Below are positions 1 through 64,000 of a DNA stretch of 64,000 nt, one piece after another. Source of the stretch: Periconia sp. R9002 (Eukaryota; Ascomycota; Dothideomycetes; Pleosporales; Periconiaceae); NCBI GenBank assembly GCA_023627715.1, contig JAMAHW010000002.1:124001-188000 (forward strand). The letters run 5' to 3'. The translations under genes and the position numbers were made by a program. The notes beneath the pieces are model-generated. The model searched no databases. It worked only from the letters and a program-made list of their open reading frames with translations, and was not told where the DNA came from. The first letter of the stretch is position 1. Every line of letters begins with the position of its first letter.

Positions 1-277
1 GGTTGGATTTTGTTGTGTATTAGGTGTGAGCGCTGGTGGTAGGCTTAGGCGTACTCGAGACTCGTTGTTAAGTACCATACACGCTACTTGGTTGTTTACA
101 TCAATTCTTGTGACGAGCATCAGTATTAAATATCCATTGATATTGTATAAATGAATGACTCTGTGCTCTAACATGAGTAAAGCCTCAAGCTTCTTGTAAA
201 TAAATATCCTCAAGTGCTGCCATTGCATAGCGCACGAAGTGAACCAAATATTTTCAACACTGGCTGTCAATACTGTC

Positions 278-1225
278 TCACACATTCCATGGTCCCTGGC
301 CGACTAATTGCATGATCTTCTGGTCAACGTGAACCTCATAATCAACACTGGTCTGCAAACCAAGCTCAATGGCTTTAACCACGCGTGCTCGCACGTTTGG
401 ATCACCCAACGCTGTCTGGAAAGCATTCCAGTCTTCGCTCTGTTCCTCCGCCGTCGGATATATCGAACGCTTATAGACAATCCGCTTCGCCTCAGACAGT
501 GCAAACTTGTCGAAGCTAGAAACGCGTCGGGCATAGGCGTCGACAAACTCCTCAAACTTCTCGTCCGGAATGGCGCGGTTAATCCCTTCGCATTCGGATA
601 TTAGGAGAGCGTAATAAGGTGATTCGGTGAACGGAAGACACTTACATCCGTACTTCGCCGCCGTCTCAGCATCGAAATCCTCAGCCCCAAGTATAATCTC
701 CAGGGCCCTGCTCCTCCCCACCAACCTAGGCAGCAGCGACATACCGCCACCGGCAGGCAATTGCCCGTACGCGACTTCAATCTGGCCAAACTTGGCCTTG
801 TTGCTGGCAAACCTCACATCCAAAGCAGCGGCAATCTCGGCGCCACCGCCACGGGCAATGCCTCGAACGGCCGCAATGGTCAAGACGGGAAGGTTGGCGA
901 GCCGGGTTATGTTGCCCCAGATGCCGTCGATGTTTTCCTGCGACACGGGGTTGATGATGTCGAAGTGTGCAATGTAGAATTCGGGCGCGCTGGAATCGAA
1001 AACTACGACTTTGACATCCGGGTCATTTGAGATTTTGTCGACGAGAGCGTAGAAGGAGGTAAACCAGGCGTTGTCTTCGATGTTGAAGGGTGGGTTGGCG
1101 AACGTGGCACGCCAGTAGGAAGGTGTGACTTTGGTGGTTATGATGGGCTCAGAGGTGTTGCTGCTCGAGTTCTGTGCTGCAGTTACAGAACTGGCGAGCA
1201 AACTGAGGATGCTAAACAACTTCAT
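278..1225 (-). CDS. Predicted secreted enoyl-CoA hydratase/isomerase (crotonase) family protein
   Basis: Two exons: 646..1225 and 278..585, 295 aa. The fold is crotonase: the segment around GGGAEIAAALD followed by FGQIEVAYGQLPAGGG matches the oxyanion-hole and active-site region, and the two glutamates that act in enoyl-CoA hydratases (GGGAE and FGQIE) are both present. I chose the ATG at 1225 because it opens a clean signal peptide (MKLFSILSLLASSVTAA); an in-frame ATG at 1291 would bury it. The 586..645 intron is exactly 60 nt and has no stop, so a naive reading keeps 20 extra residues; removing it restores KYGWINRAIPDE, the usual family sequence. A CoA-dependent fold behind a signal peptide is odd, and the true substrate and compartment are unknown. 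Confidence 0.82.
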   Translation of the reverse strand: MKLFSILSLLASSVTAAQNSSSNTSEPIITTKVTPSYWRATFANPPFNIEDNAWFTSFYALVDKISNDPDVKVVVFDSSAPEFYIAHFDIINPVSQENIDGIWGNITRLANLPVLTIAAVRGIARGGGAEIAAALDVRFASNKAKFGQIEVAYGQLPAGGGMSLLPRLVGRSRALEIILGAEDFDAETAAKYGCKCLPFTESPYYALLISECEGINRAIPDEKFEEFVDAYARRVSSFDKFALSEAKRIVYKRSIYPTAEEQSEDWNAFQTALGDPNVRARVVKAIELGLQTSVDYEVHVDQKIMQLVGQGPWNV

Positions 1226-4200
1226 CTTCGTTGACTTTCCTTTAAAGACTAGATGGACGTAAATTGAAAGAGTGTCAAGCCATTTCAACAAAATTGAATT
1301 AAAATACGTTTTAGGATTTCCTATGGAATAGGTATAGTAACTCAGTGTACACGTGATAAAGCTGACCGAGCAATTATCATAAGGTTCTGACGCTTACAAT
1401 AGAGAAAAAGGCAAAAGGCAACAACAGTCTAGCCTCTTAAATCCAAACAAATCAGACCATAGATCAAAAGGAGCTGTAGCTCTGGATGGGAAGTACGTGT
1501 ATATTCGTGCATGTGGTGGGGGCCGTTAGGGAAAGAATGTAGAAAGAAATCGAGGTCGATCATGGTGATGAGGTCCTTATAGCACTATTTTTTTAATAGG
1601 AATATCCGTCATGAATGACAACTCGTTGTGCTATGAGATGATTCCTGCGTAATTGCGGAACTCAACAATCACCCGTTTTATATATTCCACACACGCAACA
1701 GTCATACATCGCCGCAACAAGAACGGAAATAAAACACAATGGATCGTACACATCGAGTCAAAAGAATGAAAAGACTAATTTCACGGTACCCGCCATTCTC
1801 AAAATACCGTATATTTACCGTCTGTACCCACGCATACACGCCGCAAGGCGTTCCTGTAGTTACATCAAGGTACTTCGACAACGGCCGGACCGCCCAAAGG
1901 AACATCTCCGCGCACACCTGCGCACATGTGCATCACCTAAAAAAAAAGTTCAAAATCTCTCATCGTTTCTGCTCACCATATGTCTGTGTTGTCGAAGTAG
2001 CTCGCTCTTAATACACTCTTTCACGCCGTGAACATGGTTGATCTACAACAAATGTCTCACAGCTTCAAAACACTCCAACTCCCCCGCCTACATACGCGTC
2101 CCCCAGTTTCAAGCAACCCACCAATACACAAACAGAACAAGAACATCAAAAGAAACGCAAGAAAAACATAACCGGAGCGGAGAGGTGTAGCACCGCCAAG
2201 AAGTCCGTCAGACGTGCAGTAAGAGGGAAATTGCAAGGGGTTAGTCGGTCGATACGTTCGTTCCTCCCGTCGCCTGGCGACAGGCGCCCGCCTTAAAAAG
2301 CATTGATCTACCCAACTGCAGGTACACCGCTTTCCAAGCAATTTTGCATGTGATGCGAAACAAGAATTGATGAAGGAGTTGATTTTGGTTATTCAGAGCG
2401 CTGGATGGCGTCATGAGGATGACGAAGGAGGAAGCGGAGTGAATTGCTATTGCTATCAATGTCCTCATTGTAAGTGTGAGCATCAGCATCTTAAAAATAA
2501 CCTACGAAGAAAGCAGAAAACAGTCCATCCCACACAATTATCCCAAAGTACCGGAATGGAACGTTGACGTGCGACTTTGTGCTTATGGCTTATTTCATCC
2601 AGAATTGGTCGCTGCTCGACACATCTACTCAATTATGGAGGCATCAAGCAATCAACGCGATACCCAACCTCTAACACCAACTCAACAAACACCAACAACA
2701 ACGCGTTCGCGTATTCGCGTTCCAGCCTTGCGTTCATCTTGCCTGTTCCGGCTGCATTTCCGTGTGCGCTTTTGGGAGGGTCATTTTCCGTGTTTTTGTT
2801 ACATTACCTACTTGCTAGGTTGGTACGGGCGTTGCGATGAAGTCCGAAGGGAAAGCTTAGCGAGTACACGTTTGTTTGTCTCCTCGTACGTAAGACGAGT
2901 AAGAAGTTACGAGAATGGCAGCATGAGAAAGTTAGATTTCAGTATCGCGCCATCATGGGAATAATCGTACATCAATATCAATTGATCAAGATGCGATTAT
3001 TCAAAGCGTCATCCGGCTACCTCCGCCAACAGCCACTCATCTACCGGTAGATCAGTTCCTACCTCGATTTCACGCAGCTTCCAGATCCGAAATCGATCCG
3101 CCAAAAAAAAAAGTGTGGAGATGATGAGCCGCGATCAATAGGTAATGGTTCGCGCATCCGGTTTGCTTGTACTGTATAAGGCTTAGCCAGGTACATGTAC
3201 CCAGCATTTCGCAATCCCGAACGCTAGCGATCGGCGCAACCAAGCGATTGATATTTTCAGCCTCAAAAGTTACCCCGAGCAAGTCTGACGTTACCACTAC
3301 AGAAATGTGCAAATTATTCGATGGAGTACAGACTCATTGGCTTACGACAGTCGGAGCCGAAGTCATCAATTTGCTTTCCTTCCGAGGGATTTTTGGGAAG
3401 TTGAAAGTAGAAAAAAATAAAAAGGTCATGATGGGGATCCCGCTGGTTGTCGAACGGATTGTAGTCTAATAACGATCAAGCAAGCGCAACCTTCCTCATT
3501 CTCCATCTACATACCTACCTCTGCTGGTAAAGCAAAACATCCTTCCCGCATGCTCCAGAGCCGCATCTCCAAACCTCCTACCCCGTGCGGAAAAGTGCGA
3601 TGATGTCAAATTAGGCATGTATGTAAAAATAAAACGGTATAAAATCATCGAGACGGAAAAAGGAAAGTAGCTCGCCCCCAATCGCACGTAGAGGATGACA
3701 CGCCTTGTACTCTCGCGTAGTACCTAGCAGCATCATCAAGCATTTGTGTGTTTTTGATTAATGGTTTGCGCGTCGGAGAAAGTGCGTTCCTTCGCGGTAG
3801 TGGACCATTTTCGCAGTGTAAGTCTAACACGCGACTAAACTACAACACCACTACCAACAACACCCCAACGCATCCCCCATCAAACCCATCACCACATTTT
3901 TACACCCCCCCAAAAAAAACCATTCAACCCACTACACTAGCAAAAATTTAAACAAAAAACATTACCTCCCGCCAAAACCCCCCTAACAAACCCTACCCAA
4001 GCTCCCTCTACCCCGAAGTCCGTAGCTCTCATTGTGTAAACTAAAAAGTCCGTTACCCACACACACCAACGCTAACCACAACCCCCCTGGACCCCCGTGA
4101 TGTTCCTACGCGCATTTCGAAACACCGTCGCCAGGTAGGAATCTCCTCTTTCCCATTTGTAATTGATGCCTGGATTGTGAGGATCGGAGAGGCAATGGGT

Positions 4201-5083
4201 ATGGGTTGTGTGCTGGCGATCAAGTACGGACTGTCATAGGGAGAAGTTAAAGTATTAGAATTCGCGAACGTATTCAAGAACATCAAAATATTGAAAATTT
4301 AATGAAAAGTACTCCCATCCGCCATCCAACCATACACCTCGGTAACATCCATGAAGAGAAAGGTTGGCGGTGGAGGTTCTAGTAAGGCGAGCCAAAGGTG
4401 GCAGTGTTTCTCATCAATCGTTGAACGGGACCGCTCGCGCCCGCCCACCCCTTCAATCAATACCAATACCTAGGTAACAAACATCCGTCTCACCAATATA
4501 ACCCATTTTCCGGGGGATGGTCTGCCTTACCTAACCTTACCTTACCCTCTCTCCCACTCCACTCTCGCATTCTCCGTGGACTTTTGTTTCGTTTCTTCCC
4601 TTTCTTTTCTTCCCTTTGCTACGGTTTTTTCCCACCATCACGATCGGTTCGCTTTGCCAACCTCACACTCTTTTTTTGTTGTTATTGTTCGATAGACACT
4701 CGTTACTACTCGTTCGATTCTGCTGCTTACTTGATTTTTTGTTATTTGAAGTTGTTTTTATTGTTTTGTTTTTTGTCTTTTGCTATTTGCTTTGATAGCG
4801 TCCATTCACTTTCGTTGCTTGCTTTGCTGGATATTCACAACTCGCCGCTACTTTACCTGGATTGCATACCAACAAACCGACCGACCGCCATCATCGTATT
4901 ACATAAAAGTACAAGATCGAAAGAGAAGGAAGGAATTGTTATGCATAGATCTCTACTCCGGTAATAGCTCGCTCCATCAACAACCGTAATATCACCAAGT
5001 CAACAACGCCCGAAAAACCACAAAATATAAATTAGAAAAATACCCCCTACCATCAAACCCGGAAAAGCAAAGAGGAGGAAATA
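1226..5083. other. Long gene-free stretch with pyrimidine-rich leader
   Basis: No convincing gene in 3.9 kb. Short open frames here show no family resemblance or splice logic. From about 4490 the + strand becomes strongly C/T-rich (CTTACC and TTTCTTCCC runs), typical of a fungal promoter and 5' leader for the gene starting at 5084. A short upstream ORF lies at 4940..4963. Confidence 0.5.
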
Positions 5084-7393
5084 ATGGCCCCAGCACCAAC
5101 CGTCGCCGTTCACAACCACGCCCACCGCCCACGAGCCGAAGCCCCCGTGCCAACCCCTTTGCCAGGCCAACCTGCACCTTCGCGCGCGAACCTAGGGCCT
5201 CTCACGACCGCTTTCGCTTTCCCCTCGCACTGCTCGCGCGCGGCCGTTGTCTCCGGCACTGTCGCGAACCGCGGACAAACCTGCCGCGTTCGAGATGCCA
5301 AACCCACGGCTGAAGATGATACCGGCTGCTGGCCACGTGCAACCGCGTACCCATCCGCCGCAGCCAGCGCCTCTTCCCTGCAAGGTCTGGGTTTCTACTC
5401 CCCGGGTGTGATGTGCCCTCAGGGATATGCGACGGCTTGCTCTGCGGCTGTCCCTACTCTTGGCGCTCCCGCCCCGCAAGTTACTGGTGCCCCTGTTCCG
5501 CAATTTGGATTCCAGTTCCCGCCCGTGGCTGGTGAGACGGCCGTGGGATGCTGCCCTACCGGATATACGTGCGCCATGCATGGAGGAGCGCAGGCCTGCC
5601 ACCAGGTTGCTACCAACACCAAGATCGAGGCCATAACGTGCAACAACGGAGTCGCGATTGTGGATGTAAACACTGTCCAGGTGCCGTTCACAATGGAGGG
5701 AAAGCCAGTGCAGTCGATGGATATCTGGGCGCCTTTGATTCAAATCAACCACCAGGCTTCCGATCTGCCACCTACTACGACCCCAACCCCCACGCCGTCT
5801 AGTACGTCCGCCAGTGTGACGAGCGCACCCGCCTCCAGCTCCAGCTCCAGCGTAAAGAGCTCGAGCTCGGGGGCATCTAGCGTAGTCGTTTCCACGGACG
5901 GAAAAAGCACTGTGCTTTCAACCAGCTCCATCAGCGGATCGGCCACGAGCAGTGCTGCCAGCCAATCGAGTGCTACGAGCAAGCCTTCTGGTTCTTCCAC
6001 TAGTATCTTGAACAACATCCTTGCATCGAGTACCGCCAGTGGAAGCATTAGCGGATCGAGCTCTTCGGGTGCTTCGAGCGTTGCGAGCGCAACAGGTTCT
6101 TCCTCGGGAACTCCCAGCGGAAGCAGCATTGCGTCCAGCATCATAGCTTCCATGTCCAGCTCGACAGGAGGAACAGCTCCCCTTGCAACGGGTGCCGGCG
6201 CAGGAACTGGTGCAGGAGCTGGTACAGGCGCGGGTGCGGGCGCGGGTGCAGGAGTTGGAGCGGGTGCTGGAGCTGGCGCTGGAACTGGCGCTCGACCTTC
6301 ACCAACCGGAGTCCAGACGGCCACCCCCACTCTGCCCACCGGACTGCCCAGTGCAACTGCGAGTGCAGGTCCTGAGCCTGCTCTCAGCACAGGGAGCAAA
6401 GTTGGTATCGCGTTTGTCCCCATCGCGGCCGCCGCCATGCTCGTCACCTATTTCTTGTACCGCAAACAGAAGCAAGGCAAGGCCAAACCCGTCGAGGAGC
6501 CCGAATACAATGAGAAGATGCCACCACCTGATCTGACAGAACACAGCCCGTACAACCAAGACGCCATGCAAAATGGCGGCCTGCACCAGATCGCCGTCGA
6601 TGACATCCAACCTGAATATGCAGCAGCCCACGGCAACAACACGGACAGTGTAGGCATGTTCAACGGCGCCAACTTCAACACCAACACCAACAGCGTCAAC
6701 ATGGCCAGCAATGGCCCTGGTCCCATCGTCTTTGCTGCGGTTCCCAAGTCTAGCGGTCGTGCCGAAGAAGAGGCGATGCACTACTATGGCGATGACCGTG
6801 ACTTGCACGCCCCGGGAACTCCCAGTACTCTTTGGCCCGACACCGACTCTGCTCATACTCGCTCTGAATCACGTGGCACCGACGTTGAAAGCATTGACTC
6901 TCCCATTGACGGCACATCACCTTTCCGCCTGAAGCGTGGCGACTCGGCAAGAAACAAACACGGTTCTCACGGTTCATCTCCTCTGGCTCATGAATATCTT
7001 CGCAACGAATCTTCTGCTTCCTCTCTCAATGAATCCTCGGCCTCATCTTACGACTCACAATCATCCCCCATGAGCAGCGAATTCGAATTTAACGGTCTCA
7101 AGAGGGAAAACTCGTTCTCGCGACCTAGGCCATCCCGCCCAAAGACGGGCACGAGCAGCGTCTACACCGATGGAGACCGTGACACGCGTATACTCAGTTG
7201 GACCGACGAAGGCTCGCCGATGCCCCCAATTCCGGAATCGGCCATGCTAGAGACGGTGATGGAGTACGAAGGTGGAAAGCATGACAGTCTTGAGGCAGCT
7301 GTGGCAGCCATTGCCGCTGGCAAAATCACTCCTCCTAAAGAGTCTGGCAACGTCAGGCAGCCTCCCATGGCCGCCACTGGCCATGTATTCTGA
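5084..7393 (+). CDS. Ser/Thr- and Gly/Ala-rich single-pass membrane protein
   Basis: Single exon, 769 aa. Order: a Cys-containing N-terminal region (about residues 50-205, with paired motifs such as GCCPTGYTC); a Ser/Thr-rich stalk (about 230-365); a Gly/Ala run (about 369-404, GAGAGTG-type repeats); one hydrophobic segment at about 440-461 (VGIAFVPIAAAAMLVTYFLY) followed by the basic stop-transfer RKQKQGK; then a long polar tail of about 300 aa with Ser-rich patches. This is the layout of fungal plasma-membrane wall sensors and similar O-glycosylated proteins. No N-terminal signal peptide is visible at this start, so either an upstream exon is missing or the membrane helix directs insertion. 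The tail could carry phosphorylation sites, but no domain is recognised. Orientation (N-terminus out) is inferred. Confidence 0.8.
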   Translation: MAPAPTVAVHNHAHRPRAEAPVPTPLPGQPAPSRANLGPLTTAFAFPSHCSRAAVVSGTVANRGQTCRVRDAKPTAEDDTGCWPRATAYPSAAASASSLQGLGFYSPGVMCPQGYATACSAAVPTLGAPAPQVTGAPVPQFGFQFPPVAGETAVGCCPTGYTCAMHGGAQACHQVATNTKIEAITCNNGVAIVDVNTVQVPFTMEGKPVQSMDIWAPLIQINHQASDLPPTTTPTPTPSSTSASVTSAPASSSSSSVKSSSSGASSVVVSTDGKSTVLSTSSISGSATSSAASQSSATSKPSGSSTSILNNILASSTASGSISGSSSSGASSVASATGSSSGTPSGSSIASSIIASMSSSTGGTAPLATGAGAGTGAGAGTGAGAGAGAGVGAGAGAGAGTGARPSPTGVQTATPTLPTGLPSATASAGPEPALSTGSKVGIAFVPIAAAAMLVTYFLYRKQKQGKAKPVEEPEYNEKMPPPDLTEHSPYNQDAMQNGGLHQIAVDDIQPEYAAAHGNNTDSVGMFNGANFNTNTNSVNMASNGPGPIVFAAVPKSSGRAEEEAMHYYGDDRDLHAPGTPSTLWPDTDSAHTRSESRGTDVESIDSPIDGTSPFRLKRGDSARNKHGSHGSSPLAHEYLRNESSASSLNESSASSYDSQSSPMSSEFEFNGLKRENSFSRPRPSRPKTGTSSVYTDGDRDTRILSWTDEGSPMPPIPESAMLETVMEYEGGKHDSLEAAVAAIAAGKITPPKESGNVRQPPMAATGHVF
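5774..6293 (+). repeat. Low-complexity coding repeat (Ser/Thr then Gly-Ala)
   Basis: Inside the membrane-protein gene. First a Ser/Thr-rich tract (AGCTCC-like units), then at about 6190..6293 GGTGCAGG/GGCGCGGG hexamer-like units encoding alternating Gly-Ala. Such tracts commonly vary in length between strains. Confidence 0.7.
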
Positions 7394-7814
7394 TGTAGTA
7401 TTGATTGATTGATTGACTGATGGTATTCTCTTCTCGCATCTTGTTCATGCATATACTTTTGTGCTATTTCGGATATTCCCCCCAATGCATCGTCGATTTG
7501 CGCGGAGTTGGATTACAGGAATTCGTTTCTCTCCCACTTGACACGCCAGCTAGGATAGTTCAGTGGTATAATTTTTAAGCTTCCCTCGTGTATATAGTCA
7601 TCTGGATTTGTGTTAATAGAGCTTTATTCAATATACTGTTTCGCGAGACCAACCAGCCACTGCGAGCACCGTGCAGTCCCTAACCTGGCAGAACCTGAAC
7701 GCCGCCATCGCCATTCTATGGGTATCTAACTCTTGTTTAATTCATATCCTTTTGTAGTGCCTTCATACCAAACAAACCATCAATCATGTCCGGTAGTTTC
7801 TCCGAAATGCCCGC
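7394..7814. other. Convergent intergenic region
   Basis: Lies between two convergent genes, so it holds both 3' ends. A short ATTG microsatellite sits at about 7408..7424. Nothing else seen. Confidence 0.5.
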
Positions 7815-8319
7815 TCAATCACTTGAAGCGCAACCGCGGCAGCCGCAATTCACACACTGAATGTCCTGATTTTCCTTGAGGGTATCCTTGGGAACACGGC
7901 AAATGCAGGTGGAGCGGAAGTTGGTTTCCTTCGTCTGAATGCACCTAGTGCAGCACAACTAATAAAAGGGTCAGCACTCGAATAATAAAATGTGGCAGTA
8001 CTTTTCTACTCACCTTCTCATATCCTTGCTTCTTCCATTTTGCGATCAGCATCGGATCGGCGTATCCGTTCTTGAGCAACCAGTCGTACAGCTGCCGACT
8101 AATAGCCTCCTTCTCGTAGTACAAGTCGTAGATGTAGCGGGACCGTTGATGTGTGATTTGGAAAATGGGCCATGTCATTTCGTACTTTTTCTTGCCTTCA
8201 TGGGAGGCATTCTCGGCGTCCTTCATCTGGGTCTGGAACTCGAGGAGGGTGTCTTCAATATCTTCGAAGCCCTCTGGTGGCGCTTTCCTGGAGGCACGCG
8301 CGGTGCGAACGGGAGGCAT
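7815..8319 (-). CDS. BUD31: BUD31/G10 pre-mRNA splicing factor
   Basis: Two exons: 8014..8319 and 7815..7958, with a 55-nt intron (7959..8013, GTGAGT...TTAG), 149 aa. The N-terminal part has the family signature [16 protein letters not shown] and [20 protein letters not shown]. The second exon supplies the Cys-rich zinc-binding end ([32 protein letters not shown]). G10/Bud31 (Cwc14 in yeast) is a nuclear component of the activated spliceosome (NineTeen complex-associated). Length and both halves fit the family. The start at 8319 gives the standard MPPVRT opening. It is transcribed divergently from the complex I subunit gene, with about 270 bp between the start codons, so the two probably share a promoter region. 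Confidence 0.95.
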
Positions 8320-8587
8320 CTTGTTCTTCTTAGGGTATCTGTGGATTAGTGGCTGAATATCCAAGAAGCAGTGCGCTCTTTAGCTTGGGGTGGGAGTCAC
8401 TCGAGTGTCGAGGGTATGTTTTATAGTTTTGCGGTTGTAAATGGGTTGAAGCCGGTGGAGGTGGGTGGTGATATCAAAGTTCGTCACGTAAGCCAAAAGG
8501 CTTGGCATTCGCTCCGCTCCTCCCACCTCGCGCAACATCATACGCATAGCAATCGCCGCAAGTTTCCAGCTCCTCAACACCGCAACC

Positions 8588-9421
8588 ATGGTCATTAACC
8601 CCACCTACCTTGCCCAGCGCACCCGTGCTTGTGAGTTTACTCTGATACCATGCAATTGGGGCGTGGAAGCGCAAGCTAACACAATTACAGCGGTCAGCAT
8701 GGCCGATGCGAAGCGACGCGTGATTCACAGCTACCGGGACTGGCTGCGAGCTGTACGTTACCTATTCTTACCCATATTTGCACCGTTTCCGTCGAACCGT
8801 GTACATGAACTTCGTGGATGCCGTCCGATTCGCTGTGGGGACTGAATAAGATGGAGGAGGACGGAAGTCCGAAGAAGACAGTGGATGGCATGAACCAAAG
8901 TCGAATGCACATTATACACCGAGCAGACAAAATAGACACACTGGAAAGCCACGAGAAGACTACAGGCTAACAAAAATGCTCTCTCAGGCCCCTGAAGTTC
9001 AAACCATGTACTCCCTCAGTCTCCCCGTCTCCACACTGCGGACAAAAGTGCGGCAGGAATACGAGCGGCATCGATACGTGAATCAACTAAAAACCATCGA
9101 CGTCTTACTATTCCAAAGTCATCAAGAGTTCCAGGTACGCTATTACCTTGCAACACCCTGGGGTTGGAATCGCCTAAGGGCATATATATTGGAAGGTGGT
9201 TGATTACTGATTGTATGGCCAACAGGAAACGCTGAACTACTGGAAACAAAAAACTCACGTTCTCAAATACTTCCGCACCGAGGAAGAGCCCAGTGTGAGG
9301 CTGCCTAACAACTTCATCAACGGGTTCCTTGAGGTATCTCCTCCCATGCGCTGTGATCAGCCTTCCCCGAGACGTAAACACAACATTCTAATTCTTTACT
9401 CTCTTATAGGGTCGCAACTAG
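8588..9421 (+). CDS. nuo-14.8: NADH:ubiquinone oxidoreductase LYR subunit (NDUFA6/B14 type)
   Basis: Five exons: 8588..8630, 8691..8752, 8988..9134, 9226..9333 and 9410..9421, 123 aa. The spliced protein starts MVINPTYLAQRTRASVSM. It carries an LYR-like element (SYRDWLRAAPEVQ), then QEYERHRYVNQLKTIDVLLF and ETLNYWKQKTHVLKYF, ending FLEGRN. These match the fungal 14.8-kDa complex I subunit, ortholog of mammalian NDUFA6, a mitochondrial accessory subunit of the matrix arm that binds acyl carrier protein through the LYR motif. All junctions use GT-AG and keep frame; the last exon encodes only three residues and the stop. Second intron is long (235 nt) for this window. Confidence 0.95.
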
Positions 9422-9936
9422 AGATTCCGCTTCAGCAGCATGGAAGAGGACGCCAGGGAGGAAAACCAGAAAACCCATCGAAAAACGACTTAGTGTACAT
9501 AGTCAGACACAATACCATTTCCTTTTTTTTTTTCTCGGTTCGATCAGTTATATCGAAATGCACTTGCCCCGTCATTCCATGTTCTTACATCTTTAGAGAC
9601 ACCCTGTGCACAGCATTTGGATATTTTGCCACCTTAGCGTACGCTGTACTGGGAATGGATTTCTGGTCCTACCAACCGGTGTGTCATATTTGGACGATGA
9701 CATACCAAATGAAGACAAAAGGTGGATATATACGCAGTTTGAATACCCAGGGTAGCAATACTCTGTGAGGATAAATTTCATTTTTCATACGCAGTTTGAA
9801 ACCTCACGTAAGGGAAACGACCTCAAAAATGCTCTTTCGTGTTTCGTATATGATCTTGATTTCATTTCCACGTCTATCCATATATTTGTATGCCGAAGAT
9901 CAGCTTCTAAACAACACTCACCACCCCAAAAACCCT
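9422..9936. other. Convergent intergenic region
   Basis: 3' ends of the complex I subunit gene and HIS3. A T-run lies at about 9523..9534. No gene seen. Confidence 0.5.
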
Positions 9937-10626
9937 CTAATACAAAACCCCCTTCGTACTCCTCACCTCACCCTTCCACGCCTCCACCACAGTCGTCGCC
10001 TGCCGAATCGCAACAGCTAGCGCCTTAAACGCCGCCTCAGCCCTATGATGATCATTGTCCCCCCTCAATACATCAACATGCAGCGTAGTCCCACTCGCCT
10101 GCGCAAAGCTCTGCAAGCAATGCGGCAGCATCTCAGTACTCAAATCTCCAATCTTCTCCCTCTTCAATCCCAAATCCGTCACGCAGTACGGCCGATTTGA
10201 AAGATCAATCACGGCGCGCGCGAGCGCTTCGTCGAGCGGCGCGAACCCGGTACCGAACCGTGCTACGCCCGACGTCGACGCCAGCGCGGCCTTGAACGCT
10301 GCGCCCAGCGCCAGGCACGTGTCCTCGGCCGTGTGGTGGTCGTCGATGTGCAGGTCGCCGTGCGTTCGTAGACGTAGCGACCACCCCGCGTGCTTGGCCA
10401 GCGCGTGCAGCATGTGGTCTAGGAACCCAATGCCCGTGTTTATGGAGATTTGCTGCGATGACGAGGATTGCGTGGCGTGGTCTTGTGAGGAGGACGAGTT
10501 GGAGGCATCGTGGGCGTCCCAGTACGCGTTTGATTCGTAGGGTGGGAGGGCGCCGCCGTCGAGGGAGAGGGAGACTTGGATTTTGGTCTCGTTGGTGTCG
10601 CGCGAGATTGTTGCTGTTCGGGGCAT
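9937..10626 (-). CDS. HIS3: Imidazoleglycerol-phosphate dehydratase
   Basis: Single exon, 229 aa (yeast His3 is 220). It dehydrates imidazole glycerol phosphate to imidazole acetol phosphate in histidine biosynthesis; cytosolic. The manganese-binding motifs are intact: [15 protein letters not shown] (about 67-81), DDHHTAED (about 95-102), LPHCLQSFA (about 167) and [13 protein letters not shown] (about 191-203). I chose the ATG at 10626 ([16 protein letters not shown]) because it opens directly into the conserved first strand; an in-frame ATG at 10686 adds 20 unconserved residues. A Ser/Gln-rich insertion (about residues 41-58) lies between the first strands and is likely a surface loop. Divergent from RPC19. 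Confidence 0.95.
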
Positions 10627-11306
10627 GGTGGCGGGGGTGGAGGTTGGTTTGGTTAGATGGATGAGAGGAAGGGAAGAAATGTGCAATTGATTGACCCAAT
10701 GGATAAATCAATTCAGGTCGAGGTTTCGATCAGGTAGCGAGTATTGTGGATGAGATGTATCAAGTCCAATGCAATGGGTGTGTAGGTCCAAGTACGTAGT
10801 CAATTGATTCTTTTTCTACTGCCCCGCTAAAACTTGTCTGGTCCCCCACGTCCATCATATCTCTTGGCAGGGCTGCAGCCCGCATGCATATGCCACCAAT
10901 CAGATCTTCCCTTTTGCAGTCTCCCCAATATTTTTTTTCTCCAACTTCAACTTCTGCGAACTTCTTTCGCAAGGCAAACAAGCAACGACAGCACGTGGAG
11001 TGGGAGAGATCAGACGAACCAAATATCTCTTCTACAGTTTTACACTTTATTCCGGACTTTCTGAAAAAAGAGAAGGGATACTCGAACAGCTACGTGGGGA
11101 GTTTTTCTGATACCTATATCAAATATCGTCAAAGCACAGACTAGACAACGCCACTGTAACAAGACCTTTACTACGGAAGAAAAAAACATATTGGAGAGGT
11201 CGAACAAACAACCAACCTCCACTCAAGCCACCCTCACAAACGAAATAAAAAGGAGTAAAGATCGCAGACCTACCTCACCAATTCCAAGACCCCCAACCAA
11301 CCAACC
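10627..11306. other. Divergent promoter region HIS3/RPC19
   Basis: About 680 bp between two divergent start codons. No recognised binding site is claimed; the part before RPC19 is A- and C-rich. Confidence 0.5.
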
Positions 11307-11976
11307 ATGCCCGCACCACCCCAGCACATGCAAGTCGAAGATGAAGTCATCATCGACCGCGGCGAGCTCTCTGAGAACCCAGAGGCGGACCGCGACAGGA
11401 TCCGCGTGGTACGCATCCACTCCTTCTATCCCTCCCTCTACCCATCCACCACCTACCTCCTCCCTCTTCTTTCCCTCACCAAACTAACACACCCCTTTCA
11501 AAAAAACAGCTAGCAGGTTCCACCGAAACCGCCGCATCCTTCCAATTCGACGGCGAGGACCACACGCTGGGTAATGCGCTGCGGTATATCATCATGAAGA
11601 AGTACATATCCCCCCTTCTCTCCAACTTCCCCCCTCTTCTCTTCTCTTTCTAACGTTGTAATGAATCTAGCCCCGACGTAGAATTCTGCGGCTACTCCAT
11701 CCCGCATCCCTCAGAGAATAAATTGAATCTAAGGATTCAGACGTACGGTACGTTTCATTCGCCCCTTCTTCTTCTTTTGTTTTTGTTTCTGGGAAGGTCA
11801 CTGACACATATACAGACAACGTTAACGTCTACACCGTCCTGGAAAAAGGCCTCTCCGATCTGATGGACCTATGCGATGTTGTGTCGGAGAAGTTTGTGAT
11901 TGCGAGGGATGAGTTTTACGCACAGGGCGGTGGTGCTGCTGGTGGGGAGGGGGAGGGGGATGCGATGGAGGAGTAG
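11307..11976 (+). CDS. RPC19: RNA polymerase I/III shared subunit AC19
   Basis: Four exons: 11307..11408, 11510..11601, 11671..11747 and 11816..11976, 143 aa (yeast Rpc19 is 142). The spliced protein holds the alpha-like dimerisation signature: [37 protein letters not shown] and [10 protein letters not shown], then [17 protein letters not shown]19 pairs with AC40 to form the assembly platform of RNA polymerases I and III in the nucleus. The C-terminus ends in a Gly/Glu-rich tail ([16 protein letters not shown]). Introns are 101, 69 and 68 nt, all GT-AG. Confidence 0.95.
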
Positions 11977-13883
11977 TTTCCTAGTCACCCGCCTACTTTC
12001 TTACGGACTTGTGTTGTTGTGAGGTTGGGTGGGTGGGTGAAGGGGGAGGTTTGCGTTTGGTGGGAACTCTGGCGTTCAAAAGGGTAACTTACCGGGTTTT
12101 TTGCATTTTCTTTTTTGCATGGATGGGATGGCTTGGGATGGGAGCTGTATTAAAACTTTGAACACCTCCGAGAGGAGGGGGTGAAGAGGAATGATCAAAC
12201 AAACAAAACAAACGCCTACTGATAACCTTCCCCTCACTCCCTCTAGCATTCTCGATTCCTCCTCGACCCAACCTACCCAACACAACAAAATCTCGCAACA
12301 GCCCTGAACCTACATACATACCTCCACATCCCACTATCAAACCCACACACCAAAAAAAGCACGCCAAGCAAGCAAGCAAGCGTGTAGAAGATAAGAAGAA
12401 GCTATCAATACGTACATCCATACATACATGCGTATGATACACCGCAACGCAAATGCCTTCGCACCAGCCGCAAGACTAGCGAGGAAAACGGAACGGACGG
12501 GTTAAGTAAGTGAAGGAAAAAAGGCAGAAGGGGGGTTTGCATGCGTTGATGGGATTGAGGGGGGGAGATAAATGAGGATAGATACGTGTAAAAGAGTGAA
12601 AGGGTAAGGAGAGAAGAAAGGGGTGAGTTTGAGAAACGAACGAAAATTAAGACCGGGCGGACGAGGTGGATAGATGGTTCGATGTGTGTGTGGGTGGGTG
12701 CGTAGGGTACGGTACGGTACGGTGGTCATGTGGTAATGGTGGTGTATGTAGGTAAGTGAGGTGAGGTGAAAGTTAAGTCAAGGTTATTCAAGAAGTTAGG
12801 GTATGTATGTGGTAAAGCAGGCAAACAAGATGTTCTTTTCTATAGATATGGTAGTGAACTTTGTACTTTGGTACACATGTACTTATACATCACAAAAGCA
12901 CGATAACACGAACGAGACATCGGAGATTTTGACAAAAAAGAAGAAGAGCAGACCAACCGTCCTCTCACGGACAGCGGACGACAAAATGTATTGGTTGGGT
13001 TGAAGCAAAAGTTAAGCTTCTCTATTAAAAAAAAACACATCCAAAACTCGTTGGAAACGCGAAATGTGACGTACGTACGTTGTTCGACTCATTCGGTTCC
13101 ACTGTCCAATGCCGCTCGGTGGAGCTGTCTCTCTCGCGACTGAGGCAAGACGTAGAAAAGAAAAAAGAAAAAGAAAACAAGAAGCCCAGATCCCCATACC
13201 GCAAAAAGCAACACAAAGTCCTCTAGAAAGACAATGAAAAGAAAGAGAAGAAACTTGCAAAGAAAATCCCACCCAAACGCCCAACCGTTGCAAATCCCCA
13301 AAACGGGAATGATCCAACGGACCACACAATTAAAAGGCCAGAGGGGATAAACAGACAAGGAAGCCAGAACCGCAATTACGCCTAGATGACTCGCAGAAAA
13401 CAAAAAAGGTCCAGAATGAAAACAAAATGAAGAAGGGAAAAAAATTCAAACAACCTACACGTACCAAACAGCGCCTCGTTCCCCAAGTCATTAAAAGTCG
13501 GTGGTTTGCATTACACACGCTGTACATGAAGCGATGGATAAGAGAAAAAGGGCCAGCCGCGTCATCGCATGTGATAAAGCCATGGGTATCATTGGTTCGT
13601 GACGTCGTCAAGAGGACGGATCGTGATGATCGCGTCCTACATTCATTCAACAAGCGTGGAGAGGATAAAGGATGATGAGGGAGGAGATGATCTTGTCAGG
13701 AGAGCAAGAATGACGATGGGATGAGGATTTCGTCAAAGAATATCGGAAAAGATGAGGTGGTGGAGTAAGAGTGGTTGTGATAACAGCATGTATGCATCAA
13801 AGCATGCGGATTCTCCAGACAAGCAGAGATTTTTCAAAACTCAAGCATGATCGTAACTTCGTTAGACATGGCTCGCGTTACAT
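11977..13883. other. Gene-free region between convergent genes
   Basis: About 1.9 kb at the 3' ends of RPC19 and the forkhead gene. It has G/T-rich runs (GGTACGGTACGG near 12711), short AAGC repeats near 12366 and an A-rich tract at about 13140..13460. Short open frames are compositional. Probably long 3' UTRs. Confidence 0.45.
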
Positions 13884-16178
13884 TTAGAAGCGCGTCGTTG
13901 AGCTGCGCGTAAGACCGGGCCTCGAAACAGGCCTGGACATCTTTTGAGGGGATCCGTTGGGTGCCACCGCCGACGTCCTCGCGCCAATCTTCTGGAATCC
14001 TTGCAGCAGGTCAATGCCTGGCTCGGAGTCGTCGCTCTGGAGGAGACGGAAGATTTCGTCGTCATCGTCCTGCTTCGCGGCAGGAACAGCAAAAGATTGA
14101 GGAGGGCCAAGGCCAAGACCAAGACCAATGCGGCCAGCCTCCTTGTCCAAGGTTGGGAGTTCGGAATCATGAGGAGTGGAAGTGGGTGGCTTGGAGACCG
14201 GAGCCTTGGAGGGCGACTGGTTGCGAGTGGGTGAAAGGGTTGGGATATTCAAAAACGAAGAGGATAGTTTCCAATTGGGCGTGGGAGAGTTCATCAAGCT
14301 GGATTTAGTTCCCGTGATATCGGCAAGAATGCCCGTCGAAGTAGCAGCACGTTCAAGTCGCGGTCGCTTGGTGTTGGGCTTCAATGGGCTCTGGAGGTAG
14401 TCATAGTCGCCAAAGATGTCGAAAGTGGTGTCGAAGCCGTTGCCGTGGAGGTTGACGTGCTCATCATTGGGAACGCTGACGGCTGGGCTCCAGGATTTGG
14501 TGTCGAAGAAGGAGCTATCGGCCCACATGGCCAGATTTTTGTCTGGAGAACCACCGACCAGCTCGCGCATCTTGTTCCTGTGGGCGCGTAGGTTGGTGTT
14601 GGGGGAGGCTGACGCTGGTGGTAGAGCAGGCCGCTTGAACACGATGGCAGGGGTGAGGGGATCGTGGGGTTTCGTAGAACGCAACGGCGACGAGATGAGC
14701 GAGGCCGCGCTCGGCTGCTTCATGTAAGGTCGCGTCTTGGTAGGGGAATCGTAGGAAGAGCCGCGGATGCGAGCGATTTCATGCTCGGCCCGTCCGCGTT
14801 TGATGCTGGGGCGATCGAGATCGCCTTCGGAGGTTAAGAGAGGTCCAAGCGGTTTCCCTTTGGTGGCCGAGGACTCGATAGAGGAGTAGTAGCCGCTGTC
14901 TCCAAGACCGTTGAACTTGCGCTTGCGCCCACCAGACCGGCTGGACGGATAGCGAGGGGCGCGTGGCGGAGTGTCATCACGAATGGTGCGTGAAACAGGC
15001 GGCGGAGGAGATGAGTGCAGGTCTGCCGGCGGAGGGGACGATGGTATCTGGCGCGGTGGAGGCATTGAGATGGGGTCGTGGCCGTCGTGTGCAGCTGGAT
15101 CGGAGCACGGAATGGTGGCATCGGATGACAGCTCAGTCTCATCGGGGAATTTGCTTGAGTCGAAGCCCTTGCTAGAGCTCAGGGGAGGTAGGTTGTTGTG
15201 CGAGGTGCTCGGACGCCCAAGGTCGCTGGGGTATGCCGACACGAACCCTTCCGGGTTAGTGGACCGACGGCTGGACTTGACTTTGTAGTACTGATTCTCG
15301 AAGCCTGCATTGATGACCCAATAGTGGCCCTTTCCAGGGTCATCCTTGGGACGCTCCTGCTTGGAGAAGGATTTGCTAAGAGACAAGTTGTGACGAATGC
15401 TGTTCTGCCAGCCGGTATCTGCCGAGTTGCGGTAGAAGGCGAACGTGTCCGAGATCCACTTGTAGATTTGGGCGAGCGTCAAACGTCGGTTGGGCGCGCG
15501 CAGAATGGCCATTCCGATCAAAACGGCGTAGCTGTATGGGGGCTTGCCTGAGTCCAGGTCGTCCACAGGGGGCATTTCCTCGGGTTCTGGCAAGTGTTCA
15601 TCTTCGGGTGCGGGCTGTGGTGGTTGCGGTCGCGTCTTTTGCTTCTTGGAGCGGTCTCGCAGAGGCGCCGAATCCATCAGACCGCGCTTGGTTCCCGTCT
15701 TTTGTGGAGGCTCTGCGGCGGCAAAGGACGATGATAGGCCAGCATTGGATGGGAAGTACACGTTCTCCTTGTCGAATTGGGCAGGGAAGCCAGCCGGAAA
15801 TTGGGAATTTGGGTTGGGCATCATGGACGATGCCGACAGCGGGCGGAGGTTCTTCTTCATGGGCGCGTCTGTCTGAAAGTATTGCTCTTGGGGAGGTGGT
15901 ATGGATAGCGCGTTGATGCCTTTCTCGGCCAAGGCAGCCGGAGGGGGTGAGCTGGAGACGTGACGGGTCTTTTGGGGAGAAGTCTCGCGGTGGAGCGTCT
16001 GTGGCGGAGCCAAGAGGGTGTGGTGTTGAGATGACACGTCGGTCACGGAGGGGAATGTGTCGAGGTAGTACTGCTGGTTAAAGGCGGCTGTGTCGGCGGG
16101 CTGAGGAGGGAGATTGTCCTCGAAAATTTGCAGCGGCGGCTGTTGACGCGTAGCAGCCATGTCGGACACGGCTCCCAC
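13884..16178 (-). CDS. Forkhead transcription factor, HCM1/Sep1-like
   Basis: Single exon, 764 aa. The fork head domain is at about residues 211-303: [16 protein letters not shown], then recognition helix [15 protein letters not shown], then [13 protein letters not shown]. It binds DNA in the nucleus. No FHA domain is visible, so it fits the Hcm1/Sep1 group, which times cell-cycle gene expression, rather than Fkh1/Fkh2. The N-terminal element [12 protein letters not shown] (about 16-27) looks conserved, and a basic stretch (about 175-183, DRSKKQKTR) before the domain may be a nuclear signal. The long Ser/Pro-rich C-terminus has many SP and TP sites, consistent with kinase control. An alternative start is the ATG at 16160. 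Confidence 0.92.
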
Positions 16179-18842
16179 GGTCGGGCAGAGGGCGGTATAT
16201 AGTTGTGCAAGCGCTTTGACGCGTGAAATCGCGTGAATTTCCAGTGTAGATGCAGATCGAGGCTACCGGGCGCGGTTTGGCGGGTGGTGCAGTTGGGTGA
16301 GATTGCGATGACGGCAATGGCAGCACGATGGTGGGGATAGGCCGGCGACGTGAGTCGAGTGATGGTGGTGAGTGTACGGGCTTTGTAGTGCAAAGGGAGG
16401 GGAGGCCTGGTGGAGTTAGAAAGGAGGTTCGGTCTCTGGGGCATGTCATTTTGCATTGTGGCAGACGTACCTGTGCTTCGCGCGTGAGGCAGCGGAGGGC
16501 TCGCTTGCGGGTGGCGCTAAACGGATGGTGACGAAAAGCGCGATCGAGATGATCGTGGGGGAAATTGGATGTATGCGAGAAGCGAAGAGAAGAGGAGCAA
16601 TGGGGAGGAAAAGAGGAAGGTAAAGAGGATGGGTTGTGGCGGATCAAAGGTTGTAGTTAGGTGGTTAGGTGTAAGTATAGAAGGTAGGTGTTGATAGTAG
16701 GCGGAGGGGGAGCGGAGGGAGGGAAAAGGCGGGCCTTCAACTGGTTGGCAGGAGCGAGTACCGTGGGCAAGAGCAAGGCACAGGTCCACCTTCCACAGGA
16801 CTGGCGAGGCAAGGGCAAGGGAGGGCGAGTGCCTAGATTGGACGGGTACCAACTGCAAGGGGTAAGGCGCTAAACATGGCAAGGCAGGCGCGAAAGGGAG
16901 GAAAAAGGCCTCGACTCGACCAATCAGCGTGGGGCCAGTTCCACTCGCTTTTCCACCGTCTTCGCTGAAGATATCAAACGCTGTTCGGACTAACCACCAG
17001 ATAATGACTCGAGCCAGAGTTCTAATGGCCACGACGTTGACTACCTGACTTGTTCACCCAACGGCGGTCAGTAACGTGCCAAGTATCACGGCCGCTCGCT
17101 CTTTAGTGAGCGACGGACTGCCTTGCCTGGCTGCCCATCCTATCCCATCCCATCCCATCGCGAGTTCGCGTAAAGTGGTTGCCGAAACGGACGCGTTGGA
17201 GCAGGGGAGATGCGATAGGATAGGACACAATGACACCATTCAAGCTGAACCGATGGCGCCCTTCGGACATGCGGCGCAGTTGGCAGAGCGACTGGACGAT
17301 AGCTGTTCCTTTCAAAGACCTACCGGTAGGTTAGGCATGAAACCTGTGTAGAGAGATGATCCTGGCCCTACCGCCCCGCTTCTGTCCGTCTGGCCAACCA
17401 AGCGGCTCCACGCATCACAAGAGGCCTGAGCTCACCCGACATGGATCTCCATTATGCCTCAGTCAGCCCAATCGCGATTGCACGGCACGGTTCTCTTTTC
17501 ATCTTCTCCTTCACTCAATTCACTCGGCCAGCCCTACCTACTTACCCACCCCCTACGTCAACGAGTGAGTCACCGCAGTTCGCATCGTCGGTGTGTTTGA
17601 CAAGTAGCCGCTTCACTTGGTTGTACACGCTCAAACCATTTCACCACAAAACTATACATGTACCTTACCTCTGCATCTTTGCATCAAGATGGTGATCCTC
17701 ACTTACAATCGCCCCATCCGTCCTCAACACACATTGATATCACGCATGCACTCTACTCATCTCCCTCTATACCATAACTATCATCCCATCACCCACGAAG
17801 ACCTTTTTATAGTTCCATCCTTAGCATTGATCCGTGCTTATACCTGTTCCATATTTCCTTTTCCCTCGATCGATCGCCTTCACATCAATCTCTCTCTTTT
17901 CTGCCCCGTTCTAAAATTTCCTAATCCCCAATCTCCGAATCTTTTCTAGCTCCACCTTACTTACTTCCCTTTTTATGAAAAGTGAAAAGTACAACTTACT
18001 TGCCGGCACGTGAACCACTCCATCAACACCCTGCTGCCCCACTACCCCTCCCCTCAGCCTGCATCAATTGATCCACATGCATCCATCCATGTACATACAT
18101 ATGTTTATCTCTCCCGCACCGCACTCAGCCCACCAAAACACGAGAAACGACACGAACATGACGCGACACCATCACCTCGTCAGGCGGGCGGCTTATCGGA
18201 TACGAGAAGTAGACTAGGTAGGTAGGTATCAAGGTGGGAAGCTACCCCGCGCGGGAGGGGGGGATGTGGTTAGAGATAAATAAGTAAATAAACACAGCTT
18301 AGATAGGTAAGTAGGCAGGTATTCGAGTGTAGGTTGGGTGGATGGATGGAGTGGGTTGTACGTATATATACCGATGTGTTGATAAATAACATTCGAAATG
18401 AATCACGTACTTCAATTCACAACGTGTGTAGGTACATGTGTGTTAGTAGTAGGTACATATATGAATAGTACATATTTACGTGTGTGTACGGCACCTGGGT
18501 GCAGGATAGTGTACATGGGAATGTGACTTTCTTTAGGGGGTGTTCATCAATGTTAAAAAAAACAAAAGACATTCTTGACAATTACTTTTTCGTATTCTTC
18601 CTCATCCTTTGCCCTACAATGTAGTAAGGGGCAGGAGAGAAGAAAAGGGGATATCATACATGTCTATCTATCAACCTGCCTGCCTGTCTGTCCAGGGAGG
18701 GAGACCCATTGATCTAATTTTTTCTCAAAAAGAAAGCAAGATGAAGCACAAAAAGAAAATAGTGGGTGCCTGTAGAGAACAAGTGCTACCTCAGAATAAA
18801 CCCGTCGGATCCATCTCAAAAGGCCGAGGAAGGGAAATACTC
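16179..18842. other. Long upstream region of the forkhead gene
   Basis: About 2.7 kb with no supported gene. It starts with a CT-rich (minus strand) probable 5' leader of the forkhead gene. It also holds ATCCC tandem units near 17138..17160 and GGTAGGTAGGTA runs near 18212. A long upstream region is common for regulated transcription-factor genes. Confidence 0.45.
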
Positions 18843-20738
18843 TCAACGCCTTCCTCTACCTCCACCTCCCCTGCCTCCACCTCCGCCTCCACGACCACCA
18901 CTACCACTCCTGCCACCATTACCACCTCCGCGGGCATCATCCCTCTGAATCGTACCCACATTCAATCCCCGGACCCCCTTCAGACCCATCTTTCCCACCA
19001 CTTTCTTATCAATCATCGGTATCTCGGCACATCCCATGGCGCGCGCATACTCATTCGCGACAGCGACCAGCTCCTCGGACGACAATCTCAGCTTCTTGGA
19101 AAACATCTTGTTGTAGCCTAGGAACGCCTGGTACGCTTTTGCTTTGGCAGTTTCATCCACTCGTTCGAGCGCGGCGTCGACAGTGGGTTGGTACTTGTCG
19201 AGCTCGGCGACGAGGTCGATGGGGTAAGGCTTGATGGGGAGGGAAGGGTTGGTGCGCGGGAAGAAGGATTCGTTGGAGAATAGGATCATGACGGCGCGGC
19301 CGTCGCGACCCGCGCGCGCGGTACGGCCCACGCGGTGGATGTATTGTTCCGTGTTGGAGGGGAGACCGAGCTGCACGACGAGCCCAACGTTCGGGAAGTC
19401 CATACCGCGGCCAACAACGTCGGAAGCAAGAAGGATACCTTTAGTCGCGTTTTTGAACTCGTTGGTGGTGTGCGTGCGCGCCGATTGCGACATGCGCGAG
19501 TGGAGTTCGAGGATGTTGAAGTTCGGGAGCGCGGCTTTACACATGTCGTACAGGAGGCCGACGCCGTTTGCCGTTGTGCCGAAGACGATAGCCTTGAAGG
19601 AGTCGGGGCTTGCGGCGTGTTCTTTGTCGATGAGAGCAAGGAGGGTGGCGAAAATTTGGGAGATAGTAGGTACGGTGACGGAGAATTGCGGAACGCGGTC
19701 GATGGTAGGAGATTCGTTAGGGTCCATGGTCGACAGGGAGGTGTAGCCCGGGAAGAGGATGCCTTTGACGACGTCCTCGACTTTTTCGGGGAGTGTCGCG
19801 CTGAAGCACATGCCCTGCCAGCCGTCGCTTTTGGGCGGGAGGCGCTTTAGGATCTTGAAGATGGCAGGAGCGAAACCGGCATCGAGCATTCGGTCGGCTT
19901 CGTCAAGGACAAGCGTTTTGAGGTGGGAGAACTTCTCGTGGACATCTTCATCGCCCAGGATGTCGTCGAGTCGACCGGGAGTAGCGACAAGGACCGTTGG
20001 TTGGCCGTCAAGAAAGACTTTCAGATTGGCGCCTCGCTTGGTGCCTCCAAAAGCTGTATGGCACTCGATCTTGGGTGATAGTTGAGAGGTAATTCCTTCG
20101 CACTCTTTGGCAATTTGGAGGGCAAGTTCACGCGTAGGGCAAATGACCAGGATTCCGACCTTACCTTTGGGCGGCGCATTGCCAGAGAGGATGTTCTGAA
20201 GCGCGGGGAGAAGGAAGGCCGCCGTCTTGCCTGTTCCCGTTTTGGCTTGGACAAGGCAGTCGGATGAGAAGGATGGCAACTGGGTCAGCACGGCCTTTTG
20301 CACGTCCGTCATGTATTCAAATCCCATTGTCTTCAACCCAGCAAGCAGGCCACTGTCCAATGTTCCCTCCAGTGTGGCGTAGGGTGTCAGCTCCTTGCCC
20401 TCTTGCTTGGCTAAGCTTTTTGGCTGTACGGCGGCGGGCGTTTCAGAGATGGGTGATTCAGAAGACTCTCTGGCCTGGTTCTGGGCGCGCGAATGCATCC
20501 TGGCGGCAGAGCTGTGAGAGGTTTCGGGAACCTGATATGGAGCGCCGGATGGCTTGCGGCCTCGACGAGCGAATGCTCCGCCTCTACGTGGGGGCATGAT
20601 GACGGATGAGCTAAAAGCTTTTGCTCGGAGGTAGTTGTAGCTGTGAGTTTGCTGTTTGTGTGTTAATAGGCGACGCGCAGAAAATAAAGCAGACTGTGAA
20701 AACGGTCGCGGAAAGATGCGGAGAGACAATGAATTCAT
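18843..20738 (-). CDS. MSS116: DEAD-box ATP-dependent RNA helicase, MSS116-like
   Basis: Single exon, 631 aa. All DEAD-box motifs are present: motif I AKTGTGKT (165-172), Ia PTRELAL (201-207), Ib TPGR (253-256), II DEAD (279-282), III SAT (313-315), V near SDVVGRGMDFP, and VI HRVGRTAR (468-475). A Gly/Arg-rich tail follows (about 603-631) and may bind RNA. The first 47 residues are rich in Arg and Ser with no acids (MNSLSLRIFPRPFSQS...), fitting a mitochondrial targeting peptide, as expected for Mss116, a splicing and translation chaperone for mitochondrial group I/II introns. A second in-frame ATG at residue 48 (MPPRRGG) could start a non-mitochondrial form. Symbol by resemblance; a nuclear paralog cannot be excluded. 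Confidence 0.88.
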   Translation of the reverse strand: MNSLSLRIFPRPFSQSALFSARRLLTHKQQTHSYNYLRAKAFSSSVIMPPRRGGAFARRGRKPSGAPYQVPETSHSSAARMHSRAQNQARESSESPISETPAAVQPKSLAKQEGKELTPYATLEGTLDSGLLAGLKTMGFEYMTDVQKAVLTQLPSFSSDCLVQAKTGTGKTAAFLLPALQNILSGNAPPKGKVGILVICPTRELALQIAKECEGITSQLSPKIECHTAFGGTKRGANLKVFLDGQPTVLVATPGRLDDILGDEDVHEKFSHLKTLVLDEADRMLDAGFAPAIFKILKRLPPKSDGWQGMCFSATLPEKVEDVVKGILFPGYTSLSTMDPNESPTIDRVPQFSVTVPTISQIFATLLALIDKEHAASPDSFKAIVFGTTANGVGLLYDMCKAALPNFNILELHSRMSQSARTHTTNEFKNATKGILLASDVVGRGMDFPNVGLVVQLGLPSNTEQYIHRVGRTARAGRDGRAVMILFSNESFFPRTNPSLPIKPYPIDLVAELDKYQPTVDAALERVDETAKAKAYQAFLGYNKMFSKKLRLSSEELVAVANEYARAMGCAEIPMIDKKVVGKMGLKGVRGLNVGTIQRDDARGGGNGGRSGSGGRGGGGGGRGGGGRGRR

Positions 20739-21235
20739 TGACTATTTAGCGATTGCCAACATTAACGTACAGCTTCCAATTCTTTAACAAAGGTAACAAA
20801 GAGAATGAAGGGGCAAAATCTCAATTGTCGGAGAAGTGGTCTGGTGAAATACAGTTTACTTTCTGTAGGGGAAAAGTTGAAACTTTAGGACGGCATGGAG
20901 CCACTATTCTCCGCGGTATCGCTACCTCCGCTTATCGCCGGACCCACGTCTGAACCCTTCCACCCCCATGCCCTGCCTGTTATTCTCATGATCGCTCTCC
21001 AAAATGAAATAATAGAAATCTGATATTAATGAACATGGTAGTTTCTCGAAGCCAGTTTCTTGATTCATCGCGATGTCAAGCCCCCTTCATTTTCGTACCT
21101 ATGTAGGATCAAGACAACAGCCAGCAGCTCTTGGCGCGTACTTAGACATCTACTGAACGAACTGCAGCTTATTCCTACTTCTAACATCCAACAATAAAGC
21201 ACTTATTATTTTAGTTAGCACAAATCATTCGTACC
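20739..21235. other. Divergent promoter region helicase/amidase
   Basis: About 500 bp between divergent starts. No recognised motif claimed. Confidence 0.45.
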
Positions 21236-22873
21236 ATGCCTCCCAAGAAAGCAAAAGTCCAAAGGCCTTGGCAAGATGTCGCTGCAGAAGCTCAGAACTA
21301 TCGCGCGTCTACAATTGCTCAGCTTACCCCAAAGCCGCCGAGTATTCCACAGGACCTTCCCAAGGATGTCTCTGAAGTTCCTGAAAACATTCTAGATACT
21401 AAAACTTTGTCAATCACCAATATGAGCGTGGACGAGCTGGTAGAATCGCTTCGCCTCGGCAAACTTACCAGTGTCGAGGTCACGCATGCATTTCTCCAAC
21501 GTGCTGCAGTGAGTCAGGGGCTTGTGAACTGTATCACTGAGCTTTTGACATCACAGGCTCTCAAAGAAGCTCAGGACCGAGATGAATACTTTGCAACGCA
21601 TAAACGTCCGGTAGGCCCTCTTCACGGACTTCCCATCAGTGTCAAGGAACACATAGGCATGGAGGGTTTACGATGTACCACAGGCTATGTATCGAGTTGG
21701 GACCGAATCGCTAAAGAGGACGCGCACGTCCTTCAAGTTCTACGGGATGCGGGTGCAGTTTTCCACTGTAGGACGACCGAACCCCAGACTATGATGCATC
21801 TGGAGACTGATTCCAACCTCTGGGGTGTAACGAATAATCCGTACAACAAGAACATCACGTCAGGAGGCAGTTCTGGAGGCGAAGGTGCTTTGCTTGCATT
21901 GCGTGGTTCATGCCTGGGCATTGGTTCTGATGTGGGTGGCTCCATTCGCAATCCAGCAGCTAATTGTGGCGTTTATGGAATCAAACCGACTGCATTCCGC
22001 GTCCCGACCGATGGGTGGGGATATACCATGGCGGGTGCGGATGCCATCGACTCAGTGCTTGGTCCCATGTCATCGAGCTTATCCGGACTCAAATTGTTCT
22101 TGAAAACAGTGATCGATGCACAGCCTTGGTTGACCGAACCTGCAATCGTGCCCATGCCGTGGCGCGAGTACAAAATCCCCGACAACCGCCCGTTACGCGT
22201 AGGTATCCTCTGGCATGATGGAGTTGTCCGGCCCCATCCACCTATTACCAGGGGTCTATCGCTGGTCGCGGACCAACTGAAGAAGCACGACATCGAAGTC
22301 GTAGACTTTCCCCCGCATCTTCACGACGAAGCTTGGGCCATTATCGCATCACTCTACTTTCCCGACGGAGGAGCTTGGGATATCGAAGCCATTGAGTCTT
22401 CCGGTGAACCTTTCCGACCCCTCTCATCCTTCATCCTCAAAGAGAATTCAGCTATCAAGGCGCTGTCAGTCGGCGAACTCTCATACTGGATGGAAGAGCG
22501 GGAATTGTATCGCAAAGAATATGCTCTCCACTGGAACAAATTCGACATTGACGTTCTGCTGTGCCCAGTTGGGCCGGGCGTAGCACCTAAACACAACACA
22601 GCAAAGTATTGGAGCTATACGTCGCAATGGAATCTGCTCAATTATCCGGGTGTCTCATTTCCTGTGACTCGAGTGGACAAGGAAAAGGATGTGTTGGAAA
22701 AGAAGGTAAAGAACTTAAGTGGGCTGGACAAGAGTAACAGAGAATTGTGGGATCCGGAGGAATTTCATGGGCTACCGGTGAGTCTGCAGGTCGTGGGTAG
22801 AAGATTTGATGATGAGAAGATTTTGGCTGTCCTCGAACACATTACGAAATTAATAGGGCTTCCTTTTGAATAG
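21236..22873 (+). CDS. Amidase, acetamidase (AmdS) type
   Basis: Single exon, 545 aa, the usual length for fungal AmdS-like amidases. It carries the amidase-signature catalytic triad with canonical spacing: Lys137 (GLPISVKEH), Ser212 (SGGSSGGEGALLALRG) and nucleophile Ser236 (GSDVGGSIRNPAA). The spacing of 75 and 24 residues equals that of the best-known family members. These enzymes hydrolyse small amides to ammonia and a carboxylate, allowing use of amides as nitrogen source; cytosolic, no signal peptide. The basic N-terminus (MPPKKAKVQRPW) is typical for the group. The exact substrate cannot be read from sequence. Confidence 0.92.
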   Translation: MPPKKAKVQRPWQDVAAEAQNYRASTIAQLTPKPPSIPQDLPKDVSEVPENILDTKTLSITNMSVDELVESLRLGKLTSVEVTHAFLQRAAVSQGLVNCITELLTSQALKEAQDRDEYFATHKRPVGPLHGLPISVKEHIGMEGLRCTTGYVSSWDRIAKEDAHVLQVLRDAGAVFHCRTTEPQTMMHLETDSNLWGVTNNPYNKNITSGGSSGGEGALLALRGSCLGIGSDVGGSIRNPAANCGVYGIKPTAFRVPTDGWGYTMAGADAIDSVLGPMSSSLSGLKLFLKTVIDAQPWLTEPAIVPMPWREYKIPDNRPLRVGILWHDGVVRPHPPITRGLSLVADQLKKHDIEVVDFPPHLHDEAWAIIASLYFPDGGAWDIEAIESSGEPFRPLSSFILKENSAIKALSVGELSYWMEERELYRKEYALHWNKFDIDVLLCPVGPGVAPKHNTAKYWSYTSQWNLLNYPGVSFPVTRVDKEKDVLEKKVKNLSGLDKSNRELWDPEEFHGLPVSLQVVGRRFDDEKILAVLEHITKLIGLPFE

Positions 22874-24122
22874 TTCATGAAGTAGAGCACACTGGAACAC
22901 CTGCTATGTTCGAAACATGCGCTTAAATCGAATTCAATTATTCTCTAGATCCCAACCACTCACGTGCCACTGTTTGTAGTGTATGTGTGGCGCTAGATGG
23001 GGCGTTGATGTGGCTGAGGGTGGCTCAAGCAGGGATGACAGCGATAACGGATAAGAATTTGTGGATGGGGTTAGCTTCGACTCCACTCGACGAATGCGAT
23101 CCGTCCTCTGGCGAGTGCTTGACTCCTTCGCGTTCGTTTTTTCTTGTCTGGGGACCAATTGAGCCGATAGGGCGTATTTTTTGATCAATCGCGCGAGGGT
23201 GAGTCAAAACTTCGCAGTCGTACTTTTCTACATGGTTTTGCTAGTAGTTTGCTAGCTTTATTCCGCTTTACAACATCGTATTTGCTCAGAAAGTTCATGT
23301 TAATACAAAGGAGTCGCTGAGTTCGTAAATTTTGCAGGTGCACAATGTATGCAAAATTTGCCTATTATGTTACTAAACAGTGGAAAACTATCATGTCCAC
23401 CTTTTCCCATATCGAGTACTCGCTGATTTAGCCCGGGCTGACATCTTTCTGTGGTGTATGCACGAGCCACTGTTATGGATAAGAGTGTCATGCACTTCTC
23501 TGATGGCAGCAACGTGCCAATTGAAGCCCCCGAAGATTTATGTAACACCCCCTATTTAGGGGAGTACGAGTTTGTCATGAAACAAGATCATCGATAAAGT
23601 ACTATCGAGTACAAATCCGCGAGAATAAACGCATTGAAGAATCTCGAGTATCATAAACCCAATTGGAAATTATCAGAAAAGAGATGAAAATACAGTATCG
23701 GATTGGGTATGGGCTCGGATTTTGCCTTCCTTAACCTTGGATAATTTTGATGTTATGGAAACAATCTCACGTCCTATGAAGCATTGTCCACGTGTTCAAA
23801 GTAGCATCAAACTGGTATATAGAAGATAGTAGTATTTGGTTGAAGAAAACTAACTGCGGCTGCCTTAGCGTAGTATACTGTTCACTGCACCATGCCCACC
23901 AATCAATCGTCTTTGTAAAACCACATACAAACGAATGCCCTCATTGTATTCAACCATCAGACGCACAGTCCAACTTGTTCAGAGTATATAAGTTCCCCCT
24001 ATCTATGATTTTCATGATCGTAAACTTCAAGTACAAAATCAACCACGACTTGATTTACAACCTTCATTACGACTACTTCACCGACACATCTTCGAAAAAA
24101 TTCCAACGACAGAGAAGTTACA
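22874..24122. other. Intergenic region before the paralog array
   Basis: No gene seen. Moderately AT-rich; a TATA-like site lies near its right end. Confidence 0.45.
23985..23992 (+). promoter_or_regulatory. Candidate TATA box
   Basis: TATATAAG, 131 bp upstream of the ATG at 24123, in the right position for a core promoter of the first array gene. Seen in sequence; function inferred. Confidence 0.4.
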
Positions 24123-26138
24123 ATGGCTTCTACGAGTTCACAGCAAAATTCACAAGCCCAATTACGTTCGGTATTAGCTCCGGTCCCCGGGCTACCTGCA
24201 ATGGACGAGAGCCACTTCGAGTTCAAGGGCGATCTCAAAGATAAATGGCTCATGTTGCACATTGGCGTGTTGGAAGACACAAACGTCTCTCCCAAACAAT
24301 TCAAGCCGGTACATGGTATTATGAAAGTTAGGGACGGAGGCCAGTTTGTCAATGATCCCGTGGCCTTTATCAGCGACCACAAGGAAGTCTCGAAGGCTAT
24401 CGAGACCGCCGACCCATGTCTCACTCTAGAGGATCCTTTCTCTAGATCCAAACGCATGGACCGGATTGTTTCAATGGTCAAATACTATATCGTTCTCAAG
24501 GGTCAATCTGATCCGCGATATAGATACAAGGTCACAATCAGCGATGAGGACATGATTCACATCTATGCAGTGGCTCGAACAAAAACTTCGTCTAATAGGG
24601 CCATTCAGAACCAACCTCTGAATGACAATAGACAAAAGAAGCCGTCTCAAGAGCGTTCGAGTATCAATGCAACCAAACAAGTTCGAGACCGCTCACACCC
24701 GACCAGCCAGAAGCGAGCGAATTCACGCGGAAACAATGAGAACAATGAATCACGGAAAAAAGGCCGTGTGGGACGTGATGAAGACATTGGCCGCATTTGC
24801 GGGGAGAACTCCACTGCTTTCAGCAATGTCTTAACGCACTCGAATCTGGACGTTCAATATCAAGTTTCCCAAGAACTTTCCAAAATTGTGAGTCAAATAG
24901 GGAAACACACACTTGAGAATCTCCCGAATGTTTCGGAGGGGAAGATGTTGGAAGCACTTACCCTAGAAGATAGGGAGGACCTGCTTGTCCCGTTTCAAAT
25001 CCGCTACGGGAATAGCCATTCACGAAATGGCGAACTTCAAGAAGTGTGGATTCAGATGTGTTTTCCAGAGCATATGCAGGGACACCCGGAGGTTCGATTC
25101 ACTCTACAGAGCAATGACGGCAACTTCCAGGATTTCTTAAGTGAGGCCAACATACGTACTGCGACTTGCGATGTTGTGCTGGCTTTCCAGAACCTCTCTG
25201 CGGCGAAAAAAGTCACAACGGTTGCAAAATACTGGTTTCTAAAGACAATCCAGAAAGACAATCTGATGGCCGGTATCAATTTGTACCATGACCTCAATTT
25301 GGGCAAACACTTCATTGACGAATTGGAGAACGTTTGCTTAGAGGTCAAACGCGCGCAAGAGGAAGTGCAAAAGAAGTTGGCCAAAGCCCGCAAAGGGGTT
25401 GCCGTGGTGACAGGACGCAAAGCTTACATGGGTCCCTCTCAACCTCTCCCACCACATGGGGTATTCTCACCCGACCCAATGTTTTCTTTCGAGGAGGAGA
25501 ATCGTCGTAGAGCGGAAGCGGCAAAGCGACGCGTGGAATCGGGTTCTTCAGCCTCTGCACACCCGGTTGTCATATCTGCCTCGGACATCGAGTATATTTC
25601 TTCTCAGAATTCTACATCGACGCAGTCGTCGCAGGAACAGAGCCCAGAGCCAGAGTGGGAACAAGTAGAGCTCAATATTCCGGATGGAGGCTCTATTCTA
25701 GATTTGCCAACGGAGGAAGAACACGGAATTTCGAGTTCTCAGGAAGTCCAGACGTTCCTACCCACAGACGAAGAGAACATGGCTTCGGGCGCCACAACTA
25801 TAGCGACCGATTTCCCCGTTGCTACCCCAGACAATCAGTCCCTTGGCGCAAATCGGTCTACAAATGTGGCAGAACTGGTTGCACGCCAACTCCTACTTCG
25901 TACAAAGGAAGCTAGGAGCACGGACGACGCGAGCGTTCTCCAGAAGGATCAGAAGGAATACGATAAAGATGAATTCGATCTGAACGTCCGAGCGGTGAAT
26001 CTACGAATGCGTAGAGACCAAGTCAACCAGGAAAAGCGGAATATCCAAGATCAACAAGAGGAGCTTGATCAAGAAAAAGCACGCCTTAGTTATGAGGACC
26101 GAAAACGCTTCGACAACTACTTGGGTGACAGTACGTAA
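24123..26138 (+). CDS. Array gene 1: two-domain member of unrecognised family
   Basis: Single exon, 671 aa. First and most divergent gene of a tandem array. Two copies of the array domain can be aligned: copy 1 at about 30-150 (KWLMLHIGVLEDT ... RIVSMVKYYIVLKG) and copy 2 at about 264-395 (LENLPN ... EVWIQMCFPEH ... TTVAKYWFLKTIQ). They are separated by a basic linker (KKPSQERSS, SRKKGRVGRDE) that may be a nuclear signal. A helical Glu/Lys/Arg stretch (about 403-425), a Ser/Gln/Glu-rich region (about 475-560) and a C-terminal coiled coil (about 607-662, QVNQEKRNIQDQQEELDQEKA) follow. It lacks the KRRR tail of its relatives. The family link rests on block order and the hydrophobic KYYIVLKG/KYWFLKTI motif, so it is less certain than for the inner genes. 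Function unknown. Confidence 0.75.
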   Translation: MASTSSQQNSQAQLRSVLAPVPGLPAMDESHFEFKGDLKDKWLMLHIGVLEDTNVSPKQFKPVHGIMKVRDGGQFVNDPVAFISDHKEVSKAIETADPCLTLEDPFSRSKRMDRIVSMVKYYIVLKGQSDPRYRYKVTISDEDMIHIYAVARTKTSSNRAIQNQPLNDNRQKKPSQERSSINATKQVRDRSHPTSQKRANSRGNNENNESRKKGRVGRDEDIGRICGENSTAFSNVLTHSNLDVQYQVSQELSKIVSQIGKHTLENLPNVSEGKMLEALTLEDREDLLVPFQIRYGNSHSRNGELQEVWIQMCFPEHMQGHPEVRFTLQSNDGNFQDFLSEANIRTATCDVVLAFQNLSAAKKVTTVAKYWFLKTIQKDNLMAGINLYHDLNLGKHFIDELENVCLEVKRAQEEVQKKLAKARKGVAVVTGRKAYMGPSQPLPPHGVFSPDPMFSFEEENRRRAEAAKRRVESGSSASAHPVVISASDIEYISSQNSTSTQSSQEQSPEPEWEQVELNIPDGGSILDLPTEEEHGISSSQEVQTFLPTDEENMASGATTIATDFPVATPDNQSLGANRSTNVAELVARQLLLRTKEARSTDDASVLQKDQKEYDKDEFDLNVRAVNLRMRRDQVNQEKRNIQDQQEELDQEKARLSYEDRKRFDNYLGDST

Positions 26139-27330
26139 AGGCTTACAGGATGGAACCGGAGTCGGAGTAATAGTTGGGATGAGAATGCCGACCCGTTGAA
26201 TACCTCGATGTTCCTAGAGTTGTTCCTGATTTCTTTCTTTCATTGTTGTATTTCTAGGACTCCGAGAGTGGGAAGGAATTGAGTGGCCGATCGATAGTAG
26301 GGTAGTAGCACTGGATCTCTGCTCGTTTGCGGACGGATCTGGAGCAAGCACCCAAGCGTCTAGATTACGGCGGAATCATAGCCTTACACCACTAGGAGAC
26401 ATAATGTATTAATTCAGAACAAAATATTTTTGCCAAATTTCTTTGTGAGACTCCTCAGTTGACACTTTTTCATGACTCGTGCCCCATATCAAAGTAATGA
26501 TCATTTGCCACTGAGAAATCACAAAGCTCCCCTCTCAATTTCGGTACCTTTCTTCGATCTCTGTGGGTAAGAATGTCCATTCGTTTCACAATTTTCTTTA
26601 CATTGATCAATCCTGTGTGCTGTTCTCTCCAATCATGGCTGTCAACGGTCAGGATGCAATTTATTTTTACATCACTTGAGTACAAGGGGAAATCAGAATT
26701 GGAGAGGGACCTAATGAGAAAGGTCACATCAATGATGGATAGTATTGTTCGAAAAGATTACACAAAATTATCCCTCAGACAGTCATATGCTGGAAGTAAT
26801 TGAAAGAAAGCGGTGAGAGAACTTGAAGTTACACTAGCTGATTGACGATAGTTGTTTGACGCCACCCATTCCCGCATTATATACGATGTCAGTGTACAAC
26901 GTACAGAATTACTTGAATACATTAGTCTGTATTTAGACTAGTAAAGGTCGAACTACTATTATATCTTGACCATTGGAGTGACACATCAGATCAAGTGTTC
27001 ACCGCCTGCCTCAAAATTTGAATTGTGTTTACCATCAGAGCAATTTTCAAGGCTTGACTAGTGTAATCCCAACATTGTCCGCGTCCCTGCCTCCCGTGTC
27101 TGTTTGTTTACAATTGCAGGTTTAGGCACCTACCGTGGGCCGCGTCGCGTCGCTGTGCGTAAACAAGACAAAACACGCAGTTGCCTAAGACCAAAAGTTT
27201 TTTCGGCGCATCTTGTACTTCCACCACCTCCTCCACACCTAACTCTCACCTCCCACCTCTGAATTGGTACAATCCAGGTAAGCTTCCCACGGCCTAATAT
27301 TGAAAGTGCGAGACATCAATCTTATTGAAA
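26139..27330. other. Intergenic, array genes 1-2
   Basis: No coding remnant recognised. A pyrimidine-rich leader (CCACCTCCTCCACACC) precedes gene 2 at about 27215..27270. Confidence 0.4.
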
Positions 27331-28532
27331 ATGACAGGCATATCCAGTATGGCTACTGAAGACTCCATCCGTGTCAACACCCCGAGGATTTCTCATCCTC
27401 AAGTGATGACCAACACAGATGTTGTGGACACTGTAGAGAAACATGGCTCTACAAACCCCCAACTTGAAGTGATACGTCGAGCATGCGGCGATAAGGCCTA
27501 CCTCCTCGAAAAGCTTCCTTACGAGAAGATCACGTTCGAGCACCACGAAGACGATGTGACCCTCACTGGCAAGAGTACTCCAGTCGTTCCTATCAAGTTT
27601 CACATAGCCACCGACTACACTCACGAGGCCAACCACAACGTCATTATTTGGGCGTATTTGTTCGAAAACACCGAGACTGACCCTACACCCCGTGTCGGAT
27701 ACTTTGGGCTTGACAGTAATAACGAGGTCATACAATATGACAACCAGACTCTTCTACAGAGTGCCATTCTCACCGAAATCTTTCCTGTCAAGTGCCCAGC
27801 GGCTATGGTTCCAGCATTGGTTAAATTCTACTTCTACAAATTGGGAGTCAATTTACCAGCTTTGCCAACCTTCAACAAGGAAAACACTGATAACATCATT
27901 CGGGCCTGCGGCAGATTTGAAAAACCTATCCAAAATAGTCGCAGAGCTACTCGATCGGAGCGTGCTTCCAACGAAGCATTGATGTCGCCGCCTACCTTCA
28001 CTCGTGACTTGTCGCCTGCAATTTCCTCCCCAATCAACAATCATTATGCGATGTCGCAGACGATGTCCCCAGGATTGGCCACCCAAGGTGATTACCCGGG
28101 ACCCAGCTATATCAACTGGTCTCAAGTAGGTTCTATTCATCATGCTGCTCATGACTCTGACTAACGTGTCGATAGACCTCCCCATATGGCAATTCCTCCA
28201 CCTTCCTCACACAGATCTCGCTAATCTTGGATCGAGAGAGTCTCTATGAAGAACGCCTTGAAGGAGTTACAGCAGCAAAGAAAGAACAAGAGCAGCAAGT
28301 CATTATTCTTAAGACGAAGGCAAAGGAAGCAGCGGCAGATCTCAAACATGCAGAAGCACAGCACCAAATGTTGAGGTCTCGGGAAGACTCGTTGGTGCAA
28401 GACCTTGAAGCAGTCATAACTGCGAGGAAGGCAATTCTTGAGAACGCCGACCGCCAAAGCAAGATGCTACTCGAGCTGGGAATGAAAATCGGCCGTGAGG
28501 AGAACGAGCGAAAACGCAAGAGATGTTCTTAA
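27331..28532 (+). CDS. Array gene 2: domain plus coiled coil, unrecognised family
   Basis: Two exons: 27331..28125 and 28176..28532, with a 50-nt phase-0 intron (GTAGGT...GATAG), 383 aa. Domain at about 43-200: LLEKLPYEKITFE (58-70), VIIWAYLF (104-111) and MVPALVKFYFYKLGVNLP (159-176). Exon 2 encodes a long coiled coil (about 285-370, ERLEGVTAAKKEQEQQ onward) ending in a basic tail ERKRKRCS. Without the splice the first exon would end at a stop soon after the domain and lose the coil, so the coil's presence in neighbours supports the intron. The MMxIG block is degenerate here (IKFHIATD). Function unknown; nuclear localisation is inferred from the basic end. Confidence 0.78.
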
Positions 28533-29146
28533 AGCTTGAGATCACGGTATCGATACGACCAAAATCTTGGACAAAGGAAGTTTGGGGAAGTTAGGCATGC
28601 GAGTTCTATACGAACGTAATGGGTGGTAGTGGTTGACATTGTTGGCGGCAAGCTTGAATCATAATTGGGCAACACGGTTGCAGAAGTAGATTGGGGCTTT
28701 CAATGCTTCAATTCAGTGATTTCACATTGCTTTTGAAAGTGCCATTGATTTAATACTGAACTCCGGTGATACTACATTTTGTTATGATGACTTACTCCGT
28801 ACGGCTCGCCCAGTTACAGCCCACGGTTGTGTCGACGCACCTGCCTAAGTGCTAGCGCGATAATTTGTTTATATCGTGACTAATGGTCTGTGCTACGTGT
28901 GAGTGTTTGCCTTCCAGTCACCTACTGCACCTCCTTGCTCTGACAACTCTCACCTGGTCTTCTTTACACTTTCTATACCTGGTTTTCCTCCACTTGTGCC
29001 TGCTTGGTACTGCCATTTTCTATCTGAAGTATTTCTGATCAACACTAGACGGTGTGTTGGCGAGCAATCGTGAGAACCTTGGACCAAGCCTACGTTTACT
29101 GATTATCTTGGCCAGCGTGCGACTTGCGTGCTTCTAAACGCCATCC
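28533..29146. other. Intergenic, array genes 2-3
   Basis: No gene seen. C/T-rich leader before gene 3 (about 28917..29000). Confidence 0.4.
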
Positions 29147-30430
29147 ATGGAGCCGCCTCATTCATCGGATACCAGCAATGGGTTTGCCTCTTCAGAAATC
29201 ATTCGAATTGCAGCCAATCAAGCGAACATTTCTGATATACTTATAGAGAAGCTTGGAATGGAAAAAACGGACCTCATAAATGCCTTGCCATTCCAACGGG
29301 CCTCTCTCTCTGATTTCAGGGATATTGCGGCCGATGCAAAACGCGAAGACAAGAAGGAATATACGAAAATCATGGAAACAAATGGGAAAAAACTTAAGAT
29401 GTGGATCGGGGAGTTTCGCGACCGGAGGGCTTCAAAACAACTGTACGCTGTTCTACTCAAACCTGGCAAACCCGTATTTCCGTCTGTCAAGTATCTTACG
29501 GTCAATGACCGAGACCAGCCCAAGTTCGTCAAGTGGGAAGAGATTCAAAGTTTCGTCACCGTGAAGGAAGAATTCGCATTCGCCTGTCACTCTGGATCGA
29601 CTCCGAAGAATTCGAATATCAACGGCCCCGCCCTTTCCGCACTAGTGAAATTTTACTTCTTCAAAGCTGGTGCCACTATTCCGTACGATATGGACCTGAA
29701 GAAGCCAGACTATAAGTTTCAACTTCAATTTGTGGCTGAACGGTTTGCCGAGTGGTCCCGTTCCTCTGGACTGTGTACTCAACAAAACATCAGCGAACAA
29801 GCTCCACTGGCGCCTCCAATGGTCGCAGCACCTCCACCACCCACGACACATTCATCAGTCACGCCGTCTCAACCGGGCGTTTTACGTCTATCAATGTTCA
29901 AACGTCCCAGAAGCATCGTGGAGTTTCCTTCTTCAGCTTCGCAGCCCTTGCCACAACGAAAGGGTCAGGACTTAAACTGCGCTCAGAACGTCACTTCCAC
30001 TAACCAAAATACCGAAGTGATCCGAATTATGGAGGAATATAATACAAAATTTCAAAACTGGGAGAACTTGGCCAGGAATTGCGAGGATGGGGAACGTGCT
30101 AACGACATTCAAATCAAGAAAATCAAGCAAGAAATGGGTAGGATAGTGGAGGAGAAAGCCAAACAGCAAGATGAGCTTGACCGTATCCAGAAACGATTGA
30201 AGGAACTGGAGGATGAGCTGACGAAAAAAGAAAGCGAGGTCGAGGAGGTTGAGAAAGGCAAGGAAGGTCTCCGCGCTCAGCTACTTGACATCAAGAAACA
30301 GCGTAGCTCGGCTCGTGATTCCATGCCGCTCATGATGCAGACGTTCTTTGACAACATCTACAGCACGGGAAAGAAAGATCAAGAGGAAGATCAAGACGAC
30401 GAGCCCTTGATGAAACGTCGTCGGATCTAA
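29147..30430 (+). CDS. Array gene 3: prototype member, domain plus coiled coil plus KRRRI tail
   Basis: Single exon, 427 aa; the cleanest example of the family. Domain at about 28-202: DLINALPF (42-49), LKMWIGEF (83-90), LYAVLLK (99-105), FPSVKYLTV (111-119), EEFAFA (141-146), LSALVKFYFFKAGATIPYDM (163-182). A Pro/Ser/Thr-rich linker (about 205-270) leads to a strong coiled coil (about 318-385), then DSMPLMMQTFFDN (391-403), an acidic run (QEEDQDDE) and the basic end PLMKRRRI. No signal peptide or membrane segment. I do not recognise the family. The layout suggests a self-associating nuclear protein (inference). Confidence 0.85.
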   Translation: MEPPHSSDTSNGFASSEIIRIAANQANISDILIEKLGMEKTDLINALPFQRASLSDFRDIAADAKREDKKEYTKIMETNGKKLKMWIGEFRDRRASKQLYAVLLKPGKPVFPSVKYLTVNDRDQPKFVKWEEIQSFVTVKEEFAFACHSGSTPKNSNINGPALSALVKFYFFKAGATIPYDMDLKKPDYKFQLQFVAERFAEWSRSSGLCTQQNISEQAPLAPPMVAAPPPPTTHSSVTPSQPGVLRLSMFKRPRSIVEFPSSASQPLPQRKGQDLNCAQNVTSTNQNTEVIRIMEEYNTKFQNWENLARNCEDGERANDIQIKKIKQEMGRIVEEKAKQQDELDRIQKRLKELEDELTKKESEVEEVEKGKEGLRAQLLDIKKQRSSARDSMPLMMQTFFDNIYSTGKKDQEEDQDDEPLMKRRRI

Positions 30431-30974
30431 ATGTACATGGCTTGCCGGCTCTGTTGGTCAGTTGGAAGGAAAGCAATAGTTGGGATCACACCGAAGGACT
30501 ATAGAAGCTGGGGTTTTTGCGGTATATCGCATTGTAATGTCTAATAAGAGGAGAAAAGGGTATCGAATAGCGACTGTAACTTATTTGGGGGGTGCTTGGT
30601 ATGAGAATGCGCGTGGTGGGCAGTTGGAGTGGTACTTGTTGGACAAAAGGCGTGGAGCAGAGAAGATGGTCCTCGAAATCAAAACTACCATTGCATGTCA
30701 GAGCCACCGTTCATTGAATTCCAATTCGGGATCGCGAGAATCCATGTTCGTCAAATTGAGCTTATCTTCTATTCCTTTAACCCGCCTGTCTTCTCGTAGG
30801 GAGGAGTTCTGGACGGCGACAACCCGCTCCTTCCCAAAGCGCCGCCTTATGACTAATCCGCGCAAGCTGCTTGGTCAACTCGGCCACTCCCATTCCGCCA
30901 CTCTCCCCTCCTCCACGCGTCCTGCCCCAATTCGACAAAGTCTGTGCGCTCTGGAGCCTCTTTAGGACCCAAAG
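30431..30974. other. Intergenic, array genes 3-4
   Basis: No supported gene; an open frame through it has no family resemblance and no ATG at its outer end. Confidence 0.4.
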
Positions 30975-32262
30975 ATGACAGGCTCGTGGAATCCTGTAAA
31001 TGAACCAAATGCCCAGCCTGCGGATGTCCCGCCTGTGGGTCGTGGACGGGTCTTTCCTGGACCATGGACGAGCGAAGGTAAGAAACCGTAAAACAAACTG
31101 ACAACAAATGTATAACTGACACCGCTGACAAGTTACTTCTGTATTAGGCAATGCAACGAGTCGCCAAGGAGCAGGTACTGTCTGCCGCCAGGTCGACAAT
31201 GTCAGCACGGCAAGCATACACGTCAACACACGCAAGGAAGAGGATCAGATCAATACAAATGGCACTGCCTCGGAAACAATTGTTCCAGCTAAATCGGTTG
31301 ATACTGAGAAGGAACTGATTAAAGATCTCCCAGATTCCGATCAGAGTCTTATAAATGCCCTTCCCTTCCATCTTGTCGAGTTCCATGATTGTAACACTGA
31401 CATCGAAACTCCCAATGGGCAATTCAAGTCAATCGTTAGCAAGAAGGATGGGAAATGCTTCATGATGAAAGTTGGAAGTTATACCGAAAACGGCCACGAG
31501 ATTCGTGTATACGCTATTCTCGTGAAGACCAAACTGGGCAGGGATCTGCCGCTGATTCAATACATGGCTAAAGACTCTGATGGATTCTACGAAGAAGTCA
31601 CCGCCACTCAAGTTAGTCAAAACATATCATCGATCCGCCGGGAATTTCTTGGGAACAAGGGAATGGAGTTATCTGCCTTGATCAAATTTTACTTTTTAAG
31701 GAAAGGCATTGACGTTTCATACCAGATCGATAGTGGCAGGGGCCAGTTCCAACGTGACCTTCTTAGGGCTGTCAAGAAGCGTGCCAAGATTACTGAGGCC
31801 AACAACGATCGAGTTCAGACGTCATTTGTTGACCCCACCTCCGGCCATTCCAGCGCGACTCCGGCGGCTGCATCATCTTCTCAACAACCAATTCCTAGCT
31901 CGGGTGGAATGGGGTTTGTCGCGAAGAAATGGGGGATGATTCAGAAGGGTCGCAACGACACAACCAATACAAGAGACTCAATTCAGGAAGTGCTTGAGAA
32001 AGTCAGGGAGGAAAAGGAAAGAGCTAGGAACGCAATGGAGGATGCAGAAAAAACTTTGGAGGATTGCTATTTCAGGATTAATAAACTGAAGGAAGACTAC
32101 AGAGCCCTTGGTGAGAAAGATGCCAAAGACGAAAAAGACCAGCGGTCGCTGGTTGCTTCCCTCCCAGAAGACGAGCAAGACGCTTTCTGGCTTTTGGTAG
32201 AAAGCGCAAGGGATTCGAAGGACGAGGATGATCAGCCGTTGGTTAAAAGACGCAGGATCTGA
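30975..32262 (+). CDS. Array gene 4: domain plus coiled coil plus KRRRI tail
   Basis: Two exons: 30975..31077 and 31148..32262, with a 70-nt phase-1 intron (GTAAGA...TATTAG), 405 aa. Exon 1 gives a Pro/Gly-rich N-terminus (MTGSWNPVNEPNAQPADVPP). Domain at about 88-247: LINALPFHLVEFHDC (102-116), CFMMKVGSYTENG (138-150), RVYAILVK, DLPLIQYMAKD, LSALIKFYFLRKGIDVSYQI (209-228). Linker rich in Ser/Ala/Gln, then coiled coil (about 310-367), ASLPEDEQDAF, acidic DSKDEDDQ and end PLVKRRRI. The tail is nearly the same as in gene 3. The internal ATG at 31462 would cut the domain in half, so the spliced start is preferred. Function unknown. Confidence 0.82.
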
Positions 32263-32894
32263 GTGAGACCCAGTTTGTCTTCTTGAGCCAGCTAGTGGGT
32301 GATCTGAAAGTTCTAATCTGAGGGAGACTTCGCGTGAGGAGCTGTTGGCCACGGTACGGATACATGAAAAGGGACTAGTCTAAGGTTGTAGAATACGGTA
32401 AAGATATGGTGGACGAGGTGGTTTCCACGGGGAATTTGCTTCACAGGTTTCAATGGAGGTTTTCTGTTATAGGTAGAAAGTTCAAAAATCACTTTCGAGA
32501 GCTGCATTGTCACCCCTATTATCCATTCGTGCAGTATAAATTATTCAGATTTGCTGGTGAGCCAATTTGGTCTGTTGACGTCGCTCCTTCCTAGTCGGCG
32601 AGCGGCTTGTGTAACCCGCGCCAAGACTGACTTGGGTAGGTGACTTTACCTCGCTCACTCTCACCACACCTACTCGTCTACTTCCTCTTCACTTGACCTC
32701 GCTCTTGTCCGCTCTCATACTTTCAGCTCCTCCTGCTTTCACTGAAGTTCCCGGAGGGCTTTTAGTCGCTCTACTTGGGATTTGCTCACGGAAGGACCAG
32801 CAAATCATCCCGAGGGCTGCATTGGCAAGGTTCGTTTTGATGACCAACTCCAAACGTGGCGCGCACTGATCAGTATTTTTACATGATAGGAACC
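32263..32894. other. Intergenic, array genes 4-5
   Basis: No gene seen; C/T-rich leader at about 32640..32760. Confidence 0.4.
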
Positions 32895-34784
32895 ATGTCT
32901 GACTCGTCACTGGGAACTCCGGAGACCCCGACGGTCAATGGAATGGAAGTCAAATACTCCATTCCGGCCAATACTCATAACCTCTCCGAGGTACTTATTG
33001 AAAGACTAGGTTCAGACACCAAAAGTCTGATTAAGGCTCTTCCCTCGATCACACAGATTCAGTTCGATAACTCCCGGGAGCTTCCTGAAGCTGCCAACAC
33101 TAGTGAACCCTTCAAGAAAATTTTCAGAGGAACTGTTTGCTACATAAACGAGAAAGAGGTCATGATGAGAATTGGTCACATCTCTGGTGATGGGAATCGG
33201 AAACCTTTGTGGGCCTACCTTGCTACTGAACAATCCGGCAAATTCATCCCATCTGTTCGATATGTCACAAAGGATAAAATTGGTGGTTTCACGCAAATCC
33301 GGGCAAATACAATTCAGGAATCGGCAACGCTCAATCCAGAACTTTCATTTGCTTCGGGCTCGGATTTATCAGCTCTCATAAAACACTATTTTTTTCAGGC
33401 TGGTGTTGTTGTACCATAAGAGATAAAGATCAAAACAGATGGCTACCAGAATGCTCTCGTACGAGCGGCAGAACTTTATTCACAGAAGAGCTCAACGAAC
33501 CACCGCCAAAGCTCTGAGGATGCAGTGGTTACCGACACAGCATCGAACATGATGATGCCTCTTTCTAAAGATCAAGATGACCTCGGCGATGTGCCTGTAT
33601 CTGGAGCGCAATTCGAAGTGAGAGTGCCTGCCGGAACCGTACACATGGCAGAGAAGTTATCGGTTCTTTTGGATGAAAAAGAGAAAGAACTGATTATGGG
33701 TTTACCTTTCAACCCAACTGATTTCGCGATCTTGATGAGAAACAACATAAAAGATAGACGCAAAGACGCATTTCTCGGCATTGATGATGCAAAAACCTTT
33801 GTCCTCGCTCTTCCAATCGGAACAAAAAAAGACAGCCAAACGGACAGCCAAACGGATGACGATGTTTACGCGGTCTTGGACGTTGCCCCAAACTTCACTG
33901 GCTTTGTGCCCCACACGCTACCATCGGTGATTTACCTTACAACTCACGACTACAACGCAGGTCTATATCGAATCTGCCACTCAAATTTTGCAAAATACGT
34001 AACACTGGAAGAGAAATTGAAGGTTTTTGCAACGCCATCAATGTTGTCAGCGATAGTAAGGTATTACTTTTTCAGACACGGCAATCCTATGCCCTCTGAT
34101 CTAGTCGTAAAGAGATCGACCTACATAAGCGATCTTGTGAAAGGTGCAAGATTGTATGCAGAAAAAATTGGCAATCGTTCGAATGATGTGAAAGGGGAAC
34201 AAACTGAGGATCTTGAGATTGATCAAACAGGGATCGGCTCGCACAGTATTAGTTCACAGAACTCTGGAGCTGGAATTGAGAATAACCCGCTCCCAGACGA
34301 CGTGGACGCGGGAAAAAAGTCACCCCAGACAGTCTCAGCAACATACGTTCGATCAACCACTCCGAGTGTCCAACCCGCCCCAACTGTTTCTGGACCTATT
34401 AGCTCTTTGGACAATCTTGCCAGCTTTTTGGAAGACTCTTGTGCCCAGATCGAAACTCAAAAGAGCATGAGAGAAGCTCTTCAGACTCGAATGGGGAAAG
34501 CTAAAAACAACAAAGAGTCGCTGGAGCAACGAATGACACTTATGGAAGAAGAGAAGCGGAAGTTGGAAGTGGAATTACTCGAAGCAAGCAAAGAGGTGGA
34601 ACGCCTTGAAGTGGAGGACGAAAACCATCTGCAGGCTATAGAGGATGCAGAGACAGGAATGAAGGAGGCGTTGGATAACACTGATCCCTCTGTCTCCAGG
34701 ATCTTCAAAATTGGTTGTGGATATGGCGTAGGAAAGGAGGGACAAGACGGGGAAGAGCTACCAAACAAGAGACGCCGCCTGTGA
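32895..34784 (+). pseudogene. Array gene 5: two-domain member interrupted by one in-frame TAA
   Basis: One reading frame runs for 630 codons with a single internal stop, TAA at 33417..33419 (codon 175). Before it lies domain copy 1: SLIKALPSITQIQF (44-57), VMMRIGHISGDGNRKPLWAYL (89-109), FIPSVRYVTKDK, LSALIKHYFFQAGVVVP (158-174). After it the frame continues without a break as EIKIKTDGYQNALVRAAELY, which aligns with sister genes right after their conserved Tyr (IPYD). A second domain follows (ELIMGLPF, LPSVIYLTT, LSAIVRYYFFRHGNPMPSDL), then a coiled coil (about 34430..34670) and end LPNKRRRL. The stop therefore replaces the Tyr codon. Either the gene is freshly broken or it yields a 174-aa domain-only protein; a downstream ATG cluster near 33549 could start the second half. 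Alternatives: sequence error, or a very short intron. Confidence 0.8.
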
Positions 34785-35429
34785 TTCTGCGGTTATCGAG
34801 ACTTGCGTGAATCAGCAAATATTGAGAGACAAAGATGAAGGAGAACAATGAAGGAGGAAGTTTAATGGCTGGTGTTTTGTCGAGAAAGAGTCAATTCCAG
34901 TAGCATACCCTACAAATATGCCTACATTCGAATATTCCTGGGTAGCCCATCAATGTTTAGTTCATGAAGGTTTCTTAATTTGATACTTGAGTCAAAAACA
35001 CTTTTCCACATTCATAGATGAATCGTATCAAGAACTTCAGCTTGAGTTCAACCTGGAATGCTTGGACATCTAGATGTTGAAAGTATCACGTGATTAAACA
35101 TTTGTTGGATGCTCATATGTGCATCTGCAGGCTTGAAATAGATTGCAAGGTTCCCAAATTTGTTGATCAAATACACTTGCAAGAGTGTTGAGACTGGTGA
35201 TGTACATACCTACCTAGGTATGTATCAATTGATGTCAATGTGCATGATGAAGCTGAAAATAACTGGGATCCCATGCTAGCCATTTGTGGTGTTAGCGCGC
35301 TTGATTCAGATTGTGCACGGACGGCCACGTTGCGGGACATTTGGGGGCTGGGGGGGTCCGTGTCGCTGGTAACGGTAACCTCAACTCCACGCCGCCTGCA
35401 TGCACCTAAACAGCCGCGGCGTTCCCATC
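34785..35429. other. Intergenic, array genes 5-6
   Basis: No gene seen. A near-palindrome built on CATACCTAGGTATG lies at about 35204..35225; similar CCTAGGTA words occur near 53801 and 18212. Confidence 0.4.
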
Positions 35430-36593
35430 ATGTCCGCTCCCCAGTTGGAGTTTCCCGGCTCGCCCATGGCGGATGAAGATATGTTGAGTGGCGATGACGA
35501 CAATCGCAACGATGAGGGGGCGCACGTTGTTGCCGCGCACACAGCCGAAGTCGCCGATGTTCTCACCGCGTCCCTCACCCCTGACGAAAAGAGCATGATC
35601 GACGCGCTGCCTTGTGACCGTATCAAAATCGAAGACTGCAACGAATACGCCGATGTCAACGTCAATTCCAATTCAAAGTCCGAGTTTGCGTCTTCGATCT
35701 GTAAGAAGCAGGGTAAAAAGTATGTCATGATGCGGATCGGAGACGTGCTCGACGACGGTGACTCGAAACCTCTATGGGCTTTCCTCTCCCAAAGACGCAA
35801 CAGTAAAATCCTGCCAACCGTAGTCTTCGTCACCAAATGCCGTGAGCGGGGCTTCAAAAAGCTTGCCTGCAAAGGATTGGACATTCAAAACACGTGGAAA
35901 ATGTACCCGGAATTCGCCTTCGCCACAGGAAGAACGCTGTCGTCGCTCATTAAACACTACTGGTTCAAAAATGGATATACCATTCCTTACGATCTCAAGT
36001 TTAACAAAAAACCTCTGTATAGTCACGGACTCCTCCGTGCCGCAGAAAGCTACCGAAGAAGCAAACCTACCGGGAAGGGCATCAAACTGGAAAATGCCGA
36101 CCCGGAATCTATTATAGACCTAACGGAAGAACCTGAGGTCCCCCAAATCGTTTTGGACGAAATGGACATAATATCCTCCAATCCCTCAATTTCCCCTGTT
36201 GATCAATCCTCCCAAGAGCAGGATCCGCGCAGTGCAAGTGCATCGGAATCTGCACCCTCAACAGTCCCAACAATGAGCGGTTTCGAACTCCTGGAGAACT
36301 TCAACAGCACGTGGGATTCCCTGGGAAAACAAGTGCAAGACAAGAAAGCCGACAGATACGCCAACAAAGCCGCCCTCGCCGAACAGGAGCAGGAAGAAAA
36401 GATGTTGCTCGACAAGCTGAACCAGTTGAGATCGGACATGCAAAACCGGCGAACACTTGACGAGGCCATTGCCGCGGAGATTGAAGATATCAAAAATCGG
36501 AAGGTTCAGCTCCTCAATGACATGCCTTTGCCGATGCAGACATTCTTCAAGAACGCGTCCGACTATCACCAGAACAAGGATCCGGAGGAGTGA
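35430..36593 (+). CDS. Array gene 6: domain plus coiled coil, with SUMO-interaction-like motif
   Basis: Single exon, 387 aa. I chose the ATG at 35430 (MSAPQLEF, A at -3); an ATG at 35400 adds ten residues in a poorer context. Domain at about 38-210: SMIDALPCDRIKIEDC (55-70), VMMRIGDVLDDGDSKPLWAF (99-118), ILPTVVFVTK, EFAFATG, LSSLIKHYWFKNGYTIPYDL (170-189). The linker holds ESIIDLTEE (about 226-234), which resembles a SUMO-interaction motif with flanking acids. Coiled coil at about 300-362, then NDMPLPMQTFFKN, matching gene 3. The protein ends at NKDPEE and lacks the KRRR tail of its sisters; a minisatellite begins about 55 bp after the stop. Function unknown. Confidence 0.83.
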   Translation: MSAPQLEFPGSPMADEDMLSGDDDNRNDEGAHVVAAHTAEVADVLTASLTPDEKSMIDALPCDRIKIEDCNEYADVNVNSNSKSEFASSICKKQGKKYVMMRIGDVLDDGDSKPLWAFLSQRRNSKILPTVVFVTKCRERGFKKLACKGLDIQNTWKMYPEFAFATGRTLSSLIKHYWFKNGYTIPYDLKFNKKPLYSHGLLRAAESYRRSKPTGKGIKLENADPESIIDLTEEPEVPQIVLDEMDIISSNPSISPVDQSSQEQDPRSASASESAPSTVPTMSGFELLENFNSTWDSLGKQVQDKKADRYANKAALAEQEQEEKMLLDKLNQLRSDMQNRRTLDEAIAAEIEDIKNRKVQLLNDMPLPMQTFFKNASDYHQNKDPEE

Positions 36594-36646
36594 GGATTCG
36601 AGGCCGGATATCGATGACCGCGAAGAAACTATTGTAAACTATGCTG

Positions 36647-36850
36647 TTGTGTTTACGATCTACCTGTGTTTACGATCTGCCTACGTGCACGATCACCTAC
36701 CTTGTGTTTACGATCTACCCGTGTGTATGATCTACCTATGATCTACCTGTGTGTACGATCCACCTACCTTGTGTTTACGATCCACCTTGCGTGTACGATC
36801 TACCTACCTGTGTACGATCCACCTTGTGTGTACGATCTACCTGTGTCTAC
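36647..36850. repeat. Minisatellite, TGTGTACGATCTACCT-type unit
   Basis: About 200 bp of imperfect direct repeats with a core YGATCYACC; I count about eleven YGATC cores, spaced 15-24 bp. Variants: TTTACGATC, GTGTACGATC, GTGTATGATC. Starts about 55 bp after array gene 6. Open frames across it are only repeat translations. Confidence 0.85.
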
Positions 36851-36970
36851 GTCCCGATTGAGGACGCTTTCGCGGATTGTCTTATCCGTGTTGATACCGC
36901 GAGTAACTCATTACTCTGCGATGATAGCTTCATCTCTTGCTATGCTTTTCTCTTTCTCGTTTTGTATTTT

Positions 36971-37080
36971 GATTTTAGGCTTGTTGTTTTTTGATTTCAG
37001 GCTTGCTGTTGTTTGTTTTCAGGCTCGTTGTTTTTTGTTTTCAGGCTCGTTGTTTTTTTGTTTTCAGGCTCGTTGTTTTG
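36971..37080. repeat. Minisatellite, TTTTCAGGCTCGTTGTTTTTTG-type unit
   Basis: Five units of about 20-23 bp; the first two are variant (AGGCTTGTTG, AGGCTTGCTG) and the last three share TTTTCAGGCTCGTTG exactly. T-run length varies between units. Confidence 0.85.
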
Positions 37081-38054
37081 TGTATGCTTGTTTTACCTTG
37101 CTAGTATGGTTATCTGTACCGCGCATGGATTGATTATGTCTCGCGTCGGAAAGAGTATTTGTTCTTAATTTTGGGATCTTGTTTTTGTCGAGGTAGAACC
37201 CCTCCGAATCGTTCACACACACAAAAAAAAAAAAAAGAAAAAAAAAAGAGAACATGTTTGTGTTCTGCTGTTCGTGCTATCTGCGACCATGCGGCATAGG
37301 TAGTGTACGTTTAGTGGAAGCAGTTTACCTGCCAATCAATACACAGGTCATATTCTCAATTTCCTCCACGACAAGTCTAGTCGTACTCGCCACCTCAATT
37401 CCCCTAATCGAGTGTAGAAATGAAAAAGCAACGCGGTGACGGTTGCTCGGGGCGAAACCTGCATCTCTTATGCACCAATCACAGCTCGAGCTCGTCTAGG
37501 AGCTACCACAAGCTCATCTATCTCCCACTTCACCGACGGGTACTTGCATTGTTTGCCTGCAAGGTTTTCTTTCAGCCCGTTTACGGGTTCGCTGCTGCCT
37601 GTTTGCCTTAGTTGTATACGTGGCCGCTTTCTGGCGGTGAGGAGGCGCTCGCACTTTCTGCTTTCTGATTTTACACCCCTCTCCGTGCTTTCTGCTTTCA
37701 CGCCCCTCTTCTTTAACTCAGTTATTGGTTGGTGTGGTCTCATGAGAAGAATTTTGATAGAATTTTGACTGGACTATTGCGAGTGTGTTTTTAGATGTGA
37801 GTACGCCGATTGGTGGCATTATTGATGCTGCTGACCTGTTCTTCTCCCTCCCACGTAGCTTTCTAGAGACATATATCGCTTTTCTTGCGTGCTCCCCAAG
37901 CCTGAGCATTACAGTGTCTAGGTGTCTGTGTCGATACCGCTGGTAGTCTGGATTGCTACCACGACGATAGATCGTCGTTACATACCGCCTTTGACCGCAC
38001 GTCGCTTACCAGATATCTTGTCGCTACCTTCTTGGTATCTTCACCGATAGAGAA

Positions 38055-39134
38055 ATGGAAATAATATCCCTGGACAACGAGAACCTTGAAGGACTTCTTG
38101 CCCAATTTGAAGAAGATGAGAGGCGATTGGTTGATGCTCTTCCACACAGCAAGGTTAAACTCGATGACTTGCCCGAGCATGAGGCTGCTCGATTACAAAA
38201 CCTTCCACACTATGGTTCTCCAATTCACTACGTCATGATGGAAATCGGCGATATCCTGGATGAGAAAGAGAAACAGGTTATTTGGGCACTACTATTCAAG
38301 AGAAAAAGCACCAAACGCGGCCTGCCGAACGTGAAATTCGTCATTAGGTCCACGCTGGACAAAGATCTCAGACCCCTTGATATCGAAAGACTTATTAAAA
38401 TGCCGGTTAGATTTCGGGAAGAGTTTTCTTTCATTGCGACTCAAAAACTGTCTCTGGAAGCGCTCATCAGATTCTATTTCTTAAAGCACGACTACGATGT
38501 TCCATGGGAAGTGGATATGGACAGAAGCAGACGATACTTTGCGGCAAGTTTAGCAATAGCCGCAGAAGAGTACGACGTGGAACAAGAAAGCAATCAGGGG
38601 CTAAAGTCTGGTTCAAGTTCCCTCCCGGGGCCTACAGGCTTCCCCAGACCATCATATACCGCAGGGAACATCGCAGATCAACGACCCACTTCCTTGAAGA
38701 TCATACCGGAGATAAACACCAACCAAAGAAAATCCAGCACCACAGAGAGCGGCCTGGAAAAATGGCAGTTACTACTCAAACAGGGCCGGGTTCTTCGAGC
38801 CAAGAAAGATTCAAACTGGAAAGCACTCATCCAGTACGAAAAATCGGAGACGGCTTCCAACGCCCGGATAGCCACCCTGGAAGCAACACTCGAAAGAGAA
38901 AAAGAATTCCTGCAGGAAGCCCGTTCCAAGGCGAAGAAGCTGCGGGATAAGGACAACTTCCTCACGACACAACAAGTGAACAATAAGAAGGAGAAGCGAA
39001 AACTACGTGACTCTTTGCCGCCAGATATGCGCGCTGTATGTGAGCTTGTATGTCAAGATGTGCGACAAGCGATGGAAGATGAGGATGAGATGCCGTTGGG
39101 GAAGCGTCACAGGGTGGGAAGTACATATATCTAA
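38055..39134 (+). CDS. Array gene 7: domain plus coiled coil
   Basis: Single exon, 359 aa, with the shortest N-terminus in the array, so the domain starts almost at Met1. Domain at about 1-174: RLVDALPHSKVKLDDL (24-39), YVMMEIGDILDEKEKQVIWA (59-78), GLPNVKFVIRST, EEFSFIA, LSLEALIRFYFLKHDYDVPW (132-151). Linker of Ser/Pro/Gly, then coiled coil (about 255-315), LRDSLPPDMRAVC, acidic EDEDEMPLG and basic end KRHRVGSTYI. The C-terminal KRHR corresponds to KRRR of its sisters, followed by five extra residues. Function unknown. Confidence 0.83.
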   Translation: MEIISLDNENLEGLLAQFEEDERRLVDALPHSKVKLDDLPEHEAARLQNLPHYGSPIHYVMMEIGDILDEKEKQVIWALLFKRKSTKRGLPNVKFVIRSTLDKDLRPLDIERLIKMPVRFREEFSFIATQKLSLEALIRFYFLKHDYDVPWEVDMDRSRRYFAASLAIAAEEYDVEQESNQGLKSGSSSLPGPTGFPRPSYTAGNIADQRPTSLKIIPEINTNQRKSSTTESGLEKWQLLLKQGRVLRAKKDSNWKALIQYEKSETASNARIATLEATLEREKEFLQEARSKAKKLRDKDNFLTTQQVNNKKEKRKLRDSLPPDMRAVCELVCQDVRQAMEDEDEMPLGKRHRVGSTYI

Positions 39135-39783
39135 TCGTGATCTGGGGTATACTGTTGATGAGGTTTCACTATCTGTGTCGTATGACTTGACCACCGGCAT
39201 CGCAGCAACCCAACCACCATTTTTCGATCATTTGATGGTGGGTTCTGTGAACCATGTTGGATATCAAGTATCAATGGAAATCATTTTATTCACATGTCAC
39301 CATCTATAGCCTCGCATCACGCATACGAGTGTACCCTCCGCTCATGTAGCTGTTTGGTTAAAGTACTATACCCCGTACAGTTAAACGCACTCCGAGCACG
39401 GAAGATTTTTGTCGCTGTTACCATATGGAATCGCCGAGGTGGGGGCATGTCAGATGTTTGGAATTGTTTTTAAGTCGCGTACTTACGGCCCTTCCACATG
39501 CGAAACCGCAAATAGCAGACGTATATACATAATCGCTGTTACTGTTGGTTGCTTAAAAGGCCATGTGCCAATGATCGCTTGTGCACTGGCAGTACAAGAG
39601 AAAGTCAGAGCTTGGTGTTACGTGACCACTCCGCGTCCTCCCCACGAACACATTTGATAAAATTCACACAAAAACCCAAGATAAATTGAAATACTCATTG
39701 TTTTCTCTCTTCTATTTCTTCACCGCCATTTACAAAATCATCTATCGCGGTTCAATACCCCGTCCACACAGTCCCACACCGTC
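39135..39783. other. Intergenic, array genes 7-8
   Basis: No gene seen. Confidence 0.4.
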
Positions 39784-40800
39784 ATGACGAGAACCCATCG
39801 CCAGTCTAAGCATGCAAATGCAAAAGAAGATCGAGCAAAAACAAAAGACAAACTAAAACAATCAAACGGTGGAGATACATCCCGCAGCAGCAATCCTGAG
39901 CAGAAAGATCCTCTTCACTCCAAAAACATCGGCGCCTCTACCAACATGTCTACCAACCACAACCCAAACCCCCGGAAATTCCAAAAATCCCTCTCCCTAT
40001 TGCGAAACAATCTCAGCGCTCAAGAGAAACAAGTCTTCGACGCACTCCCACTGGCAGACACACTCTCTTTCCCAAGCATAAACATTATCCCTGCCTCCCC
40101 CAATGCCAACGCCAACGCCAACATCCAAACAACCCTCTACCTAGGAATCCGCCCTCTATCAGACCCCACCAAGTTCGCCCAGGAATATGCAACCCTCCAC
40201 GAACCATCCACAAACAACCCATCCATCAAAAAAGAAAGCGAACCTACAATCACATACAACGAACGCGAGTTCTCATCACCCACCTCTCCTGGCCCTCCAC
40301 AGCTTCCCCAAAGCCACCAACTATCCCAACCAGGCAACATCTTCTACAAGCGCACCGCAATCAGCCTCCTCCGCCGTCCCCACCTCCTCGACCCCCCTTT
40401 CTGCTTCCTCCACTTTAACCCTTCATCGCAAAAGGAACGCCACGACATCAAGTACATCCTTATCGCTTTCATCCTGTACTACTTCGCGGCGAGCGGGAGG
40501 ACCAAAGCGGCGTTCACGTGGAGGGGGTTCAAGGATTACTTCAAGATGGGTATGCAGCTCCTCGAAGGTAGGGGGGATTGGTGGACGTGGGTCGAAGAGC
40601 GGGGACGGAGGAGGAGGGGTGAAGGAGGGAGGTTGAATGAGATTGCGAGGTTGGTTGTTCCGGGGGAGGAGGAGGAGGAGGAGGAGGGTTTGGTGGATGT
40701 TGAGGATTTTGTGGGGGGAAAGGAAAGGGGTGGACTGGAATGGCTGGGCGGGGAGTGGGTGGATCGGATGGTGGAGGGGGAAGGATGGGGATGGGGATGA
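39784..40800 (+). CDS. Array gene 8: most divergent member
   Basis: Single exon, 338 aa. A basic N-terminus (MTRTHRQSKHANAKEDRAKTKDK) precedes LSAQEKQVFDALPLADTLSF (about 78-97), which matches the first domain block, and IKYILIAFILYYFAASG (about 223-239) followed by FTWRGFKDYF, which matches the last block. The middle is expanded by Asn-Ala repeats and a Pro/Ser-rich insert. The C-terminus is Glu/Gly/Trp-rich with a run of seven Glu, and no coiled coil or KRRR end is seen. Base use is odd: the coding strand is C-rich in the first two-thirds and abruptly purine-rich (GGAGGAGG) after about 40485. Family membership rests on two blocks and position, so it is tentative. Confidence 0.6.
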   Translation: MTRTHRQSKHANAKEDRAKTKDKLKQSNGGDTSRSSNPEQKDPLHSKNIGASTNMSTNHNPNPRKFQKSLSLLRNNLSAQEKQVFDALPLADTLSFPSINIIPASPNANANANIQTTLYLGIRPLSDPTKFAQEYATLHEPSTNNPSIKKESEPTITYNEREFSSPTSPGPPQLPQSHQLSQPGNIFYKRTAISLLRRPHLLDPPFCFLHFNPSSQKERHDIKYILIAFILYYFAASGRTKAAFTWRGFKDYFKMGMQLLEGRGDWWTWVEERGRRRRGEGGRLNEIARLVVPGEEEEEEEGLVDVEDFVGGKERGGLEWLGGEWVDRMVEGEGWGWG

Positions 40801-41204
40801 TAGCGGGGATTATGTGGATGAGTGATTTCGGGGTGTAGGTGTTTTTTTGGGATGTGTTGTTGTATATTGAGGATGATTTTAGGTATATTTATAGGAGGCC
40901 ATTCTCTGTGATGTAGATAGTGTTCTGATATCATAATAAGTTTCAAATTGTTGTAAATAATGAATACTGTCCCCGTGTTGATATCCTGGGTGAATGATGA
41001 GATACTGCTATGTCCGAAGTTTGATCGCGGGCAGTCTGAATCCCTCAAGCTCCTTCAATCACAAAACAACCAAGGTGATGCTCAACCGGTAAAGAAATGT
41101 TGCTCAAAAGAAACCAAACCAATTCCAAATTTGCACAGAGTAGAGACAATTGATAGTACAAAACAGTGACAACAGCTCCATGAACCATCCCCGAATCATC
41201 CCTC
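40801..41204. other. Convergent intergenic region after the array
   Basis: Nothing seen beyond 3' ends of the flanking genes. Confidence 0.4.
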
Positions 41205-41636
41205 TCAATACTCCGTCGTAATCCCCAACCTCTCCTTATTCCTCTTCAACGCCCAAAAATTCCTCCCAGGCCCATCATTATACATAAACACCGACTGCGG
41301 CGCCTCCTCCCTGATAACATTCATAACATCTTCCCACAGCTCCGTCTTCTGCGGCATCAGCCTCAACCCCGTCCCCACCATGACGCCGTCGAATTTCTCC
41401 TCACGCAGCTTATTTCGAAGCCAGTCAAGAGAGTCGGCGATTGCCTGTGGACTCTCGTCGCTCACGTACTTTAGCGTGATTTGGAAGCCAGCGGCGCGGA
41501 TTTTGTCCATGTCGGCGTCGATTTTGGCCTTGATTTCTGAGGGCGTGCCGTAGAGGTTGGCGAAGTAGGGGTCGATGGCGGAGGTGACGGTGAGGCCTGT
41601 GGCTAGGATTTTGACGTCCGCAGGGGTCTTGGTCAT
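41205..41636 (-). CDS. Small conserved-looking protein of unknown function
   Basis: Single exon, 143 aa. Starts MTKTPADVKILATGLTVTSA, with alternating hydrophobic strands and amphipathic helices, then FDGVMVGTGLRLMP and SVFMYNDGPGRNFWAL. The look is of a compact cytosolic alpha/beta protein, possibly a small Rossmann-like fold with a substrate loop (GTGLRL), but no family is recognised. No signal peptide or membrane segment. Confidence 0.7.
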   Translation of the reverse strand: MTKTPADVKILATGLTVTSAIDPYFANLYGTPSEIKAKIDADMDKIRAAGFQITLKYVSDESPQAIADSLDWLRNKLREEKFDGVMVGTGLRLMPQKTELWEDVMNVIREEAPQSVFMYNDGPGRNFWALKRNKERLGITTEY

Positions 41637-42090
41637 GGTGGATGATGGTGTGTTTGGAGTATCAATGTGATCTGATGGATTGTTGGTAGGCAGGTGAAAT
41701 TTTGTAGTGGATGGATATTGTTATTGAGCGATTAAAAAGGTACAGTTATATATCTAAATTAAATACGGACATTAGCCACCCTTAATCTAGAACTGCTTCG
41801 TAAAAAAGTGGTTCTGGTTCAGTATTCGTCGAATAAGCGGCACGATTACGAGGGTCCAGCTTCTAGGCTCTCGCGGACTGACAATGCAGACTAGGTATCA
41901 CTCCGGACGTGTTATTCCGATACGAAGACTAGATTTGCAAAACTCCGTTAGAACAAGAGCATTAAGAATTGTTCCTAAGGGTTTGTAGATCGGGCAATTG
42001 GTAGGGCGGAACACATTCCGGACGCTTGAGAAAAAAATGTGAAGTGCTTACATAATGAAAACGGATAAAATGAGGTTCCTGTGAGTGCGT
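41637..42090. other. Intergenic region
   Basis: Promoter side of the 143-aa gene and 3' end of the SDR gene; nothing else seen. Confidence 0.4.
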
Positions 42091-43037
42091 TTACGAACGA
42101 GGCATCTTCCCTATCCCGCCCCCGTTTTGAATCATGAGACGATCCTGGAAAGTAGTTAGAAACGTGCCAAATTTGAATGAACACTTGGAATGACAACTTA
42201 CAAATAGCCACTTCGGCATGAACGGGACAGCCCATCTCACGATACCAGAATTATCACCGTTCCAAATCTCACCGGTACTTCCATCTAGAGTCTTGCCTAC
42301 TAACCAAGCAGCAAATTTGTCTGTGGCAAGGCCGGTATAGTTCTGGCGCGGTTGCATATCCTTCTCAACAGGCCGGTAGAATGAGGTTTCAGGCAACACC
42401 ACCTTTTCCGCGTTGTTTTCGATCTCTGATGTCACACCCCCCGTAAGGACTGTCAGTACGCGCACACCTAGGGGCGCGAGCTCAAGGCGGAGAGTTTCTG
42501 AAACGTTGTTTACCGCGGCTTTGGAAGAATTATATGCAGCTTTCAGACATGAATTAGCACTACACCTCCTACGAACACCCGTGATTGTGTGAAAGGGAGA
42601 CACTTACCTTGCATTGGAAGAGGAAGCAACCCCGCTATACTTCCAACGTTGGCCACGACTCCCTTTGACTTCACCAGCAACCCAGCGAAAGCCTGCGTAA
42701 CGGCGATGACCCCCCATACGTTGACTTCGAACAGCTGCCTCCCTTTCGCTAAATCCATATCAAGGATGGGCATGTGGTATTGTGCTCCAGCGTTATTAAC
42801 CAGTATATCGAGTCCTCCTTTAGCTTCTACCTCTTTAACAGCCGCAGCGATGGAAGAGGGGTTTGTGACATCGAGTGCAATGGCATGGACATTGGGCAAA
42901 GAACTGAGCTTTCCTATTTTGGACGGAGATCGAGCAGTTGCGTAAACAGTGTGTCCTCGTTTTTGGTATTCGACTGCGAGGGCATGGCCAATGCCTCCTT
43001 CGCTGCATCCAGTGATAAGAACAGTTTTCTTGGACAT
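42091..43037 (-). CDS. Short-chain dehydrogenase/reductase, AYR1-like
   Basis: Three exons: 42608..43037, 42202..42539 and 42091..42144, introns of 68 and 57 nt, 273 aa. Classical SDR: NADP-binding TGCSEGGIGHA (9-19), NNAG (81-84), catalytic Ser133 (NVGSIAG) and Tyr146-x3-Lys150 (YNSSK, joined across the first intron). The rest resembles the Ayr1 group, NADPH-dependent 1-acyldihydroxyacetone-phosphate reductases of lipid droplets and ER, which make lysophosphatidate; the end FMPKWLFDRLMIQN suits it. Without splicing the second intron the C-terminus would read into unrelated sequence. Many fungal SDRs of this group act on other ketones, so the substrate is open. Confidence 0.9.
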
Positions 43038-45051
43038 ATTGAGGGATAAAAAAAATGCGAGTTGATGGCGGATTCAATGTTATAATGAATGGATGAGGAA
43101 GGATGATCAACGTGAAATCAAAGGTACATTGTCGCTTTTTATACTATCTTTCATGCTTCTAAGGTCCATTTTCTATGAGGTGATTTCCGCAGCAAGTTGC
43201 TCCGACTGGATTGCTTTGGGTATGATTTCCCAGATCCGGCTAGCCTCTTTCGGTAAGGCCATCGTCAGAAGACGGAATGCGGTTGGCTGTAGCCGTACAA
43301 ATCTCCCCGAAGCCTCGTCTTGGAAATGTCAGAAAGTCGGAGGAACTCGTGCCCGCTTCAAAAAATATCAACACATTGTTCACGTGTAGGGTTTCCGGAC
43401 GAATTGCGAAATTGATCTCGCACAGTTCGCAATATGCTCGGGGTTTTTTTTGCTCACGCGAGACATGTAGACATTAACAGTCGAGTGTTACTGTGCTTCC
43501 AAAATAATTATAATCATCTATGCGTAAATACGCCGAGATCGATTTTGCAGCAAAACGTGGCTATCATCGTGTGTGGTTGCAGATATTCTCTGTGGAAGAA
43601 ATGTGACATGAAACGTTATGAATAAGAATACATCATTCGTGAAAATACAAAATCATAATCATGCACCAACATAAATCCCGTCCACACTCTGCCCAATTAA
43701 AATGCCATCATCTACTATCTCTCACATCATCATGCCAATAAAATTCTCCCGTTCACCGTAACCAGCAAAACAAAAAAGTTTCATACTCGGCCGTTAACGT
43801 AATCAACTACCATTCATCCCCAGAAAGCAAACGTATATGCAACTCGCAAGGTCAGGCTCAATTTGTATTCCTCGTCGTCGTAGGTGTCGTCGAGATCGTA
43901 GGGCTAAGAACTCGAGAATTCGTCGGCGTTGGACTGTTCGGAGCGGGGGAATCGTGTGTGTTGCTGCGACTGCGCTCGTGGTCGGTTGCATTTGAAGAAG
44001 AGGATCTGCTAAAGGGAGAAGAAAGTTAGCATCTTTGTATGGAATGTGGGTGAAAGATTGCCTGGTCCAGAGCAGGTCCTTGGTTTTTCGCCCATGGAGA
44101 ATACCAGGTGGAATGAAAATATGTGGAAATAAGAATGAAAACTAGATTCGTAGTTCTAGTTGGAAAAAGAAGGTGCTTTCAAAGCTTAGGCTCTGTTTAA
44201 AGCTTTGTGTAGGCAGACCATGGCGATGTGAACGGAAAATTCTGCGGAAGCGAGTCATTCTTGAGGGAGAGATGCTGGAGGCGAGAGTGTGTTATGAAAT
44301 TGAGAGTTGGTGCTTCAGAGAGAAGAATAACCCGGCTTTTGAGTTGCACAAGTTGAGAGGGGGTAGGTAGTCGACAGAATCGTCAAGCGGAGCGGGAAGT
44401 CTTACGCGTGGTTGCTTGTTACTCAATCGACTATCACTAGGACTTGATGACGAGCGCTCTGTCAGTGGCTTTTCCTTGATCGTGAGTCATATCTAAGATG
44501 GTTATTTGTTGTAACGGTGTATGGCTCCCGCTTTGAGACTAAAATATGTATACTGGGTTTTGCGCGGCATAATAGGTTCTGGGCCTTTCGTTCCGCTACA
44601 CCGGCATTGGGTATACATTAAGAACTTTGGACTTGAACAACGAGGAAAAAAGGTCCAGGAATTATCCAAAAAGGGTTTAATTGCGTGCGAGGATATGAGA
44701 TCTTCCGGTATTCCTCGTTTTCGAGTAGTGTGCTGGGTTTATATCCCGGTTGCTTTTATATTTGGACGGCACTATAGGCAATCCAAAAAAAGCTTGTAGA
44801 AAACTTATCCCTGCGCGAAGAAGCTCAAGGAGCGTCCGAAGAATGAGAATATATACTCCAATTCAAGAGTACTTGCAAATTTCGCGGAAGTATTCTAAAT
44901 TTCAGGCGATAGAGATTGCATGGCAGAAAGTTCTCTGAGCTTTAGCATCCGAGTCTAGAAAACATTCCTGATGTCGATATTGGCCGTCTGTCTTCACAAA
45001 GACATGTGAGATCTGCTCCGTGAATATCATTAGTCCTTCAACATCCGTATT
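43038..45051. other. Gene-poor region
   Basis: About 2 kb with no gene I can support. A good intron 3' end (branch-like GCTAAC then TTTCTTCTCCCTTTAG) is visible on the minus strand just before 44012, followed by a Ser/Thr/Pro/Asn-rich frame to a stop near 43860. No upstream exon could be matched to it. Confidence 0.4.
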
Positions 45052-46310
45052 TCAAGCGGGTCCAGGGCCATCGTTCGGGTTATTTAAATTACCCCCCCAA
45101 AATGGAGGCCTATGGGATACATATCCGGACTGGAATATATAGCCAGAGGAAGCTATTTCCATTTGAACAGAAGGACTTCCAAAAGGATCTATACCAGGTC
45201 TCATGACGAATCCAGCGGCTGTGGAATCCGTGTAGTTTTGGAAAGAATAAGCAGGCCAAGGGTCAGGCTGAGACGGGACTCCATATGGTTCCAAGGATTC
45301 ATCCGGCGATAAGTTTGTAGATACGTACTCTTCAGCTGAAGCCTCCGAACGAGGTTCTCCTTCCCATCGATACTTTGCTAAGTGGGATGTAGGTTGAATG
45401 GCAGCCTCAGTTTGATGAGCGCTTGCAGGGACAGAGAACGAGGATCTGTGTTCCAAAGGCTGTGTAAACGCAGGGTGGTGAACGTCGGACGAATGTTCGG
45501 TTTTGACGGTTTTGTGATTGTCGACGTTGCTTAGCTCTGCAGTACCTGAGATTCTTCTGTTGATTTAGGTTAGCGGTGAGTTCATGAAGGAGGATGACGC
45601 ACCTTTTGACCGACTTTGACTCATCCAGGTGCGTTTGGTGATCGCCTTCCACCATATGTGTACACTGATGAACAGCTTCGTTAGTCTGGTTGAGGAACAA
45701 AGATGAATGGCAGCTCCACCTTTCCCTTCTGCTTACGACACCTGCTACACGCACCCCGTTTCCTGGTCTCCTTGTAAGCACTTCGCTCTTCGATAGTCAT
45801 TTTTCGTTTCGTTTTTGGCCGCGCTGTTCGTCCATCATGCGCATTCCATACGAACTGAGAACTTGAAGTTGTGGATGTAGTTGTAGCAGGTTGGGAACTG
45901 GTGCTTGGCGCTAACGATACAATAGGCTTTAAGTATTCGATGGGTCGCGGTGAGGTGCTTGTTTCTTCAAGAGAAGGTGAAGTGCATCCAGATGCGGTAT
46001 GTGGTCGACTATGATTTTGGACCGTTGGGCTGAATACTGTCGAGGTATGTTGAGATTGACCGGAAAACACTGCTCCAAAAGGTTTAGCTATGGTGATTGT
46101 TGGCGACTCTCTCGACTGCATTTGATTCAATTCTCCCACGAAGAAGTCGATAGTAGCTTGATGTTTTCGCTCTCTCAATGTTCGACGCTCCGGATAGACA
46201 GACCTCAGCTTTTCAGCTAGCATATCAGAGTCAATAGGGAGTTTGAATGCAATGCCGGCCCAAGGTGGCGACTCGTCAGTCGTAGGATGTTGACGATAGA
46301 TAAAATCCAT
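45052..46310 (-). CDS. GAL4-like (Zn2Cys6-related) protein with a reduced cysteine motif
   Basis: Three exons: 45720..46310, 45603..45664 and 45052..45556, introns 55 and 46 nt, 385 aa. ETRKRGACSRCRKQKGKC (about 181-198) resembles the first half of a fungal Zn2Cys6 DNA-binding domain, with Cys188-x2-Cys191-x6-Cys198; the third Cys is coded in exon 2. The second half with three more cysteines is missing; only CTHMVEGDHQTH follows. The N-terminus has MLAEKLRSVYPERR; the rest is Ser/Thr/Pro-rich and disordered, as in activation regions. A nuclear regulator is likely, but whether it can hold two zinc ions is doubtful. No fungal-specific middle homology domain is seen. Confidence 0.75.
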
Positions 46311-48506
46311 GGTGTGAAAATGTCAAGAACAACAGGAAGGCAAAAAACGCAGAACGTATAGACCGATGATAGAATCTGATGAACGCCAAAGTCTCATATC
46401 GTGAGCTTTGGTAGCTGTAGGGCGATTTCAGCCTTGCACGTACATTTTGGCCCCATCCACCCAACAACGATTTGTTGCACCTTTTTCTGAACACAGATTA
46501 AACAATATGGCTAGGTATCGCTCAATAGACTTGTCCTAACAAACACTGAGGCACCCATCTTCACGGACGTGCGCCCTTCGACATGGAACTGGGCAGCAAA
46601 GCATTGCCACGAAGCACTACGGTGTCCCGAATTAGGAAGGTTGCCGCATCTAGCTGACACTGGAAGAAGAATCTGGGGTTAGCAATCGGTGTCCGTCATC
46701 AAAATGAGGCGTGTAGCATATGACAACCGGTCACTCCATTGGCCGGGTTAAATGTAAACAAAGTAAAACATCACCAAACGGATAGAGTACGAGGGCGCCC
46801 GCCTCATGCCTTCGACACGTCAACGGGTCATCGGGACAAGCGATTGTGGCGCAGACTACTAGGCGGAGACGTGTTCGACTGCCTTATCGGGTAGTGCCAC
46901 GTACATTGGGCACGACTGCAGATTTTCGGTCAAATCGTAACGCGAGTTTAGGATACCGAAGCATACGTAGTGATGCATGTATTCTTGTGAGCGATGGTGT
47001 GCGTTATATTTGTAATATGTTCCTCAGCCCCAAAAGGAAAAACAGAATGAGACTCAATCCTGACAAGAAACAATTTAGTCAGAAGAGCAAACAGGATGAC
47101 ATCGCTGTGTCGTACCTGGGAAAAAGCTGGACCATCGCAAATGTAGATTTTCCAAAATCCAGAAACTGCGAAAAGGGTGGGATAGTAAGTATGAAGAAGC
47201 TAGAGTACTCGTATGTAACAAGTAGTATTGATTGATGATAATTGTTTGGAGTAACATCGTGGTCTGTGATATAAGCTAGTCTAAATTTGGTTAGCGAACG
47301 ATGCGTTGTCGATGTTACGATTATGACGTGGATGTAGACAGTGGTCAGGGGTGAGGTAAATTAGGCGATGAGTTAGGGCTTTGGTTGTGAGAATGGGATA
47401 CGGGGATATGAGAAGATTACAGCGTGAATAGAGAAGCGTCAAGGTGTCATTGTGCACACGATTTCGTGCATGTAATTATGCATCTCTAACTACTAGTCGA
47501 GTACATCAGCACTTCTAGCTATGAACGAGTGCGCTTTCGTACCAGTATTTATGCGGTGGCACTAATATGGCGTCAAAAAAGTGTTTGCCGTTCAGGCCAT
47601 TTTTAGTTAGTGAAACACATTGCACAGATTACAGTAGAAGTAGTGCCCAATACAATGAACATGGAGGTTGAGGGTGTGATATAAGGTGAAGCGAAAACGA
47701 TGAGCTGTTTTTCATTTCTTGGGACGACTAGTTGATGAGGGACACGGATCGATATAACACTGATGCAAGCTTGAGTTCTCTTATCATTATGTCGCAAGAT
47801 AAATCGGGCATGTGTAGATGATAATAATCTTTTTTTTCGGATACACTATACAATTATTTACACAATTTCTAGTTGAAAGAGGCCCAAAACTTGCTTACAA
47901 TATTGATGATGGCTTGAACAGCTTAGCTATGTAGTACTTAACTTTTGGTTCAGACCCGACTATAACTTGGCCGGACCTGGGAGCTTGCAGTGGTGCGGTA
48001 CAATCGGAGGTAATCTAACGAGCCTTCGAGTTTGACCTGATTTTTGAAGTATGACTTACTGGAAATTCTTATTTTCACTATCTCAGTTTATATTGAATTA
48101 TAGAATTCGAAATCAGCGTAAACGTTTGTCATATTAATAAGAGCACTTGAGACTTCAATGTTCTTATTTGTTCATGGATTCAGGTGGGCGGTGGAAGTAT
48201 GGGGTTGGGGGCATTGAATAAGGAAAGAGTCCAGCTGATGCTGAATTCTAAGCAAATATTTTGGACTATGAATTGTGTATTGCTACGTGATTGGTTATGA
48301 GTATACGAGATAATGTTGTCGGGCGTCAAAAGTACCCCACATCATGCCTAGCTAATCTAGGCTAGCTTCATGCATCTTGGCGAAGCCTCCACGATAGCTC
48401 CTCAAAAATGCAAAACAAGCGTATTTACCTACCTACATGTATACATCAAGCCTACTTCGCATTTCAGGGATTCTTTTATGAAGCCGGCCTACTCATTTTC
48501 ATCTAG
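46311..48506. other. Gene-free region
   Basis: About 2.2 kb, AT-rich to the right. Open frames up to 129 codons show no resemblance to known families. No tRNA or transposon ends found by eye. Confidence 0.4.
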
Positions 48507-49427
48507 ATGTCAGTCCAAACCGTTCCCACCCCAGTTTCCGTCTCTGTTTCTGAGTCGTTTCGCTTCTTGGATCTGCCAAAGGACATCCGACTTTGCATCT
48601 ATGAGAAATTGCCGGTCACCATAAGGCATATACTGCTCCCGAGGCAATTTGCGGAAGGTGCAGCCACGATACCTATCAAGAATGACGAAGATATATGGAC
48701 TGCCTGCGTTGTTAAAACGATGTCGCTCTCCATTCTTTCGGTTTGCCGCCTCATCCATGACGAAGCCTCATCTATCCTCAAACCCCGACTGGATAAACTT
48801 TGTTCTCGCCCACCACAAATTATATATACTCTTCATGATAGGAGTGGCCTTTCCAAACCTGTTAATGGAAACCATGAGCCTTGGTCAAGTGTACTGTACG
48901 AACAGTCCTTTCTTAGAGATATATTACTGACGCCCAACGACACCAATTCCTGGCGTTGGTCAAGTGGTGAAAAGGCTGTGAGGTATTGGCTAAAACCGGG
49001 GCATACGCAAGGGGACACTGCGATGAACTTACGTCTGCGATGGAAATTCCTAGCTCACATATTAAGAAGAAACACTCAGGGCCGGGACCTGACTGGGAAT
49101 ATATCCTTCCAAATCGCTATTGATGGGAAAGCACTGAGACGGTCTGAATACAACGACGACGAAAAATATATGGAGACCGTTCTAATGTTTGCCTGTCGCG
49201 CCAGTATGGCATTTAGTCCTAACGCCCGCCGTGCAGAGTTCGTTCGTGGACCAGTTGAATTTGTTCCATTGCTCGATGATTTTGCTACAGCCGGAATGGT
49301 TCAAACGGCTCAAGACAGGATTCGAGATGCTATGCATAAGGAGTTCGCAAGGTTTATGAATTTTCCTTTCGAGATGACGGACGTGATATCCCCCAATGAA
49401 TTCAGGGAGGGTGAGATTTATTGGTAA
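48507..49427 (+). CDS. F-box-like domain protein
   Basis: Single exon, 306 aa. FRFLDLPKDIRLCIYEKLPV (about 18-37) is an F-box-like helix of the type common in filamentous ascomycetes, where LPxxIRxxIY is followed by a variable substrate region. LSVCRLIHDEASSILKPRL (about 77-95) is the second conserved helix of this fungal group. The rest is alpha-rich with no recognised repeats. F-box proteins recruit substrates to SCF ubiquitin ligases through Skp1; that role is inferred here. A broken relative lies at 57511..58377. Confidence 0.8.
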   Translation: MSVQTVPTPVSVSVSESFRFLDLPKDIRLCIYEKLPVTIRHILLPRQFAEGAATIPIKNDEDIWTACVVKTMSLSILSVCRLIHDEASSILKPRLDKLCSRPPQIIYTLHDRSGLSKPVNGNHEPWSSVLYEQSFLRDILLTPNDTNSWRWSSGEKAVRYWLKPGHTQGDTAMNLRLRWKFLAHILRRNTQGRDLTGNISFQIAIDGKALRRSEYNDDEKYMETVLMFACRASMAFSPNARRAEFVRGPVEFVPLLDDFATAGMVQTAQDRIRDAMHKEFARFMNFPFEMTDVISPNEFREGEIYW

Positions 49428-49888
49428 TGGTCTATTTGAGGTTGGAAAACCACAAAATTCACATACGGAATCCACATATTCCAACAAACAAGGTCCTCAA
49501 CGAAGACTGGGCAGTATCATCTTTATTCATAGCAAACCTTCCTGAAAAAGCTTTGTTTCTCATTTCGTCAAATTGTAGGCAAGTTTCATTATTTTTCGTG
49601 CAAACCAGCCTCAATGCGGCCGCATACTGGTCTCAGGGCATCCATAGTGGCATCCATAACCCAGAAAGCCTTGAATACATTCTAAAACACAACGGTTCTT
49701 TGTACGGAATTTGTCGCAAGACGTGATCGATTATGATATTGTGATTGTTCTTGAACTTATTACAGATACATGGTGTTCCTCATGGCATCAACCTGTTCCT
49801 TTGCCACGAACGAGGAACCGAGTCAAACAATTGAATGCTGTAGCCATCGCATACCTCATACGTTGAGAAGATTTCATAGACTGTGCTC
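49428..49888. other. Convergent intergenic region
   Basis: Nothing seen that can be supported as a gene. Confidence 0.4.
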
Positions 49889-50464
49889 TCACGGAAAATC
49901 CAATTCCCCATGTTCGTCTGGCCTGCTCACCTTAAAGCGCGCCCGCTCTACCACGACAAAGGACACTCCCTTTATATCATTGTCTTCACTCGCCCCAATC
50001 TCATATTCCTCTCCATCTCGCATTCCAGCTACATTATACCACTTGCACCTTTTGGGTAATTTTTCTTGGTTTCCACCTCTGTCATCCAAAGACTGACCCT
50101 GAGTGGAGAGACTAGGGAGTATGATGGGGGCAAATGATGCGTGTAGCTTATAAGGTTCGTCGGGTTTCAGTGTCTTATAATGGTCGGTCGATATGTTGTC
50201 GGAGGTATTCATGTAGCATATCTCTCTGCTGTTCCGTGGCAGGACATCACCAGTGGCCGTGTGGGTGAAGGTGAGACCGCCCTGATATAAAAGTCTGCCG
50301 TCGAAAAGAGGGGTATGATGTGGATCGAATGTGATGGGCTGAGAATGCCTGAGTAGAAGTGTAACTGTGATTTCGAAAGGTTCTTGCTGAGAGAGGTCTA
50401 AGGTATCGGAGGAAGTGGTGATGCGCACCTCAAGGGAGGGTTTCAATGCTGGATCTTGGACCAT
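49889..50464 (-). CDS. Protein of unknown function, beta-rich
   Basis: Single exon, 191 aa. Alternating hydrophobic strands (LEVRITTSSDTLDLS, FEITVTLLLRHSQPITFDPH, RLLYQGGLTFTHTATGDVL, SFVVVERARFKVS) suggest an immunoglobulin- or arrestin-like beta sandwich. No signal peptide or membrane segment. I do not recognise a named family; the overall pattern looks like conserved fungal coding sequence rather than chance. Confidence 0.68.
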   Translation of the reverse strand: MVQDPALKPSLEVRITTSSDTLDLSQQEPFEITVTLLLRHSQPITFDPHHTPLFDGRLLYQGGLTFTHTATGDVLPRNSREICYMNTSDNISTDHYKTLKPDEPYKLHASFAPIILPSLSTQGQSLDDRGGNQEKLPKRCKWYNVAGMRDGEEYEIGASEDNDIKGVSFVVVERARFKVSRPDEHGELDFP

Positions 50465-52287
50465 AACGAAAAATGGAGGTGTTCGCCTTCTCTGCGGATA
50501 GCGAATGTAAATCTGATGAGAATTCCGATCCTATCGTATGTTGGGGTTGTTTTTGGCGTTGCTCGAGCGGTGTGATAGCCTCCAGTGCTAGGAGCTTGAG
50601 CTTAGGCGTTGTAGACGCCCGCACGGGCCACAAATACTAGCGCTTGAGACTAAACCAAATCTCCTTGATTGATAGCATTTAGTGCTATTGATATTAATTG
50701 TGTGAAATCAAAAAGAAGGGGGCCTCATCTGCCCTTGATTTGTGCAATGGGATATTTCATTCAACAGATTGTGATTCATTGAGGTGGCTGAGCATCAACT
50801 TACCTTATCACCATGATCAACAATTTTGTACCACAACATCAACCTATGATCCAGACATTTGTGCTAGCCTAGATGTAATCTCACGGCACAGTACAACATA
50901 ACCAATCAATAGATTCTCCCTCAAGTGCTTTATGGTCACGTCAAATGGTATCAATTGATCATTGTATTTCACATCCATTAAGAGTCCAACCCCATAGTCT
51001 TAGCATGTGCATCAATCAGTACCTACAGCTAGTCATTTCACCACTAAAGAGTTTTTTTTGTTCACTATTGCGTCGCCTATTCCCTGATTTTCATGTATAC
51101 CAATGTCTGGGACAGCTGTAGTACGAGAGTTCGCCAGCATCAATCCCAGACAACTTCGCATTGTTCTATCCTGAGCAACCACAGCAATGAGTCCCATTCA
51201 CTCGATTTCTGCTTTTTGTTGCTTCAGTAACTACCGTTCGCTTTGCTTTTTTCCATTTAATGCTATCCAGAATTACATGAATTCGAATCATCCGTGTCTC
51301 AATTAAGACTTCCTACAAGAAGAAGACATTTCATTTCTGTGGGTGCGCCTGTGCGCATCTAGCTTGCTATCTTAGTGCTTCATACATGGTAACATTTGGA
51401 TCTTCTTGTAGATCCGGTAGTCACCTCTGCTGTTACATATACCTGGGAATTATGGATTGGGTAGCCTAAGTGCCCCGTGCTTCAGCTGGCATTATTGATT
51501 GCCAGAACAAGACAATGCTTATTCAAGACCGTATACAATCGTAAAGGGTGACCCAAAGGGTCATAGATAGAACGGACTGTTCCACACTATGAGCGTTGTT
51601 CAGCCCACCTGAGCTTACCACGTTGTGCATACGAATGAAACACATAGACATATACTTGGGACACGTTGACACAATTCTCTGCGATTATCAATATTTATCT
51701 TTTCATAGTTGAGACAAAGACTGTGATGTTATTAGTCGCATCAGATAGGGTATAAAAGGATACAAGATGATGCATAAACGTGAAACCAGGGCACAGAACC
51801 CGACACACGTAATAATAGGGGGGAAATACCAGTGCACACTTAGATAGCGAACTATATACATACATATATTCTGGTAATCCCTAAGTTGTTACACATGGTC
51901 GCACTAAAGATGTAATCAAGGGTGAGAGATACCAATGAAAAGCAGAGAACTATCATCGCGGAGTATTGCAATACTCGCATTATCAACACAGACAAAACCC
52001 ACAATAAAGTCCTCGGCTAGAAGACAGATATCAATAAACACACTGAACACCAAGACACACAACTCGCTACACATACCTATAGGAAAACAAAGACCAATGC
52101 ACACGTATACGCTGAGGAACCTCAAGCTGTTCTACATGAAATGAGGGGTAATAATTAATGAGTACAGATATACACAGCGCGCACGATATGTTGCGCTATC
52201 TTCAATAGACAAGTATATAAGAAATGAGTGGAGATGAACTGTCAGAAATCCGTAAGTCTACATATTCTCGATTGACAGAACTGCAAC
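50465..52287. other. Gene-free AT-rich region
   Basis: About 1.8 kb, AT-rich, no supported gene, repeat or transposon end. Confidence 0.4.
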
Positions 52288-53281
52288 ATGAAGTACACTT
52301 TCACTCAAATTGCGGCTGCTACCACAGGGCTCCTTACCTTTGTGGCAGCGACATCATTTTCGCAAAGAGGAATCGAAGTTGTCAACATGTGAGCTACACC
52401 CCTGCCACCAAGAGTCATCTTACATTCACAGATTATCACTAATTTTTACCAGCACTCAGCGCTTAGTGCCCATCTTTGGCCAGTGGGATATCAAACAAGA
52501 CGATTCCGAATCTAACTTGCATGATGCAATGCATGCATTCTACGAAGCACTTGACTTGGCTCAAGTTGTGCACGACAAGCCTGACAAGGCTAAATGGGAG
52601 GTGGTGTACGACAAGTATTTCCAGCCAAATGAGAGGGAAACGGTTGAGAAAGTGTTTGCAGCGATTGTAGAAGGTGATATGGGCTCAGACTATTTTGCTG
52701 GAATAGTTGTCATAAATTACAAATTCGATAACAAAGCTAACGACGATTGCGAGGATAATCCTGAAAGGATGTTGGCATGGCTGGACAACATTGATATCGG
52801 GCAGCCCAATCGGGCTGTTATGCGAATATGTCCGCGGGCCTTTCACTACCCACGTTTCAGCGAGAGAAAGTGCTCCGATCTGGATGAGGAAGTCAGTGGA
52901 GAGATGAGTACATTGGGTGGTATCGTCCTGCATGAGTTGACGTAAGTTTGTGACTGGGGGCCTCTTCTGCTATGAAATCTTCATTGTAACATCCAATAAT
53001 AAGAGTTAGTTTCCGGCTGACACTTAAGCAGACATTTCGACCCCATTGGCAAGCGTGTCACCGGTCAACGGATTACTGATTATGGCCAAGATGGCTATGG
53101 ACCCGTCAATACGCGCAAATTCAATAACCCCAACAACGTTCCAACTAACAACGCTGACCAATATCGTTGGTTTGCGCAGGAGTACCACTGGACCATTGTT
53201 TGCGATAAGCACTTTGGAGAGGCTAAAAATAATCGAGATTATCTACTTTGCAAAAATGGGGGATCTTGCCAGGTGATGTAA
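52288..53281 (+). CDS. Secreted M35-like (aspzincin) metalloprotease
   Basis: Three exons: 52288..52388, 52453..52941 and 53032..53281, introns 64 and 90 nt, 279 aa. Exon 1 encodes a signal peptide (MKYTFTQIAAATTGLLTFVAA). The zinc motif HELTH is at 194-198 and is split by the second intron within its Thr codon. A following Asp in DYGQDGYG is the likely third ligand, as in deuterolysin-type aspzincins. Cysteines near the C-terminus (VCDKHF, LLCKNGGSC) probably form disulfides. Predicted extracellular protein hydrolysis. The protein has no obvious long propeptide, so it may belong to the HRXXH/M35-like offshoot rather than classic deuterolysins. Confidence 0.87.
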
Positions 53282-54339
53282 TATGGCAGTTTCAGTTGTG
53301 TGTAGTAGACAGTGGCAAGGAATTTCTTGACGCAGATACTGCTCGTAATGTACATCACTTACAGAAGCGTACATCACTATTTCCATAATGGGCGCTGTAA
53401 TGTGCGATAAGCTTCAGGCATTGATATCATGTAGTCACACCTATAAATACGGAACACGAACATACAAATAGACCCATGACTCACGAGTTGTTACATTTGC
53501 GGAAGGCTTTAGTATTATTCTGTGATACAGCAAATTGGGCACAGTCAACGACGTATCAAGTACTGCGCGGCACCCGCCATCCTACTTTGCCGTTAACAAT
53601 GTTTTTAACAATGTGAATGTATCACTCCAAGTTCGCTCCAATCTCTCTATAGAATCAAGCCCTCAGACCGTCCTTTGTGTGTACCGACAAAATTCGAATT
53701 GTCATGGTCCAGTTCCTTAAACATGTCCTTCCATACTAGCAGCTCAAATCGGCCTCAGGGTAGTATGAAACCTTTCTACCTACTTTTCGCCACCAAACAT
53801 ACCTAGGTAGGTATCGGATACTGTATGCCAGATTGCGTAGTTATTATGTGCGGTCAATTCACAATGACCATGTATGACTGCAAGCTTTTCTAGGACGATT
53901 CGGAGAGCCTCGCTGAAGCCGGTGAAGGACCAGGAGACTGGACTATATTAGAAAGAAGATGGTCAAATTCATACATGATTTGTAATTGCGATTTTTGGGT
54001 GTTCTTTGGGATCCTGATTCTATGATAGACCAAGCAGCCTGGTGCGAAGAATAAGAAGATGGTAAAACACCGTAAATTGAGACAAACGATTTGCATAATT
54101 TCTGGTACTGTAACAAGAGAGTTGATCTATACCCGGCTACGCAGGTGTGCGTCACGTTAAGACTGAAATTTTGCCATTGTAGTCATTCCTTATCTCTTTG
54201 TCTCCGAAATCAAGGCTACCATCAATGAGTGTTCGCTCGGGTACACACCGCAGGAGACAAGGGAACCCACTTTACGTAAGTATTTTTACACGCAAAGCAG
54301 CATGTGTGGTGTTCATAACCGCAAACATGATGTCGATAT
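53282..54339. other. Convergent intergenic region
   Basis: About 1 kb, no gene seen. A CATACCTAGGTAGGTA word lies near 53799. Confidence 0.4.
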
Positions 54340-56207
54340 CTAATAACGCGCCTTCCACTCCTTAACCCATCTTTTCACGACTCTAATTTCCCACTGATGC
54401 GCCTCTCGAATAAAATCCGGTTCCTTTGCCCCGTTCGTTGCCCCGTAACTATCCCAATGATGACCAGCCCCTGCAATCAAATAACTCGGATGCTCGTCGC
54501 TCGAGATCCTCAATCCCTTTTCATGCGAATGATACGTAACATCCACCCAAACATCTGCCTCACCATCTATAAGCGCTAGGCGGGGAGCTTGGATGTCGAC
54601 ACCACCGTACTGATTTATCTGCCATGTATCGGGTGAGGGTGGTATGGAGTTGTACTTTCCTGCTGGGAAAGATTGGTTGCACCATGACTGTGTGTACGAA
54701 GCATCTAGTACACGGGAGATCAGACTGGGTCCTGTTTTCGGTGCCGCGATATACGCTCCGAGTTCGGTGCACGTAGTGTATAGATACGATCGGTCCAGAC
54801 CATTCGTAGGATCTGACCAAAACGTTGCGTTCGTGGTTCCGTAGCAGCCTTTGTCTGTGCTATCGATGCGGCCTGTAGTGCAGAGCGGGATAAGGTATTT
54901 TTTGAAGTAGCTGGCGTAGTTGCCTAGCCCGGTCCAGGGCTCCCCACCGGTGTATTTGGCGAGCGATGTGTCGATTGCCAAGGTGTTATTAGGTGGATTG
55001 GGGTTTGTGATGTTGGAGCAGAAGTGGAAAAACTCTTGCTCGTCATTGTCAGGATTCCAGTTCAATTCTTGCCAGGTGGGATTGGGGTAATCAAAGGGAC
55101 CTCCAACTAAGATTATTAGCTAAATGTTCAAAATACTCGGAATCATTGGTGCATACGCGGGTAACTGATAGCTTGCGCAAAATCCTTGATATCGTGAAGA
55201 TCTGCAAGTCCAAAGACATCCTTCAAATCGTGGATCGCTGCGCCATTTCCTGAGTCGATAACTTCATCTACTTTATCAATGATACCAACAATCCGTGAAA
55301 CACAGTCGGACGGACCGTAACGGAGTATGGGATTGTACCTGTACGCTTGGCATCAGCATCCATCCCTCACACATTACAGCACCAGAATTCGAGCAACTAA
55401 CCAATTAGGATACTCCACCTTCGCCGACACTGCTGCACTACTCGCAATGCCTCCCGCAAAGAGCTCATTGTACAACTTTAATGAAAATGCGACCTGGCCA
55501 CCCGCTAAACTGCCTCCATACATTATCCATGGCGTGTCGGGCGCATTTAAACTCGAATTCCCAGCAACCCCGGGAAATGTGGCGTGTTTAGCGAAAAACT
55601 TATTATCCGCGACTGTTTGCTCGGTGGTCAAAAACCGCAGATCATCGGTAGTGGAAGTATTGGTCGGCCAGCTCTTTCCATAGTAGCGGTTCTCCAGAAT
55701 AACTCCGAGACCGTTGGTGGCTTGCATGAGAATCTGGATGACTGCGCGGGGAGGTGAGCCGAGATGTCAGCTTCGCACTTCGAGTTCCACAAAATTGAGT
55801 GTTACATACTGCCGGTTTGCAAGTTACTGAAACGAGACTCGCCGCTTGTTTCGCCGCCAATATACAGGAAGACAGGACCTCCAGGTTTGTAATATGTTGA
55901 GTCGAAGAAGTAGCGCTGGGGAAAAGTCGCATCTGTGTGTGGCGCATACCGACTTATGTTGGGGAAGTGGTCGATCTGGAATTGGAAATCAGTATCAAAT
56001 CAGGTCGAAACATTGTCATTCGTATCAAGACCTGGATTGAAGAAGGATTCATACTGGTTGTGCGATGGTGTGGGCCTGGTACGCCGGAGGAGCGTTCTGC
56101 CTTTTGCTTGTGGTACCTTTACCCGCATCGACACTCCGCGCTTGAAGCTTCCATGCGATGCCCTCGCAGGCCAGACATAACGCTGCCAAAGTATTCAGAA
56201 GACGCAT
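54340..56207 (-). CDS. Secreted serine peptidase, family S28 (prolyl peptidase type)
   Basis: Five exons: 56055..56207, 55810..55975, 55402..55741, 55157..55338 and 54340..55106, introns 50-79 nt, 535 aa. Signal peptide MRLLNTLAALCLACEGIA. Family motifs in order: QPIDHFPN, FPQRYFFDSTYYKPGGPVF, LYIGGETSGE, LGVILENRYYGKSWP, nucleophile Ser184 in GGSLAGG, candidate Asp465 (DGEADVW) and candidate His497 (HHWDSYG). S28 enzymes cleave after proline, usually at acid pH, outside the cell. Length and motif order match fungal acid prolyl peptidases. All five junctions keep frame and rebuild conserved blocks. Convergent with the metalloprotease gene, so two secreted proteases lie side by side. Confidence 0.92.
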
Positions 56208-57510
56208 CGTAGCAGCAGCTCTTGTCGCACTATAGAATGTAATTTACCGTTCTTAGATGCCTGAGGAGGTCGACAAAGCAATCCTCGACAAGAAAAGGTG
56301 CCGCGCAACGTTCCTTCCAAACCACATATTTAAACCCTCCCGCTGGCTGCCGTCATCAGGAACTAGTCACCAAATCAGTCTGATCGATTCCTCATCTACT
56401 CCGGTCTGTACGCGTTCTTTGCTGGAATAGGAAGGTCAAATCACACCATATAGCCGAAGCTTCGTAAAGCTTGTCGATGCTTATCGGTAGCCTTCCTTCG
56501 TTAAACCGACCAATCAGAGTTACCCATTGGGGGTGGATCCGGGAAGGCATGGAACCACCGGGATGTATTTACGATTAGGAAGAGGCACGTAGGACAGTGT
56601 TGAAGTCAGGAACGGGAAGATGTAAGGCATAATTGGTGGCATATTTGCTGCACTTGCCTTTTGAGTCAGCGAACCGGACATAAGCGGCGATTTATGCTAG
56701 GTATTCGACTCGAATTTTTGAACCTCTATTCATTTCTTCGAGTGCGGCATGCTATACTGTTTCCCGTGCACTAGATCATTCTGCGATTTGCATGGACGCC
56801 AACTTATTAGTTCATCGGGTTGATTATCTCGCGTTTTTCACAAAATTGATGAGTAGCCGCCACCCCCCCTCATTCATCGATCAAGGGCAGGAGATTCAAA
56901 CTTCTAAGCGCTTACTTGCGCGTAACGTCAGTAGAAAGGTCAATAAAATCCAGTCACTTTTTGGTTAAGATAAGGCCACTGATACGACACAGCGCGCAAT
57001 TTATGTTCCGATTGCGATAGTTGATCCCTCTAACTTTTATTGGCTTCGCTATAATTGTTACGGATTTATAGAATTGGCATAACAACACTTGCGATTTGGT
57101 AAGAGTATACGATGGATCACGTGTAATCACTTCACCACACGTGACACGTCATGCTTGTACACATGTGCACCTGATCGACCTGGCAAGTAAGCGCCAGATA
57201 GTTGTGTGTTTGCGTATAATAAATATGATATATTGAAAGAAAACATTACCTCGGGATTTACATAAGATCACATGTTCAAATAGACAATCACTTGATGAGG
57301 GCAGTATAAAGCGATCCAGCTGTGTCTTGACGCAGGCTGTATCAAAAACGCTTTGTGTAAATTCACACTAAGACCGAACTCGAAGTCTAGGATTTTTCCG
57401 AACTCTGTAATCAACCTGAAGCCAAACTAAAGACCAATGACGAGAAGGAGAATGAAGAAGAATACCGAGGAAGAAATTCAAGGCACCTAAGTCCAGCACT
57501 TAATTTATCA
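56208..57510. other. Intergenic region
   Basis: About 1.3 kb, no gene seen. Confidence 0.4.
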
Positions 57511-58377
57511 ATGGCTCCACATCCGAGGATATTGAGTTTTATTTCATGTAGCAGAAAAGCGCAACAAGCCTTTCCTTTTATGCGTCTGCCGAAAGGTTTG
57601 CGGCTCATGAAATACGAGTTTCGTTCCAGTTCTCCCCACCACCTACGAAAGACTGCCTACCCAAATGATATGTTGGTGGAGATGATACTGTGGCTCAGGT
57701 GTACATACAGTTTGCTATCCGATCAGTGCCTATGCAGATATTAAAAGTTTTTAAGGCGATCCACGATGAAGCTCGAGCAATACTTAAGAAAAGGCTTGGC
57801 CGTCTTGCACAAACACCACTTCTCATTGTAAGTACTGTGGAAGACTTACAATTTTTCAGCGCTCCAGACAGGCTTCGAGCATATCTAGCTCTGCGCGTGA
57901 TTTCGCTCAGGGCGCTAACCAAATTCAAATTTCTTTTACGTTCTGCGACACGGACAGTCGCGCTAATCAAATCGTATGGATATGTGAGAGAGCCACTTAA
58001 AAATTTCAGAGAAACAAGTGTTGAGCATTTTAGGTACTTTCAATTGTCAGGGAATGGGAGATTGGGTGGAAGAGCTGTTGTTGCATTGCATGTCTACGAA
58101 ATTCGTGCGACATGCAAGAAAATATTTTGAGTGGCTTGTTTCTACCGGTCAGGACATAACAGAGCAATCTGAGCTAAGACGTGACGGTAGGTATTTAGAA
58201 CTGAAGCCCGTGTATCTTATGGTTGTTTCTGCACATCATCAACGCTGGGTCGGTCAAGAACACGTCGTTTTCAAAGCTATATTGGACAGGAGCTATATGA
58301 ACCCCTGGTTCGAAGTCTATCCTTTAGCAAGAGTGAAACAAGGAGAAGATGAGCAATTCATCGCTAGGAATGGATAG
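57511..58377 (+). pseudogene. Broken F-box-like gene
   Basis: Three pieces in alternating frames. Piece 1 (57511..57744) has FPFMRLPKGLRLMKYEF, matching the F-box-like helix of the gene at 48507. Piece 2 (57690..58130, next frame) has ILKVFKAIHDEARAILKKRL, matching its second helix. Piece 3 (58018..58377, first frame again) carries the C-terminal part. No GT-AG pair that I can see joins the pieces cleanly, so frameshifts are more likely than introns. The homology is short but in the right order and spacing. Confidence 0.6.
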
Positions 58378-59260
58378 TGCTGGGAGTTTTAGTGCGGGTT
58401 TCTTGCCAGGTGGATAAATGAGCATATCAGGCGTTCTTACAACTGTTGTATTACATGAAAACCATTGTGTAATGGCCAACAGCCAGCATTAGATTTTATT
58501 AACATGCTTGATAAGTTTTGTGACAGTTCGTAGTGGTTCCGAATAATAACCCATGATTACGAGGGGATCGTATCTTAGAAAAGATAAACGAGGCTAAAAA
58601 CTCTCTTAATTCTGGCTCTTTCACAAGTGAACTTTTCCAACTCTTCTAACTTGGTACCAGTATAGAAAAAATTATCAACACAAACAGCTTTGTATAGCGA
58701 TGTCCTATAGATCGCAGTCGAAGTAATTAATGGATATCGAAAACATTATCAAAAATCAATAATGATAAGCATTCCCTGCAAGAACGAAAGCTAAGGTAGC
58801 TAGAAAGGAATAGAGTGTAGACAGAAAGCAATGTTTCCGCCGAGCAACTAAGTGAGTTCGGTATATTGAAGTGATTTTTGCAAAACGAACACTAGTCACC
58901 ACTGGCCCATTGCTTATGCAGCTTCATGGGACATCACTCTTGGAAATATGAAAGTTTGGGCCATAGTTTCAAAGTAGGAATAGGCGCCATTAATTTCCAC
59001 TGTTTTCCAGAAACGTCCATTGTGGGAAGTCTTTTTCTAGAATTACTTGGAAAAGGACTGTCCTATCTCCGATACTGTCCTAAAAACCTCTACTGTACAG
59101 TCACTACTGTCACCGCAAATGGCTGGGAATTATCAATAACACGAATATTCGCATCACTCTTACCAAAAAATGTGAATAGCGAAGGCTTCTATTGCCCATT
59201 CCTGGACTTTATTCTATCTATGTTTTTTGAAGGATGGCACAAGGAGTAGACTGAGACCCT
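58378..59260. other. Intergenic region
   Basis: No supported gene; a 107-codon open frame at 58926..59249 has no recognised family. Confidence 0.4.
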
Positions 59261-60827
59261 TCAAACAAAACTGGTCCCGTTCTTAGCTTCGTTATCTCCC
59301 GATCCATTCGGCGTGTATCTTATCTGCGCCGTCTGAGTCTTCATGATACCCCCTTGCGCTACCGCTTTATTACTATCTCCATCCGCACTACCGTGTGGAT
59401 TTCCGTCCTCCCCGTCGAACGCATGCGGCGAACCGGCGCCACCAGTCACCAATGTCTCCATCATGATGTCCGTATCGTACGCGTTTCGCTTTCTCGATAC
59501 TCTACTTCGATTGGTTCCCCCGATGGTTATGATATTCTTGGAGCCTTTGGAATAGCCCGATTGTGCGACGCTGGAGAAAAACCCTGGCGCGACAGTGCGA
59601 GAAAATTGGCGGACGGTAGGGAGCGAGGCGCATATAATGAGGAGATTTGCTTCGATTGAGACCCAATAGTTGATGGGGCCTGCGACCCAGGTTGAGTCTA
59701 CTTGTTCGATTTCGGTGACGAGAAGGGCGAGGCGTACAATGGATGTTATTACTGTTCTGGATGAGGGTTAGTCTTGCAAGGGTAGCTATTTGTATTGAGT
59801 CGTTTTTTTCTCTCATTCAAACTTTTGCGGGCCACGCTGTGTTATCCTTACAAAGCAGGCTAATGACCAAAATTGTATATCACCGAGAAGGAGATTATGC
59901 ACGTACATTGAACCGAGAGTGAACATGAAAGTCAGTCCTATCTTCTTACTTCGCGACATCTGCAGACGGAATACCATCGGAATGGGAACTGCGATAATGA
60001 GGCAGTCAACAATCACTCCTAGAGCTGCCGTGGCTTCATATAGGGCAGGCCGATCTATACAAGAGCCGTTGGTGATGGTCAGGTCCCAACCCATTGCGAT
60101 TGGCTTGCAGGCGAAGATGGAGGCAAAGAAAATTCCGGTGCTTGCGCCGCAGCTGATGAACATGGTGACATACGTTGCCCATCGGAACCATTTCAATGGA
60201 CTCTGGAGCTGGAGATAGAAGATCAATAGCACCAGTTTCGCGAAAGCTGTCGGCGGGGCATAGACGATCGTGTGAATATACACACCGTACTGGCATTGAG
60301 GTGAGAAGATGGCAAGAAGTATAGTGAAATGAGACGTACAAAGTAATTCTCCTGAAACTTGGTGAAGGGCATCTCCCACACATGTACTCCAATATACTTT
60401 CGCACAAACGCCCCTACGAATATGGTCAGTTTAGCGTCCGCAAGCAAAATTCCAAACCACTTACGAACAATCAGACCTTGAATGCCAATGGAGAACATCT
60501 ATCCGCACGTTTAGGAAAGGATATTAGAAATTGTTGGGTTTATGATCCACCCACCCAAGCAACAATGAGGAGACCTGAATCGATATTTCAGCAATGTTAA
60601 GAGGAACGATTCACGAAAGACTTACCATCGTCGAATCCTAATCGTTTGCGCACCACTGCCTTCACATAAAGTCGCTGCCCAAGGAACAGGAGTGCTAGGA
60701 GACTGCCTACCGCCGTAATGCAGTAACAGGTGATGTCTCCATTCCTCTTAGGGTGTTCGAAATTGACATCGTAACCTTCAGGCGGAGGAAGGAGAACGAC
60801 TACACCTTTGGTCACAGACAACTCCAT
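59261..60827 (-). CDS. SAT4-family (rhodopsin-like) integral membrane protein
   Basis: Six exons: 60626..60827, 60555..60574, 60465..60498, 60340..60413, 59907..60289 and 59261..59756, 402 aa. Several hydrophobic helices in the layout of fungal SAT4/PTH11-like seven-helix proteins: ITAVGSLLALLFLGQRLYVK, then GVHVWEM, a loop typical of this family, YAPPTAFAKLVLLIFYLQL, TMFISCGASTGIFFASIFAC, ALGVIVDCLIIAVPIPMVF and later TSIVRLALLV with a final helix around WVSIEANLLIICASLP. The C-terminal tail is polar and probably cytosolic. Two exons are very small (20 and 34 nt). The 60414..60464 intron is 51 nt with no stop, so it can be missed. The acceptor for the last exon was chosen at 59757 because it keeps frame into ITVITSIVRL. 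Role unknown. Confidence 0.85.
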
Positions 60828-61110
60828 ATGGTGCTGAAGCTAACAGAACTCACTATCAATTGATGGTGATATTGCGATGAGAGAGAGTAAAACGGAGGCA
60901 AACCCGAGACTAGTAGACTTCAACGATGTGGGGGGCGGACACTAAGCTGACGGTCCGCTCCCGTTCATTGATGCTTAGTTTGTATATGGGGTGCTCGGAT
61001 TATGCTCCCCGAACCGGGGGTACGTGCAACAATAAGCGGCACAGTCTTTTTGAAGAGAGAGAAGGTGATTGGAAATGCACTCTTTGATTGGACGTTTTTG
61101 GTCTGTTGAG

Positions 61111-61193
61111 CCGTCAGCATCTTCGTTCCCGTCTCTTGAATCGTCAGCATCTTCGTTCCCGTCTCTTGAATCGTCAGCATCTCCGTTCCCGGT
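61111..61193. repeat. 30-bp tandem repeat, three units
   Basis: Unit CGTCAGCATCTTCGTTCCCG plus TCTCTTGAAT; the first two copies differ at one base and the third is diverged at its end (CTCCGTTCCCGG). Period exactly 30 bp. Confidence 0.9.
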
Positions 61194-61320
61194 CTTCCAG
61201 TAAATTATTATTTTCTGCAGGTTGGTGGCGCGGTACACCATTTGCTCGGATGGTAGATAAACCCGTAGATCTACACATTAGTCAACTATCAAGTGCCCGG
61301 TTCGGTTATTATGGTTTTCG

Positions 61321-61624
61321 TAAAAACATGCCCCCCCTCCCCCTACCCTCAGCGTGATTGAAAAGGAGAAGGCTTACTAGAATAGGTAAGAACCTATCAG
61401 ATATAGTATACAGATGTCAGAAATAGTATACATATGTCAAATTTTAGTATACTTTACCCTAAAAGTGACAACCGTAGGGTGTTTTACAAGGAGGGGGTCT
61501 AATAGGAGTATATGGAGTAGCCCCTAGTGTATATGTAATATGAGGTAAAGTATATGTAGAGTGATGTAATCACTGATTTTTACAAGAGCGCCAGACAAGG
61601 GGGGGGGGGGGGGGCATGTTTTTA
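61321..61624. mobile_element. MITE-like element with terminal inverted repeats
   Basis: The left end TAAAAACATGCCCCCCC (61321..61337) is repeated in inverted orientation at the right end (61608..61624, GGGGGGGCATGTTTTTA); the right C/G run is longer. Total 304 bp, no coding capacity, and AT-rich inside with three AGTATAC words about 20 bp apart. If the outer TA on each side is the target duplication, this fits a Tc1/mariner-type non-autonomous element. Family is an inference; no second copy was seen in the window. Confidence 0.6.
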
Positions 61625-61933
61625 TGGGGAGCACCTATACCAATCGAGAAACTAACCGAGGCATACGACGACTCGACATACGGCACAGTCAAAGAGCCCC
61701 ACCTGCGGCCTCGTTCGCATGCTGGCAGCGCATTGGCCCAATAGACACCTATGCAGCTATCACGGGGCATCTAATTCCGCTGACAATAGGTAGTTGCGGC
61801 AAGGCTAATTCAAGGGTATAGGTAGGATGCCTAAAATGCAATAAAGATGGGCAGTGTCACTGTCCCGCAATTCGCTCACACGTCACGGCGCAGCATACAT
61901 CAATTGATGACAATACTGTGTAACAACAAAAAC

Positions 61934-63553
61934 ATGCGCCTGCTTCTTTTGCCATTGTTATATGCCGCAAGTGGATGCGGAGCAGCAACCCCTAGCGGTG
62001 TCCGTCTTCTTTTCCTCTCTCACATATCTTCTGCTCCTCAGCCCTTATCATGAATACTGACGAAGAACTCCAGTGCAATCAACTCATCGCCGCAGGCTTG
62101 CAGAACCTACTTCTTCAACCTGACTCTAGCGCTTATGTAACCCGTGAGAGTTCCTACTGGGCAGCCAACGTGCCACTGCAACCAAGGTGCATTGTGCAGC
62201 CCCGCACCACCGACGATGTCTCACACGTAGTCAAGGTCCTTACTAAGAGCGATGGTCCTATTGCACTTCGTAGTGGGGGCCATACGCAGTGGGCCGGCGC
62301 CAACGATGTTCACAATGGAGTCACCATCGACCTGGGTCTTATGAAAGAAGTGACATATAATGCCAAAACCAAGTTGGCATCAATTCAGCCAGGACCTCGC
62401 TGGGGTGACGTCTACGATGCACTTCTTACTTACGGTGTCTGTGTCCCTGGAGGCCGTGATGGCAACGTGGGGATCGCCGGCTTCTTAACTGGTGGTGGAA
62501 ACTCGTATTATGCTGGTCTCTATGGTTGGGCTACTGATAACGTTGCAAATTTTGAGGTTGTGCTCGCCGATGGTAGCGTGGTCAATGCGAACTCTTACTC
62601 GAACCCTGACCTCTTTAAGGCCCTTAAGGGGGGTTCTGGGAACTTTGGTATCGTCACTCGATTCGACATGTATACATTTCCAGCAAAGGACATCTGGGGC
62701 GGCATCCGTGCAGCCGTTAGGGGTAAGGGAGACGAGCTTGCCCAGAGCATGGTGGAGTTCACCGACAACAACAAGCATAATCCAGAAAACGCCTACATCA
62801 TCAACTACACGTTTAACCCAGGCTCCCCGTCAGACGTTTTAGTCGCTCACGTTCTTGTGAATACGAACGGGATTGCCAATGCACCGCCGTTCGCCAAAAT
62901 CCAGCAGATTCCCGTCATCCAGGACGATGTCAAAATGAGAACCATGGCAAACATGGCAAACAGCTATCTTCTTCCAAGCCGCCAACGGTAAGCACAACTA
63001 CATTATCCAATCTTTTCTTCAGCTTCAGAAAAGGCTAACTTAGTTCTACAGACAAATATGGTTCTCCCTCAACTTCAAAAATGACGTGAGGGTGATCAAG
63101 AAGGCGGGCATGATGCACGACGAGCTGGTCGAAGAACTTAAGCGAGTGATTCCAGCCGGCAATTTCTCGACTCAATGCCTTTTTCAACCCGTACCCACCC
63201 TCTTCAACGAACATTCCATCCAACGTGGAGGCAATGTACTGGGACTCGACGACGTCAAACACAATGCGCTGTTGTGGCTTATCACTGGCACTACACTGAC
63301 CGCGGATCAAGAAGAAATTATGCGGAACAAGCTGACCAAGTTTTCTGCCGAATTGGACTTGTTTGCGCAGTCACTTGACCTTAAGATTAACTGGCAGTAC
63401 CTAAACTACGTCGATCAGACGCAGGACCCGCTTAAGAGCTACGGGCAAAAGAATATTAATTTCCTGCGCAAAGTCGCTGCGAGGTACGACCCGAATCAAT
63501 TCTTTCAGAAGAAGGTGGTGTCGGGGTGGAAGCTTTCGAAGGTAACTCCATAA
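61934..63553 (+). CDS. Secreted FAD-linked oxidase (BBE-like/VAO family)
   Basis: Three exons: 61934..61997, 62042..62987 and 63052..63553, introns 44 and 64 nt, 503 aa. Exon 1 gives a signal peptide (MRLLLLPLLYAASGCGAA). FAD-binding PCMH fold: ALRSGGHTQWAGAN (His102 is the likely covalent FAD attachment), PGPRWGDVYDALLTYG, VPGGRDGNVGIAGFLTGGGN and GSGNFGIVTRFDMYTF. The C-terminal BBE-type end ARYDPNQFFQKKV is present. The Cys used for a second flavin bond in berberine-bridge enzymes is not found (GGRDGNVG there), so single covalent attachment is expected. Substrate unknown; members oxidise sugars, alkaloids or polyketide products. If the 44-nt first intron is wrong, translation could start at 62050 without a signal peptide. 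Confidence 0.88.
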
Positions 63554-64000
63554 TCGAAACTCTAGTGATGGCCGTAATTTGAATCTCATTCGCAACAATT
63601 GCTATAATCTAGCTCACAGCGAAGGCTATATAACATAAATCAAATAGTATGGCAAAATAACAAGTAACACACGTAGGATGATAAGAACTAGAAAGTTGAG
63701 CATCGTAGAGTAATTCGATTACTCGCGGAATCAACAACACAGTAAAAAATGAAAAAAAAAAAAGCAAAAAAGACGGTATGTATAGAACCTTATTATCTAG
63801 ACGTGTTATCAGACTCGCATAACTGCCATTGTATTCATTCATCGAGCGTGACTCCTGCCTACCTAAAATATAGGTTTGCTAGTCCCAACATCAGACCATG
63901 CAGGGTGGCGCCGCTCCGTTATCGGTTTAGCAATGGGTGAAAACGCTTGGAGGCTCATACAGATGAAAAAAAAGATAAGCTTACGTTGTGCCCCATGTAC
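63554..64000. other. Right-edge region
   Basis: No gene seen; an A-rich run lies at about 63745..63772. Confidence 0.4.

Follow-up and report, generated by a model that had tools for sequence, protein, structure and literature searches.

Organization of the locus

The window, that is, the whole stretch of 64,000 nucleotides analyzed here (contig C2:124001-188000 of a genome of 42.9 Mb and 267 contigs, all of which was searched), carries on its plus strand, between positions 27331 and 39134, an array of head-domain paralogs. Seven clear copies of one domain of about 170 residues are distributed there over six loci. Two further genes which had been proposed as members, g1 and g9, lie on the same strand on either side of the array. 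The neighbours in the window look ordinary: a forkhead factor, a DEAD helicase and an amidase to the left, and a short-chain dehydrogenase further right.

Some other features of the window may be recorded here. An ORF of 769 aa at 5084-7393 has no Pfam match at E ≤ 1e-3 and contains short repeats at 6189-6292. Another ORF, at 48507-49427, has a sub-threshold match to 2EXR (E 7e-4, 21.2 bits against a cut-off of 24.8). At 61101-61191 three units of 30 nt stand in tandem with 93% matches, and this repeat unit could be coding because 30 is a multiple of three.

The first clear member, g2 (383 aa, 27331..28532), has two exons, 27331-28125 and 28176-28532. Its probable intron of 50 nt (28126-28175) has a GTAGGT donor, a branch-like site CTGACTAAC and a TAG acceptor, and the spliced model is backed by P0002, the ortholog from Periconia macrospinosa, whose alignment spans the spliced protein (230 of 380 residues identical). 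The other gene with one short probable intron is g4 (405 aa, 30975..32262), a clear member by domain homology; here 70 nt (31078-31147) separate the exons 30975-31077 and 31148-32262, and alternative start or acceptor models exist (five models are listed). Between these two lies g3 (427 aa, 29147..30430), also a clear member, for which we have both a full-length AF2 model and an ortholog, P0003 (230 of 421 residues identical). Further along the array are the clear members g7 (397 aa, 35400..36593, with the domain at 35517-36074) and g8 (359 aa, 38055..39134). For g7 the ATG at 35430 is the more likely start, because it matches that of the ortholog P0001. The interval between g7 and g8 contains minisatellite arrays at 36648-36851 (units of about 17 nt) and 36962-37083 (units of about 22 nt).

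The g5 locus is a single frame of 646 codons with two domains, in which one TAA was counted, at 33417-33419, in frame and inside the first domain. The stop truncates g5a (32895..33419), which is the first domain of the frame; g5b (33420..34784) is the frame after it and comprises the end of the first domain, the second domain (33609-34184), a putative coiled coil and a KRRRL terminus. Genome-search matches continue across the position of the TAA, and g5b has its own internal ATG at 33549. The stop is either a real mutation or a sequence error. With one locus broken in this way, that copy may be dispensable.

The core copies differ in how closely they are related. When the g7 domain was compared with the whole genome, g5a (7e-31), g8 (5e-16), g3 (3e-14) and g4 (1e-13) were recovered, and g5b only weakly (0.03). 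The link of g5b to g5a reached 1.5e-7 over the genome; g2 was linked to g5a at 1.1e-5 and to g4 at 1.9e-5 in a domain-only phmmer comparison within a set of 12, and g2 alone found no other copy below 0.035 in the whole genome. Thus g2 and g5b are the most distant core copies, and in pairwise domain comparison they are joined to g3, g4, g5a, g7 and g8 through intermediates.

The first-pass annotation, made from the letters alone, had described blocks shared in a fixed order by genes of one strand at about these coordinates, and this description holds. An ordered regular expression of three blocks, composed post hoc from an alignment already inspected, matched exactly the seven core ORFs among 440 window ORFs of at least 60 codons, and in the same order gave no match in 200 shuffled ORF sets. 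Tandem paralogy, which had also been proposed, agrees with the domain homology among these same-strand loci. The number of members had been set too high: instead of eight genes and ten copies, six loci are clear, one (g1) is probable but still doubtful, and one (g9) is unsupported. The in-frame stop of g5, the probable introns in two genes, a shared C-terminal block and a dispersed copy on contig C72 had been overlooked. The existence of the family is well supported; its function we infer.

Divergent and dispersed copies

The profile was made from the core copies, so that their recovery was inevitable and the informative tests are those on outsiders, namely g1, g9 and the copy on C72. The very divergent g1 (671 aa, 24123..26138) is a probable member. 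It scored 12.8-14.0 bits (E 6e-4 among 440 ORFs), which none of 1000 and none of 2000 shuffles reached, and with the profile cut in three the summed score of the whole gene was again reached by 0 of 2000 shuffles. Two weak domain-like stretches were located in it by profile scores. The second, g1b (24978-25247), scored 13.4-14.4 bits, which none of the 1000 or the 2000 shuffles attained, but its three-part sum, reached by 324 of 2000 shuffles, speaks against membership. The first, g1a (24234-24503), is weak, with 3 of 1000 and 6 of 2000 shuffles as high and 2 of 2000 for the summed parts. Pairwise comparisons with g1 were not significant, the best being 0.0014 for g1b with g5a in the set of 12.

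The adjoining gene g9 (338 aa, 39784..40800) is unsupported as a member. Its profile score of 1.7-2.3 bits (E about 2.5 among 440 ORFs) was reached by 6 of 1000 and by 6 of 2000 shuffles, and that of its domain piece by 8 of 1000 and 5 of 2000.

The dispersed copy lies at C72:184086-185353. It was found by the genome search with the g7 domain (7e-12) and scored 70.8 bits against the profile, with 0 of 1000 shuffles as high. Its domain is followed by a Q/P-rich frame in a different register, which indicates either an intron or a frame change. This out-of-register frame, the dispersed position and the stop in g5 would all suit a mobile element or virus that survives as a domesticated or decaying remnant and has at present no function in the host. 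Such an origin seems to us improbable. In searches of its own genome with different members, only the array and the C72 copy were significant; the two other matches, on C31 (E 3.8, query g1) and C17 (E 0.05, query g9), were not, although the count of copies is a lower bound because only the best candidates were scored. In IMG/VR, searched with one pattern, none of 25 pattern matches was confirmed, and comparison with viral folds gave nothing significant (best E 0.33, in BFVD). Moreover, no other core frame is interrupted, and orthologs of three members have been kept.

Predicted protein architecture

The AF2 model of the g7 head, folded with nine sequences, had a pLDDT of 80.7 and a pTM of 0.82. 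In the full-length AF2 model of g3, residues 19-206 (29201-29764) showed nearly the same order of secondary structures; this run used ten sequences overlapping the g7 set, and the two models are not independent. Two loops of the g3 head drop to block means of 47 and 56. The linker that follows is mostly below pLDDT 50. Then comes a helix of about 105 residues (288-392, at 30008-30322), whose block means are 84-96 from residue 291 on. It is broken off at Met-Pro and followed by a second helix (395-417, at 30329-30397) with declining confidence (88, 82, 56) and by a disordered basic tail which runs up to the stop. An overall pTM of 0.46 agrees with a linker that is flexible. On this prediction a compact alpha/beta head is joined by a disordered linker to a long coiled-coil helix, which a short C-terminal helix follows.

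A coiled coil had been suggested in the first-pass annotation, and the long predicted helix of g3 is in favour of it. The AF2 helices are known from g3 only, and weak coiled-coil Pfam matches were found in g3, g4 and g5b. By a crude heptad score the number of shuffles (of 200) scoring as high was 1 for g4, 3 for g3, 11 for g8, 19 for g5b, 21 for g7 and 65 for g2, and in the orthologs 49 for P0002, 109 for P0001 and 141 for P0003. Since most of these proteins are not clearly above their own shuffles, the case for the coil depends chiefly on a single AF2 model and the weak Pfam matches.

In the head, 22 columns have at least 8 of 11 copies in agreement. Only one of these is charged (domain residue 140, with nine K and two R), and the remaining 21 have a hydrophobic, aromatic, Pro, Gly or Ala majority. 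Conservation in the head thus falls almost wholly on structural positions, which makes an active site unlikely and favours a non-enzymatic reading.

Five of the six intact core tails have a basic cluster at the C-terminus or close to it: g2 (KRKRCS), g3 (PLMKRRRI), g4 (PLVKRRRI), g5b (PNKRRRL) and g8 (PLGKRHRVGSTYI, with PLGKRHR close to the end). The exception is g7, which ends in KDPEE. The motif KR[RH]R is common to g3, g4, g5b, g8 and the ortholog P0003, and a motif of the PLxKR[RH]R type occurs in 4 of the 440 ORFs, which are these same four array members. The basic ends of g3 and g2 recur in their orthologs P0003 and P0002, and P0001 has none, like g7, so that the type of tail is conserved in the three ortholog pairs.

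Searches for a known family or fold

The family had been called unrecognised, and a profile or structure match to a described family had been named beforehand as what would refute this. We found no significant match of the head in Pfam, PDB sequences, PDB folds or viral folds, and in the available part of the literature no paper describing this head-rod-tail family. Nevertheless, the head could be a very divergent version of a known alpha/beta fold, either UBC/RWD-like or a PH domain of the Sec3 type. The proteins would then be distantly related to known adaptors with coiled coils, for instance subunits in kinetochores or trafficking. The weak Foldseek matches of the g7 head or g3 include both the N-terminal PH domain of Sec3 and the E2-like Atg3; RWD and UBC-like folds were absent from the VIA rows, and Pfam gave no match to the head at E up to 10. 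We regard this relationship as rather unlikely.

Orthologs and age of the array

Protein searches with a word filter, over 5.8 billion sequences, yielded only three relatives, all of them hypothetical proteins of P. macrospinosa (Periconiaceae, Pleosporales): P0001 (DM02DRAFT_612492), P0002 (DM02DRAFT_652942) and P0003 (DM02DRAFT_670089). Each is in reciprocal best match with one array member: g7 with P0001 (645 bits, against 94 for the next window protein), g2 with P0002 (463 against 23) and g3 with P0003 (428 against 57). In the trees g2 and P0002 were joined with support of 100/100 and g7 and P0001 with 94/93 (11 rows); g3 and P0003 were joined, with 90/87, in the tree of 14 rows only, and most other branches remained open. 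For each of the three orthologs the longest contig on record measures 252,972 bases, which suggests that they probably lie on the same contig in one array. The word-filtered searches gave no ortholog of g1, g4, g5, g8, g9 or the C72 copy, and this may reflect the filter rather than absence.

The reciprocal best matches of g2, g3 and g7 indicate that duplication had already separated these three genes when the two species parted. The array thus appears to be old and maintained as far as g2, g3 and g7 are concerned, and the claim of age is limited to these three, not g4, g5 or g8. The earlier idea of gene birth, if taken as recent origin, is contradicted by the wide margin of these matches.

The pairs are not equally conserved. 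Between g7 and P0001 292 of 385 residues are identical (75-76%), with 86% in the head and 66% in the tail; for g2 and P0002 the values are 68% and 56%. In the pair of g3 and P0003 the head (53%) is no better kept than the tail (54%).

A tandem array with strongly diverged heads and long paralog branches also invites comparison with fungal allorecognition or incompatibility, where paralogs under diversifying selection would recognise partners or competitors. HET genes are expanded in P. macrospinosa, according to Knapp et al. 2018 (PMC5910433), but they belong to a different family. No HET (PF06985) or NACHT (PF05729) was among the Pfam matches at E up to 1 in nine array ORFs, some of them single exons or pieces. 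The retention of three orthologs and the strong conservation of the g7 head are also against an incompatibility-like array, to which we assign little probability.

Proposed function

Our tentative interpretation, held at somewhat less than even chance, is that the array encodes old, apparently lineage-restricted, non-enzymatic head-rod-tail proteins which are kept in tandem in Periconia-related fungi, and whose rods oligomerise, tails are nuclear and heads bind. No described relative was found, and orthologs of three members occur in a second species. A compact head, a flexible linker and a long coiled coil form a common plan of oligomeric adaptors. Judging from the predicted helix, the rods would pair the proteins, with themselves or with one another. 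The basic C-terminal clusters, weak candidates for a nuclear signal which is absent in g7 and P0001, may carry most members to the nucleus; the nuclear behaviour put forward in the first-pass annotation depends on these clusters. The heads could bind a protein or nucleic-acid partner as modules that have diverged from one another, and we counted in favour of the interpretation as a whole that the head is kept better than the tail in the g7 and g2 pairs. The gene g7, having the most conserved head of the three with orthologs and no basic tail, may encode a distinct partner subunit.

A bolder proposal goes beyond this: the head would be a new fold of one fungal lineage, and the paralogs would be coiled-coil subunits in the nucleus, put together in combinations, with a different target for each head to read. 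Here g7 would be the common partner and the basic-tailed paralogs the variable ones, and the whole would be a regulatory or chromatin system peculiar to the lineage, with no relation to known transcription-factor families. We give this proposal a slim chance as a whole.

The analysis defines a globular domain matching nothing named in our searches, together with a conserved orphan array. If the fold is new, it would be a clear example of a structured domain that arose, or diverged beyond recognition, in one fungal lineage and was then diversified by duplication, with members retained in more than one species. A regulatory function, if there is one, would help to account for the many unannotated lineage-specific genes of root-endophyte fungi. 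Interest in the family is raised by a head that is modelled with confidence but gave no structural match, by the conservation of its modular layout and by the retention of orthologs. It is tempered by the fact that orphan, undescribed lineage-specific genes and families are common in fungi.

Comparison with known systems

Among named families, the coiled-coil proteins Cast (PF10174), APG6_N (PF17675) and TACC_C (PF05010) resemble the array proteins only in the predicted heptads of the rod. All these matches are under the curated cut-offs (best E 2e-4) and lie in the C-terminal half, outside the head. The three uncharacterised proteins of P. macrospinosa, P0001, P0002 and P0003, are like g7, g2 and g3 along nearly the whole protein. 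In Knapp et al. 2018 (PMC5910433), 211 species-specific clusters are reported for P. macrospinosa, 26 of them with known Pfams, and the unannotated clusters among these are of the same general kind as the array family.
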